A stretch of 64,000 nucleotides of DNA, from positions 36,526,779 through 36,590,778 of the forward strand of contig OW121742.1 in the NCBI GenBank assembly GCA_933228675.1, written 5' to 3'. A model generated the notes under the pieces. That model was given only the letters and a program-made list of their open reading frames with translations, made no database searches and was not told the origin of the DNA. Source of the DNA: Stomorhina lunata (Eukaryota > Arthropoda > Insecta > Diptera > Rhiniidae). This document shows, piece by piece, positions 1 to 64,000 of the stretch. The position numbers and the translations under genes are program-made. Numbering within the stretch: the first letter of the stretch is position 1; every line of letters begins with the position of its first letter.

Positions 1-1345
1 AACATTTCAAAAATTTTTTTTAAATTTCTTATATGTATAGGAAATTTTTTAAAATTTTTTATGTGTATAGTAGATTTTTCAAAAATTTCTTATTTTAATA
101 CGAAATTTTTCAAAAATTTCCTATTTTTTTAAGAAAATTTTCAATTTTTTTTTTTATTTTTATTGAAATTTTTAAAAAATTTCTTTTTTTTTAAATTTTT
201 CAAAAATTACATATCTTTATAGGAAATCATTCAAAAGTTTCTTATTTCTGTAGAATATTTTTCAAAATATTTTTATTCAAATTAAAAAAAAAATCTTATT
301 TTTATAGGAATTTTTTCCAAATTTTTTAAAAATTCCTATTTTTTATAGGAAATTTTTGAAAAATTTCTTATATTTAAACAAAAATTTTTTTTCAAAAATT
401 TCTTATTTTTACAGAAAATTTTTTTATTTTTTTTTTTGTTGTTTTATAGAAAAATTTTCAAAAATTTTTCATTTTTATAGGAAATTTTTCAAAATTATAC
501 AAAAAGTTCATCAAAACTTTCATATTTTTATAAAAAAAATTTAAAAAATTTCTTAGTTATATAGGAAATTTTCAAAAATTCTATAGAAGATTTATTTCTT
601 ATTCTTATAGAAAATTTTTCAAAAATTTCTTATTTTTCAAAATTTTTTAATTTTTATAGGAACTTTTTCAAAAATTTCTTATTTCTATTTGAAATTTTTT
701 AAAAATTTCTTAATTTTATAAAATATTTTTCAAAAATTTTTTATTTTTATAGGAAATTTTTAAAAAATTTCTTATTATTATAGGAAATTTTTCAAAAATT
801 TCTAATTTCTATAGGAAATTTTTAAAAAAGTTCTTATGTTTATAGGAAATTTTTCAAAAATTTCTTATGCCTATAGGAAATTTTTCAAATATTTCTTATT
901 TTGGTAGGATATTTTTCAAATTTTTTTATATTTTTATACGAAATTTTTCAAAAGTTTCTTGCTTTTATAGGAAATTTTTCAAAAAAAAATTCTTATTTTT
1001 ATAGGAAGTTTTTCAAAAACTTCTTATTTTTATAGGAAATATTTTAAAAATTTCTTAGTTTTATAGGAGATTTTTCAAAAATTTCTGATTTTTATAGGAA
1101 ATTTTTTTAAAAATTTCTTATTTTTATAGAAAATTTTTGAAAAGCTTCTTTACTTTAAAGCAAATTTTTAAAAAATTTCTTCGTTTTATAAGAAATTTTT
1201 AAAAAAAATTTTAATTTTTATAGAGAATTTTTCAAAAATTTCTTATTTGTATAGGAAATTTTTCAAAAATGTCTTATTTTTATAGGAACTATTTCAAAAC
1301 TTTCTAATTTCTTTAGGTAATAATTCAAGCATTTCTTGTTATTAA
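1..1345. repeat. Sat-A 31-bp satellite array (diverged, cut by window edge)
   Basis: Degenerate tandem array of about 31-bp units. Each unit has an arm like ATAGGAAATTTTT, a centre C, a complementary arm like AAAAATTTCTTAT, and a TTTT loop. Copies differ by many substitutions and small indels, so this is an old or edge-type array. The second arm carries CTTAT opposite ATAGG, so the arms are not perfectly paired here, unlike in the 45-50 kb array. Short Phe/Lys/Asn-rich open frames in it are low-complexity artefacts, not genes. Confidence 0.93.
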
Positions 1346-2400
1346 AAGTTGTCTGTTTTTAAGAATTTTCTTTAATTTTTTTAGGTTTCATAGTAAACGA
1401 AAACCAACTTAAAGAGGGTGGATGTATCTATGGATAGGCAAATGTAGAAAAAATTTACTGACAGATGGAACGATAATCATAATTATGTATAATATAAAAT
1501 AATTTTAAATCAATCTTTATTTTGTTAGGTTGATCAAGGCCAATTTGTATAAACATTAAAATACAAAAGACCAATCGACATAAACCCTCAACTATAAACA
1601 TTTTTTGTCTGCCTTTAAAAAAAATGTTAAATAAATTGTTTTGAAAACACATAAAACTTGAAGGATCTCTTAATATATGTAAATATTGTTTATATGTTGT
1701 TGCTATGTGTTTGTTCTTTTTGAAGCTTTTCCCTTTTCATCTTTTTATTATCCATGTAATATTTGCTATTATTAGAACATAATGGCCACATAAAACTTTC
1801 ATTCAACTTTTAAATAAATTTCAATAAAAATGAAATGATTTTTTAAATTTAAAGCAATAAAAATCCAAGATTTACATTTTAAATGTTATGCGGAAATTTG
1901 GTTTTTATTTCGCATATTTTATTGCAGTTTTGCTGTAATAAAAAAAGTATATCTTTCTCTTAAATATTAGCATTTTTATGGCATTCATTATGAGCATTAA
2001 GTTGTTAAATTTTGCTGAATTATTTATGATTACATTTAGGATTGTTTCAACAAATGGGCGAAAAGCAACCAATAGAAGGAACATAAATAATTTGTAGAAA
2101 CTTTAAGTTTTTTTGGTTATATTGTATACATAATTTATACTCACACTGTAAATTAATATCAATTGGGGCTAAAAAAGTTTTCGGAAACATTTTGTGGTTT
2201 AACTTGTTTAATGTAATTTAATATTGTTAAGAATCATGCAAAAATATGACATTGATGAATTTTTTAGCAAAAAAAAAGGCTTTGGCAATTTTTAGATCAA
2301 AATTTTAGTATCTACAGAGACAAAGTGTTAGAGATTAAAGTATGTGTGGAATCTGTGACAAAATTAATGTTCGAAGCAACAATTAAGACAGCAATGATTT
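1346..2400. other. AT-rich spacer, no gene seen
   Basis: Non-tandem, AT-rich sequence between two sat-A arrays. The longest open frame is about 65 codons and has no recognisable motif. I see no RNA gene or element ends here. Confidence 0.6.
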
Positions 2401-3240
2401 TATATTTTTCAAAATGAACTATTTTTACAGAAAATTATACAAAAATGTTCTAGATTTATTAGACCCTTTTAAAAAATTTTTAAATTTTTCAAACTACTTC
2501 TTATTTTTATTGGAATTTTTTAAAAAAATTTGTTATTTAGGAAGTTTTTAATTTTTTTTTTTTTTAAGGAAATTTTTTACAAATTTGTAACTTTAACAGG
2601 AAATTTTTCACAAATTTCTTATTTTTATAGGAAATTTTTCAAAAATCCTTTTTGTATAGGAAATTTTTAAAAAATTCTTATTTTTATAGTCAATTTTTCA
2701 AAAATTTCTTGTTTTCGTAAGAAATTTTTCAAACATTTCTTAATTTTAAATGAAATTTTTTAAAAATTTCTTATTTTTGTAGAAAATTTTTAACAAAATT
2801 TCTTGTTTTATATGAAATTTGCAAAAGTTTGAAATTTTGTTTACTTTTATAGGCTCTTTTTTTAAATTTCTTTGTTTTATAGGAAATTTTTCAAAAAAAT
2901 TTTATTTTTATAGATTTTTTTTTAAATTTTTTCTTATTTTTATAGGAAATTTTTCAAACCTTTTTTTTTAATTTTTGAAATTTTAAAGGGCATTTTTCAA
3001 AAATTTCTCATTTTTAAAGGAAATTTTTAAAATGTCTTTTTTTTTAATAAAATATTTCAGAAATTTCTTAATTTTATAAAAATTTTTTATATTTTGTAAT
3101 TTTTATAGAAAATTTGTCTAAAATTTCTTATTTTGCTACGAAATTTCTTTTTTTTATAGGAAATTTTTCAAAAAACTCTTATTTTTTATAAGAAATTCAT
3201 CAAAAATTTGTTATTTTTATAGGAAATTTTTTTAAAATTT

Positions 3241-4685
3241 CTTATTTTCATCAAAAGTTATTAAAAAATTTCTTATTTTTATAAGAAAATTTTCAAAAAA
3301 TTCTTATTTTTGTAAGAAATAAAAAAAGATTAATTTTAACAGAAAATTTTTAAAAAATTTCTTATTTCTGTAGGAAATTTTTAAAAAATATCTTAATTTT
3401 ATGGGATTTTTTTAAAAATTTCCCATTTTTGTAGAAAATTTTTCAAAAATTTCTTATTTCTATAGGAAACTTTTCAAAAATTTCTTATTTTTATAGGAAA
3501 TTTTTCAAAATTTTTTTTTATTTTTTTTCAAAATTTCTTATTTTTATAGGAAATTTTTCAAAAATTTCTTACTTTTATAATAAATTTTTCAAAAATTTCT
3601 TTTTTTCAGAAAATTTTTCAAAATTTTCTTAATTTTTATAAAAAATGTTTCAAAAGTTTCTCATTTCTATACGAAATATTTGAAAGAAGGTCTTATTTTT
3701 TAGGAAATTTTTAAAAAAATTCCTAAAATTATAGGAAAATTTCTTAGTTTAATGGGAAATTTTTCAAAAATTTCTTAGTTTTATAGAAAATTTTTCAAAA
3801 ACTTCTTATTTTTATCGGAAATTTTTCAAAAATTTCTTGTTGTTATAGGAAATTAAAAAAATTCTTATTTTTATAGGAAATTTTAAAAAATTTCTTATTT
3901 TTGCAGAAAATGTTTCAAAGTTTTCTTAACTGAAAAGGATTTTTTTTTTTGAATTTCTTATTTTTTATGAAAATTTTTCAAAAGTTTCTAATTTTAATAG
4001 AAATTTTTAAAAAATTTCCTATTTTAATTGAAAATTTTTTAAAAAATTATAATACCCTTATTTTATAGGAGATTTTCAAAAAAATTTTTTTTTTTTTTTT
4101 AAGGAAATTTTTCAAAAATTTTTACTTATATTAAAAAAAGTAAAAATTTCTTATTTTTATAAGCAATTTTTCAAATTTTTTTTTTTTATGTTATCGGATA
4201 TTTTGCAAAAATTTCTAATTTTTATAGGAAATTTTTCAAAAATTTTTTGTTTGTATCGGAAATTTTTCAAAAAGTTTTTATTTTTATAGGAAATTTTTCA
4301 AAAATTCTTACTTTATAGGAAATTAATCAAAAACTTCTTATTTTTATAAGAATTTTTTTTTTTTAATTTTCTCATTTTTAATGAAAATTTTTAAAAAAAA
4401 GTTATAATTTTGATAAGAAAATTTTCAAAAATTTCTTATTTTTACGGAAAACTTTTAAAAAATTTCTTATTTTTGTAGAAATTTTTTTTTATAAGAAATT
4501 TTTGAAAAATGTCTTATTTGTATAAGAAATTTTCAAAAATTTTTTTGTTTTATAGGAAATTTTTTAAAAGATTCTTGTTTTTATAGGAAATTTTTCAAAA
4601 ATTTCTTATTATTATAAAAAAATTTTCTAAAATTTTTTATTTTCATAGAAAATTTTCAAAAATTTCTTACTTTTATAGGAAATTT
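3241..4685. repeat. Tandem segmental duplication, copy 1
   Basis: First copy of a ~1.4-kb block of already diverged sat-A units. The offset to copy 2 is 1455 bp at its start and 1400 bp near its end. Part of the difference is an extra pair of units near 3500-3545 present only here. Confidence 0.85.
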
Positions 4686-4695
4686 TTTAAAATTT

Positions 4696-6090
4696 CTTAT
4701 TTTCATCAAAAGTTATTAAAAAATTTCTTATTTTTATAAGAAAATTTTCAAAAAATTCTTATTTTTGTAAGAAATAAAAAAAAGATTAATTTTAACAGAA
4801 AATTTTTAAAAAATTTCTTATTTCTGTAGGAAATTTTTAAAAAATATCTTAATTTTATGGGATTTTTTTAAAAATTTTCCATTTTTGTAGAAAATTTTTC
4901 AAAATTTTCTTATTTTTATAGGAAACTTTTCAAAAATTTCTTATTTTTATAGGAAATTTTTCAAAAATTTCTTACTTTTATAATAAATTTTTCAAAAATT
5001 TCTTTTTTTTAGAAAATTTTTCAAAATTTTCTTAATTTTTATAGAAAATGTTTCAAAAGTTTCTCATTTCTATACGAAATATTTGAAAGAAGGTCTTATT
5101 TTTTAGGAAATTTTTAAAAAAATTCCTATAAAATTGGAAAATTTCTTAGTTTAATGGGAAATTTTTCAAAAATTTCTTAGTTTTATAGAAAATTTTTCAA
5201 AAATTTCTTATTTTTATCGGAAATTTTTCCAAAATTTCTTGTTTTTATAGGAAATTAAAAAAAAAAATCTTATTTTTATAGGAAATTTTAAAAAATTTCT
5301 TATTTTTGCAGAAATTGTTTCAAAGTTTTCTTAACTGAAAAGGTTTTTTTTTTTTGAATTTCTTATTTTTTATGGAAATTTTTCAAAAGTTTCTAATTTT
5401 TATAGAAATTTTTAAAAAATTTCCTATTTTAATTGAAAATTTTTTAAAAAATTATAATACCCTTATTTTATAGGAGATTTTCAAAAAATTTCTTTTTTTT
5501 TAAGGAAATTTTTCAAAAATTTTTACTTATATTATAAAAAGTAAAAATTTCTTATTTTTATAAGCAATTTTTCAAAATTTTTTTTTTATGTTATCGGATA
5601 TTTTGCAAAAATTTCTAATTTTTATAGGAAATTTTTCAAAAATTTTTTGTTTGTATCGGAAATTTTTCAAAAACTTTTTATTTTTATAGGAAATTTTTCA
5701 AAAATTCTTATTTTATAGGAAATTAATCAAAAACTTCTTATTTTTATAAGAAATTTTTTTTTAAATTTTCTCATTTTTATTGAAAATTTTTAAAAAAGTT
5801 ATTATTTTGATAAGAAAATTTTCAAAAATTTCTTATTTTTACGGAAAACTTTTAAAAAATTTCTTATTTTTGTAGGAATTTTTTTTTTTATAAGAAATTT
5901 TTGAAAAATGTCTTATTTGTATAAGAAATTTTTCAAAAATTTCTTTGTTTTATAGGAAATTTTTTAAAAAATTCTTGTTTTTATAGGCAATTTTTCAAAA
6001 ATTTCTTATTATTATAAAAAAATTTTCTAAAATTTTTTATTTTCATAGAAAATTTTCAAAAAATTTCTTATTTTTATAGAAAATTTTTCA
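4696..6090. repeat. Tandem segmental duplication, copy 2
   Basis: Second copy of the block at 3241-4685. Most private substitutions are shared, so the duplication is younger than the divergence among the 31-bp units inside it. Confidence 0.85.
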
Positions 6091-6190
6091 GAAATTTCTT
6101 ATTTTATAAAAAACTTTCCTCTAATTTCATTTTGGTGTCAAAAAATTTTTCAAAAAATTATAATTTTTAAAGAATTTTTTTTTTTTTAAT

Positions 6191-8489
6191 TTTAGTTTAA
6201 TGGAATGTTTATATAAATATGATTTATTTATTATATGTATGTTGGGAAATTTTTTAAGTTGATGTTCTAGATTGCTCTTAATGGTTTTCTGTTTGTGCAG
6301 GATCCTTCAAATCTATAGTGGGTTGGCCTTACCTTTAACACATATAAATTTTGAATTTATTCTATTTTAAAAAATGTATTAAAAATGTGCTGAATAATTT
6401 GAAGTTGAATAATGTTGACTCTGTGGGTGAAGCACTTTAGCAAATATTTACCATTGAAATATTAATACGAAACCACAATTGCAATGATTATTAATGTTAA
6501 AAGTTCAAAACGGAGATAGTTGAAATTTTTCGAAATATTTAAAAATTTCCATTTAAAATGAGTTTTATTTATTTTATTTTTAGTTTAAATTTAATTTTTA
6601 GTTTATAAAAAAAAAATATTTTTCTCTATTTAAGTTTTAAAAATTTTTATAGTTTTATCTGAATATTATTTAGGGTAAAAGTTTATTGAATTTTTTTTTT
6701 TACTTACCATTTAATAGAAATAACATGAAAACCAGCAAAAATTTCTGTGTTTGAAAATCTTGGCACTTGAGTGCGTTTTTCGACACTTGAAAGATGTGCT
6801 AAGGCCAACTGACATTATATAGAGTTTTCATGACCAGAACATCAGGAGCGCCTGAATATTAACACCATCAATAGAAACAGATGAAGTAAAATGATCTGCC
6901 ACACGTTTAAACGTGTGTATATAACACTGAGTCTTAAGTGCATTTAAGTCGGCCCCTTTGATAACGGTTTCGAGATCACGATTTGATGATTCATTTATGT
7001 TGTGCCTCAATCTGTACCACATTACCAACCTTTACCACATAACTCGCACTTACTTTAAATTAACATACATTGAACATATTTTGTTTCCTTTTAGTTAACG
7101 TTTCCGGTTTTACCCTTTTTACCCCATAAAATAAAAAATTTTCTCTTTGATTTGTATTTATAACTTGTTAAGTTTATTTTGTTGGGTTCTCAAAAAATAA
7201 CTTAAGTTAAAAAACAAAAAAACAACAAATAAAATGCCAAGGGGAACACACATGAAATCAGCTTTAAATGCTATGAAATTTGTGGCAAAAAAAATATACC
7301 CCAAAAAACATTTTCATACAAAATTTTTCCTCAATTGACACTTGAAAAATGCTTGAAAATTTAACTTGAACAAAAGCAAAAGTTTAGGTTAGGAGGATTT
7401 TGCTAAATACAACTAAAGAATTGTTCGAGCATTTAGTTTAACTGTGTTGTAATTTTCTTAAGGACATCAAGTGGAAAGCAAATAAATGAGATTAATGTTC
7501 ATGGAGTGTTGCCCTTGTATTGTAAGAAAATCTAGAGCATTATTAATGTATAGAAGAATATAATAAGTTTATGGTATTATAAAATGAAAGAAATTGCAAA
7601 ATGCCGGAAGATATTGGTTTTATAAAAAATTAGTTAGACTGGAACAACAAAAAAACAAACTGCTTTAATACGGCTTAAAAAATTTAAAAAATTTTCTTAT
7701 CTTACACAATTTTGATTTTGTGGGATTCATATGGAAGCTGAGGTCCAATATGAACCAAGTCTAAAAATTTGTTAAGATATTTTGAATAAAATTAATATAA
7801 TACATCTTTTAAACAAATTTTATTGGCTTAACTGCCTTAAAGTAACCTTCAGATATATATGTATGTATGTTACACACAATTTTCATAAATATATGCAACT
7901 AATCCCCTCATTTGACATGGTATGGATAAAAAAACATTAATGTGTTCGTATTCTGTAAAAACTTTCAAAGTAAAGGATTATACTGTATATTCTAACTCTT
8001 TTCCTAAGGAACGCAAAACCAAGCACAAAAATGATATACATATATTTACAGCCATGACGTTCATTTGCTACAACATGGTCAGAACTCAAAAACTTAAGCT
8101 TTTTGATGTATTAAAAAACAAAATAATTTTTTGTTAACAGTATTCAGAAAAGAACAACCCTCTTGTCCAAATTTTTTGTACAACTCAGTTCAAAAGCTTC
8201 AGATTTTGGATTATAACGATATTGCAGCAAACGAAAGATGTATCTACTTTGAAACTTTTGTTCATAAATTTACCTGGAAATGTGTGTAATTAACTTAAGA
8301 TTCGACATAAAGGAACACAATTTTGCTACAATTATGAAAGATTTTATCCTTGTAATAAATTGCAAACGATTAAGCGGAAATCGCTTTTTCCCAAAAAAGG
8401 GAAAAAGGTTAAACGATTCAAGGTATTCAATTAAAAGTCGCAATAAAATTAAAAACTAAAATCAAGTGCAATAGAAATGTCATCATAAT
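6191..8489. other. AT-rich spacer holding a LINE fragment
   Basis: Non-tandem spacer between a sat-A array and the sat-B array. The only recognisable content is the reverse-transcriptase relic near 6733-7028. An open frame of 71 codons at 7922-8137 on the plus strand has no motif I recognise and is probably chance. Confidence 0.55.
6733..7028 (-). pseudogene. Degraded non-LTR retrotransposon reverse-transcriptase fragment
   Basis: On the minus strand a 66-codon frame (7028 to 6828) contains the string NALKTQC, followed about 20 residues later by SVSIDGVNI. This resembles the segment after the YADD motif of insect Jockey/I-type LINE reverse transcriptases, where a KTQ-C motif precedes a V-x-I-x-G-x-x-I strand. 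After a stop and a frame change the next expected segment appears at 6798-6763 as HIFQVSKNALKC, similar to the H-I-x-x-V-x-K-x-A-x-K-C block of that family. The catalytic motif itself is absent. This is a short, frameshifted, dead fragment. The family call is from memory of motif patterns, not from a search. Confidence 0.55.
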
Positions 8490-10142
8490 AAAAAGTTTTC
8501 TACAGAAATTGATTCCATTTTTTGTGAAGAAAAGACATCCAATCGTAAACTTTTCTCTAGAAAAGATATCTCATAGTAATCAACTTTTCTATAGAAAAGT
8601 CATCCTATCGTCGACCTTTCTATAGAAAAGTCATCCTATCTTCGACTTATCTATAGAAAAGTCATCCTATAGTCAACTTTTCTTTAAAAAAGTCTTCCTA
8701 TCGTCAACTCTTCTATAGAAAAGTCTTCCTATCGTCAACTCTTCTATAGAAAAGTCTTCCTATCGTCAACTCTTCTATAGAAAAGTCATCCTATCGTCAA
8801 CTTTTCTATAGAAAAGTCTTCCTATCGTCAACTTTTCTATAGAAAAGTCTTCCTATCGTCAACTTTTCTATAGAAAAGTCTTCCTATCGTCAACTTTTCT
8901 ATAGAAAAGTCTTCCTATCGTCAACTTTTCTATAGAAAAGTCTTCCTATCGTCAACTTTTCTGTAGAAAAGTCTTCCTATCGTCAACTTTTCTATAGAAA
9001 AGTCTTCCTATCGTCAACTTTTCTATAGAAAAGTCTTCCTATCGTCAACTTTTCTATAGAAAAGTCTTCCTATCGTCAACTTTTCTATAGAAAAGTCTTC
9101 CTATCGTCAACTTTTCTATAGAAAAGTCTTCCTATCGTCAACTTTTCTATAGAAAAGTCTTCCTATCGTCAACTTTTCTATAGAAAAGTCTTCCTATCGT
9201 CAACTTTTCTATAGAAAAGTCTTCCTATCGTCAACTTTTCTATAGAAAAGTCTTCCTATCGTCAACTTTTCTATAGAAAAGTCTTCCTATCGTCAACTTT
9301 TCTATAGAAAAGTCTTCCTATCGTCAACTTTTCTATAGAAAAGTCTTCCTATCATCAACTTTTCTATAGAAAAGTCTTCCTATCGTCAACTTTTCTATAG
9401 AAAAGTCTTCCTATCGTCAACTTTTCTATAGAAAAGTCTTCCTATCGTCAACTTTTCTATAGAAAAGTCTTCCTATCGTCAACTTTTCTATAGAAAAGTC
9501 TTCCTATCGTCAACTTTTCTATAGAAAAGTCTTCCTATCGTCAACTTTTCTATAGAAAAGTCTTCCTATCGTCAACTTTTCTATAGAAAAGTCTTCCTAT
9601 CGTCAACTTTTCTATAGAAAAGTCTTCCTATCGTCAACTTTTCTATAGAAAAGTCTTCCTATCGTCAACTTTTCTATAGAAAAGTCTTCCTATCGTCAAC
9701 TTTTCTATAGAAAAGTCTTCCTATCGTCAACTTTTCTATAGAAAAGTCTTCCTATCGTCAACTTTTCTATAGAAAAGTCTTCCTATCGTCAACTTTTCTA
9801 TAGAAAAGTCTTCCTATCGTCAACTTTTCTATAGAAAAGTCTTCCTATCGTCAACTTTTCTATAGAAAAGTCTTCCTATCGTCAACTTTTCTATAGAAAA
9901 GTCTTCCTATCGTCAACTTTTCTATAGAAAAGTCTTCCTATCGTCAACTTTTCTATAGAAAAGTCTTCCTATCGTCAACTTTTCTATAGAAAAGTCTTCC
10001 TATCGTCAACTTTTCTATAGAAAAGTCTTCCTATCGTCAACTTTTCTATAGAAAAGTCTTCCTATCGTCAACTTTTCTACAGAAAAGTCTTCCTATCGTC
10101 AACTTTTCTATAGAAAAGTCTTCCTATCGTCAACTTTTCTAT

Positions 10143-12002
10143 AGAAAAGTCTTCCTATCGTCAACTTTTCTACAGAAAAGTCTTCCTATCGTCAACTTTT
10201 CTATAGAAAAGTCTTCCTATCGTCAACTTTTCTATAGAAAAGTCATCCTATCGTCAACTTTTCTATAGAAAAGTCTTCCTATCGTCAACTTTTCTATAGA
10301 AAAGTCTTCCTATCGTCAACTTTTCTATAGAAAAGTCTTTCTATCGTCAACTTTTCTATAGAAAAGACTTCCTATCGTCAACTTTTCTATAGAAAAGACT
10401 TCCTATCGTCAACTTTTCTATAGAAAAGTCTTCCTATCGTCAACTTTTCTATAGAAAAGTCTTCCTATCGTCAACTTTTCTATAGAAAAGTCTTCCTATC
10501 GTCAACTTTTCTATAGAAAAGTCTTCCTACCGTCAACTTTTCTATAGAAAAGTCTTCCTATCGTCAACTTTTCTATAGAAAAGTCTTCCTATCGTCAACT
10601 TTTCTATAGAAAAGTCTTCCTATCGTCAACTTTTCTATAGAAAAGTCTTCCTATCGTCAACTTTTCTATAGAAAAGTCTTCCTATCGTCAACTTTTCTAT
10701 AGAAAAGTCTTCCTATCGTCAACTTTTCTATAGAAAAGTCTTCCTATCATCAACTTTTCTATAGAAAAGTCTTCCTATCGTCAACTTTTCTGTAGAAAAG
10801 TCTTCCTATCGTCAACTTTTCTATAGAAAAGTCTTCCTATCGTCAACTTTTCTATAGAAAAGTCTTCCTATCGTCAACTTTTCTATAGAAAAGTCTTCCT
10901 ATCGTCAACTTTTCTATAGAAAAGTCTTCCTATCGTCAACTTTTCTATAGAAAAGTCTTCCTATCGTCAACTTTTCTATAGAAAAGTCTTCCTATCGTCA
11001 ATTTTTCTATAGAAAAGTCTTCCTATCGTCAACATTTCTATAGAAAAGTCTTCCTATCGTCAACATTTCTATAGAAAAGTCTTCCTATCGTCAACTTTTC
11101 TATAGAAAAGTCTTCCTATCGTCAACTTTTCTATAGAAAAGTCTTCCTATCGTCAACTTTTCTATAGAAAAGTCTTCCTATCGTCAACATTTCTATAGAA
11201 AAGTCTTCCTATCGTCAACTTTTCTATAGAAAAGTCTTCCTATCGCCAACTTTTCTATAGAAAAGTCTTCCTATCGTCAACTTTTCTATAGAAAAGTCTT
11301 CCTATCGTCAACTTTTCTATAGAAAAGTCTTCCTATCGTCAACTTTTCTATAGAAAAGTCTTCCTATCGTCAACTTTTCTATAGAAAAGTCTTCCTATCG
11401 TCAACTTTTCTATAGAAAAGTCTTCCTATCGTCAACTTTTCTATAGAAAAGTCTTCCTATCGTCAACTTTTCTATAGAAAAGTCTTCCTATCGTCAACTT
11501 TTCTATAGAAAAGTCTTCCTATCGTCAACTTTTCTATAGAAAAGTCTTCCTATCGTCAACTTTTCTATAGAAAAGTCTTCCTATCGTCAACTTTTCTATA
11601 GAAAAGTCTTCCTATCGTCAACTTTTCTATAGAAAAGTCTTCCTATCGTCAACTTTTCTATAGAAAAGTCTTCCTATCGTCAACTTTTCTATAGAAAAGT
11701 CTTCCTATCGTCAACTTTTCTATAGAAAAGTCTTCCTATCGTCAACTTTTCTATAGAAAAGTCTTCCTATCGTCAACTTTTCTGTAGAAAAGTCTTCCTA
11801 TCGTCAACTTTTCTATAGAAAAGTCTTCCTATCGTCAACTTTTCTATAGAAAAGTCTTCCTATCGTCAAATTTTCTATAGAAAAGTCTTTCTATCGTCAA
11901 CTTTTCTATAGAAAAGTCTTCCTATCGTCAAATTTTCTATAGAAAAGTCTTCCTATCGTCAACTTTTCTATAGAAAAGTCTTCCTATCGTCAACTTTTCT
12001 AT
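10143..12002. repeat. Sat-B higher-order repeat, 1860 bp, copy 1
   Basis: Variant units recur at an offset of exactly 1860 bp (60 x 31). Examples are TACAG at 10171 and 12031, TCATC at 10748 and 12608, TGTAG at 10791 and 12651, AATTTTTC near 11000 and 12860, the double AACATTT at 11032/11063 and 12892/12923, and CGCC near 11245 and 13105. The start is approximate, set by the first shared variant. Confidence 0.88.
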
Positions 12003-13200
12003 AGAAAAGTCTTCCTATCGTCAACTTTTCTACAGAAAAGTCTTCCTATCGTCAACTTTTCTATAGAAAAGTCTTCCTATCGTCAACTTTTCTATAGAAA
12101 AGTCTTCCTATCGTCAACTTTTCTATAGAAAAGTCTTCCTATCGTCAACTTTTCTATAGAAAAGTCATCCTATCGTCAACTTTTCTATAGAAAAGTCTTC
12201 CTATCGTCAACTTTTCTATAGAAAAGACTTCCTATCGTCAACTTTTCTATAGAAAAGACTTTCTATCGTCAACTTTTCTATAGAAAAGTCTTCCTATCGT
12301 CAACTTTTCTATAGAAAAGTCTTCCTATCGTCAACTTTTCTATAGAAAAGTCTTCCTATCGTCAACTTTTCTATAGAAAAGTCTTCCTATCGTCAACTTT
12401 TCTATAGAAAAGTCTTCCTATCGTCAACTTTTCTATAGAAAAGTCTTCCTATCGTCAACTTTTCTATAGAAAAGTCTTCCTATCGTCAACTTTTCTATAG
12501 AAAAGTCTTCCTATCGTCAACTTTTCTATAGAAAAGTCTTCCTATCGTCAACTTTTCTATAGAAAAGTCTTCCTATCGTCAACTTTTCTATAGAAAAGTC
12601 TTCCTATCATCAACTTTTCTATAGAAAAGTCTTCCTATCGTCAACTTTTCTGTAGAAAAGTCTTCCTATCGTCAACTTTTCTATAGAAAAGTCTTCCTAT
12701 CGTCAACTTTTCTATAGAAAAGTCTTCCTATCGTCAACTTTTCTATAGAAAAGTCTTCCTATCGTCAACTTTTCTATAGAAAAGTCTTCCTATCGTCAAC
12801 TTTTCTATAGAAAAGTCTTCCTATCGTCAACTTTTCTATAGAAAAGTCTTCCTATCGTCAATTTTTCTATAGAAAAGTCTTCCTATCGTCAACATTTCTA
12901 TAGAAAAGTCTTCCTATCGTCAACATTTCTATAGAAAAGTCTTCCTATCGTCAACTTTTCTATAGAAAAGTCTTCCTATCGTCAACTTTTCTATAGAAAA
13001 GTCTTCCTATCGTCAACTTTTCTATAGAAAAGTCTTCCTATCGTCAACATTTCTATAGAAAAGTCTTCCTATCGTCAACTTTTCTATAGAAAAGTCTTCC
13101 TATCGCCAACTTTTCTATAGAAAAGTCTTCCTATCGTCAACTTTTCTATAGAAAAGTCTTCCTATCGTCAACTTTTCTATAGAAAAGTCTTCCTATCGTC
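12003..13200. repeat. Sat-B higher-order repeat, copy 2 (partial)
   Basis: Second, shorter copy of the 60-unit block. Shared variants stop near 13200, where a CATCC variant at about 13211 is not matched in copy 1. A few differences between copies (for example CATCC near 10243 versus 12165) show later mutation or conversion. Confidence 0.85.
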
Positions 13201-13705
13201 AACTTTTCTATAGAAAAGTCATCCTATCGTCAACTTTTCTATAGAAAAGTCTTCCTATCGTCAACTTTTCTATAGAAAAGTCTTCCTATCGTCAACTTTT
13301 CTATAGAAAAGTCTTCCTATCGTCAACTTTTCTATAGAAAAGTCTTCCTATCGTCAACTTTTCTGTAGAAAAGTCTTCCTATCGTCAACTTTTCTATAGA
13401 AAAGTCTTCCTATCGTCAACTTTTCTATAGAAAAGTCTTCCTATCGTCAACTTTTCTATAGAAAAGTCTTCCTATCGTCAACTTTTCTATAGAAAAGTCT
13501 TCCTATCGTCAACTTTTCTATAGAAAAGTCTTCCGATCATCAACTTTTCTATAGAAAAGTCTTTTTATCGCCAACTTTTCTGTAGCAAAAGTTTTCCTAT
13601 CTTAAATTTTTTTGTAGCTAAAGACTTCCTTTTCCACTTTTCTATAGCAAAGATCTTCCTATCGCCAAGTTTTATATAGCAAAAGTTTCTTTGTCGTTAA
13701 CTTGC

Positions 13706-14689
13706 TTTAAAAATGTTTGCCATTAAAATTTCGGTTTTTTGGAAATCAGTGTAACAGAAAAACTAATTATCTCATATCAACATACACGTGTGCATTTTTC
13801 TCTCCTATTAGTTGATGATTTCAAATGATTAACATTTTACCTTTATAATTAGTTAATGCCAACATGAACATAAATCATTGCTACGGAAATAATTTAAAAA
13901 GATATTTCAAATTTTGTGCTATTGAGGAAAAACCCAGTTAATTGAGAAAAAGGTAATCGGAATTATTCCCTAAAGATGAATTTAATGTTCAAATATGGCT
14001 TAAATAGGAAAACTATCAAAGAAAATTATCATGAATTATTACTTAATAGAAAGACATGTATGTATTTTGTATGAGACACGTATGTATATGGTTCATATAA
14101 TCATAATGTGTATTGTAGCCTTTCATTGAAAACACACGCACTCTAGCCGCCTACCCCTTTCTGTATGCAACGTTTAATGTTCTTGTTAAATTATATAGAT
14201 ACATTGTATTCATTTACTAGCAGAGTGGTCCAAAATTTTATTTTTTTCAAATCTGATTTAGTATCGATTTTTTCATTATTAAAACTGATGAAGTGTAAGT
14301 TTGTAAACAAAATTTTATAATTTCCTTAAATCTATTCGAACTCAGGGCATATTTGTTTCTATCTCGAAATAATTTAAAAAAATGTTATATCCCTATTAAA
14401 ATTTAATATGATTTTGTAATTTTTCCGTCTTGTTACACAATTTCAATGAGTTTTATTCTCAAGCGCTGATTAAGGATATGTGTAAAATACATGTAATACA
14501 ATTTGCTTTTGTGAGTCTATATGTGTGAGTCCTTCATTACAAAGCATGTGCATATGTATGGGTATAAAGTAATAACGGTAATTGTCTGTGTTTGTTATGC
14601 TTTTAATAGGAGAATTCTCAAGATTTTTAATTTACTTTTTTTAAAGTGGAATTAAAAGTGTTTTCGTCTAAAATTTTAAGGAAAACGAA
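13706..14689. other. AT-rich spacer, no gene seen
   Basis: Non-tandem AT-rich sequence between sat-B and the next sat-A array. It contains short ATGTATGT-type runs but no open frame, RNA gene or element end that I can support. Confidence 0.6.
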
Positions 14690-15254
14690 AATTATAAACC
14701 CGTTTTTGACAAATTTCTCATAAAAATAAGAAATTTTTAAAAACTTCCTGTAAAAATAAGAAATTTTTTGACAAATTTCCTATAAAAATAAGAAATTTTT
14801 GAAAAATTTCCTATAAAAATAGGAAATTTTTGAAAAATTTCCTATAAAAATAGGAATTTTTTGAAAAATTTTCTATAAAAATAGGAAATTTTTGAAAAAT
14901 TGCCTATAAAAATAGGAAATTTTTGAAAAACTGCCTATAAAAATAGGAAATTTTTGAAAGATTTCCTAAAAAAATAGGAAAATTTTGAAAAATTTCCTAT
15001 AAAAATAGGAATTTTTTGAAAAATTTCCTATAAAAATAGGAAATTTTTGAAAAAATTCCTATAAAAATAGGAAATTTTTGAAAAAATTCCTATAAAAATA
15101 GGAAATTTTTGAAAAATTTCCTATAAAAATAGGAAATTTTTGAAAAATTTCCTAAAAAATTAAGAAATTTTGAAAAATTTCACAAAAAAAATACGAAATT
15201 TTTGAAAAATTTAAAAAAAAAATAAGATATTTTTGAAAATTTGTTATAAAAGTA

Positions 15255-15478
15255 AAAAACAATTTGAAAAATTTTCTACAAAAATAAGAATTATTTGAAA
15301 AGTTTCATATGAACATAAAAAATTTTTGAAAAATATATCGAAAAAATAAGAAATTTTTGAAAAATTTCCTGGCAAAATATGAAATTTTTTTAAAATTTCC
15401 TATAAAAATAAGAACTTTTTTTATAAATAAAAATAGAAAATTTTTGAAAAATTTCCTACAAAAATAAGAATTATTTGA
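15255..15478. repeat. Internal duplicated block in sat-A, copy 1
   Basis: Diverged segment sharing rare variants with 16758-16981 at an offset of about 1503 bp. The shared features include a stretch with ATATATCGAAAAAATAAG and the motif AAGAACTTTTTTTATA. The two copies bracket the homogenised core. Confidence 0.8.
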
Positions 15479-16757
15479 CAAAAAATAGGAAACTTTTGAA
15501 AAATTTCCTATAAAAATAGGAATTTTTTTGTAAAATTTCCTATAAAAATAGGAATTTTTTGAAAAATTTTCTATAAAAATAGGAAATTTTTGCAAAATTG
15601 CCTATAAAAATAGAAAATGTTTGAAAAATTGCCTATAAAAATAAGAAATTTTTGAAAAATTTCCTGTAAAAATAGGAAATTTTTGAAAAATTTCCTATAA
15701 AAATAGGAAATTTTTGAAAAATTTCCTATAAAAGTAGGAAATTTTTGAAAAATTTCCTATAAAAGTAGGAAATTTTTGAAAAATTTCCTATAAAAATAGG
15801 AAATTTTTGAAAAATTTCCTATAAAAATAGGAAATTTTTGAAAAATTTCCTATAAAAATAGGAAATTTTTGAAAAATTTCCTATAAAAATAGGAAATTTT
15901 TGAAAAATTTCCTATAAAAATAGGAAATTTTTGAAAAATTTCCTATAAAAATAGGAAATTTTTGAAAAATTTCCTATACAAATAGGAAATTTTTGAAAAA
16001 TTTCCTATACAAATAGGAAATTTTTGAAAAATTTCCTATAAAAATAGGAAATTTTTGAAAAATTTCCTATAAAAATAGGAAATTTTTGAAAAATTTCCTA
16101 TAAAAATAGGAAATTTTTGAAAAATTTCCTATAAAAATAGGAAATTTTTGAAAAATTTCCTATAAAAATAGGAAATTTCTGAAAAATTTCCTATAAAAAT
16201 AGGAAATTTTTGAAAAATTTCCTATAAAAATAGGAAATTTTTGAAAAATTTCCTATAAAAATAGGAAATTTTTGAAAAATTTCCTATAAAAATAGGAAAT
16301 TTTTGAAAAATTTCCTATAAAAATAGGAAATTTTTGAAAAATTTCCTATAAAAATAGGAAATTTTTGAAAAATTTCCTATAAAAACAGGAAATTTTTGAA
16401 AAATTTCCTATAAAAATAGGAAATTTTTGAAAAATTTCCTATAAAATTAGGAAAATTTTGAAAAATTTCCTATAAAAATAGGAAATTTTTGAAAAATTTC
16501 CTATAAAAATAGGAAATTTTTGAAAAATTTCCTATAAAAATAGGAAATTTTTGAAAAATTTCCTATAAAAATAGGAAATTTTTGAACAATTTCCTATAAA
16601 AATAGGAAATTTTTGAAAAATTTCCTATAAAAATAGGAAATTTTTGAAAAATTTCCTATAAAAATAGGAAATTTTTGAAAAATTTCCAATAAAAATAGGA
16701 AATTTTTGAAAAATTTCCTATAAAAATAGGAAATTTTTGAAAAATTTCCTATAAAAA

Positions 16758-16981
16758 AAAAACAATTTGAAAAATTTTCTACAAAAATAAGAATTATTTG
16801 AAAAGTTTCATGTGAAAATAAGAAATTTTTGAAAAATATATCGAAAAAATAAGAAATTTTTGAAAAATTTCCTGACAAAATATGAAGGTTTTTTAACATT
16901 TCCTATAAAAATAAGAACTTTTTTTATATATAAAAATAGAAAATTTTTGAAAAATTTTATACAAAAATAAGAATTATTTGA
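16758..16981. repeat. Internal duplicated block in sat-A, copy 2
   Basis: Second copy of the diverged block at 15255-15478, with a few substitutions. It marks the right edge of the uniform core. Confidence 0.8.
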
Positions 16982-17548
16982 AAAATTTCCTATAAAAATA
17001 AGAATTTTTTGAAAAATTTCCTGAAAAACTAAAAAGTTTTTGAAAATTTTCCTAAAAAATAAGAAATTTAAAAAAAAATGTTCTATAAAAATAAGAAATT
17101 CTTGAAAATTTTCTATAAAAAATTCAACATTTTTTATAGATTTCCTAAAATAAAAATTTTTTATGAGAAATTTCCTATAAAAACGAGAAACTTTTGAAAA
17201 ATTTCCTATAAAAATAAGATTTTTTAAAAAATTTCTTATCAAAAAAAGAAAATTTTAAAAAATTTCCTATAAAATAAGAATTTTTTTAAAAATTTCCTAA
17301 TAAAAAGAAGAAATTTTTGAAACATTTTGAAAATGTTTGAAAGTTTTGAAAAATTCCTACAAAAATAAGACATTTTTAAATATTTTCTATAAAAATAAGA
17401 AATTTTTGAAAGGTTTCCTATAAAAATAAAAAAATTGGAACAATTTCTTATAAAAATAAGGATTTTTTTTTAATTTCGTATAAAAAGAAGAAATTTTGTA
17501 AAATTTCCTATAAAAATAAGAAATTTTTCTATAAAAATTAGAAAGTTT

Positions 17549-17553
17549 CCTAT
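17549..17553. repeat. Target site duplication (CCTAT), element 3' side
   Basis: The five bases directly outside the LTR at 17554 are CCTAT. The same five bases lie directly outside the other LTR at 26263-26267. A 5-bp duplication is usual for BEL/Pao integrases. CCTAT is also one half of the short inverted stem CCTAT/ATAGG in the sat-A unit. Confidence 0.93.
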
Positions 17554-17854
17554 TGTTGGGGTGTAGCGCAAAGTATTTGTTACAAATATAAGATTAAAAA
17601 ATCGATTATAAATTGGGGGTTAAATATATGTTTATTTAACTGCGGGATACGCACCTTTTTTCGTCTGCGGTCACAATATAAGTAAGTGCTAATTACATTT
17701 TTATTAGCTAAGTAAGCGCCACGGATAAAAGTAACTTCAAGTTTGTGTACTAAAGAGAGAGAGCAGGATTGGAAAATTCCAGCTTTCTCTTTAGTACACT
17801 TGTGGCTTGGTTTACAAAACTTAAAACTAAAATAATAGGGTTCGCGCGTAAACA
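17554..17854 (-). repeat. 3' LTR of the BEL/Pao element (301 bp)
   Basis: It begins TG and ends CA on both strands (TGTTGGGG at the left, GCGTAAACA at the right). It is identical base for base to 25962-26262. On the element strand it has two AATAAA signals (plus-strand TTTATT at 17700-17705 and 17631-17636) that could direct polyadenylation. It also has a 14-bp perfect inverted repeat, GTGTACTAAAGAGA at 17745-17758 with its complement at 17786-17799. A 91-codon open frame spans the LTR on the minus strand and is likely chance. Confidence 0.97.
17745..17799 (-). other. Hairpin in the LTR (14-bp perfect stem)
   Basis: GTGTACTAAAGAGA (17745-17758) pairs perfectly with TCTCTTTAGTACAC (17786-17799). 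The 27-base interval contains a smaller dyad, GGAA-AA-TTCC. The same structure occurs in the other LTR at 26153-26207. If it lies in the transcribed R region it would form a stable RNA hairpin. Function is not known from sequence. Confidence 0.75.
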
Positions 17855-17868
17855 TCCCGCCCCCCTTG
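17855..17868 (-). promoter_or_regulatory. Polypurine tract of the BEL/Pao element
   Basis: On the element strand the sequence directly upstream of the 3' LTR reads CAAGGGGGGCGGGA, a purine run with one interrupting C. This position and composition fit the plus-strand primer site of LTR retrotransposons. Confidence 0.8.
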
Positions 17869-18082
17869 CTGTATATAAAATAGTTAATACATTTTTCGGT
17901 TTAAATTTTTTTGTAATAATTCACAAAGATGACTTAAGAGTATAATATAATTTTAAAATACAGTTCAGGGTTCAAAATTCAATATTTACTTTACGAATAT
18001 ATAAATGTAAAAAGTAATGAGAATAAAATAATATAAAAGAAAAAATTTTAAAAATAAAGTAGTGTAGATACAGCAATGGATA

Positions 18083-18901
18083 TTACACGCCAAATGTGCC
18101 GATGATAATCCAGCCGAGCATAGTGTCTTGCGCCATTGGGGTGCCCACTCTCTCGGCTTGAATGCTGGGACGTATTAAGCGAGGGTAGATATCTGCGCCA
18201 AGGGTAAAGTTGATGTGTTGGTTAACATAGAAGTTAGGGTCTGCAAGTCTCAAATTCGTATATAACGATGCAACTCGACTATCAATTTGCTCCTTTGGTT
18301 GTTTTTGTGGAAGACTATTGTCAATCTTGAAAGTTACATCGAACACTACACCTTCATCGTGGCGAGATCGTATTTTGGTTCGGCACCAACGGTCAGTTCC
18401 AGACCTTTCAACAGTCAGTTTATATTTCTCCACGAGAAATTCGGCAATGGAACTATATTCCACACATGGGTTAAGTATTCCTCTTACATTAGCCCAATTG
18501 TCCCCCAGTTTCATTTGAACAAATGCTGTTGGGAGTAGGGTAACAGTACGCAACTTGGTAGTGGATGATTGTTGAGAATTGGTGCTGTTTCTGCGATCTT
18601 CCTGAAGACGACGATGACGATGTAGAAGAGTATGGTGCTTACCCTTGCATTGGTGGCATCGTTCTGTGTTATGGCATCGATTTATTTGGTGGGAGTGAGC
18701 TAGGCAGTTCTCACAGTATTTGTGTTTTTTAATGACCTTTAGTTTTTCCAAGACATTCATTCTTTTAAATTTAAGGCACCTGCTGAGGGTGTGGTCTTGA
18801 CGGCATAAACGGCATTTGTGAGAAGGCTTACGATGTTGTTGACGGCGATTACCTCTTCGTTCTTCAATTGGCGAAACACTCCGGCGTTGGTGACGGGGCA
18901 T
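18083..18901 (-). CDS. BEL/Pao second ORF: Gag zinc knuckles plus inactivated protease-like domain
   Basis: Intact 272-codon ORF located after pol, where env would lie. It is very basic at the N terminus (residues 1-26). Three zinc knuckles follow: C30-C33-H37-C42, C63-C66-H71-C76 and C82-C85-H89/H90-H94. Their spacing (33 and 19 residues between first cysteines) is exactly that of the knuckles in this element's Gag-Pol (C349, C382, C401). Next comes a protease-like region (about 120-272) whose end, GADIYP...MLGWIIIG, matches GGDIYP...VFGWIVTG of the element's own protease. The catalytic LIDSASE of Gag-Pol (D501) is LNPCVE here, so Asp is replaced by Asn144 and the enzyme should be dead. No signal peptide or membrane segment is seen, so it is not env. 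The ATG lies 27 bases after the pol stop and 4 bases after a strong splice acceptor, suggesting expression from a spliced mRNA. Inference: an RNA-binding accessory or regulatory Gag paralogue. Confidence 0.88.
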   Translation of the reverse strand: MPRHQRRSVSPIEERRGNRRQQHRKPSHKCRLCRQDHTLSRCLKFKRMNVLEKLKVIKKHKYCENCLAHSHQINRCHNTERCHQCKGKHHTLLHRHRRLQEDRRNSTNSQQSSTTKLRTVTLLPTAFVQMKLGDNWANVRGILNPCVEYSSIAEFLVEKYKLTVERSGTDRWCRTKIRSRHDEGVVFDVTFKIDNSLPQKQPKEQIDSRVASLYTNLRLADPNFYVNQHINFTLGADIYPRLIRPSIQAERVGTPMAQDTMLGWIIIGTFGV

Positions 18902-18904
18902 ATT

Positions 18905-18928
18905 GCTGTAAATAGAGTAAAAAGAGAA
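18905..18928 (-). promoter_or_regulatory. Predicted 3' splice acceptor upstream of ORF2
   Basis: Reading the minus strand, a pyrimidine-rich run (TTCTCTTTTTACTCTATTTACAG) is cut just after AG at 18906. It is followed by CAAT and the ORF2 ATG at 18901. A tract of this quality placed immediately before a downstream ORF matches the arrangement of spliced env-type messages in retroelements. Splicing itself is inferred. Confidence 0.65.
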
Positions 18929-21900
18929 TTAGTGTTGTTCGGGGTTAGGAAGTAAAACTAGTTTAACTATGGGCCTAGTAACTACGCCATTAGCGGTTTG
19001 TACTTCGGCGACTCTAACACGATTGTCTCTACCACGTATAACATTTGCTATGCGGCCTAGTCGCCACTGATTGGGGGGTAAATTATCTTGCTTAATAACG
19101 ACAAGATCACCTGTGGCATAATCGCGTTGGGGGTACTTCCATTTCACGCGTTTGTGGAGTTCTTTCAAATACTCTTCTTTCCACCTTAGGGCAAATTGGT
19201 GATGCAGAACCTTTAATTTTTGCCACCGGTTTACGTAACTCAATGAATGGTCGGCTAAGTTAGGTTCTGGGGGTGATAATAGTGGACCTCCTATAAGGAA
19301 GTGTCCGGGGGTAAGCGCACATATATCTGCCGGATTCTCGCTCACAGGGCTAAGGGGTCTGGAGTTCAGACAAGCTTCGATTCTGGATAGCATCGTCGAA
19401 AACTCCTCAAAAGTGAAGCTTTGGTTATGTGCGATGCGTTTTAGATGGGTCTTAAAACTCTTAACGCCGGCTTCCCAGAGTCCGCCCATATGAGGCGCCC
19501 CTGGAGGTATAAAGTGCCATTCTAATGCGGCAAAACTATGTTGTTCAAGCACTTTTCGACGCACTAATTCTACAAAGCGAGCTCGGTCTGCGTCTATAAT
19601 GTGTGAAGCACCAACGAATCCAGTGCCGTTATCCGAGAAAAGTGCGATAGGTGCTCCTCGTCGGCTAAAGAATCTAGCGAACGCAGCTAGAAAAGCCTGG
19701 GTAGATATTTCTGTGGTGGCCTCAAGATGTATGGCCTTGGTCGCAAAACAGACGAAGACCAGTACGTAACCTTTCGTTACTCTACAGCCACGTCCAGCAT
19801 ACGTCTTTAGATCAAAGGGCCCAGCGAAGTCTACGCCAGTGTTGGCGAACGGACGTGATAAGGTAGTTCGCTCAGGGGGTAAAGCTGCCATCATTTGCTC
19901 ACTCTTTCGGCGCTTCAGTATCACACAAATACGACATCCTGAAATTATAGTTTTAATTAGAGTTTTTAGCTTTGGTACATAATAATAAGTTCGCATTAGT
20001 CGAAATAGTAACGCATTTTGACCATGAATCGAATACTTGTGGAGATAGCCTAAGAATAGCCTAGTATAGCGTCCATGGTATGGCAAAAGGATGGGAAATC
20101 GTTCGTCGTAACTCAGGGAAGGAGAATTTACTAAACGACCATTAATCCTAAGAATGCCATTAATATCGAGAAATGGATTGAAGGTTAGTATAGAGCTTTT
20201 ACGGGGAATGCCCAAACCTTGAGATAACAAATCATATTCTTTCTCAAAGTATAATTTCTGACAGGCAATAATCATTCGGCATTTAGCGTTTTCAATTTCG
20301 GCTCGTGTAAATTCTTCGCTTGTCACAAGCATGTGTCGCAAGTTTCTTCTGCAGCTGTAATAGAATCGGAAAACTCGGCAAATAATGCGCATAGCTTTTG
20401 GGAAGTTGGAAAAGTCGTTTAATATATCTGAGTTTTGAACTTGATTTAAGTGGACTTGAACAGGTTTCGCCTCTTCATCAGTTGAAAAGTTTGAAGAACT
20501 AAGTGGCCATTGATCTTGAGGGAGTTTTAGCCATGAAGGTCCATGCCACCATAAGTTATTCGTTATGAGCTGGGAGAATGTCAAGCCACGGGTTGCCAAA
20601 TCGGCGGGGTTACTTTGAGAGTCAACATGAAACCAAGATTGACTCCCGACTTTTTCAACAATGGAAGAAACTCTGTTCTCAACGAAAGTTTTCCATCGGT
20701 TAGGGGGTTTCTGCAACCATGCCAAGACTATAGTTGAGTCAGTCCAAAGAAAGAGCTTAAGATCCTTAAGATTAAGTTGAGATTGTATGGATTCAATCAT
20801 GGTTGCCATGAGTTCTGCTCCGCAGAGTTCCTTGCGGGGTAACGAGACGAACTTTATCGGGGCCACTTTCGTTTTAGCAACTAAGAGATGAGTGGAAATA
20901 AAACCGTTGTTTTCTGCTCGAAGGTATAAAGTGGCAGCATAAGCTTTCTCCGACGCATCGCAAAACCCATGTAGTTCAATAGAATACGATGGATCGAAAT
21001 CAACAAATCGAGGGATTTTTATTTTTTCTATATTGGAGTAATCATCGGTGAATTCGTGCCATTGCTTCAAAGTGGATTCCTTCAAACTTTCGTCCCAGTC
21101 GGTTTCATCTTTCCAAACTTGTTGCATTATGATTTTGGCCACGATTATTTTGGGGGCTAGCCAACCGGCGGGGTCAAAGAGTTTGGCGATTTCAGACAAA
21201 ACTGACCTTTTCGATGTTGATTTTCGATCGGGGTAACTTTTTAATTGGAAATAAAAGTAATCACTTCCCGCATTCCAACGCAAGCCTAAAGTTTTAGTAG
21301 TACTAGAGTCAGATAATTGAAGAAACTCTGTACCTAAGAGATGTTCGGGGGGTAGATCCTTGAGTAAATACTCGTGGTTGGCAGTCCATTTACGGAGTTC
21401 AAATCCAGCGGATCGGAGGACTTCGATAAGTTGATCTCGAGCCTTTAAGGCTGTAGAGAGGGTATGAGCTCCAGCCAAAACATCATCAACGTACATAAAA
21501 TCCCTTAAGATTTCTGATACTATGGGGTTTGTATTTTCGCAGGACTTGGCTATCTCTAGTAACGTACGAATCGCCAGATACGGGGCACAGTTCACGCCGA
21601 AGGTGACTGTTTTTAATTCAAAATCTTGAGGATCTTCATTGGGGGTTTTTCGAAATATTATTCGTTGAAATGGGGTATGTGAAGGATTCACAAGTATCTG
21701 GCGATACATCTTCTCAATGTCAGAATTGAAGACATATCTGAAGAGCCTCCAACGCAGAATTAATACATTCAGATCCGATTGCAAAGTTGGACCGGGGTAA
21801 AGTAAGTCATTAAGACTGTTTCCGTTTGATGAGGGGCTAGACGCGTTGAAAACTACTCGCAATTTTGTAGAAGTGCTTTCAGGTTTGATCACGGCGTGAT

Positions 21901-24220
21901 GAGGCAGATGATATGTGCTATTAGCTGTGGATGAGGGGGAAACCTGAGTCATTTGGTTTAATGAAGAGTATTCGAAAATGACTCGATCATATTCGCTCTT
22001 AATTTGGGGATTTTTCAGCAATCTCGTCTCATTTCGGAGAAATTGAGACAGCGCTATGTGACGTGATGCTCCAATATTAATGTCTTCCGGATATTCTCTG
22101 CGAAAAGGCAAGGAAACCACAAAACGTCCTTGGCTATTCCGATAAGTAGTGGACTGGAAAACATTTTCGCAGTGTACGTCTTCATTCGAGAGACGGGGCT
22201 TCTTTGGCACTTCCTCCAATTCCCAAAATTTCCTGATTTGGTCATTTAGGGCGATTGTATTGAAAAACGATGAAACTGGCTTAATATTATTCACCGAACC
22301 AAGTTTGCCAGTGACAATCCAACCGAATACGGTTTGTTGTGCCACTAAGGACCGATTGCTGTCCCAACGCAGGCCGCTTCTAAGTATCTTCGGATAGATA
22401 TCTCCCCCCAGCAAAAGTTCAATTTCCGAACATCTAAGAGTATGGGTATCTGCCATCTTTAAGTCCGAAAACTCACTGTTTCTCAAGGCTGAGAGGGGGT
22501 AATATGGGAGTTCACCGGTTAATTTCTTGACAACTAAGGCGTCAGTATGGGTTTCAAAAGAGTTATCGAGAGGAGAGCCGATGCGAATGTAGCAAAGTTG
22601 AGTGGAAGTCGCAGTAAGTGAATCATTGAGACCGTGGACTTGAGTTGTTGAACTTCGAGTTTTGAGCGCTAGTTTTCCTTGCAGCTTCTTTGAGATAAAG
22701 GTAGCTTCGGATGCTGAATCGATTAGTGCTCGTACGGTATATTTAAAGTCATCAGAGTAGATATCAACGAGGGCTGTTCCGAGCAAAACTGTCGAGTTAG
22801 GAGTGGACTGTAATTGTGTCGAATAGGATTGTCTCATTTGGGCTGCGGCTTCAGCTGAAGTAGAGGGGTTTGTGTTTAGAGGGGGGTTAGAAACGCGAGG
22901 ATTACTCGACGCTGCATTGGGGTTTGAAGTCGCTGCCCTGTGACTGGATTGGGGGTTTGCATTTGAGGAGTTGTCCGAACGGTGTAGCAACGAATGGTGC
23001 TTTTGTTTGCACAAGTGACAAACGTACTGACTCCTACATTTTTTAAATTCGTGCGATGTTCCTAAGCAGTTGGTACATCTCTTCTGTTTTTTAACAATCG
23101 AGTAACGCTCTTCAATAGACATACTTAGAAACGATGTACAAAGTCTAAGGGGGTGAACATTGGGGCATAAGGAACATTTTCCTGGCTTATCGTTAGTAAC
23201 ATTCGTGTTATAACTGTTGACCTTCTTCGCATCTGAAAAGTTTTGATTCCTCGGTCTCGAAAACTTTTGATGATTGGGGTTGGAACTATGGGGATTGGTA
23301 AATGTGGTTCTAATATCTGCTACCGACTCCAGAGTTTGGAACCTGGATGTTAGGAAAGTATCCATCTGTTTCCACGTCGGCAACTCGGTGTTATTCGGCA
23401 GATACTGTTCCCATAGACTAAGGGTAGTTTCAGGTAAACATGTTGAACAGATATACACGAAAATGATATCCCAGTTGGCGGTGTCTATTTTCAGAAGAGA
23501 CAGATTCGTAACGCAATCGTTTATTGTTCGTTGGATTCGTCTGATATTGGTAGCAGTTTCTTTATAAATGGGGGTTATATTAAAGAGAATTTTAAGTTGA
23601 GCGTTGATTAGAATTCGTTTATTTTCGTATCGATTCACGAGGTTTTGCCATGCCATCTCGAATCCATCATTGGTTATGGGACACGTCTTCAACAGTTCTC
23701 GAGCCTCTCCCTGGGTTTTTTTGATTAGATGACACATCTTTTCGACCGGAGAAAGACGCTTGCTATTTCGGTAGAGGGCGGTGAACATGTCCCGAAATGT
23801 TGGCCAAGATTGGTAGTCTCCATAAAACACTTCCGTATCGCAAGGTGGTAAGGAAATATTAGGAGCAGAATCAACGCTGGGGATAGAGGATGGGGCTGCT
23901 ATGATAGGGGGAGGTGTAGCAGGTTCAACTTGGTGAACATCCACTAGCTCATTAAGTTTGGATAAAACTTTAACATGAGCCTCAAAAGTTGAAAAGAATC
24001 TCGATTTAAGGGTTCCGACTTCGATGTCTTCTTCTAGTTCGTTGAACTTGTTTAGGATGTCATCATAACACCTCCTAAACTCTGACCATAACCTCACAAT
24101 TTCATCCTTTTGGACCTCAAGTGTGTGCACAGAATGAACATCGGCAGATAACGCATCGAAATATGCTTGGAATTCGACCACGCGATCGGAAGCGCGTATA
24201 AATGTATCGAGAACGGACAT
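18929..24220 (-). CDS. BEL/Pao Gag-Pol polyprotein (1763 aa)
   Basis: Single uninterrupted ORF encoding the structural and enzymatic polyprotein of the element. Gag occupies about 1-420: a DUF1759-like segment near 125-305 and zinc knuckles at C349-C352-H356-C361, C382-C385-H390-C395 and C401-C404-H408/409-H413. The aspartic protease (DUF1758-type) has its active site at D501 in ALIDSASEATF. The reverse transcriptase has DIEKMYRQI (D834) and YVDD at 910-913. A Pao-type segment follows, then RNase H with D1088 (GFCDAS), E1131 or E1136, D1161 (WTDST) and D1207 (NPADLATRG). Integrase has the zinc site H1394/H1399/C1429/C1432 and the catalytic triad D1464, D1530 (SDNGTGF), E1583 (GGLWEAGVKS). A DUF5641-like domain lies at about 1665-1758. 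No stop, frameshift or lost catalytic residue was seen. The start at 24220 gives a Gag N terminus of the usual kind. The length is typical of BEL/Pao, which makes Gag and Pol from one frame. Confidence 0.97.
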   Translation of the reverse strand: MSVLDTFIRASDRVVEFQAYFDALSADVHSVHTLEVQKDEIVRLWSEFRRCYDDILNKFNELEEDIEVGTLKSRFFSTFEAHVKVLSKLNELVDVHQVEPATPPPIIAAPSSIPSVDSAPNISLPPCDTEVFYGDYQSWPTFRDMFTALYRNSKRLSPVEKMCHLIKKTQGEARELLKTCPITNDGFEMAWQNLVNRYENKRILINAQLKILFNITPIYKETATNIRRIQRTINDCVTNLSLLKIDTANWDIIFVYICSTCLPETTLSLWEQYLPNNTELPTWKQMDTFLTSRFQTLESVADIRTTFTNPHSSNPNHQKFSRPRNQNFSDAKKVNSYNTNVTNDKPGKCSLCPNVHPLRLCTSFLSMSIEERYSIVKKQKRCTNCLGTSHEFKKCRSQYVCHLCKQKHHSLLHRSDNSSNANPQSSHRAATSNPNAASSNPRVSNPPLNTNPSTSAEAAAQMRQSYSTQLQSTPNSTVLLGTALVDIYSDDFKYTVRALIDSASEATFISKKLQGKLALKTRSSTTQVHGLNDSLTATSTQLCYIRIGSPLDNSFETHTDALVVKKLTGELPYYPLSALRNSEFSDLKMADTHTLRCSEIELLLGGDIYPKILRSGLRWDSNRSLVAQQTVFGWIVTGKLGSVNNIKPVSSFFNTIALNDQIRKFWELEEVPKKPRLSNEDVHCENVFQSTTYRNSQGRFVVSLPFRREYPEDINIGASRHIALSQFLRNETRLLKNPQIKSEYDRVIFEYSSLNQMTQVSPSSTANSTYHLPHHAVIKPESTSTKLRVVFNASSPSSNGNSLNDLLYPGPTLQSDLNVLILRWRLFRYVFNSDIEKMYRQILVNPSHTPFQRIIFRKTPNEDPQDFELKTVTFGVNCAPYLAIRTLLEIAKSCENTNPIVSEILRDFMYVDDVLAGAHTLSTALKARDQLIEVLRSAGFELRKWTANHEYLLKDLPPEHLLGTEFLQLSDSSTTKTLGLRWNAGSDYFYFQLKSYPDRKSTSKRSVLSEIAKLFDPAGWLAPKIIVAKIIMQQVWKDETDWDESLKESTLKQWHEFTDDYSNIEKIKIPRFVDFDPSYSIELHGFCDASEKAYAATLYLRAENNGFISTHLLVAKTKVAPIKFVSLPRKELCGAELMATMIESIQSQLNLKDLKLFLWTDSTIVLAWLQKPPNRWKTFVENRVSSIVEKVGSQSWFHVDSQSNPADLATRGLTFSQLITNNLWWHGPSWLKLPQDQWPLSSSNFSTDEEAKPVQVHLNQVQNSDILNDFSNFPKAMRIICRVFRFYYSCRRNLRHMLVTSEEFTRAEIENAKCRMIIACQKLYFEKEYDLLSQGLGIPRKSSILTFNPFLDINGILRINGRLVNSPSLSYDERFPILLPYHGRYTRLFLGYLHKYSIHGQNALLFRLMRTYYYVPKLKTLIKTIISGCRICVILKRRKSEQMMAALPPERTTLSRPFANTGVDFAGPFDLKTYAGRGCRVTKGYVLVFVCFATKAIHLEATTEISTQAFLAAFARFFSRRGAPIALFSDNGTGFVGASHIIDADRARFVELVRRKVLEQHSFAALEWHFIPPGAPHMGGLWEAGVKSFKTHLKRIAHNQSFTFEEFSTMLSRIEACLNSRPLSPVSENPADICALTPGHFLIGGPLLSPPEPNLADHSLSYVNRWQKLKVLHHQFALRWKEEYLKELHKRVKWKYPQRDYATGDLVVIKQDNLPPNQWRLGRIANVIRGRDNRVRVAEVQTANGVVTRPIVKLVLLPNPEQH

Positions 24221-25292
24221 GATGGATTAACAACGTGTAGTGAATGATCACGGGGGTATAATATCAACGAAAAGTTCCAAAAAATTACAAAAATAACAAA
24301 ATATTTTTTTCCGGAATTGACAATTAAGAGACCAAAGACAAGTGAATATAAGGGATTATGTGATAAAGAAATCCGAAATAAAATGATGAAATCGCTCAAT
24401 AATATTCCGCAATTAAGGTTATATTAAAGTATAAATAACTTGTATATATGGATACAATTCGTATGTGTGCAATTGGTGTCGTGAAGTGCGAGTACAATCG
24501 TATACAGTTATTATAATGACTTAATGTCCATAGTAAAACTAGATATTTTTATGAAATCCGTTTTAATATTCCGTAAGGCAAAAAAGTATAAAAATCTCAA
24601 AAAAATTCAATATATTTTTAGTAAGTTTGTTTTAATTAGGGTTCAATATAAAGGCAATCTAATTAAAAACGGTTAAATTTCAACAAAAAAAAATTAGTGA
24701 CGGCCAAAATTATTTATTTTTATAAGTTTTAATATTGTAAAGTATTTTTTTTTTATTTATTAAATTTTATTTATTTATTAATTTTATTTATTAAATTTTA
24801 TTTATTTATTTATTAATTTTATTTATTTATTTATTTTAATTAGTTTTAGGTATTTCAAATCAAGTTAGTATTTCCTTTTAATTAAATTTAGGTTATAATT
24901 ATTTATTTATTAGGTGTAATTTTTATTTTGTTTTAATTTATAATGATTTAAAATAGTTTTCGGTTTTTATTTAAATCCCAAGATCTTTTTTACCCAAAAA
25001 TGTTTACTGGGATATTAAAAATATCCTATGAATATCAAAAAATGTAAATAGATACAAAACACGTAAAGCAAAAAATTATTTCGTCTTTGTTTACATTTGT
25101 TCTTCCCGCTATGTATTTATTTATAATTATGTGTGTATGTTTCAATCAAGATTACTTATTTTTCTTCTTTGTTTTTCTTTGTTTTGATTTACTCTCCCAC
25201 ACAATAGAGAAAGAACTTTGGTTTAGTTGACTTCGAACTTCTGTTTATGATGTCGCAACTAAAGAGTACCAATGACGAGATCTTGTATGTAA

Positions 25293-25395
25293 GAAGTTTG
25301 ATGAAGAGAGAGAGTTATTCTTTGTAAAAGGAGTTTGATGAAGAGAGAGAGTTATACTTTGTATGATGGAGTTTGATGAAGAGAAAGTGATATTA
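25293..25395 (-). repeat. Three-copy ~37-bp direct repeat in the leader
   Basis: GTTTGATGAAGAGA occurs at 25296, 25333 and 25371, each followed by AG-rich sequence and, in the first two, a GTTAT-CTTTGTA tail. On the RNA strand this is a pyrimidine-rich repeat. Role unknown. Confidence 0.8.
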
Positions 25396-25696
25396 ATGTT
25401 AGGATGAATCTTCTTGCTTGTAAAAAAAAAAAAAATACGGGTATTTTCGAAACAGATACTCTTTTTTTGGCTCTTATTTTTATGTTTTTTTTTTAAACTC
25501 AAAATAACATTTATATTTTTTTGTTAAAATCAAATTCGCAGACAGGGGGAATACCTTTGCACAGACGAAAATAACTGTATACGCGGGGATTTTGTTGTTG
25601 CACTTTAACTGATTTTTTTTGCACTTGTACTTCACTTGCACTTATTTATATTCAATTTGAATTTAAAGAAATATTTTAAAATAAATGAAACTTTTC

Positions 25697-25702
25697 ACTT
25701 AC
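25697..25702 (-). promoter_or_regulatory. Predicted 5' splice donor (GTAAGT) in the leader
   Basis: The minus strand reads AATTAAT then GTAAGT, a full consensus donor, about 260 bases downstream of the 5' LTR. Joining it to the acceptor at 18906 would give a short leader fused directly to ORF2. The pairing is inferred. Confidence 0.5.
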
Positions 25703-25939
25703 ATTAATTTCTCTGGATATCAGCAAAACGATTTTTTTTTTAAAGATGATTTTTGATGATAATTTTTAATGATGATTTTGTAATGATGATTTTAGACGAT
25801 ATAGATGATTTTGATGATGATGCAATAATCCAATTTCTGAGGATTTTCGGGGGTATTACAGAGGGGATAATTGTGATATTCCACGGGGGTTAAAAAATCT
25901 GTAATTAGAAATATTTGTAACAAATGTTCGCTGTTCCAA

Positions 25940-25958
25940 GGCTCCGGGAGAAGGACCA
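25940..25958 (-). promoter_or_regulatory. Primer binding site of the BEL/Pao element
   Basis: Three bases inside the 5' LTR the element strand reads TGGTCCTTCTCCCGGAGCC. It begins with TGG as required to pair with a tRNA CCA end. The first nine bases would fit a tRNA ending in GAAGGACCA, as I recall for insect tRNA-Tyr, but the rest matches less well, so the primer tRNA is not assigned with confidence. Confidence 0.75.
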
Positions 25959-25961
25959 AAA

Positions 25962-26262
25962 TGTTGGGGTGTAGCGCAAAGTATTTGTTACAAATATAAG
26001 ATTAAAAAATCGATTATAAATTGGGGGTTAAATATATGTTTATTTAACTGCGGGATACGCACCTTTTTTCGTCTGCGGTCACAATATAAGTAAGTGCTAA
26101 TTACATTTTTATTAGCTAAGTAAGCGCCACGGATAAAAGTAACTTCAAGTTTGTGTACTAAAGAGAGAGAGCAGGATTGGAAAATTCCAGCTTTCTCTTT
26201 AGTACACTTGTGGCTTGGTTTACAAAACTTAAAACTAAAATAATAGGGTTCGCGCGTAAACA
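25962..26262 (-). repeat. 5' LTR of the BEL/Pao element (301 bp)
   Basis: Identical to 17554-17854, with TG/CA ends, the two AATAAA signals and the 14-bp hairpin. It carries the promoter, but no clear TATA box could be assigned. It is flanked on its outer side by CCTAT. Confidence 0.97.
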
Positions 26263-26345
26263 CCTATAAAAAGAATAAATTAAAAAAAACTTTAAACTTT
26301 CCTGTAAAATCAAGAAATTTTTTAAAATTATTTTTTTAATTCTTT
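26263..26345. repeat. Sat-A remnant split off by the BEL/Pao insertion, with target duplication
   Basis: It starts with the duplicated CCTAT (26263-26267) and continues with decayed sat-A in the centre-G/AAAA orientation (CCTATAAAAAGAATAAA, then TTTCCTGTAAAATCAAGAAA). The 14.7-17.6 kb array thus continued through the insertion site. Confidence 0.8.
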
Positions 26346-27639
26346 GTTAAAATAATTTTTAAACAATTGAAATTTAAAAAAAATTAAAACTTTGTTTAAA
26401 GTATTTTCTTCATCACTGTTCCTTGTAATTTCTATTTTAGTTTAATTTATTTCATACCAATCAATTGAAAACTAATAGATTTTTAATATTTTCAAAATTT
26501 CTATTACTTTTGCAATCAAAGGTCAGTCATTACCCATTATTCATTCATTGTTAAATAAATTTCAATTTTTTCCACCAATCAGCATTTATCATTTTTAAAC
26601 TGTTACAAAAAGTGAAAAAAAATATTGTTTCAAAATGAGATATTGTTGTAAAATTATAAAAAGTGGGTTAAGAACCAACTGCTTTATACTTTTCCAGTTC
26701 TTTTTCTTTCAAATGATTTTCCACTTGGCGGTTGGTCATTGTCAACATTTTTCAATCAAGCAAATGAAAGAATTATTCTTCGCCATTTATTATAAGAATG
26801 TTTATAGTGAAATAAAAAAGTAAGAACAAGTCTTAAGAAAAAATAAATTTTACTCTTGACCAAAAAAACCCTTGAGATCCAATCACAATAAACTTAAGAA
26901 TGAAAATCTTCTATAAAAACTTTGAAAGAAAAATCGAGAACACAAAAGATAAAATTATGCTGCCAAAATTGTGGCAGTTAAACTTCATTATTATCATCAT
27001 TATCATCTTTACAGTATAAGTCAAGCAGGAAATGTTGCTGGACACTTCAAACAGAATTGGATTAGTCTACAAATAAAGTCCATATTATACTAAAATTTAT
27101 TTAAGTTTCTATTTTTAAACGAATCTTCTTCCCCCTCTTGGGATTCCTATGCACGTATTTCAAAAATTGTATTTTTGGTTAAATTTAACCTAGTTAGAGA
27201 CGTTTTTGTGCAAAAGTTTTGCTGAAAATACATAGTTATCCTTATAAATTTTTGTATGTTTTATATGTTCTTTAGATTTTTGTTCTTAGTTCGAAATGGG
27301 ATTTTGTAGCGAAAACTCATCGTAATTTCAAAATGAAATCATAGTTAATATTTAATCATCTTTTAACGATGAAATACACAAATCAACATTTTGCTGTGAT
27401 TGCACAAAAAATTGTGGGAGAAGTAATAAATTTTTAAGTGGAAGGATGAAAGTTCAGGGAACTTTGAGATAAGGTTATAAATAAACTAATAGTACTACAA
27501 GGATTGGCAATAGACATGCAAAGAAAAATCTAAGAAAACAAAACAATTTTTCAAAAAAAATTTTCTTTTAAAGGAAGTTAAAAAAAAGTCCTACACAACA
27601 ACAAAAGAACTTTAAAAAAAAAAACTTTAATATTTCTTT
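26346..27639. other. AT-rich spacer, no gene seen
   Basis: Non-tandem AT-rich sequence. A 62-codon frame at 26635-26823 has no recognisable motif. A short TTATCATCA-type run lies near 26990. Nothing else can be supported. Confidence 0.6.
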
Positions 27640-29515
27640 ATAATTCCCTACATCGAAAAATAATCTTATATTTATAAGAAATATTTCAAAAATTTCTTAT
27701 TTTTAAAGGAAATTATTGACAAATTTCTTATTTTAATAGGAAATTTTTCAAAAAAGTTCTATTTTTTTAAGGAAATCTTCAACAATTTTTTATTTTTGTA
27801 CGAAATTTTTAAAAAATTGCTTATTTTTATAGGAAATTTTTCAAAAATTTCTTATTTTTAAAGGAAATTTTACAAAATTTGTTATTTTTATAAGAAATTT
27901 TTCAATAATTTCTATTTTTTATAGGAAATTTTTAAAATATTTCTTATTTTTATAGAAAATTTTTTAAAAACTTTTTATTTTTCTAGGAAATTTTTCAAAA
28001 ATTTCTTATTTTTATAGGAAATTTTTCAAAAATTTCTTATTTTTGTAGGAAATTTTTCAAAAATTTCTTATTTTTATAGGGAATTTTTCAAAAATTTCTT
28101 ATTTTTATAGGAAATTTTTCAAAAATTTCTTATTTTTATAAGAAATTTTTAATAGGAAATTTTTCAAAAATTTCTTATTTTTATAGGAAATTTTTCAAAA
28201 ATTTCTTATTTGCATAGGAAATTTTTCAAAAATTTCTTATTTGCATAGGAAATTTTTCAAAAATTTCTTATTTTTATAGAAAATTTTTCAAAAATTTCTT
28301 ATTTTTATAGGAAATTTTTCAAAATTTTCTTATTTTTATAGGAAATTTTTCAAAAATTTCTTATTTTTATAGGAAATTTTTCAAAAATTTATTATTTTTA
28401 TAGCAAATTTTTCCAAAAATTTCTTATTCTTATAGGAAATTTTTCAAAATTTTCTTATTTTTATAGCAAATTTTTCAAAAATTTCTTATTTTCATAGCAA
28501 ATTTTTCAAAAATTTCTTATTTTCATAGCAAATTTTTCAAAAATTTCTTATTTTTATAGCAAATTTTTCCAAATTGTTTTACTTCTGTGAGAAATTTCTT
28601 ATTTTTATATGCAAAAAAAAATTTTCTTATTTTTATATGGAAATTGTTCAAAAATTTCTTATTTTTATAGGAAATTTTTCCAAAATTTCTTATTTTTATA
28701 GGATTTTTTTTCAAAAATTTCTATTTAATTTTTTATTTTTATAGGAAAGTTTTTAAAAATTTTTTGCTTTAATACAAAATTTTTCATATTTTTAGAAAAA
28801 TTTTCAAAAACTCTTATTTATATAGGAAATTTTTCAGAAATTTCTACTTTTTATAGAAAAGTTTTCAAAAATTTCTTATTGTTATAGGAAGTTTTTAAAT
28901 TGTTTTATTTTATAGCAAACTTTTCAAAAATTTCTTACTTTTATAGGAAATTTCTCAAAAATTTCTTAGTTTATAAAGAAATTTTTAAAAAATGTATTAT
29001 TTTTTTAAGAAATTTTTCAAAAATTTCATATTTTTTTAAGTAATTTTTTAAAAAATTCTTATTTTTTTAAGAATTATTTTAAAAATTTTTTCAAAAATTT
29101 TTTATTTTGTTAAAAAAATTTTTAAAAATTTTTTAAAATTTTATTTCTATAGAAAATTCTAGAAAAAAATTCATATTATATTATTATATTTTTAAAACAT
29201 TTCTTATTTTTATAGGAAATTTAAAAAAATTCTTATTTTTATAGGAATTTTTCCAAAATTTCTCATTTTTATTCAAAAAATTTCTTATTATAGGAAATTT
29301 TTCAAACATTTCATAATATAGGAAATTTTTCTTACTTTTGTAAAAATTTTTAATTTTTATAGGAAATTTTTATGGGAAATTTATTTAAAAATTTCTTATT
29401 ATTATAGGAAAATTTTCAAAAATCTGTTAATTTTATAGAAAAATTTTCAAAAATTTCTTCTTTCTATAGGAAATTTTTTTCTTAATTTTGGAGAAAATTT
29501 TTTAAAAATGACATA
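27640..29515. repeat. Sat-A array (centre C, loop TTTT)
   Basis: Tandem 31-bp units, well preserved between about 28000 and 28500 and decayed at both edges. The arms are mostly ATAGGAAA on one side and TTTCTTAT on the other, so one pair in the dyad is mismatched. A subset of neighbouring units near 28400-28560 shares ATAGCAAA, marking local spread of a variant. Confidence 0.94.
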
Positions 29516-30439
29516 AGATTTCTGATTAGATATTAAGATTTGATAGGCCTTAAAGGTTAATGATAATTTTTTAACTTTTTTGCATCCCTTGACACAATTC
29601 TTAAAAAATCATTAGAAAGTCATTATCTACCATCGACAACTTTTCCATAGTCATTTTATTTAAATTATTTCAATAGACAAGAATTTGCCTTTACTTAATA
29701 GTTTTTCCTTAATATAAAAAATTTTATAACAAAAATAACATTGACATTGATATAATTTTCTTTTATGTCCTTTAATTTTGTTTGCCATCATTGTCCCAAA
29801 CTACTAAAAGTTCTTGGAAATTTTTGTTTAGAAAGAAAAAATATCTATAGAAAATAAAAAACTATTGTGATTTATTAGTAACATTATTTTCTTTTGTTTA
29901 AAAGTAAAAGTTTTTATAGTTGTTTGTATGTTAATTCATAATATTGGAAAACCCGAAAATGATGATATTTTAAATCGGTCGTTGTATTTGTTACAAATTT
30001 GAAAATTTTTCCAAATTTCAAATTTTGAAAATGGTTCACAATGGATCTTATTTCGTGTATTAATGTATGTACCTAACCTCATTTTCGGTTAAAAAATCTT
30101 CTTATCTTATATTTAAGACAAACTTAGTTTTGGATCAAAATAAAAGTTATATAAAGTTGATGCCATATGACAGACACTTTTGGTTTCATTTCATGGATTA
30201 TGTCTACATTTGATTCATTATAACCAAAAACTATTTCAGTTTTTCATTTTTTTGTCTTTCCCTTAAATCATAAAAAGTTTTATGACGTTCTTCTGTTGAT
30301 TTCCTGCATTTAATATTTTTTGTTTAGAGCAAAAGTTTCTTTGTCATAGTTAGATAACAACAGAAAGACTGAAAAAAAAAACTTAAGCAAAAGTTTTTCT
30401 TTATTATTTATTCAAAATATTTTACATAATATATTTAGA
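29516..30439. other. AT-rich spacer, no gene seen
   Basis: Non-tandem sequence between sat-A and the 280-bp array. No open frame of note, RNA gene or element end. Confidence 0.6.
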
Positions 30440-32083
30440 TTAACCCTGAGCCAACAAATCGACTACGTGATTTTGAATAAATTTTTTGAAAGTTATTTTC
30501 CAGCTTTCCTCTTAAATAATATGAATTTAAATAACAATTTATATTGAAAACCTCTTTTAATTTTCACAAATCGATATAATTTCAATGTAGTTACATTGTA
30601 ATTGAATAACTAAAAAGTTTGATATGCATATTGACCATATTTAAAAATGAGTGGGATTCCTTCCCCTTTATAAAAATTAGCACTACAAGAGGAATATGGG
30701 TATCATTTTAAAGGTAATTAACATTTCTAATGGAAAACAGAAAAATTTGTATATGCTTTCATACAATATTAAAAAATTTAATAGAAAAATTTAACTTTTT
30801 ACATAAGTTTTATATAGGTGACCTTCTTAAATTATCATAATTCGACACTGATTTACTTTAATTGTATAACCCTAAAAAACTATGAAGTTTGATATGCATA
30901 TTGACCAAGTTTAAATATATAAAGAAGTATGTAGGGTTCCTTCCCCTTCCTAAAAATATATATTACTGCAGAGCTATAGGCCTTATCTGAAAGGTATTTA
31001 ATAGATTTTATAGAGCACAAACAAATCTTCATTCACTTTCTTATAAACTAAAGAAATTTCATTCAAAAGTTTAAGATTTTGTAAAAATTTTGTATGGGAG
31101 ACCTTCTTAAATTATCATAAAACAAATTTATGTTATTACAGTATATAGCTATACAAAAACTAAGAAGTTTGATATGCAAATTGACTATGTTTAACCCTTT
31201 AAAGAATTAAGTGGGATTCTTTCCCCATATTAAAAATTAGTGGTACTACTGTAATATGGGTCTCATATTAAAGGTATTGAAGAGATTTTAAGGGAGGCAT
31301 ACAAATTTTAATACACTTTCGTATAAAATAAAGAAATTAGATGTAAAAGTGTGAGATTTAGTAAAATTTTTGTATGGGAGACCTTCTTAAACTGTCATAA
31401 ATCAAAATAGTTTTCCTACAGATATATAGCTTTAAAAAAATTAAGAAGTTTGATATGCATATTGACTATGTTTAACACTTTAAACAATCAATTGGGATTC
31501 CTTCCCCATATTAAAAATTAGTGGTTCTACTGAAATATGCATCTCATATTAAAGGTATTGAAGAGATTTTAAGGGAGGCATACAAATGTTTATACACTTT
31601 CATATAAAATTAAAAAATTAGATGGAAAAGTGTGAGATTTAGTACAAATTTTGTATGGAAGACCTTCTTAAATTGTCATAAATCAAAATAATTTTACTAC
31701 AGCTATATAGCTATCAAAAAACCAAAAGGTTTGATATGCATATTGACCATGTTAAGCAATTAAAAGAATTAAGTGGGGTTCCTTCCCTATATTAAAAATT
31801 AGTAGTACTACAAAAAAATGGGTCTCATATTAAAAGTATTGAAGAGACTTTAAGGAATCCATAAAAATATTTATACACTTTCTTATAAAATTAAGAAATA
31901 AGATGGAAAAGTGTGAGATTTTGTAAGAATTTTGTATGGGAGGCCTTCTTATATTTAAATGAATCAAAATAATTTTACCACGGTTATATAGCTATCATAA
32001 AACTAAGAAGTTTAATATGCATTTTTACCATGTTTAACTATATAAAGAATTATGTGGGATTCCTTCCCTATTTTTAAAATCAG

Positions 32084-32093
32084 TAGTACTATA
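32084..32093. repeat. SINE target site duplication, left copy
   Basis: TAGTACTATA here is repeated at 32416-32425 on the other side of the inserted sequence. The 280-bp repeat continues directly after the right copy. Confidence 0.75.
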
Positions 32094-32415
32094 TATATGT
32101 GAACCGCTGTGGTATAGCAGGTTAGTCATCCGCCTAGCATACTAGAGGCCCAAGTTCGATCCCTGGCCAGGCTCACTTGAAAAAATGAATTTTCAAAAAA
32201 GCGGCGGTTCACCTCATAACTCAGCTAGCCACTGGTTATTGAGTATTAGGCTATGTAAAACTTCTCAAACTAATGCATTTGCCGTTCGGAGCCGGCGTTA
32301 AAACGTGGGTCCCTTTCAATGAGTCTAAAAATAAAATCGGATGCAGCTCATTGTCTGAGAGAAGTACCCCTTGTTCCAATTGGAATGTTGTCGGGGAATT
32401 ATATATATATATATA
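32094..32415 (+). mobile_element. tRNA-derived SINE (about 320 bp)
   Basis: The head at 32099-32176 resembles a tRNA. The 5' GTGAACC can pair with 3' GGCTCAC (six of seven positions). An A-box-like TAGCAGGTTAGTC lies near 32114 and a B box, GTTCGATCC, near 32154. The body contains a conserved-looking segment, TGCCGTTCGGAGCCGGCGTT, near 32279. The tail ends in a (TA)n run at about 32400-32415. The insert interrupts a 280-bp repeat unit and is bounded by TAGTACTATA duplications. It lacks an ORF, so it would depend on a LINE in trans; the (TA)n tail hints at an RTE-like partner, which is inference. The tRNA part is too decayed to be a working tRNA gene. Confidence 0.85.
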
Positions 32416-35400
32416 TAGTACTATAGATAAATGGGTCTTATTTTAAGGCTATTAAAGAGATTTTTTGGAGAAACATATACATTTTCATGTGCTCTAACAA
32501 AAATTAAAGAAACCCTTTAAAAAATGAATTTATGTATGAATCTTGTATGGGAGACCTTCTTTAAAATTTTACAAAACAGAAAATTGTTTTTCCATTAAAA
32601 TGCCATTGCAAAACTAAAAAGTTGCATATGCATATTGACCATATTTAACAATTCTCAGAATTGAGCGGTATCTTTCTCATTTCTAAAATATAGTAGAACT
32701 ACAGAAATATGGGTATCGTTTTAAAGCTTTTTAAGAGTTATATTTAAATATAGAAAAATCATGATACGCTTTCATATACATTTAAGAAATTTTATAGAAA
32801 AAAGTTAGTTTTCATAAGAATTTTGTATGGGAGACGTTCTTAAAATGTTAAAAATTCAATTTATTTCACCTTAGTTTTAAAGGCCCTCAAAAACTAAGAA
32901 GTTTGATATACATATTGACAATAATAAACAAACTGCAAAAAGTAGGGGGATACCTTCCCCTTTATACAAAAGTATTTAAATATCAGCAATATGGGTATCA
33001 GTTAAAAGCTTTTTAAAAGTTATTTTAAAAAATATAAAAATTCTGTTTACTTTCTTATAGTATTCCAAAGTTATAGGGCAAAATATGAATTTATCCCTTA
33101 ATTTTTAAATGTTCAAAAACACACTTAAAGCCATTATTGTCTTAACCATATGCGTAGGTTATTATTTTAACCCTCTCCATCTACCAAATATTTACAACAA
33201 TTTATCATTTCTCACTACTTCTCAGAATTTATCTCACACACGAACCAAAAATAATTTTTTCATCCTATATTTACATTTTATTTATCTACAAAAATGTCAC
33301 TAAAGAGTTGTGTAAATATGCTTTTAACAGTCCATTATTCATTTATTCACGAACGAGTCTATTTGTTTGTCAAGAAATTATTAACATATTATTTTTGTTT
33401 ATTTATAATTTATGTTTATTTTTGTTCATAAATTTTAAGTTTTATAGTATCTAGAGCACTCAACAAGACATAACGAAACAATAGTAAATATTTTTACAAA
33501 AATTCACACGTTTTGTTATTTTAAGAACTTTTTCAGGCTTAAGTATTGACTCTTGAAGGCTTTCAAGAATTTATTTTATAGCACTTTAATGCTATTACAA
33601 GTGTTTTGTGCAAGTAGTAAAACCATGTTGAAGTTGTTATTAAATATGTTAATATATGCTTAAAATTTATATATAAGAGGCTTTCTCAAAAATTTTAACT
33701 GCATTGAACATTTTATGAAATCTGAAGTAAAATCTACTTGATTTATCAGAAATCAAAATTATTTTATTGAGATATTATTGTAATTAAAAAAACTAAGAAG
33801 CTTGATATACATATCGACTATATTAGACAAGATAGAACAGATTATTAGGATTCCTTCCCTTCTAAAAATATTTTATATTGCATTGATGAGTATCATTTTA
33901 AAGCTCTTAAAAAATAAGTAGGAAAACTACAACAATATTTAATCACCTTTCATGAAAAAATGTGGGATTTTGTACAAATTTTGTATGGGGGACCTTCTTA
34001 AATTTTAAAAAATCCGAAATATTCTATTGCCATTATATTCCTACAAAAAAACTACAAAGTTTGATATACATATTGACTATATTTAACTATTTTTCAAATT
34101 AAGTAGGAATCCTTCCCTTTTTAAAACTTCTTAAAGCTATAATATTATGGGTATCATTTTAAAGGTATTAAATAGATTTTAAGGAAAACATTAAAATGTC
34201 AATACATTTTCATATAAATTTAAAAAGTTTTATGGAAAAATTTGAGATTTAATAAAAATTTTGTATAGGAGACCTTCTTAAGATTTTAAAATCAAAAATA
34301 TTCTATTACGGTTATATTGCTTTAAAAAACTAAAAAGTTTGATATACATATTTACTATATTTAACAATTTTTACAATTAAGTAGGAGTCCTTCCCTTATT
34401 AAAACTTGTTAAAACTATAACATTATTGGTATCATTTTAAAAGTATTTAATAAAATTTAAGGGAAACATTAAAATCATAATACACTTTCATATAAATTTG
34501 AAAAGTTTTATGAAAAAATATGAGATTTTGAAAAAATTTTGTATGGGGGACCTTCTTAAATTTTCACAGATCAAAAAAATTCTGTCACGGTTATATTGCT
34601 ATAAAGGAACTAAAAGGTTTGACATACATATAGATTATATTTAACATTTTTCAGTATTAAGTAGGATTCGTTCCCTTTTCAAAACTTTGTAAGACTACAA
34701 CAATATGGGTATCATTTTAAAGGTATTGGAAAAAGTTCTAAAAAGTTATATAAAAAAATTTAAATTTTGTGTGGAAAACTTCTCAAGTTTTTAGAAATGA
34801 AAAATATTTTATGATTGTTATATTTCAGATATTAGTAGGATTCCTTCCCTTTTTAAAACTTAGTAAAACTATAACAATATTAGTATCATTTTAAAGGTAT
34901 TGAATAGATTTTAAGGGAAACATTCAAATCTTAATACACTTCCATATAAATTTAAAAAATTTTATGAAAAAAATTGAGATTTTGTAAAAAATTTGTATGG
35001 GAGACCTTCTAAAATTTTCATATATCAAAAATTTTCTATCGCAGTTATATTACAATAAAAAAACTACGAAGACTAATACACATGTTGATTATCTTTTTAA
35101 AAAATTGCAGAAATTAATGGGATCTTTCCCTTAAAAAATTTAACAAAACTATAACAATATGGGTATCATTTTAAAGATATTTGAAAGATTTTTAGGATAC
35201 TATAAATATTCGCATACTTTCATACAAATTTTAAAAATTGTATTAAAAAATTTGTCACTGTGTTATAATTTTGTATGGGGGACCTTCTTACATTTTGATA
35301 AATCAAAAATATTTTACCGCAGTTATATTTCTATGATAAAACTATGAAGTTTGATATACATATTGACTATATTTAAAAATTTGCAGACAAGATTAGGATT

Positions 35401-35569
35401 CCTTCCCTATCTAAAACTTGGTAAAACTACAACAATATGGGCATCATTTTATAGGTATTTAAGAGATTTTTCAGCGGACATAGAAATCTTCATACACTTT
35501 CATACGAATTTCAGAAGATATATGTATAACAATTTAAAAAAGAAATAGTGATATTCCTTCTCTTTTAAA

Positions 35570-36995
35570 AAACTAGTACTAAATTTTCGAAAAATTTCCT
35601 ACAAAAATTTCCATGAAAAGTAAATTTTTGAAAAATTTCCTATAAATAGTCAGTTTTCAAAATACATATTTCTTCAAATAGTCAATTTTCGAAAAATTTC
35701 CTATAAATAGTCAATTTTCGAAAAATTTTCTAAAAATAGTCAATTTTCGAAAATTTTCTATAAATAGTCAATATTCGTAAAATTTCCTTTAAGCAGTCAA
35801 TTTTCGAAGAATTTCCTATAAATAATCAATTTTTTGAAAAATTTCCTATAAAAAGTCGATTTTCGAAAAATCTTATAAATGGTCAATTTTCGAAAAATGT
35901 TCTATAAATAGTCAATTTTCGAAGAATTTCCTATAAATAGTCAATTTTCGAAATATTTCCTATAAATAGTCAATTTTTGAAAAATTTCTTATAAATAGTC
36001 AATTTTCGAAAAATTTCCTAAAAATAGTCAATTTTTTAAAAATTAGTCAATGTTCGAAAAATTTCCTATAAATAGTAAATTTTTTGAAAAATTTCTATAA
36101 ATAGTCAATTTTCTTTAAATTTCATCAAAATATTCAATTTTCAAAAAATTTCCTATAAATAGTCAATTTTCGAAAAATTTCCTACAAAAATTTATATGAA
36201 GTCAATTTTTGAAAAATTTCCTATAAATAGTCAATTTTCGAAAAATTTCCTATAAATAATCAATTTTCGAAAAATTTCCTATAAATAGTCAATTTTCGAA
36301 AAATTTCCTATAAATAGTCAATTTTCGAATTATTTCCTATAAATAGTCAACTTTAAAAAATTTCTTAAAACTAGTCAATTTTCGAAAAATTTCCTAAAAA
36401 TAGTCAATTTTTAAAAAAATTGTCAATGTTCGAAAAATTTCCTATAAATAGAAAATTTTTTTAAAATTTTCTATAAATAGTCAATTTTGTTTAAATTTCA
36501 TAAAAATATTCAATTTTCGAAAATTTTCCTATAAATAGTCAGCTTTCGAAAAATTTCCTATAAATAGTCCATTTTCGAAAAATTTCCTATAAATAGTAAA
36601 TTTTTGAAAAATTTCCTATAAATGGTCAATTTTCGAAAATTTCCTTAAAATAGTAAATTTTTGAAAAATTTCCTATTAATAGTCAATTTTCAAAAAATTT
36701 CCTATAAATAGTAAATTTTTGAAAAATTTCCTTTAAATAGTCAATTTTCGAAAATTTCCTTTAAATAGTAAATTTTCGAAAAATTTCCTATTAATATCAA
36801 TTTTCGAAAAATTTCCTATAAATAGTCAATTTTTGAAAAATATCCATCAAATAGTCAATTTTCGAAAAATTTCATATAGATAGTGCAATTTTAAAAATTT
36901 TCCTATAAATAGTTAATTTTCAAAAATGTTCCTATAAATAGTCAATTTTCGAAAAGTTTTTTATAAATAAACAATTTTAGCAAAATTTCCTATAT
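35570..36995. repeat. Sat-C 29-bp satellite array
   Basis: Tandem units of about 29 bp made of TCAATTTTCGAAAAA and TTTCCTATAAATAG. Each has a 10-bp dyad, TTTTCGAAAA. Aligned to sat-A in the centre-G/AAAA orientation it differs by a 2-bp deletion in the loop and a few substitutions (GAAA to TCAA, TTTTTG to TTTTCG). It is best read as a sat-A derivative. Units are moderately diverged throughout. Confidence 0.9.
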
Positions 36996-38239
36996 ATTCA
37001 GTCATGGATTTTTCATATTCTTTATATGTGCTTGTACATTAAATTCAAACAAAAACTGTTTTTAAATGTTTTCACAAATTTAAAATATCTTTCTGCCTAA
37101 GAAACACTTAATCGATTTTAGAATTTGAATAGCTTTTAAAGAGTCTGTCAGCCTTGATATGAGCCACAAGTCTTTGAAGTAATAAACTAGGTTATCTTAG
37201 AAATACCCATTTTTTCTTATCCGAAAAATGCCGGAATCGTATTGAATAACAATTCAGTTTTGCAATAGGATTCACATAAAATGGCATCAATTGTTATGAT
37301 GTAGTTTTTGAACGCATACAAAATGAGATGGAAAATTTCAAGGCTATATAATAATAGTTTTATCCATTTTTATTTTTCACAAAAATATGAGTTCGTAGTA
37401 ACTGGAGAAATACAATAGAAAAATTTCTAAAAGTAAACTTAAACCGACCAAATCATATTTCATTAAATAAACTCTAAGTTTCAGCAGAATTGTTTTAGTT
37501 AAATCAACTTTTAGGAAAAGGGGAGTATATAAGAGTGCCCTACATCATAATAGTTAAGGCAGGGTATTTTTGGTTTAAACCAATTTTATTAAAACAACGA
37601 TATTTGTCTTATTAACCACCATATTAAAACTAATGAGAAGTTAGTGATATTTACGCAAGGAAATTTGTATATAACTACAAATGCTGTAGGGTATCCCGTC
37701 ACCCACTAGGATGGAGAGACTTACTTTCATAATAGTTTTCATATTTATTATTCAGTTTTTCCATTTTCTTTTAACCATTATGCCATTGTCTATACTGTTT
37801 CCCATAGTTTTTGTTTCTGCTCACAATTTAGCAATTTAGGCTAATATTCTGCCACAGAGAAGTTGGGAATAAAAAATGTAAACCACAACGAAAAAAAAGC
37901 TTGAAAAAATATTTTCTGCTAACACAACAAAAAAAAATCTAGTAAAATAATTAAAAAATACTAGAGGGGGCGCTAAGTAATGTTTTAAACAATAAAAATC
38001 CTTGTTTTTTCATTATAAAGGACACGGGAAAAGTGAGCTTATTATGAATTAAATCCCATTTATATGAAGTTTATGTAAAATTTTTGTTTTCTATTTATAC
38101 AAGGGGTTCATAATCTACAATAAATTGTCCAAATTAGTTATTTAAACTAAATGGAAATTAAAACCATTAAGATATGAATAATCACGGCACAGTGGGTGGA
38201 TTTAAAACTATATAGGTAATACCTCCGCAGACTACAAAA
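36996..38239. other. AT-rich spacer, no gene seen
   Basis: Non-tandem sequence. Two short segments (GTGCCCTACATCATAAT near 37536 and ATGCTGTAGGGTATCCC near 37680) resemble ends of small fly repeats with GGGTA-type termini, but the evidence is too thin to call an element. Confidence 0.5.
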
Positions 38240-39880
38240 ATAAGACCAAAAATAAGAAATTATTCAAAAATTTCCTATAAATATAGCAAATTTTTCAAAA
38301 ATTTCCAAAAAAATATAGCAAATTTTTCAAAAATTTCCTATAAAAATAGGAAATTTTTTAAAAATTTTCAATCAAAATGACAAATTAAAGAAAAATTTCC
38401 TATAAAAATAGGAAATTTTTCAAAAAATTCCTATAAAAATAGGAAATTTTTCAAAAATTTCCTATAAAAATAGAAAATTTTTCAAAAATTTCCTAAAAAA
38501 AGAGGATATTTTTCAAAAATTTCCTATAAAAATAGGAAATTTTTCAAAAATTTCTTATAAAAATAAGAAATTTTTCAAAAATTTCCTATAAAAATAGGAA
38601 ATTTTTCAAAAATTTCCTATAAAAATAGTAAATTTTTCAAAAAAAAAAATTCCCATAAAAATAGTAAATTTTTGAAAAATTTCCTATAAAAATAGTAAAT
38701 TTTTGAAAAATTTCCTATAAAAATAGTAAATTTTTGAAAAATTTCCTATAAAAATAGTAAATTTTTGAAATTTTTTATAAAAATAGTAAATTTTTGAAAA
38801 ATTTCTTATAAAAATAGTAAATTTTTTAAAAAATTTCCTACAAAAATAGGAAATTTTTTAAAAATTTCTTATAAAAATAAGAAATTTTTGAAAAACTTTC
38901 TATAAAAATAGTAATTTTTTGAAAAAAAATTTATAAAAATCATAAATTTTTAAAAAATTTATTATAAAAATAGGAAATTTTTTAAAAATTTCCTATAAAA
39001 ATTGGAAATTTTTGAAAAATTTCCTATAGAAATAGAAATATTTTGAAAAATTTCCTATTTTTAAAAAATTTCCTAATTTTATAGAAAATTTTTGAAAAAT
39101 TTAAAATTTTTATAGGAAATTTTTAAAAATTTTCTTATTTTTATAAGAAATTTTTGAAAAATTTCCTATTTTTATAGGAAATTTTTGAAAAATTTCCTAT
39201 TTTTATAGGATTTTTTTGAAAAATTTCCTATTTTTACAGGAAACTTTTGAAAAATTTCCTATTTTTATAGGAAATTTTTCAAAAATTTCCTTTTTTTTAT
39301 AGGAAACTTTTGAAAAATTTCCTAATTTTATAGGAATTTTTGAAAAATTTCCTATGTTTATTTTCTGTTTATATAGGAAATTTTTGAAAAATATCCTATT
39401 TTTATAGGAAATTTTTGAAAAATATCCTATTTTTATAGGAAATTTTTGAAAAATTTCCTATTTTTATAGGAAATTTTTGAAAAATTTCCTATTTTTATAG
39501 GAAATTTTTCAAAAATTTACTATTTTTATAGGAAATTTTTCAAAAATTTACTATTTTTGTAGGAAATTTTTCAAAAATTTACCATTTTTATAGGAAATTT
39601 TTCATAAATTTCCAATATTTTTAGGAAATTTTTGGAAAAATTGCTATTTTTATAGAAAATTTTTCAAAATTTTCCTATTTTTATAGAAAAAATTTTAAAA
39701 ATTTCCTTTTTTTATAGGAAATTTTTCAAAAATTTCGGATTTTTATAAAAAAATTTTCAAAAATTTACTATTTTCATAGAAAGTTTTTCAAAAATTTCTA
39801 ATTTTTATAAGAAATTTTTAAAAAATTTCCCATTTTTGTAGGAAATTTTTTTAAAAATTTCTTATTTTCTTTTATTATCC
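38240..39880. repeat. Sat-A array with orientation switches
   Basis: Four successive unit types occur. From 38240 to about 38650: centre C with loop AAAA. From about 38650 to 39050: centre G with loop AAAA. From about 39060 to 39480: centre G with loop TTTT. From about 39490 to 39880: centre C with loop TTTT. The loop strand therefore flips near 39050 while the centre base switches independently near 38650 and 39490. The period stays about 31 bp. Confidence 0.93.
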
Positions 39881-40984
39881 TTCAAAAATCTTCTGCTTAT
39901 ACATATAATATTTTTGTGGTTTATTCTTTGATGTTAAAATCCTTTTGATGTTAAATCTTTAGTTTCCTATAACAAGAAATTTGAACAATGCTCCTTTAAA
40001 ACAATTGTATTATGCGTTTTGTAAGACAACTCTAAATTCTTAATAAGGATTTAGTATGATATAATAATTTGTAATAATAATCTTTTACTTAAACCCTTTT
40101 AAAATTATGTTTTCGCAATTATTTTATACCTTATTTTTCTTTATTTCACACTCTATTATAACACAGAAAGGATATACTATCTTTTGAAATTTCTATTAAG
40201 AAAACTTTCTGAAGCAGAGAATCCTTTCCATTCCATTACCACCGGATACTTTTATTATTTTGATTCATTCATTGACTATTGAGTAGATAACATCCGTGAA
40301 AAACATAAAGTGGCAATAGACTTAAGTTTCTAAAAGGCTTATTTCATTTTGTTTTGTGTTTATTCATTTAAATATTTATTAATTTAATCTTAGTTTTTGT
40401 GAATTCTAAATAATTTAGAATTTGATTGCTCCATTACAGACTCCGTTTACTTAAACAACCAAAAAACTTCTCCCTCTATCATTACCAAATGTTTAGTAAT
40501 CTTCAATGCAAAGTCATTTAAATAATTTATCCTCAAACAATTTGGCCTTAAAATCTACTTTGATGTTATAAATGCTCCACAAGTTCTTTAGAATATTCAG
40601 AAAAATATTTTCTTAAATTGAAAACAATATTTTACACATTTTGTCTTGATAATCCTGGCAGCATAAATTTCTGCCTTCTTCTGGTGGTTAGAAGCTGGCA
40701 ATATTTTAGCTGGTCAGCAAATATTTGCCAAAAATTTGAAAATTTCTGATGTAACAGAATAAAAAAGGAAGGAAAAGCCAAATTTCCTTTAGCCTGATGT
40801 AAGTGGGTGGTTTGCATAAAAAATTGAAGTTTGGTACAAAAAAAAAATACAATGGAAACAAAAAGTATGACTTTCCTACGGAAACTTTAGTTTCAATTCA
40901 TAATAGAAACGGTTCCTAACTCGTATAAGAGTTAAAAAAAATCTTTAAATTAATTCTCAAAAATTATTTCAATTCTTATCAGAA
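39881..40984. other. AT-rich spacer, no gene seen
   Basis: Non-tandem sequence. A 61-codon minus-strand frame at 40817-40632 shows no motif I recognise. Nothing else can be supported. Confidence 0.6.
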
Positions 40985-43950
40985 TAAGCATTATAAAAAA
41001 AACTTATAAAAAAAAAGAAATTTTTGAAAAATTGTCTCAAAAAAAATATTTTTTTATAAAAATTAGAAATTTCTGAAAAATTTATATAAAAATAAGAAAT
41101 ATTTGAAAAATACAGAAAAATAAATTTTTTGAAAATTTCCTAAAAGCTAAGAAATGTTTGATAAATTTCAGTTAAAAAAAATATATTTTGAAAAATTTCC
41201 TATAAAATAAGATATGTTTGAAAAATTTTATACAAAAATAAGAAATTTTTTAAAAATTTCCCATAAAAATAAGAAATTTTTTTAAAAATTTCCCATAAAA
41301 ATAAGAAATTTTTTAAAAATTTCCTATAAAAATAAGACATTTTTGAAAAATTTCTTATAAAAATAAAAAAATTTTGAAAAATTTCTAATAAAATAAGTAA
41401 TTTTTAAAAAACTTCTATAAAAATAAGAAAGAAGAAATTAGAAATTTCTTATAAAAATAAGAAAGTTCTGAAACATTTCTTATCAAAATAAGAAATTTTT
41501 AAAAAATTTCCTATAGAAGTAAAAAAAATTTGAAAAGTTCTTATATAAATAAGAATTTTTTTAAATTTTTTATAAAAATAAGAAATTTTCAGAAAATTTC
41601 TTATAAAAATAAGAAATTTTTGAAAAATTTCTTATAAAACTAAGAATTTTCTCAAAAATTTCTAAAAAAAATAAAATCAATTTGAAAAGTTCTTATATAA
41701 ATAAGAATTTTTTTAAAAAATTTCTTATAAAAATAAGAAATTTTGAGAAAATTTCTTATAAAAATAAGAAATTTTGAGAAAATTTCTTATAAAAATAAGA
41801 CATTTTTAAAAAATTTCTCATAAAAATAAGAAATTTTTAAAAAATTTCTTATAGAAATAAGAAATTTGTGAAAATTTTCTTATCATAATAAGAAATTTTT
41901 GAAAAATTTCTAATCAAAATAAAAAAATTTTGAAAAGTTCTTATATAAATAAGAAATTTTTTTAAAATTTCTTATATAAATAAGAAATTTTTTAAAAATT
42001 TCTTATATAAATAAGAAATTTTTTAAAAATTTCTTATATAAATAAGAAATTTTTTAAAAATTTCTTATAAAAATAAGAAATTTTTAGAAATTTTCTTTTA
42101 CAAATAAGAAATTTTTAGAAATATTCTTTTAAAATAAGAAATTTTTAGAACATTTCTTATAAAAATAAGAAATTTTTGAAACTTTTTTAAAAATTTCTTA
42201 TAAAAATAAGAAATTTTTAAAAAATTTCTTATAAAAATAAGAAATTTTTGAAAAATTTCTTGTAAAAATAAGAAATTTTTGAAAAATTTCTAATAAAAAT
42301 GAGAAATTTGTGAAAAATTTCTTATAAAAATAAGAAATTTTTGAAAAATTTTCACTAAAAATCAAAAATTTTTGAAAAATAAAAAGGTTTTGAAAATGTT
42401 CGTATAGAAATAAGAAATTTTTGAAAACTTTTCTATAAAAATAAAAAGTTTTTGAAAAATTAACTATAAAAATTTCCTACAAAGACAAGAAAATTTTGAA
42501 ATAAACTAAAATAAAATTAAAATAAAGAAATTTTAAAAAATTTAATATAAAAAAAAGAAATTTTTAAAAACTTCCTAAAAACTAAGACATTTGTGAAAAA
42601 TTTCTTACAAAGATAAGAAATTTTTAAAAATTTCCTACAAAAATATGAAATTTATGAAATATTTCTCCAAAAATTTAAAATTTTTGAAAATTTTCCTATA
42701 AAACCATGAAGTTTTTGAAAAATTTCCTATAAAACTAAGAAATTTTTGAAAATTTTTCTATAAAAATAAGAAATTTTTGAAAACTTCCTGTAAGAATAAC
42801 AAATTTTTTAAAAACTTCCTAAAAAAATAAGAAATTTAAAAACAAAAAATTCTATGGAAAATAAGAAATTTTTGAAAAATTTCTTCCAAAATAAGAAATT
42901 TTTGTAATATTTCCTATAAAAATTAGAATTTTTGAAAAATTGTCTATAAAATTAAGAAATTTTTTCGTAAAATTTCCTATAAAAATATGAAATTTTTGAA
43001 AAGTTTCGAATAAAAATAAGAATTTTTTGAAAAATTTCATATAAAAATAAGAATTTTTTTAAAAATTTCCTATACAAAGAAGAAATTAAAAAAAATCCTA
43101 TAAAAATAAGCAAATTTGTTTAAAATTTCCTACAAAAATAAACAAATATTTTAAAAATTTCCTACAAAAATAGGAAATTTTTGGAAAATTTCTTCCAAAA
43201 ATTTTCTACAAAAATAAGAAAATTTTGAAAAATTCCCTTATTTTTTAAAATTTCTTATAAAAATAAGAAATTTTTGAAAATTATCTTATACAAATAAGAA
43301 ATTTTAAAAAAATCCTATAAAAATAAACAAATTTTGAAAATTTTCATAAAAAGAATAAGAAAGTTTTCAAAAATTTCTGAAAAAAATAAGAAAATTTTTA
43401 AAAATTTCCTATGAATATGATAAATTTTTTAAAAATTTCCTATAAAAATAAACATTTTTTGAAAAATGTCCAATAAAAATAAGAACTTTTTGAAAAATAA
43501 CTAATGCACATCACAAATTTTTGAAAAATTTATTATAAAAATAAGAATTTTTTGAAAAACTGTCTATAAAATTATGAAATTTTTTGTAAAATTTCCTATA
43601 AAAATAAGAAATTTTTAAAAAATTGCCTATAAAAATAAGAAGTTTTTTTTTGAAAAATTTCCTATTAAAATAAAAAAAATTGGAATAATTTCCTAAAAAA
43701 TAAGAAATTTTTGAAAAATAATATAAAAATAAGAATGTTTTAAAAATTTTCTATAAAAATAAGAAAATTTTGAAAAATTTCCTATAAAAATACAAAATTT
43801 TTGATAAATTTCCTATAAAAATAAGAAATTTCCTATAAAAATAAGAATTTTTTCTAAAAATTTCCTGATAAAAAAAGTAATTTTTGAAGATTTCTCTTGA
43901 AAAGAAGAAATTTTTTAAAAATTTGTTACAAAAATATAAAAATTTTTTAT
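40985..43950. repeat. Sat-A array with paired-arm variant (CTTAT/ATAAG)
   Basis: Tandem units in the centre-G/AAAA orientation. In the better conserved part (about 41300-42350) the loop stem reads CTTAT-AAAA-ATAAG. Both arms have changed relative to CCTAT/ATAGG, so the dyad remains perfect. The centre base is often lost (TTTTTAAAAA). Units after 42350 are strongly diverged. The edges grade into spacer. Confidence 0.92.
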
Positions 43951-45264
43951 GGGTGAACGTAATATATTGGTTTTACTGTACATATGATGAAATTTCAAAT
44001 CTTACATGTACAATTTGAGGCTTTATGCAATTCAGATTTTCTTCCACTTTTTTTTTTTAATATTCCAAAAATAGTTTTCGTTTTTCTTGAAGCCACCAAC
44101 ACATGGTTAAGCCATTAAAATTCCAATTTTTCTGCATCTAAAATATTTGTTTCTCTGCTGAATTAATTGCTTTTCCAAAAAGTGTTGGAATATTTTTGCA
44201 AAAATAAACAACATCATTTCCCATGACTCTGCGGCACACTGTGCAGCTGCAAGAATATTTAGTATTTTTTTTTTTTAATTTTTAACTTTTGGTTGAAAAC
44301 GTAAGTTTTCGGCCACTGGCAAAATTTTTATTTGTTAGCAAGAAATTTCAACATTGAAAATACTTTGGGGTGTTTTGGGTGTTTGGTTTTCCGCAGTTGC
44401 AAGAATTTCTTTTGTTAAATTTAAGCAAAAATAGTTGCATTTAAAAATGTTTGTTTAATATAAAAAATTAAGAAAAACTGCTATTGTTATAAAGTTCATA
44501 ATTTTAGGAAAAACAAGTAATTTTCGAATTTAAAAATATTTTGTTGTAAATCAAATTTAATAAATAATTTCTGGTAAATCTTTTTTTTTGTGTTACCAAA
44601 AACTCAACAGGATGTTCTCAAACCTATTTCAAAAAATATAATAAAAATAAACTCATATAAATATGCAATAAATTTCAATGAAGTATTAAATTGAAAAAAA
44701 TATTCAAATCGTTGCTTATTCATTCATTTATTCATGTTTTCAATTTCAACAAAACACTTGTAGGGTCTTTGTACCTCCCAGACAACTGAGTTGCTTGGAT
44801 TTCTATATATGTATGTATGTCTATATGTCGCTGTTTACCTTCTTTATTGTTTAATAAATACATATTTACAATAATTTATATTGATTATATTTATTTACTT
44901 CTTCTGCTTTACGTATTCTTCGTTTCGTGTTTTGTATTTGACTTTAATATTTGGCTTGAAATTTAAATTGTTACCTTAGGAATCGCGTTGAAAGGCCAAT
45001 CATCTCAAATGAATGTACAATAACATAAATTTGTGTAAACATATTTTACAAAACAGCAGAGTTTTAAATTATTTATTCTTAAATCGAAAAATATCATATT
45101 CAAACTTTTACATTCCTACACTTCTTTTATACACGTATTTATATATGACTAAAGATGAACGTAAATTTACATTTAAAGGCGGATAATTTAAGGCCTAAAT
45201 CATTCGTGACACATGCATAAGAATATTGGGTAGGATAAAAAGCAATTATCAAGTAAAGTAAACA
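43951..45264. other. AT-rich spacer, no gene seen
   Basis: Non-tandem AT-rich sequence with short ATGTATGT runs near 44810. No gene or element end is visible. Confidence 0.6.
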
Positions 45265-47977
45265 TTTTTGACAATTTTTTTATTTTTATAGCAAATTTTT
45301 CTAAAGTTTCCTATTTTTATAGAAAATTTTTAACATAATTATTATTTTTATAGGAAATTTTTCAAAAATGTCTTATTTTTATAGGAAAATTTAAAAAAAT
45401 TTCTTATTTTCAAAGATTCTTTTTTAAATTTCTTATTTTTATAAAAAATTTCCTATTTTTATAATACATTTTTTTAAAAAATTCCTATTTTTAAAGGAAA
45501 ATTTTTAAAAATTTCCTATTTTTATAGGAAATTTTTCAAAAATTTTCTATTTTTATAGTAAATTTTTCAAAAATTTCCTATTTTTATAGGAAATTTTTCA
45601 AAAATTTCCTATTTTTATAGGAAATTTTTCAAAAATTTCCTATTTTTATAGGAAATTTTTCAAAAATTTCCTATTTTTATAGGAAATTTTTCAAAAATTT
45701 CCTATTTTTATAGGAAATTTTTCAAAAATTTCCTATTTTATAGGAAATTTTTCAAAAATTTCCTATTTTTATAGGAAATTTTTCAAAAATTTCCTATTTT
45801 TATAGGAAATTTTTCAAAAATTTCCTATTTTTATAGGAAATTTTTCAAAAATTTCCTATTTTTATAGGAAATTTTTCAAAAATTTCCTATTTTTATAGGA
45901 AATTTTTCAAAAATTTCCTATTTTTATAGGAAATTTTTCAAAAATTTCCTATTTTTATAGGAAATTTTTCAAAAATTTCCTATTTTTATAGGAAATTTTT
46001 CAAAAATTTCCTATTTTTATAGGAAATTTTTCAAAAATTTCCTATTTTTATAGGAAATTTTTCAAAGATTTCCTATTTTTATAGGAAATTTTTCAAAAAT
46101 TTCCTATTTTTATAGGAAATTTTTCAAAAATTTCCTATTTTTATAGGAAATTTTTCAAAAATTTCCTATTTTTATAGGAAATTTTTCAAAAATTTCCTAT
46201 TTTTATAGGAAATTTTTCAAAAATTTCCTATTTTTATAGGAAATTTTTCAAAAATTTCCTATTTTTATAGGAAATTTTTCAAAAATTTCCTATTTTTATA
46301 GGAAATTTTTCAAAAATTTCCTATTTTTATAGGAAATTTTTCAAAAATTTCCTATTTTTATAGGAAATTTTTCAAAAATTTCCTATTTTTATAGGAAATT
46401 TTTCAAAAATTTCCTATTTTTATAGGAAATTTTTCAAAAATTTCCTATTTTTATAGGAAATTTTTCAAAAATTTCCTATTTTTATAGGAAATTTTTCAAA
46501 AATTTCCTATTTTTATAGGAAATTTTTCAAAAATTTCCTATTTTTATAGGAAATTTTTCAAAAATTTCCTATTTTTATAGGAAATTTTTCAAAAATTTCT
46601 TATTTTTATAGGAAATTTTTCAAAAATTTCCTATTTTTATAGGAAATTTTTCAAAAATTTCCTATTTTTATAGGAAATTTTTCAAAAATTTCCTATTTTT
46701 ATAGGAAATTTTCCAAAAATTTCCTATTTTTATAGGAAATTTTCCAAAAATTTCCTATTTTTATAGGAAATTTTTCAAAAATTTCCTATTTTTATAGGAA
46801 ATTTTTCAAAAATTTCCTATTTTTATAGGAAATTTTTCAAGAATTTCCTATTTTTATAGGAAATTTTTCAAAAATTTTTCAAAAATTTCCTATTTTTATA
46901 GGAAATTTTTCAAAAATTTCCTATTTTTATAGGAAATTTTTCAAAAATTTCCTATTATTATAGGAAATTTTTCAAAAATTTCCTATTTTTATAGGAAATT
47001 TTTCAAAAATTTCCTATTTTTATAGGAAATTTTTCAAAAATTTCCTATTTTTATAGGAAATTTTTCAAAAATTTCCTATTTTTATAGGAAATTTTTCAAA
47101 AATTTCCTATTTTTATAGGAAATTTTTCAAAAATTTCCTATTTTTATAGGAAATTTTTCAAAAATTTCCTATTTTTATAGGAAATTTTTCAAAAATTTCC
47201 TATTTTTATAGGAAATTTTTCAAAAATTTCCTATTTTTATAGGAAATTTTTCAAAAATTTCCTATTTTTATAGGAAATTTTTCAAAAATTTCCTATTTTT
47301 ATAGGAAATTTTTCAAAAATTTCCTATTTTTATAGGAATTTTTCAAAAATTTCCTATTTTTATAGGAAATTTTTCAAAAATTTCCTATTTTTATAGGAAA
47401 TTTTTCAAAAATTTCCTATTTTTATAAGAATTTTTTTTAAAAATTTTGTATTATTATAGAAAATTTTCAGAAATGATTTTTTTATGAAATTTTTCAAACC
47501 TTTTTTTATTTTTATAGGAAATTTTTTAAAAAATTTCCTATTTATATAAGAATTTTTTTTTCAAAAATTTTGTATTATTATAGAAAATTTTTCAAAAATT
47601 CAATATTTTTATAGAAAAATTTTCAAAAAATTCCTAATTTTATAGAAAATTTTTCAAAAATTTTATTTCCTATAAAAATAGGAAATTTTTAAAAAAATTT
47701 CCTATTTTTATAGTAAATTTTTCAAAAATTTCCTATTTTTATAGGAAATTTTTCAAAAATTTCCTATTTTTATAGGAAATTTTCAAAAATTTCCTATTTT
47801 TATAGGAAATTTTTCAAAAATTTCCTATTTTTATAGGAAATTTTTCAAAAATTTCCTATTTTTATAGGAAATTTTTCAAAAATTTCCTATTTTTATAGGA
47901 AATTTTTCAAAAATTTCCTATTTTTATAGGAAATTTTTCAAAAATTTCCTATTTTTATAGGAAATTTTCAAAAATTT

Positions 47978-48659
47978 CCTAATTTTATAAGTTTTTTTTT
48001 TTATTTTGTATTAATTTAGAAAATTTTTCAAAAATGATTTTTTTATGAAATTTTTTAAACCTTTTTTTATTTTTATAGGAAATTTTTTAAAAAATTTCCT
48101 ATTTTTATAAGAATTTTTTTCAAAAATTTTGTATTATTATAGAAAATTTTTCAAAAATTCAATATTTTTATAGAAAAATTTTCAATTTTTTGAATTTAAT
48201 AGAAAATTTTTCAAAAATTTTATTTCCTATAAAAATAGGAATTTTTGAAAAAATATTCCTATTTTATAGGAAATTTTTCAAAAATTTCCAATTTTTATAG
48301 GAAATTTTTCAAAAATTTCCTATTTTTATAGGAAATTTTTCAAAAATTTCCTATTTTTATAGGAAATTTTTCAAAAATTTCCTATTTTTATAAGAAATTT
48401 TTCAAAAATTTCCTATTTTTATAGGAAATTTTTCAAAAATTTCCTATTTTTATAGGAAATTTTTCAAAAATTTCTAATTTTTATAGGAAATTTTTCAAAA
48501 ATTTCCTATTTTTATAGGAAATTTTTCAAAAATTTCCTATTTTTATAGGAAATTTTTCAAAAATTTCCTATTTTTATAGGAAATTTTTCAAAAATTTCCT
48601 ATTTTTATAGGAAATTTTTCAAAAATTTCCTATTTTTATAGGAAATTTTTCAAAAATTT
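47978..48659. repeat. Sat-A higher-order repeat, copy 1 (682 bp)
   Basis: It starts at CCTAATTTTATAAG, followed by a diverged segment with TTTTGTATTAATTTAG, TTTTTTTATGAAATTTTTTA and one inverted monomer (TTTCCTATAAAAATAGGAA), then uniform units. The start-to-start distance to the next copy is 682 bp, exactly 22 x 31. Confidence 0.9.
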
Positions 48660-49527
48660 CCTAATTTTATAAGTTTTTTTTTTTATTTTGTATTAATTTA
48701 GAAAATTTTTCAAAAATGATTTTTTTATGAAATTTTTTAAACCTTTTTTTATTTTTATAGGAAATTTTTTAAAAAATTTCCTATTTTTATAAGAATTTTT
48801 TTCAAAAATTTTGTATTATTATAGAAAATTTTTCAAAAATTCAATATTTTTATAGAAAAATTTTCAATTTTTTGAATTTAATAGAAAATTTTTCAAAAAT
48901 TTTATTTCCTATAAAAATAGGAATTTTTGAAAAAATATTCCTATTTTATAGGAAATTTTTCAAAAATTTCCAATTTTTATAGGAAATTTTTCAAAAATTT
49001 CCTATTTTTATAGGAAATTTTTCAAAAATTTCCTATTTTTATAGGAAATTTTTCAAAAATTTCCTATTTTTATAGGAAATTTTTCAAAAATTTCCTATTT
49101 TTATAGGAAATTTTTCAAAAATTTCCTATTTTTATAGGAAATTTATCAAAAATTTCCTATTTTTATAGGAAATTTTTCAAAAATTTCCTATTTTTATAGG
49201 AAATTTTTCAAAAATTTCCTATTTTTATAGGAAATTTTTCAAAAATTTCCTATTTTTATAGGAAATTTTTCAAAAATTTCCTATTTTTATAGGAAATTTT
49301 TCAAAAATTTCCTATTTTTATAGGAAGTTTTTCAAAAATTTCCTATTTTTATAGGAAATTTTTCAAAAATTTCTAATTTTTATAGGAAATTTTTCAAAAA
49401 TTTCCTATTTTTATAGGAAATTTTTCAAAAATTTCCTATTTTTATAGGAAATTTTTCAAAAATTTCCTATTTTTATTGGAAATTTTTCAAAAATTTCCTA
49501 TTTTTATAGGAAATTTTTCAAAAATTT
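48660..49527. repeat. Sat-A higher-order repeat, copy 2 (868 bp)
   Basis: Same diverged segment as at 47978, followed by six more uniform units than copy 1. The distance to the next copy is 868 bp, exactly 28 x 31. Confidence 0.9.
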
Positions 49528-50040
49528 CCTAATTTTATAAGTTTTTTTTTTTTATTTTGTATTAATTTAGAAAATTTTTCAAAAATGATTTTTTTATGAA
49601 ATTTTTTAAACCTTTTTTTATTTTTATAGGAAATTTTTTAAAAAATTTCCTATTTTTATAAGAATTTTTTTCAAAAATTTTGTATTATTATAGAAAATTT
49701 TTCAAAAATTCAATATTTTTATAGAAAAATTTTCAATTTTTTGAATTTAATAGAAAATTTTTCAAAAATTTTATTTCCTATAAAAATAGGAATTTTTGAA
49801 AAAATATTCCTATTTTATAGGAAATTTTTCAAAAATTTCCAATTTTTATAGGAAATTTTTCAAAAATTTCCTATTTTTATAGGAAATTTTTCAAAAATTT
49901 CCTATTTTTATAGGAAATTTTTCAAAAATTTCCTATTTTTATAGGAAATTTTTCAAAAATTTCCTATTTTTATAGGAAAATTTTCAAAAATTTCCTATTT
50001 TTATAGTAAATTTTTCAAAAATTTCCTATTTTTATAGGAA
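49528..50040. repeat. Sat-A higher-order repeat, copy 3 (partial)
   Basis: Third copy of the diverged segment and following units, ended by the orientation flip near 50050. A less similar forerunner of the segment lies at about 47425-47700. Confidence 0.85.
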
Positions 50041-50440
50041 ATTTTTGAAAAAAATTCAAATGGGAAATTTTTTAAAAATTTTCCAAAAAAAAAATAGGAA
50101 TAAAAGTAAAAAATTTGTGGAAAATTATAAAAAAAAAAGAAAATTTTTAAAAAATTTCCTAGTTTAGTAGGAAATTTTTGAAAAATTTCCGATAAAAATA
50201 GGAAAAATTTGAAAAATTTCCCAAAAAAAAAATAGGAAATTTTTGAAAAATTTCCCATAATAATAGGAGATTTTTGAAAAACTTCCCATAAAAATAGGAA
50301 ATTTTTCCATAAAAATAGGAAATTTTTGATTAATTTTCCCATAAAAATAGGAAATTCCTGAAAATTTTCCCATAAAAATAGGAAATTTTTGAAAATTTCC
50401 TATAAAATTAGGAAATATTTGAAAATTTTTTATTTTTATA

Positions 50441-51454
50441 GAAACGTTTTAACAAATAGTCATCATGTAGATTATGCAAAAATCACCCTCTGCATTCGAT
50501 TTTACTTATACAAACAACCAAGATTTATGCGTATAAATTACATCAAAATGTCTTTCTTTAAAATAAATTGCACGCTTTCCTAGAAATAGCAGAAGCTATC
50601 GAAGAGTTCATGGAACTCAGGCACGCGTATAAACATATTAAAATCCCTATAATTTACTATGTAATTTATTTAGTTACGCCTTTTCTGAAAACAGAAATCC
50701 ATACATATTAATATTTACGTATATGTTCATACAACAGTGCCATGTGAAAATTTTACCTTTTGTAACATATATGACAATTTATTATTTTCGCATAAAATAC
50801 ACAACTTAATCCAAGTAATGCTGGTGCTGCTGCCAGAGCAGCAACAAAACAATACGTGGAAAAATATTACAAAAAGAAAAAAGTCGAAAAAAAATACATA
50901 GAAATTATATGACAAATATTTTATGAGCAAATATTTACCTGGCAGCCGGAGTCATGCAACAGCAGCAAAACAAGAACAATACAACAAATTTTATTGATCA
51001 AATTACAATAAAAATGAAAAGAGCTAGAGCAGCATTACACAGTCATTCATTCCTTCATTCATTCATAATGTAAATGAAAATTCCTAAAACAAAAAAAGGA
51101 AGTTCTAAAATTAAACATTTATTTATTACATTATTATTTTTATGTTTTTTGTTTCGTTGGCAAAATTAATTACAGGAAACATTTTGATGAGCAAAAAAAG
51201 CAGGACGAAGAAAATAAATAATTGAATTTTATCGTTTGGTAACCAGACATTTTCCAAATGTCATCGTATTTCTAGGAAATGTATAAAGAAGATAGAGGAA
51301 AGGTTATTGGGATTCAAAATCTACAGAGTGTAAATTTTACAAGTAATCTTTCCAAATTGTACATGACAATGAAATCTCAGCCATTTTAAAATTAAGACTA
51401 CGAAAACTTTAATGAAAATTTATATTTAGAAAACTAAAAAAAATAAAAAGTGTA
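50441..51454. other. AT-rich spacer, no gene seen
   Basis: Non-tandem sequence with a small CAG-rich patch near 50820-50850 and again near 50960. A 67-codon minus-strand frame has no recognisable motif. A short ATTCATTC run lies near 51045. Confidence 0.6.
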
Positions 51455-54260
51455 ACTTAAATCAGTTTTTGAATAATTTTTTTAAAATTTCTTATAAACA
51501 AAAAATAATATTTAAAAAAATTTAATAAAAAAAAATTTTTGAAAAATATCCTATAAAATAAAAAAAAATTAAACTTTACTATAAAAATAATAAATTTTTA
51601 AAAAATTTTTTATAAAAATAATAAAACTGTAAAATTTTTGAAAAATTTCCTCTAAAAATAAGAAATTTTTGAGAAATTTTCTGTAAAAATAACAAACTTT
51701 TAAAAAATTTCTTTTAGAAATAAGAAATTTTCTAAAAAAAATTTATGAAAATTTTGAATTTTTAGTAAATTTCCTATGAAAATAAGAAATTTGTAAAAAA
51801 ACTAAAAAAAAAATTTGAAAAAGTTTCTATAAAAATTATAATTTTTTAAAAATTTCCTATAAAAATAAGAACGTTTTTATATTTTTTTCCTATATTATTT
51901 ATTTTTCAAAAATTTTTCTTTTTTTAGGAACTTTTCAAAAATTTCCTTTTTTATAAAAAATTTCTTAAAAAATTTTTTATTACTAAAGAAAATTTTTCAA
52001 AAATTTCTTATTTTTATGGAAGACTTTTCAAAAATTTCTTATTTTTATAGGAAGTTTTACAAAAATATCTTATTTGTATAAGAAATTTTTCAAAAACTTT
52101 TTAGTTTTTATAGAAAAAATTTCAAAAATTTTTAATTTTTTAGGAAATTTTTCAAAAATCTCTTATTTTTATTTTTCGAAAATTTCTTATTTTTAATTTT
52201 TATTGGAAATTGCTCAAAAATTTCTTAATTGTTTAGGACATTTTTCAAAATTTTCTTATTTTTATAGGAAATTTTTCAAAAATTTCTTATTTTTATAGGA
52301 TATTTTTCAAAAATTTCTTATTTTTATAGGAAATTTTTCAAAAATTTCTTATTTTTATAGGAATTTTTTTTAAAATTTCTTATTTTATAGTAAATTTTTG
52401 AAAAATTTCTTATTTTTATCAGAAAAATTTTCAAAAATTTCTTATTTTTATGAGAAATTTTTCAAAATTTTTTTATTTTTATAGGAAATTTTTCAAAAAT
52501 TTCTTATTTCTATAGAAAATTTTTCAAAAATTTTCTAGTTTTATAGGAGTGTTTACAAATTTTTTTTATTTTTATAAGAGATTTTTAAAAATTTTTTATT
52601 TTTATAGGAACATTTTCAAAAATTTCTTAATTTAATAAGAAATTTTTCAGAAATTTCCTACTTTTATAAAAAACTTTTCAAAAATTACTTATTTTTATAG
52701 AAAATTTTTAAAATCTTTCTTATTTTCATATAAATTTTTTCAAAAATTTCTTATTTATATAGGAATTTTATCAAAAATTTCTTATTTTTAAAGGAAATTT
52801 TTCAAAAATTTGTTATTTTTATAGAACATTTTTCAAAAAATTCTTATTTAATATTAATTTTTTCAAAATTTTCTTATTTTTGTAGGAAATTTTTCAAAAA
52901 TTTCTTACTTTTATAGGAAATTTTTCAAAACTATTTTATTTTTATTTTTCAAGAATTTCCTTTTTTTATAAGAAATTTAAAAAGAAATACTTATTTTTAT
53001 AAGAAATTTTTAAAAAAAATTCTTATTTTTATAGGAAAATTTTCTAACATTTCTTAATTTTATAGAAAATTTTTCAAAAATTTCTTATTTTTATAGGAAA
53101 TTTTTAAAAAATTTCTTTCATAGGAAATTTTCAAAAATTTCTTATTTTTATGGGAAACTTTTCAAAAATTTTTTATTTTTATAGGAGATTTTTAAAAAGT
53201 TTTATTTTTATACAAAATTTAAAAATTTAAAAATTATTCAAAAAATTTCTTATTTTTATAGAAAATTTTACATAAATTTCATATTTTTGTTGGAAATTTT
53301 TCAAGAATTTCGTTTTTTATAAGAAATTTAAAAAAAAGTTCTTATTTTTATAGGAAATTTTTAAAAAATTCTTATTTTTATAGGAAAATTTTCAAACATT
53401 TCTTAATTTTATAGAATATTTTTCAAAAATTTCTTATTTTTATAGGGAATTTTTAAAAAATTTCTTACTTTAATAGGAAATTTTTCAAAAATTTCTTATT
53501 TACATAGGATTTTTTCAAAAATTTCTTATTTTTATCGCAAATTTTTCAAAAATTTATTATTTTTATAAACAATTTTCAAAAATTTTGTATTTTTATAAAA
53601 AAAATTTTCAAAAATTTCTTATGTTTATAGAAACTTTTTCAAAAATTTCTTATTTTGATTAGAAATTTTTTAAAAATTTTCTAATTTTATAAGAAATTTT
53701 TCAAAAATTTCTTATATTATAGGAAAATTTTCAAAAATTTCTTATTTTTGTAAGAAATTTTTTAAAAATTCTTATTTTTATAGGAAATTTTTCAAAACTT
53801 TCTTATTTTTATAGAAAAATTTTCAAAAATTTTTCCTTTTTGATATGAAATTTTAAAAAATTTCTTATTTTTATAGGAAATTTTTCAAAAATGACTTATT
53901 TTTATAGAACAGTTTTCAAAAATTTCTTATTTAATAGAAAATTTTTCAAAATTTTCTTATTTTTATAGAAATGTTTTCAAAAAGTTCTTTTTTCGATAAG
54001 AAATTTTTCAAAAATTTCTTATTTTAATAGAAAATTTTTCAAGAATTCCTTATTTTTATAGGAATATTTTCAAAAATGTCTTATTTTTTTAGAAAATTTT
54101 TCCAAAATTTCTTATTTTTATAGGAAATTTTTTAAAATTTTCATATTTTTATAGAAAATTTTTCAAAAAGTTCTTATTTTTTATAAGAAATTTTTCAAAA
54201 ATTTCTTATTTTAATAGGAAGTTTTTCAATAAGTCCTTATTTTTATGGGAAACTTTTGAA
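51455..54260. repeat. Sat-A array with an orientation flip near 51885
   Basis: Decayed centre-G/AAAA units occupy 51455-51880. Centre-C/TTTT units with CTTAT/ATAGG arms follow to 54260. The better preserved units are near 52240-52500. The units are more diverged than in the 45-50 kb array. Confidence 0.92.
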
Positions 54261-55755
54261 TTTATAGAGTTTTGATCTGGAAATACCTTATGATCGCAAA
54301 GTTAACATCTTGGAAATGTTAGAATAGAAAATTTAACATCATTCAAATTTTAAGTTTTAAATATTTAAATCATGTAAACTTCTATTTGAAAGAGCTTTAA
54401 TATTGCAAAAATTTATCTGTTATAGGTCAAAGCATTTTCCTTATGTAGATGTACATATACATTTATACATCTATGTATTAATAAATTCGAAAAGCAATTG
54501 TAAATTCTTAATGCTCTTTAACTTTATTGTTGGACACTTTACCTTTCGACATGTCATGGTTGAGTTAAATATGAAAAGTACCTTTCTCATTTAACACATA
54601 AATTGTGTAGAATAAAACTTTACGGTTAACACCTGCTGGCAATTAATTCCGAAAGGTTCTTTTCGAGTGGAAATGTAAAGTTTAAAAAATATTATTATAA
54701 AATATAAAATTTATTGTGGAAAATGTCTGTTATTCAGTAAAAAATACAATACAAAAATCAACATGTAAAAATAAATAAATAATTATATGTTGGTAAAAAA
54801 CGGACAAAGACATCGGTATTTTAATTCATGGTTAATCACTGAAATCTATTAAATATTAAAGGTGGATTTTCAAATTTATATTTACACACAAAAATGGATA
54901 ATAATGTTATTTTATAATTAAAATCGATTATATGAAAAAATGCAAAATGAGCCATAAATACAAGTAAAAAAGAAATGAATTGAACATTTGGATAGAATTA
55001 TTTGTTGAACAGCCAATGCTGAGGAAATAAGGCAGGAGCATAAATTCAATTATTTACATATTATACACATTCATTTTCATTTGAAAATTAAACTATCCCT
55101 TAGAGTAGGCAATAAAAATGTTCATATTTACAACACGAGCCTAGTTCATCTCCACACAGTTTATTTAATCAGTAATTTTACAAATGACCGCAGTCCTTGA
55201 AATATTTATGATGTCCCATATTTTCAAAAGAACTTGGGTGGAAATACAAATTTTTGGAAATTTTATTTTGTAATTTATTTTACGAAATGACGTTGTCGCA
55301 TTGTTTTCTGAATTAGTTTTTCTTTTAAACCTATTCCTAAATAGCAATTTTCAGTTAAAATAAAAATTATTATGTAGAAACCAATTACTAAATTATTGAT
55401 TTGAATTGTGTTGTTTCGGTTATAGAATAATTGCTAATCTATATGCAAATTACAAAAAAAAAAAACGAAATCCAATTTTGTAAAATAGTGTAACTAAATT
55501 GATTGCCTTGCCTAAGGGCAAACATTTATAATTTAGGGAATAAGGATTATTAGGCTATAGTAATTCTATTTTACAAATGTAATATACAAATGTCCTATGA
55601 AGTTAATAGTGAGAATGTAAATTATATTTTTAAAAGACTTCACATTGGATGATGTAGGGGATGTTGGATACCACGGAACGATTCTGATTGATCGTAACTT
55701 GGTAAGCCTAGACGTATCTTGGTTTTCCTTCATCTCAACTGAGGGTGGACGATTT
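54261..55755. other. AT-rich spacer, no gene seen
   Basis: Non-tandem sequence. Short frames at 54403-54594 and 55347-55165 show no motif. Nothing else can be supported. Confidence 0.6.
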
Positions 55756-57345
55756 CATGTCCTATGTTTTAGTCTATGTCTTAGTCTACGCCTTAGCCTA
55801 TATCTTAGTCTACGTCTTAGTCTATGTCTTAGTCTATGTCTTAGGCTATGTCTATGTCTTAGTCTATGTCTTAGTCTATGTCTTAGTCTATGTCTTAGTC
55901 TATGTCTTAGTCTATGTCTTAGTCTATGTCTTAGTCTATGTCTTAGTCTATGTCTTAGTCTATGTCTTAGTCTATGTCTTAGTCTATGTCTTAGTCTATG
56001 TCTTAGTCTATGTCTTAGTCTATGTCTTAGTCTATGTCTTAGTCTTAGTCTATGTCTTAGTCTATGTCTTAGTCTATGTCTTAGTCTATGTCTTAGTCTA
56101 TGTCTTAGTCTATGTCTTAGTCTATGTCTTAGTCTATGTCTAAGTCTATGTCTTAGTCTATGTCTTAGTCTATGTCTTAGTCTATGTCTTAGTCTATGTC
56201 TTAGTCTATGTCTTAGTCTATGTCTTAGTCTATGTCTTAGTCTATGTCTTAGTCTATGTCTTAGTCTATGTCTTAGTCTATGTCTTAGTCTATGTCTAAG
56301 TCTATGTCTTAGTCTATGTCTTAGTCTATGTCTTAGTCTATGTCTTAGTCTATGTCTTATTCTATGTCTTATTCTATGTCTTAGTCTATGTCTTAGTCTA
56401 TGTCTTAGTCTATGTCTTAGTCTATGTCTTAGTCTATGTCTTAGTCTATGTCTTAGTCTATGTCTTAGTCTATGTCTTAGTCTATGTCTTAGTCTATGTC
56501 TTAGCCTATGTCTTAGTCTATGTCTTAGTCCATGTCTTAGTCTATGTCTTAGTCTAAGTCTTAGTCTATGTCTTAGTCTATGTCTTAGTCTATGTCTTAG
56601 TCTATGTCTTAGTCTATGTCTTAGTCTATGTCTTAGTCTATGTCTTAGTCTTTGTCATAGTCTATGTCTTAGGCTATGTCTTAGGCTATGTTTTATTATA
56701 TGTCTTAGTCTATGTCTTAGTCAATGTCTTAGTCTATGTCTTAGTCTATGTCTTAGTCTATGTCTTAGTCTATGTCTTAGTCTATGTCTTAGTCTATGTC
56801 TTAGTCTATATCTTAGTCTATGTCTTAGTCTATGTATTAGTCTTTGCATTAGTCTATGTCTTAGTCTATTTCTTAGTCTATGTCTTAGTCTATGTCTTAG
56901 TATATGTCTTAGTCTATATCTTAGTCTATGTATTAGTCTATGTCTTAGTCTATGACTTAGTCTATGTCTTATTTAGTCTATATTTTAGTCTATGTCTAAG
57001 TCTATGTTTTATTCTTTGTCTTAGTTTTTGTCTTAGCCTACCTATACGTCTATGTCTTGTTCTTAGTCTGTGTCTTAGTCTCAGCCATGTCTAAGCCTAT
57101 GTATAAGGGTTTGTCTTATTCTTAGTATTTGTTTTACTCTTTGTCTTAGTTTATGCCTTAGCCTTTGTATAATTCTATTTCTTATTCTTAGCCTTAGTCT
57201 ATGTCCTAGTCTATGTTTTAGTCTTTGTCTTAATCTATGTCTTAGTCTATATTTAAGTTTATATTTTAGTCTTTTTCGTATTCTACGATTTCGTTTTTAA
57301 CTTAGTCTATGTCTGTGTATTAGTTCTTATCAATGTCTAAGTCTA
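55756..57345. repeat. 12-bp minisatellite array 1 (TTAGTCTATGTC)
   Basis: More than 100 copies of TTAGTCTATGTC, very uniform from 55840 to 56640 and decaying from about 56950 to 57345. The 12-bp unit is itself two related 6-mers, TTAGTC and TATGTC. Because 12 is a multiple of 3, two plus-strand frames stay open and would spell Leu-Val-Tyr-Val or Leu-Ser-Leu-Cys repeats. The 436-codon frame at 55645-56955 is of this kind and is not taken as a gene. Confidence 0.96.
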
Positions 57346-58724
57346 CATATGTCCATGTTTTTGTCTAAATAATGCCTTTTCTGTAGCTTATGTTTATAAC
57401 ATAATTAATATCATTGTGTTAAATTGCGAGACAATATTTTAAAATATCAACTAGTTTTAAGTTCCATTTAACCACCAGAACCCAACATGATATGATTTAT
57501 GCTACTTATGTCTTAAATCAAGTCAAAATTATACTTGAGTTAGAGTAACAGATAAACATTGCTAAATCACCTTTCCTGGATTTCTTGTTATAAAATATGA
57601 ATTATGTCCCTCAATGAATCAAAGTACAATGACTTATGTAAAATAATATTTGATTTAAAAACCAGCTAAACCACAAAGCCTAACAACCGAGCGCAGTTTA
57701 TATTGTAGTTGGGTACTTAAACATTTTGTTAAACTAAAAGTTTATTCACAAAAGTTGTGGATTTTAAAGGTAAATATTGTACTCCCACAAGCAAATAAGC
57801 TCATGCATACGAAACTAAATGAAAATGTAAAACTTTTTATTACCCCTTAAAACAATACATAAACAACATGCCTAGTTTTACCTCGTTGAATGTTAACTGT
57901 AACATACTTTCAGGCTTGCATGTATTTATTCGACCGCTTGCACACACATTCACATATTTTGTCAACTATAACAGAAATTCTTTTAAAAACTTTAAATAAA
58001 ATCGAAAAAAATACTCGTTACTGCAAACAACGACGACATTAGATTTTTTTATTGCTCTTGGCTGAAGCTGCTGCTGCTGTTGTTTAACACAAAACAATAT
58101 TGTTAGAACGATAGAACTTTCGAATGTTAGATTGTTCACACATGCATGCGAACTGTTTGTCATAAGCAAATAGTAAAAAAACAAAAAGTTTTTGGAGTGA
58201 AAAACAAATTAGAATGGTACAGAATATTTAGCGGAATTCATATATTTGTTTTTGACTTAATGTCTTAAAAGAGTAAGTGTTTTTTCGAGTGCAAGTTTTT
58301 TTATGAAAACTTTGAATTTTAGAAAACTAGTATTAGAAAAATGTTTTTGTAGCCTTTAGTTTGAAAATGAAAAGTTTGTAAAATGCAAACTTTGAACACA
58401 GAATTTTTACAACAATTTGTTAAATTTTAGATCTTAATTATTAGTAGAGAAAGTCTAAATAGCCTGGATCTATGTTAGGCTAAGGTCTTATTATACATCT
58501 ATTTGCATCGGTCTGTATATATGTATCTGTTTCTTATTGTATATTTATATCTGAAATATAATTATTTTACTATCTGTGAACTTCTGACAAATAATTTACA
58601 ATGTAATATACGTTATATGTTACATACTATTTATATAATCCTAAAAGTACGCTATAGAAATGTTTCTAAAATTTTAGCTTCTATGGCTAGGGGTACATAC
58701 AAGTATATGTTTTAGTTCATTATC
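57346..58724. other. AT-rich spacer, no gene seen
   Basis: Non-tandem sequence between two minisatellite arrays. It has a small CTG-rich patch near 58065. Short open frames have no motif. Confidence 0.6.
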
Positions 58725-60960
58725 TGAGTCCATGTCTTAGTCCAGGTCTTAGTCTATGTCTTAGTCTATGTCTTAGTCTATGTCTTAGTCTATGTGTTAG
58801 TCTATGTCTTAGTCTATGTCTTAGTCTATGTCTTAGTCTATGTGTTAGTCTATGTCTTAGTCTATGTCTTAGTCTATGTGTTAGTCTATGTGTTAGTCTA
58901 TGTGTTAGTCTATGTGTTAGTCTATGTGTTAGTCTATGTCTTAGTCTATGTCTTAGTCTATGTCTTAGTCTATGTGTCAGTCTATGTTTTAGTCTATGTC
59001 TTAGTCTATGTCTTAGTCTATGTCTTAGTCTATGTCTTAGTCTATGTCTTAGTCTATGTCTTAGTCTATGTCTTAGTCTATGTCTTAGTCTATGTCTTAG
59101 TCTATGTCTTAGTCTATGTCTTAGACTATGTCTTTGTCTATGTCTTAGTCTATGTCTTAGTCTATGTCTTAGACTATGTCTTAGTCTATGTCTTAGTCTA
59201 TGTCTTAGTCTATGTCTTAGTCTATGTCTTAGTCTATGTCTTAGTCTATGTCTTAGTCTATGTCTTAGTCTATGTCTTAGTCTATGTCTTAGACTATGTC
59301 TTAGTCTATGTCTTAGTCTATGTCTTAGTCTATGTCTTAGACTATGTCTTAGTCTATGTCTTAGTCTATGTCTTAGTCTATGTCTTAGTCTATGTCTTAG
59401 TCTATGTCTTAGTCTATGTATTATTCTATGTCTTAGTCTATGTCTTAGTCTATGTCTTAGTCTATGTCTTAGTCTATGTCTTAGTCTATGTCTTAGTCTA
59501 TGTCTTAGTCTATGTCTTAGTCTATGTCTTAGTCTATGTCTTAGTCTATGTCTTAGTCTATGTGTTAGTCTATGTCTTAGTCTATGTCTTAGTCTATGTC
59601 TTAGTCTATGTCTTAGTCTATGTATTATTCTATGTCTTAGTCTATATCTTAGTCTATTTCTTAGTCTATGTCTTAGTCTATGTCTTAGTCTATGTGTTAG
59701 TCTATGTCTTAGTCTATGTCTTAGTCTATGTCTTAGTCTATGTCTTAGTCTATGTCTTAGTCTATGTCTTAGTCTATGTCTTAGTCTATGTCTTAGTCTA
59801 TGTCTTAGTCTATGTCTTAGTCTATGTCTTAGTCTATGTCTTAGTCTATGTCTTAGTCTATGTCTTAGTCTATGTCTTAGACTATGTCTTAGTCTATGTC
59901 TTAGTCTATGTCTTAGTCTATGTCTTAGTCTATGTCTTAGTCTATGTCTTAGTCTATGTCTTAGTCTATGTCTTAGTCTATGTCTTAGTCTATGTCTTAG
60001 TCTATGTCTTAGTCTATGTCTTAGTCTATGTCTTAGTCTATGTCTTAGTCTATGTCTTAGTCTATGTCTTAGTCTATGTCTTAGTCTATGTCTTAGTCTA
60101 TGTCTTAGTCTATGTCTTAGTCTATGTCTTAGTCTATGTCTTATGTCTTAGTCTATGTCTTAGTCTATGGCTTAGTCTATGTCTTAGTCTATTGGTTAGT
60201 CTATATCTTAGTCTATGTCTTAGTCTATATCTTAGTGTTTGTCTTAGTCTATGTCTTAGTCTATGTCTTAGTCTATGTCTTAGTCTATGTCTTAGTCTAT
60301 GTCTTAGTCTTTGTCTTAGTCTTTTTCTTAGTCTATGTCTTAGTCTATGTCTATGTGTTAGTCTATATCTTAGTCTATATCTTAGTCTATGTCTTAGTCT
60401 ATGTCTTAGTCTATGTCTTAGTCTATGTCTTAGTCTATGTCTTAGTCTATGTCTTAGTCTATGTCTTAGTCTATGTCTTAGTCTATGTCTTAGTCTATGT
60501 CTTAGTCTATGTCTTAGTCTATGTCTTAGTCTATGTCTTATGTCTTAGTCTATGTCTTAGTCTATGGCTTAGTCTATGTCTTAGTCTATGGCTTAGTCTA
60601 TGTCTTAGTCTATTGGTAAGTCTATATCTTAGTCTATGTCTTAGTCTATGTCTTAGTCTATATCTTAGTGTTTGTCTTAGTCTATGTCTTAGTCTATGTC
60701 TTAGTCTATGTCTTAGTCTTTGTCTTAGTCTTTTTCTTAGTCTATGTCTTAGTCTATGTCTATGTGTTAGTCTATATCTTAGTCTATGTCTTAGTCTATG
60801 TCTTAGTCTATGTCTTAGTCTATGTCTTAGTCTATGTCTTAGTCTATGTCTTAGTCTATGTCTTAGTCTATGTCTTAGTCTATGTCTTAGTCAATGTCTT
60901 AGTCTATGTCTTAGTCTATATATTAGTCTATGGCTTAGTCTATGTCTAAACCTATGTGTT
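58725..60960. repeat. 12-bp minisatellite array 2 (TTAGTCTATGTC)
   Basis: About 185 copies in the same orientation as array 1. Local variants mark subblocks: TTAGTCTATGTG clusters near 58790-58930, and TTAGACTATGTC recurs at irregular intervals. A block with TATGGCTTAG, CTATTGGT and TATGTCTATGTG near 60141-60535 is repeated at 60538-60950 with an offset of about 397 bp. The 584-codon frame at 58794-60548 changes from Leu-Val-Tyr-Val to Leu-Ser-Leu-Cys where the array slips by a non-multiple of 3, as expected for non-coding DNA. Confidence 0.96.
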
Positions 60961-61194
60961 GATTTTCCCATTCTTTTCTGTTCCCTATTTAAATTTCTAG
61001 TAGCTTAGAACCTAAGTTTACTTTCTATCAATTTTGTTTGTTTTCAAGTTTTATATTTAAGTAGTTAAGTAACAACACACTCATAAAAAGTCCCAGGATA
61101 AACATTTTAAAAAAACAGTATCCTTGTTAACCTCGTATCCTTTAAAAAAAAACAAATAAGAAATTGTTATAGTCGGTCAAGCCCGACCATACGA
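60961..61194. other. Short AT-rich spacer
   Basis: Transition from the minisatellite to the interspersed repeat. The end (about 61165-61190) has an inverted pair, GTCGG-TCAAG-CCCGAC, that may belong to the repeat at 61195. Confidence 0.5.
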
Positions 61195-61900
61195 TACCCT
61201 TCACCACTTAGGTCGAAAGTGTTCTTTTTCGTGTATAAAGACAAATATTTGCTAAATTTTGCCATATATTTAAGCTGTTTCTGTCATTAGGACTTATATG
61301 AGAGCTATGGTCAAATATGGAGCGATTATCTTGAAATTTTGGAAACTGATTACAAAAATTATGTATTCAAAAAATAAAGTTAAAATTCTTTTTATGTTCA
61401 GATTTACGAGCGTTTTAGTGATATTTGTCACATTTAGTGCATTTCGATAGAAGATTTTGTGTGGGAGCTACAGTGAAATGTGGTCCGATTTCAACGAAAT
61501 TTGGTACAGTGATTTTTGTTGACATAAGCAGTTTTTATTTTTAATTTCGTAAAAAAATATTGATATTTGTGGTAAAAATATCAATTCCGGAAAGTGGGAC
61601 CTATGGGAGGTACCATAAATAATAGACCGATTTTGACGAATTTCAATGGCCACTATCAGAAAAATGATCTGTGCCAAATTTCTTTAAGTTATTGCTACCT
61701 GTACTTTGAATAAATGGTTTTGATAGGGGTCCTGCCAGCCAGCTAGACTAATGGACAGACAGACAGACGCTAAATTAACTCAGAAAGTGATTTTAAGTCT
61801 ATTGGTATACTAAAAAGTGAATCTCAGACAAATATTTCTATGCGTTACATAGAGCAGCATAAACTTAAAATGCTCTTTCCGCCCATGGTGGTGAAGGGTA
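61195..61900. mobile_element. Small interspersed repeat with terminal inverted repeats and three internal subrepeats
   Basis: A 13-bp perfect inverted repeat, TACCCTTCACCAC (61195-61207) and GTGGTGAAGGGTA (61888-61900), bounds about 706 bp. Inside are three diverged copies of a GAGCTA-NNN-TNAAATATGG-NCCGATTT-type segment, starting near 61302, 61465 and 61608. Near 61750-61770 there is the string GACAGACAGACAGACGC. This layout resembles small non-autonomous repeats common in fly genomes, as far as I recall. No protein is encoded; the 69-codon frame inside is likely chance. The element class is not established. Confidence 0.65.
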
Positions 61901-63129
61901 AACAAATAATGCTGGGTTAGTGCTTATGAACCAGAACAGAAAAACAATGAAATTAAAAACAGCAGACGTCATTCGTTTCAACATGTTGTTTCTTTTCCAA
62001 CTCCCACTCTGGTATTTTGAAGTCTCCAAAGGAACAATGGCAGCAGTCAGCAACACATGTTGCCTGTCTAGTTGATGTTGAAACATCAAAAACCTTCTAA
62101 CCTTTAAAAAGAGGTATGAATTTATCAAAATATATATATATATATATTTTTACAAATTGTGTTTTCTCTTTCCTCGCAAAATAAACACAAAAAAATTAAT
62201 TTAAATAAATAAATATTATGAAAAGAACCCTTAAGTATAAAGGAACCTAATTTCAAACACAGACTGATGAGTGTCTAAATTTTTCATGTATTCAAATTTT
62301 CATCCAAAAAATGTTAGATACTCATTGTGTTAAAGTCTAAATTTTAATTTTTTAGTACTTAAGAAGAAAGGTTCTACTTATGTTTGTTTATTTATGTTTT
62401 TAATTGTTGTAAAGGAGATTATTTATGTATGTAAGTGAATAGGTTATAGATGTTTTTGGGGAGCAGTATTAATTTATATTTTTATTTTAACAATTATATT
62501 AAGTACAAAAGACAACATTTTCAAGGTAACAACAATTAAGCACTTAAGCAGAGATGTCAGCAAAAGGGAGGTAATTTTATATACATATAATTTTGAAACA
62601 AAAACCTAATACATTTTTTACATTTTATAAAGATACAATATTAAGGGGGTTTCCAAGGGATTTTTTAGATTTTAAGGTGACGATATAAAAATGTTCTGTT
62701 AAATTTATAAATTTCTTGAAACAATTATAAAATTTATACTTTCCTTGAAAATTGCAGTTAATTAATGTATTTCTATATTGTACAAATCACTGTTACACCG
62801 CGACGTATGAGTATTAATTAATTGTGTTTTCCATTGAGTATACGCCTACGTTTAAACAAAAAATAATTTTGCCTAGTCAGCAGTAATTAACTTTGTAATT
62901 AAAAAAAAAACATAAAACAAATGAAATAAATTGCTTTTGTAAACAAATTTTACGAAGTTAAGTTATTAAAAAAAACACTTGTTTTTTGGTGACCTTTAAG
63001 CTGACAAAAACATATTTGTTTTTCTAACATTTTTAAAAAAACTTCCAAAACAAACGGGAAATGGGGAACTGCAAAAGATAGGTTAACGAAAAGTTAACTT
63101 ATTAAATCGAACATGAAAACTAACACATA
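61901..63129. other. AT-rich spacer, no gene seen
   Basis: Non-tandem sequence. It has a (TA)n run near 62131-62147. An 87-codon minus-strand frame (62128-61865) overlaps the end of the preceding repeat and shows no motif I recognise. Confidence 0.55.
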
Positions 63130-64000
63130 TAAGGACATAGACTAAGACATAGACTAAGACATAGATTAAGACATAGACTAAGACATAGACTAAGACATAG
63201 ACTAAGACATAGACTAAGACATAGACTAAGACATAGACTAAGACAAAGACTAAGACATAGACTAAGACATAGACTAAGACATAGACTAAGACAAAGACTA
63301 AGACATAGACTAAGATATAGACTAAGACATAGATTAAGACATAGACTAAGACATAGACTAAGACATAGACTAAGATATAGACTAAGATATAGACTAAAAC
63401 ATAGACTAAGGCATAGACTAAGACACAGACTAAGACATAGACTAAGATATAGACTAAGACATAGATTGAGACATAGACTAAGACATAGACTAAGACATAG
63501 ACTAAGACATAGACTAAGATATAGACCAAGACATAGACTAAGACATAGACTAAGACATAGACTAAGATATAGACTAAGACATAGACTAAGACATAGACTA
63601 AGACATAGACTAAGACATAGACTAAGACATAGACTAAGACATAGACTAAGATATAGACTAAGATATAGACTAAAACATAGACTAAGGCATAGACTAAGAC
63701 ACAGACTAAGACATAGACTAAGACATAGACTAAGACATAGACTAAGACATAGACTAAGACATAGACTAAGACATAGACTAAGATATAGACTAAGACATAG
63801 ACTAAGACATAGACTAAGACATAGACTAAGACATAGATTAAGACATAGACTAAGACATAGACTAAGACATAGACTAAGACATAGACTAAGACATAGACTA
63901 TGACATAGACTAAGACATAGACTAAGACATAGACTACGACATAGACTAAGACATAGACTAAGACATAGACTAAGATATAGACTAAGACATAGACTAAGAA
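63130..64000. repeat. 12-bp minisatellite array 3, inverted (GACATAGACTAA), cut by window edge
   Basis: The same 12-bp unit as in arrays 1 and 2 but on the opposite strand. A block with GATATAGACTAAAACATAGA and TAAGGCATAG near 63385 recurs near 63661 at an offset of exactly 276 bp (23 x 12). Open frames here are His-Arg-Leu-Arg repeats on the plus strand and Leu-Val-Tyr-Val on the minus strand, and are not genes. Confidence 0.96.

What the first reader, a model, noticed from the sequence alone, without database searches (positions are those of the whole stretch)
18083..18901. A second BEL/Pao ORF that is a protease-dead paralogue of the element's own Gag knuckle/protease region
Seen: three zinc knuckles with exactly the same inter-knuckle spacing (33 and 19 residues) as in Gag-Pol, a C-terminal block matching the end of the protease region, and D501 of LIDSASE replaced by Asn144. 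The ORF is intact although highly diverged from its source, which implies long maintenance by selection. Known: BEL/Pao elements usually have one ORF, and some carry env. Yeast Ty1 is controlled by a Gag-derived fragment. Inference: this could be an RNA chaperone that tops up nucleocapsid, or a trans-acting regulator of copy number.
Basis: partly seen in the sequence, partly recalled or inferred. Interest (0 to 1): 0.9.

Follow-up and report, generated by a model that had tools for sequence, protein, structure and literature searches.

The report
Spliced accessory gene in fly retrotransposons
A retrotransposon of a fly carries a second gene, made long ago by copying an RNA-binding and protease region of the same kind as its own; the gene has been kept by selection, is probably made from a spliced message, and is shared by many related elements, so these simple-looking elements may resemble complex retroviruses more than was thought.

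Summary
The ORF is real and intact (272 aa, minus strand), 27 nt behind Gag-Pol in an 8.7-kb BEL/Pao element with identical LTRs. It is a paralogue of the BEL/Pao nucleocapsid-protease region: three zinc knuckles and a predicted retropepsin fold whose catalytic Asp is Asn. Relatives occur in many families of the same genome and in Lucilia, Cochliomyia, Stomoxys, Haematobia and Musca. dN/dS between families is 0.07-0.09, like Gag-Pol: a maintained gene. Four other forms were found in the same place: catalytic motif kept (B), N-terminal extension with altered motif (C), no protease domain (D, E). The knuckles persist in nearly all members seen. A splice-acceptor-like site lies just before the ATG; 14 of 18 leaders scored have a donor-like GTRAGT 186-292 nt after the 5' LTR, with no ATG before it. 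Best reading: an accessory gene in the env position, expressed from spliced RNA, whose RNA-binding protein helps export or packaging of the element's RNA, as CERV does for Cer1. Splicing, RNA binding and function are inferred. Self-restriction is less likely. Loss of the protease motif is clade-specific, and descent from this element's own Gag is unproven.

The parts
25962..26262 (-). 5' LTR (TG...CA, 301 bp), 100% identical to the 3' LTR
   Evidence: sequence
25941..25958 (-). primer-binding site TGGTCCTTCTCCCGGAGC, 3 nt after the LTR
   Evidence: sequence; a TGGTCC start recurs in several other families. tRNA partner not determined
25703..25961 (-). presumed non-coding exon 1 outside the LTR; contains no ATG
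   Evidence: 0 ATG; likewise 0 in the 14 of 18 leaders that have a donor
25697..25702 (-). donor-like GTAAGT (AAT|GTAAGTG), 260 nt after the 5' LTR
   Evidence: use not shown
18929..24220 (-). Gag-Pol ORF, 1763 aa
   Evidence: Peptidase_A17, DUF5641 and DUF1759 above Pfam's cut-off; RVT_1, Asp_protease_2 and H2C2 below it
18906..18928 (-). acceptor-like TTCTCTTTTTACTCTATTTACAG, 4 nt before the ORF2 ATG
   Evidence: use not shown
18083..18901 (-). ORF2, 272 aa, NC-PR paralogue
18815..18901 (-). ORF2 basic N-terminus (residues 1-29, net +8; MPRxxRRSxSP)
18620..18814 (-). ORF2 three zinc knuckles (residues 30-94): CX2CX3HX4C, CX2CX4HX4C, CX2CX3HHX3H; metal ligands invariant in 27 of 27 aligned
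18086..18550 (-). ORF2 retropepsin-like domain (residues 118-272), predicted fold
18470..18472 (-). Asn144 codon in place of the catalytic Asp
17855..17867 (-). polypurine tract AAGGGGGGCGGGA
   Evidence: sequence
17554..17854 (-). 3' LTR (301 bp)
17549..17553 (.). target-site duplication ATAGG (other copy 26263-26267); also part of the surrounding minisatellite unit, so weak
   Evidence: sequences; array

Best explanation
ORF2 is an accessory gene of BEL/Pao elements in the env position. It arose by an old duplication of a BEL/Pao NC-PR segment and is inherited with Gag-Pol. Its ATG sits just behind an acceptor-like site, and a donor-like site lies about 260 nt behind the 5' LTR. I infer that a spliced subgenomic mRNA, in which ORF2 has the first AUG after the LTR, makes a small basic protein with three zinc knuckles. 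Inferred work: it binds the element's own RNA in trans and helps the unspliced RNA, either by nuclear export (as CERV does for Cer1) or as an extra nucleocapsid or chaperone for packaging. In this clade the retropepsin domain would be a non-catalytic, perhaps dimerising, scaffold. Shown here: the ORF, its homology, its selection, its position, the splice-like sites, the knuckle conservation and the predicted fold. Inferred: splicing, RNA binding, and the step helped.
Against: No RNA or protein data were available: splicing, translation and RNA binding are untested. Four of 18 leaders scored have no GTRAGT (L022, L023, L027, L028; in L022 and L023 the 5' LTR was not properly found), and a GTRAGT somewhere in a leader is expected by chance in 0.01-0.44 of cases. 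L021, L023 and L024 fail the acceptor rule on pyrimidine content, though each has TTTACAG. Clade B keeps D[ST][GA] in 26 of 26, which suggests that catalysis matters there. The protease-like domain of A is under purifying selection, which this model does not explain. Four of 24 D-list proteins do not match the knuckle pattern. No family lacking ORF2 was available as a control. Export, packaging and chaperoning cannot be told apart by sequence.
Confidence: 0.6

Rival explanations
1. Trans-dominant self-restriction, as with Ty1 p22/p18: ORF2 enters particles with Gag or pairs with the Gag-Pol protease and limits copy number.
For: It derives from BEL/Pao Gag-Pol sequence; Ty1 precedent (PMC4599808, PMC8458377: listing and start of abstract only); a predicted retropepsin half could in principle heterodimerise.
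Against: [quoted passage not shown] A purely self-limiting gene should tend to be lost from fast-replicating copies (inference), yet ORF2 is kept under strong selection in at least five forms. D and E have no protease domain to pair with.
Confidence: 0.12
2. A second protease or a protease regulator: clade B ORF2 is an active retropepsin, and clade A uses the inactive fold to modulate Gag-Pol maturation through mixed dimers.
For: Clade B keeps D[ST][GA] in 26 of 26; the domain is under purifying selection in A; retropepsin fold.
Against: Asp is lost in 22 of 27 of A; the motif is [DN][LF]CC in C; the domain is absent in D and E, while the knuckles persist.
Confidence: 0.13
3. Env substitute for cell-to-cell transfer, as sORF2 of the MDG1 group.
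For: It occupies the env position behind an acceptor-like site; such transfer exists in Drosophila (PMC11952523, abstract and passages).
Against: sORF2 is a short transmembrane protein; clade-A ORF2 has no hydrophobic stretch (highest 19-residue Kyte-Doolittle mean 0.87-1.46 in 13 sequences) and is a zinc-knuckle protein.
Confidence: 0.04
4. Suppressor of host RNA silencing (piRNA/siRNA) through RNA binding by the knuckles.
For: Basic, knuckle-bearing protein kept in many fly families.
Against: No specific evidence; NC ancestry explains the knuckles more simply.
Confidence: 0.07
5. Decaying duplicate without function.
For: Some copies carry stops or altered ends (2 of 47 full-length rows, several partial rows too; L013 and L026). 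One near-identical pair, L018/L022, has dN/dS 1.06 at dS 0.02, as expected for neutral decay after insertion.
Against: dN/dS 0.067-0.094 in four between-family pairs with dS 0.58-1.93; invariant metal ligands in 27 of 27.
Confidence: 0.02

Closest known systems
CERV of the Cer1 LTR retrotransposon of C. elegans (PMC10309623)
   Same: Extra element protein from a spliced mRNA; CERV has a cysteine-rich loop that might be a zinc finger and is needed for export of unspliced RNA.
   Different: CERV is 517 aa from a 5-exon mRNA with no obvious homology outside nematodes; ORF2 is an NC-PR paralogue with three canonical knuckles. Splicing and export by ORF2 are untested.
Ty1 p22/p18 restriction factor (PMC4599808, PMC8458377)
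   Same: A trans-acting protein derived from Gag.
   Different: [quoted passage not shown] ORF2 is an independent, diverged gene with its own acceptor-like site.
BEL/Pao Gag-Pol nucleocapsid-protease region
   Same: Homologous over about 300 residues, with the CCHC, CCHC, CCHHH knuckle series and retropepsin fold.
   Different: Separate ORF and separate side of the tree (100/100); Asp lost in 22 of 27 of clade A; Gag-Pol has Asp in 56 of 56 sampled.
env-like ORF of some BEL/Pao elements (ICTV profile PMC8742986)
   Same: Position between pol and the 3' LTR.
   Different: ORF2 is not a membrane protein by hydropathy.
sORF1/sORF2 of the MDG1 group (PMC11952523) and ORF3s of rotifer LTR elements (PMC5408684)
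   Same: Accessory ORFs in LTR retrotransposons.
   Different: Different proteins and different retroelement groups; what I read (abstract and passages of the first, outline and abstract of the second) describes no NC-PR duplicate.

Membership tests
BEL/Pao (Belpaoviridae) element | LTRs with TG...CA, PBS and PPT, total 4.2-10 kb | tested here: met
   301-bp LTRs, element 17554-26262 = 8709 bp; PBS and PPT seen
BEL/Pao (Belpaoviridae) element | Gag-Pol with Pao-type Pol domains | tested here: met
   PF05380, PF03564 and PF18701 above cut-off
BEL/Pao NC-PR paralogue | CCHC, CCHC, CCHHH knuckle series | tested here: met
   CCHHH is called a proposed Pao-like feature in PMC4580426 (passage)
BEL/Pao NC-PR paralogue | Retropepsin fold | tested here: met
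   [not shown]
Active retropepsin | Catalytic Asp | tested here: not met
   Asn144 in the window copy
env gene | Membrane-spanning glycoprotein | tested here: not met
   No hydrophobic stretch by Kyte-Doolittle
CERV/Rev-like export factor | Made from a spliced mRNA | tested here: inconclusive
   Acceptor- and donor-like sites present; no RNA seen
CERV/Rev-like export factor | Needed for export of unspliced RNA | not testable with these tools
   Needs an experiment
Ty1 p22-type restriction factor | Fragment of Gag itself from an alternative transcript | tested here: not met
   Separate ORF, 27% identical to Gag-Pol
Ty1 p22-type restriction factor | Inhibits transposition in trans | not testable with these tools
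   Needs an experiment

The most novel reading that the evidence does not exclude
BEL/Pao elements of calyptrate flies, and perhaps of other insects, are 'complex' retroelements: they carry a regulatory gene, expressed by splicing and born by duplication of a BEL/Pao NC-PR segment, that does for their RNA what Rev-type proteins do for complex retroviruses. It has diversified into at least five architectures while keeping the three knuckles.
Probability: 0.4. Interest if true: 0.85.

Novelty: new variant of a known kind. Interest (0 to 1): 0.72.

Why it matters
The ICTV profile of the family lists gag, pol and an env-like gene only, and calls replication poorly understood (PMC8742986, whole text). 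A conserved, apparently spliced NC-PR gene would mean that BEL/Pao elements regulate their RNA with a dedicated protein. How retroelements that splice get their unspliced RNA out of the nucleus is a live question, and these flies offer many natural variants to test it. Among related proteins in the same place, it also shows a protease domain in several states: motif kept, motif lost, domain absent.

Tried and rejected
Knuckle spacing as evidence of descent from this Gag: rejected, it is generic. Uniform loss of the protease motif: rejected, clade B keeps it. Host gene or env: no Pfam match for ORF2 at E <= 1, no hydrophobic stretch. Origin within calyptrate Gag-Pols: neither shown nor rejected (p-AU 0.121; the group was chosen after seeing the tree). 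A knuckle-only tree to place class D was too short to resolve (65 columns; D needs 4 changes and A 3), so D is put with ORF2 by position, acceptor-like site and knuckles, not by a proven clade; E was in no tree. Intact ORF2 in copies with broken Gag-Pol was not counted as evidence of selection, as ORF2 is short. Rfam at gathering scores: no match in the window. Pfam on three other window ORFs: none at E <= 0.01. Paper searches for a described BEL/Pao NC-PR second ORF: (0 papers), whose listings were partly capped; no listed title or abstract start reported one. The library is open-access PMC only, and Repbase was not available. de la Chaux and Wagner 2011 (PMC3118150) and the Troyka paper (PMC12440569) were seen in passages only. 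A control set of BEL/Pao families lacking ORF2 was not obtained: the P0102 request did not complete.

Rows left out: L012, L013 and L026 from the leader analysis (no Gag-Pol start scored); L022 (near-copy of L018) and L039 (start not in the piece read) from the acceptor test; 35 of 91 Gag-Pol extracts from the 114-row tree (over-long ones and a thinning of the rest), and the 62-row tree is a further selection (14 A, 12 B, 4 C, 32 Gag-Pol); some clade-B proteins were not put in either tree; 7 rows that did not match the knuckle pattern (3 Gag-Pol, 4 on the D list). The D list (P0053-P0076) includes P0075, which is a Gag protein, and P0062, which looks like a truncated clade-B protein.

Full report
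What is there. The window (G000:C7:36526779-36590778 of an unnamed 728-Mb genome) is largely AT-rich minisatellite. Into a 31-bp array is inserted, on the minus strand, an 8709-bp element, 26262 down to 17554. Its two 301-bp LTRs are 100% identical, so the insertion is recent. The element has a primer-binding site, a 1741-nt leader, a 1763-aa Gag-Pol ORF with BEL/Pao domains, then ORF2 (18901-18083, 272 aa), a polypurine tract and the 3' LTR. ORF2 starts 27 nt after the Gag-Pol stop codon.

It is widespread. In the same genome the search with ORF2 gave 185 matches, not all listed. Of the listed rows, 47 are at least 44% identical and cover residues 6-269; 45 of these have no in-frame stop (counted by eye; many are near-copies, and partial rows, some with stops, are left out). 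A clade-B query gave 131 rows, 10 with stops. Of 20 loci fetched at about 10 kb, all chosen because they match ORF2, 11 have Gag-Pol as one ORF of 1747-1765 aa, with ORF2 behind it. In public proteins, a profile search gave 79 hits at E <= 0.001; most have no name. Named sources of the full-length hits are calyptrate flies (Lucilia, Cochliomyia, Stomoxys, Haematobia, Musca), plus one moth record, Eumeta (P0043); P0075 (scorpion) is a Gag protein and P0078 (beetle) covers the protease region. In Lucilia sericata LOC119608194 (Gag-Pol, P0084) and LOC119608196 (ORF2, P0001) are both on a contig of 225,208 bases, and P0006 and P0082 both on one of 7,296, which suggests the same arrangement there; I could not read those contigs.

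It is under selection. Nei-Gojobori dN/dS between families: win/L014 0.067, L017/L018 0.084, L023/L025 0.071, win/L012 0.094; Gag-Pol in the first three pairs 0.082, 0.074, 0.092. Other pairs are saturated or close to it (win/L016 0.054, L017/L023 0.101, L017/L024 0.109). One near-identical pair, L018/L022, has 1.06 at dS 0.02, as expected for decay after insertion. By domain, in five pairs, the knuckles and the protease-like part have dN 0.04-0.14 against dS 0.57-2.16 (one saturated), while the linker has dN 0.15-0.29. ORF2 and Gag-Pol distances among nine elements correlate at r 0.944 (0 of 20,000 permutations), so the two genes travel together.

It comes in several forms. Clade A (this one): N at the catalytic position in 22 of 27 readable members and D in 5, followed by Pro in all 27. 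Clade B: D[ST][GA] in 26 of 26. Clade C: an N-terminal extension and [DN][LF]CC (3 D, 1 N). Gag-Pol: D in 56 of 56 sampled. D-type proteins (typically 138-204 aa in public data) have knuckles and, in most, a C-terminal TIVINV-like end, but no protease domain. The own-genome search with P0060 gave 150 rows, which include other clades and Gag-Pols; the best 22 stand apart as close D relatives. In 8 of 8 D loci read (L040-L047, of which L040 and L041 are near-copies) Gag-Pol C-terminal sequence lies upstream and a YAG lies within 10 nt of the start. Behind two of the four Gag-Pol frames over 1500 aa, found by their Gag knuckles, a fifth form (E) was there: 221-230 aa, three knuckles and an Arg/Ser-rich tail (the two are copies of one family, and the link to the Gag-Pol frame is by position). 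Gag-Pol sequence was also found upstream of 10 of 11 clade B and C loci (not L039). So the constant parts are the knuckles and the place. The knuckle pattern was matched in 28 of 28 A, 26 of 26 B, 4 of 4 C and 20 of 24 on the D list.

Origin. In a 62-row tree the ORF2 clades A, B and C together form one side of a branch with support 100/100, apart from 32 Gag-Pols of flies, ants, an aphid, a mosquito and other or unnamed sources (114-row tree). This fits one old duplication. It does not say from which Gag-Pol: holding ORF2 together with the calyptrate Gag-Pols is not rejected (p-AU 0.121). Branches are long, so the placement is uncertain. D and E were not in this tree.

Expression. A polypyrimidine stretch and TTTACAG end 4 nt before the ORF2 ATG. 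With a fixed rule (YAG within 20 nt, at least 10 of 14 pyrimidines before it), 19 of 22 ORF2 starts (12 A, 7 B, 3 C) qualify, against 70 of 1338 other ATGs in the clade-A elements; 2.3 are expected from shuffled flanks. The three that fail (L021, L023, L024) have TTTACAG but too few pyrimidines. Of 18 leaders scored, all clade A, 14 have a GTRAGT, and in all 14 the first lies 186-292 nt after the 5' LTR; the stretch from the LTR to it has no ATG in 14 of 14, while the rest of the leader has 0-10. The 14 are about eight families, so not 14 independent cases. For these 14 a GTRAGT somewhere in the leader is expected by chance in 0.21-0.38 of cases; the shared position is the stronger point. I infer a spliced mRNA in which ORF2 has the first AUG after the LTR. 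No RNA was seen.

Likely work. The clade-A protein is basic (pI 9.7-10.4), has no hydrophobic stretch (13 sequences), and keeps every knuckle ligand (27 of 27 of A and B aligned). An element that splices must still get unspliced RNA out of the nucleus; Cer1 does this with CERV, which comes from a spliced mRNA and needs its cysteine loop (PMC10309623, abstract and passages). I therefore favour an RNA-binding helper of the element's own RNA, in export or in packaging. Self-restriction of the Ty1 p22 kind is possible but fits the long maintenance less well; a protease-related function is most plausible in clade B.

Verdict. As a kind, it is a new variant of accessory genes in LTR retroelements; my searches (listed under tried and rejected) found no description of it in BEL/Pao elements.

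Noticed in passing
window 18083-24220; loci L014, L017, L018, L023, L025: In the closest family pairs ORF2 is more diverged than Gag-Pol at synonymous sites too (pS 0.61 against 0.41, 0.52 against 0.24, 0.69 against 0.48). Recombination between families or different mutation rates could explain this; unexplained.
   Followed up: no
L008 (G000:C12:699268-700572): A 435-aa ORF2 copy in which two overlapping ORF2 segments (1-178 and 15-272) follow one another in one frame, i.e. an apparent internal duplication.
   Followed up: no
L033 (G000:C10:51780226-51781068): An ORF2 of clade B lies in one 2142-aa open frame with the end of Gag-Pol, apparently after a frame change near the Gag-Pol end.
   Followed up: partly
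P0043: The only moth record (Eumeta japonica, 14-kb contig) groups inside clade B with the own-genome copies: contamination or horizontal transfer.
   Followed up: no
P0090-P0093, P0095, P0096, P0099-P0101, P0104: Ten BEL/Pao Gag-Pols have DPAS or DPCS at the protease active site instead of D[ST], so Pro after the Asp is not by itself a sign of a dead protease.
   Followed up: no
window 2482-6105, 14703-17528, 27656-29478, 45281-54257 and others: Much of the window is AT-rich 31-bp minisatellite and its multiples; a second, more uniform 31-bp array lies at 8528-13686 (166 copies, 97% matches).
   Followed up: no
window 55762-60947 and 63134-63999: 12-bp tandem arrays (CTATGTCTTAGT); the ORFs of 436, 584 and 290 aa listed there have no Pfam match and are probably by-products of the repeat.
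   Followed up: partly
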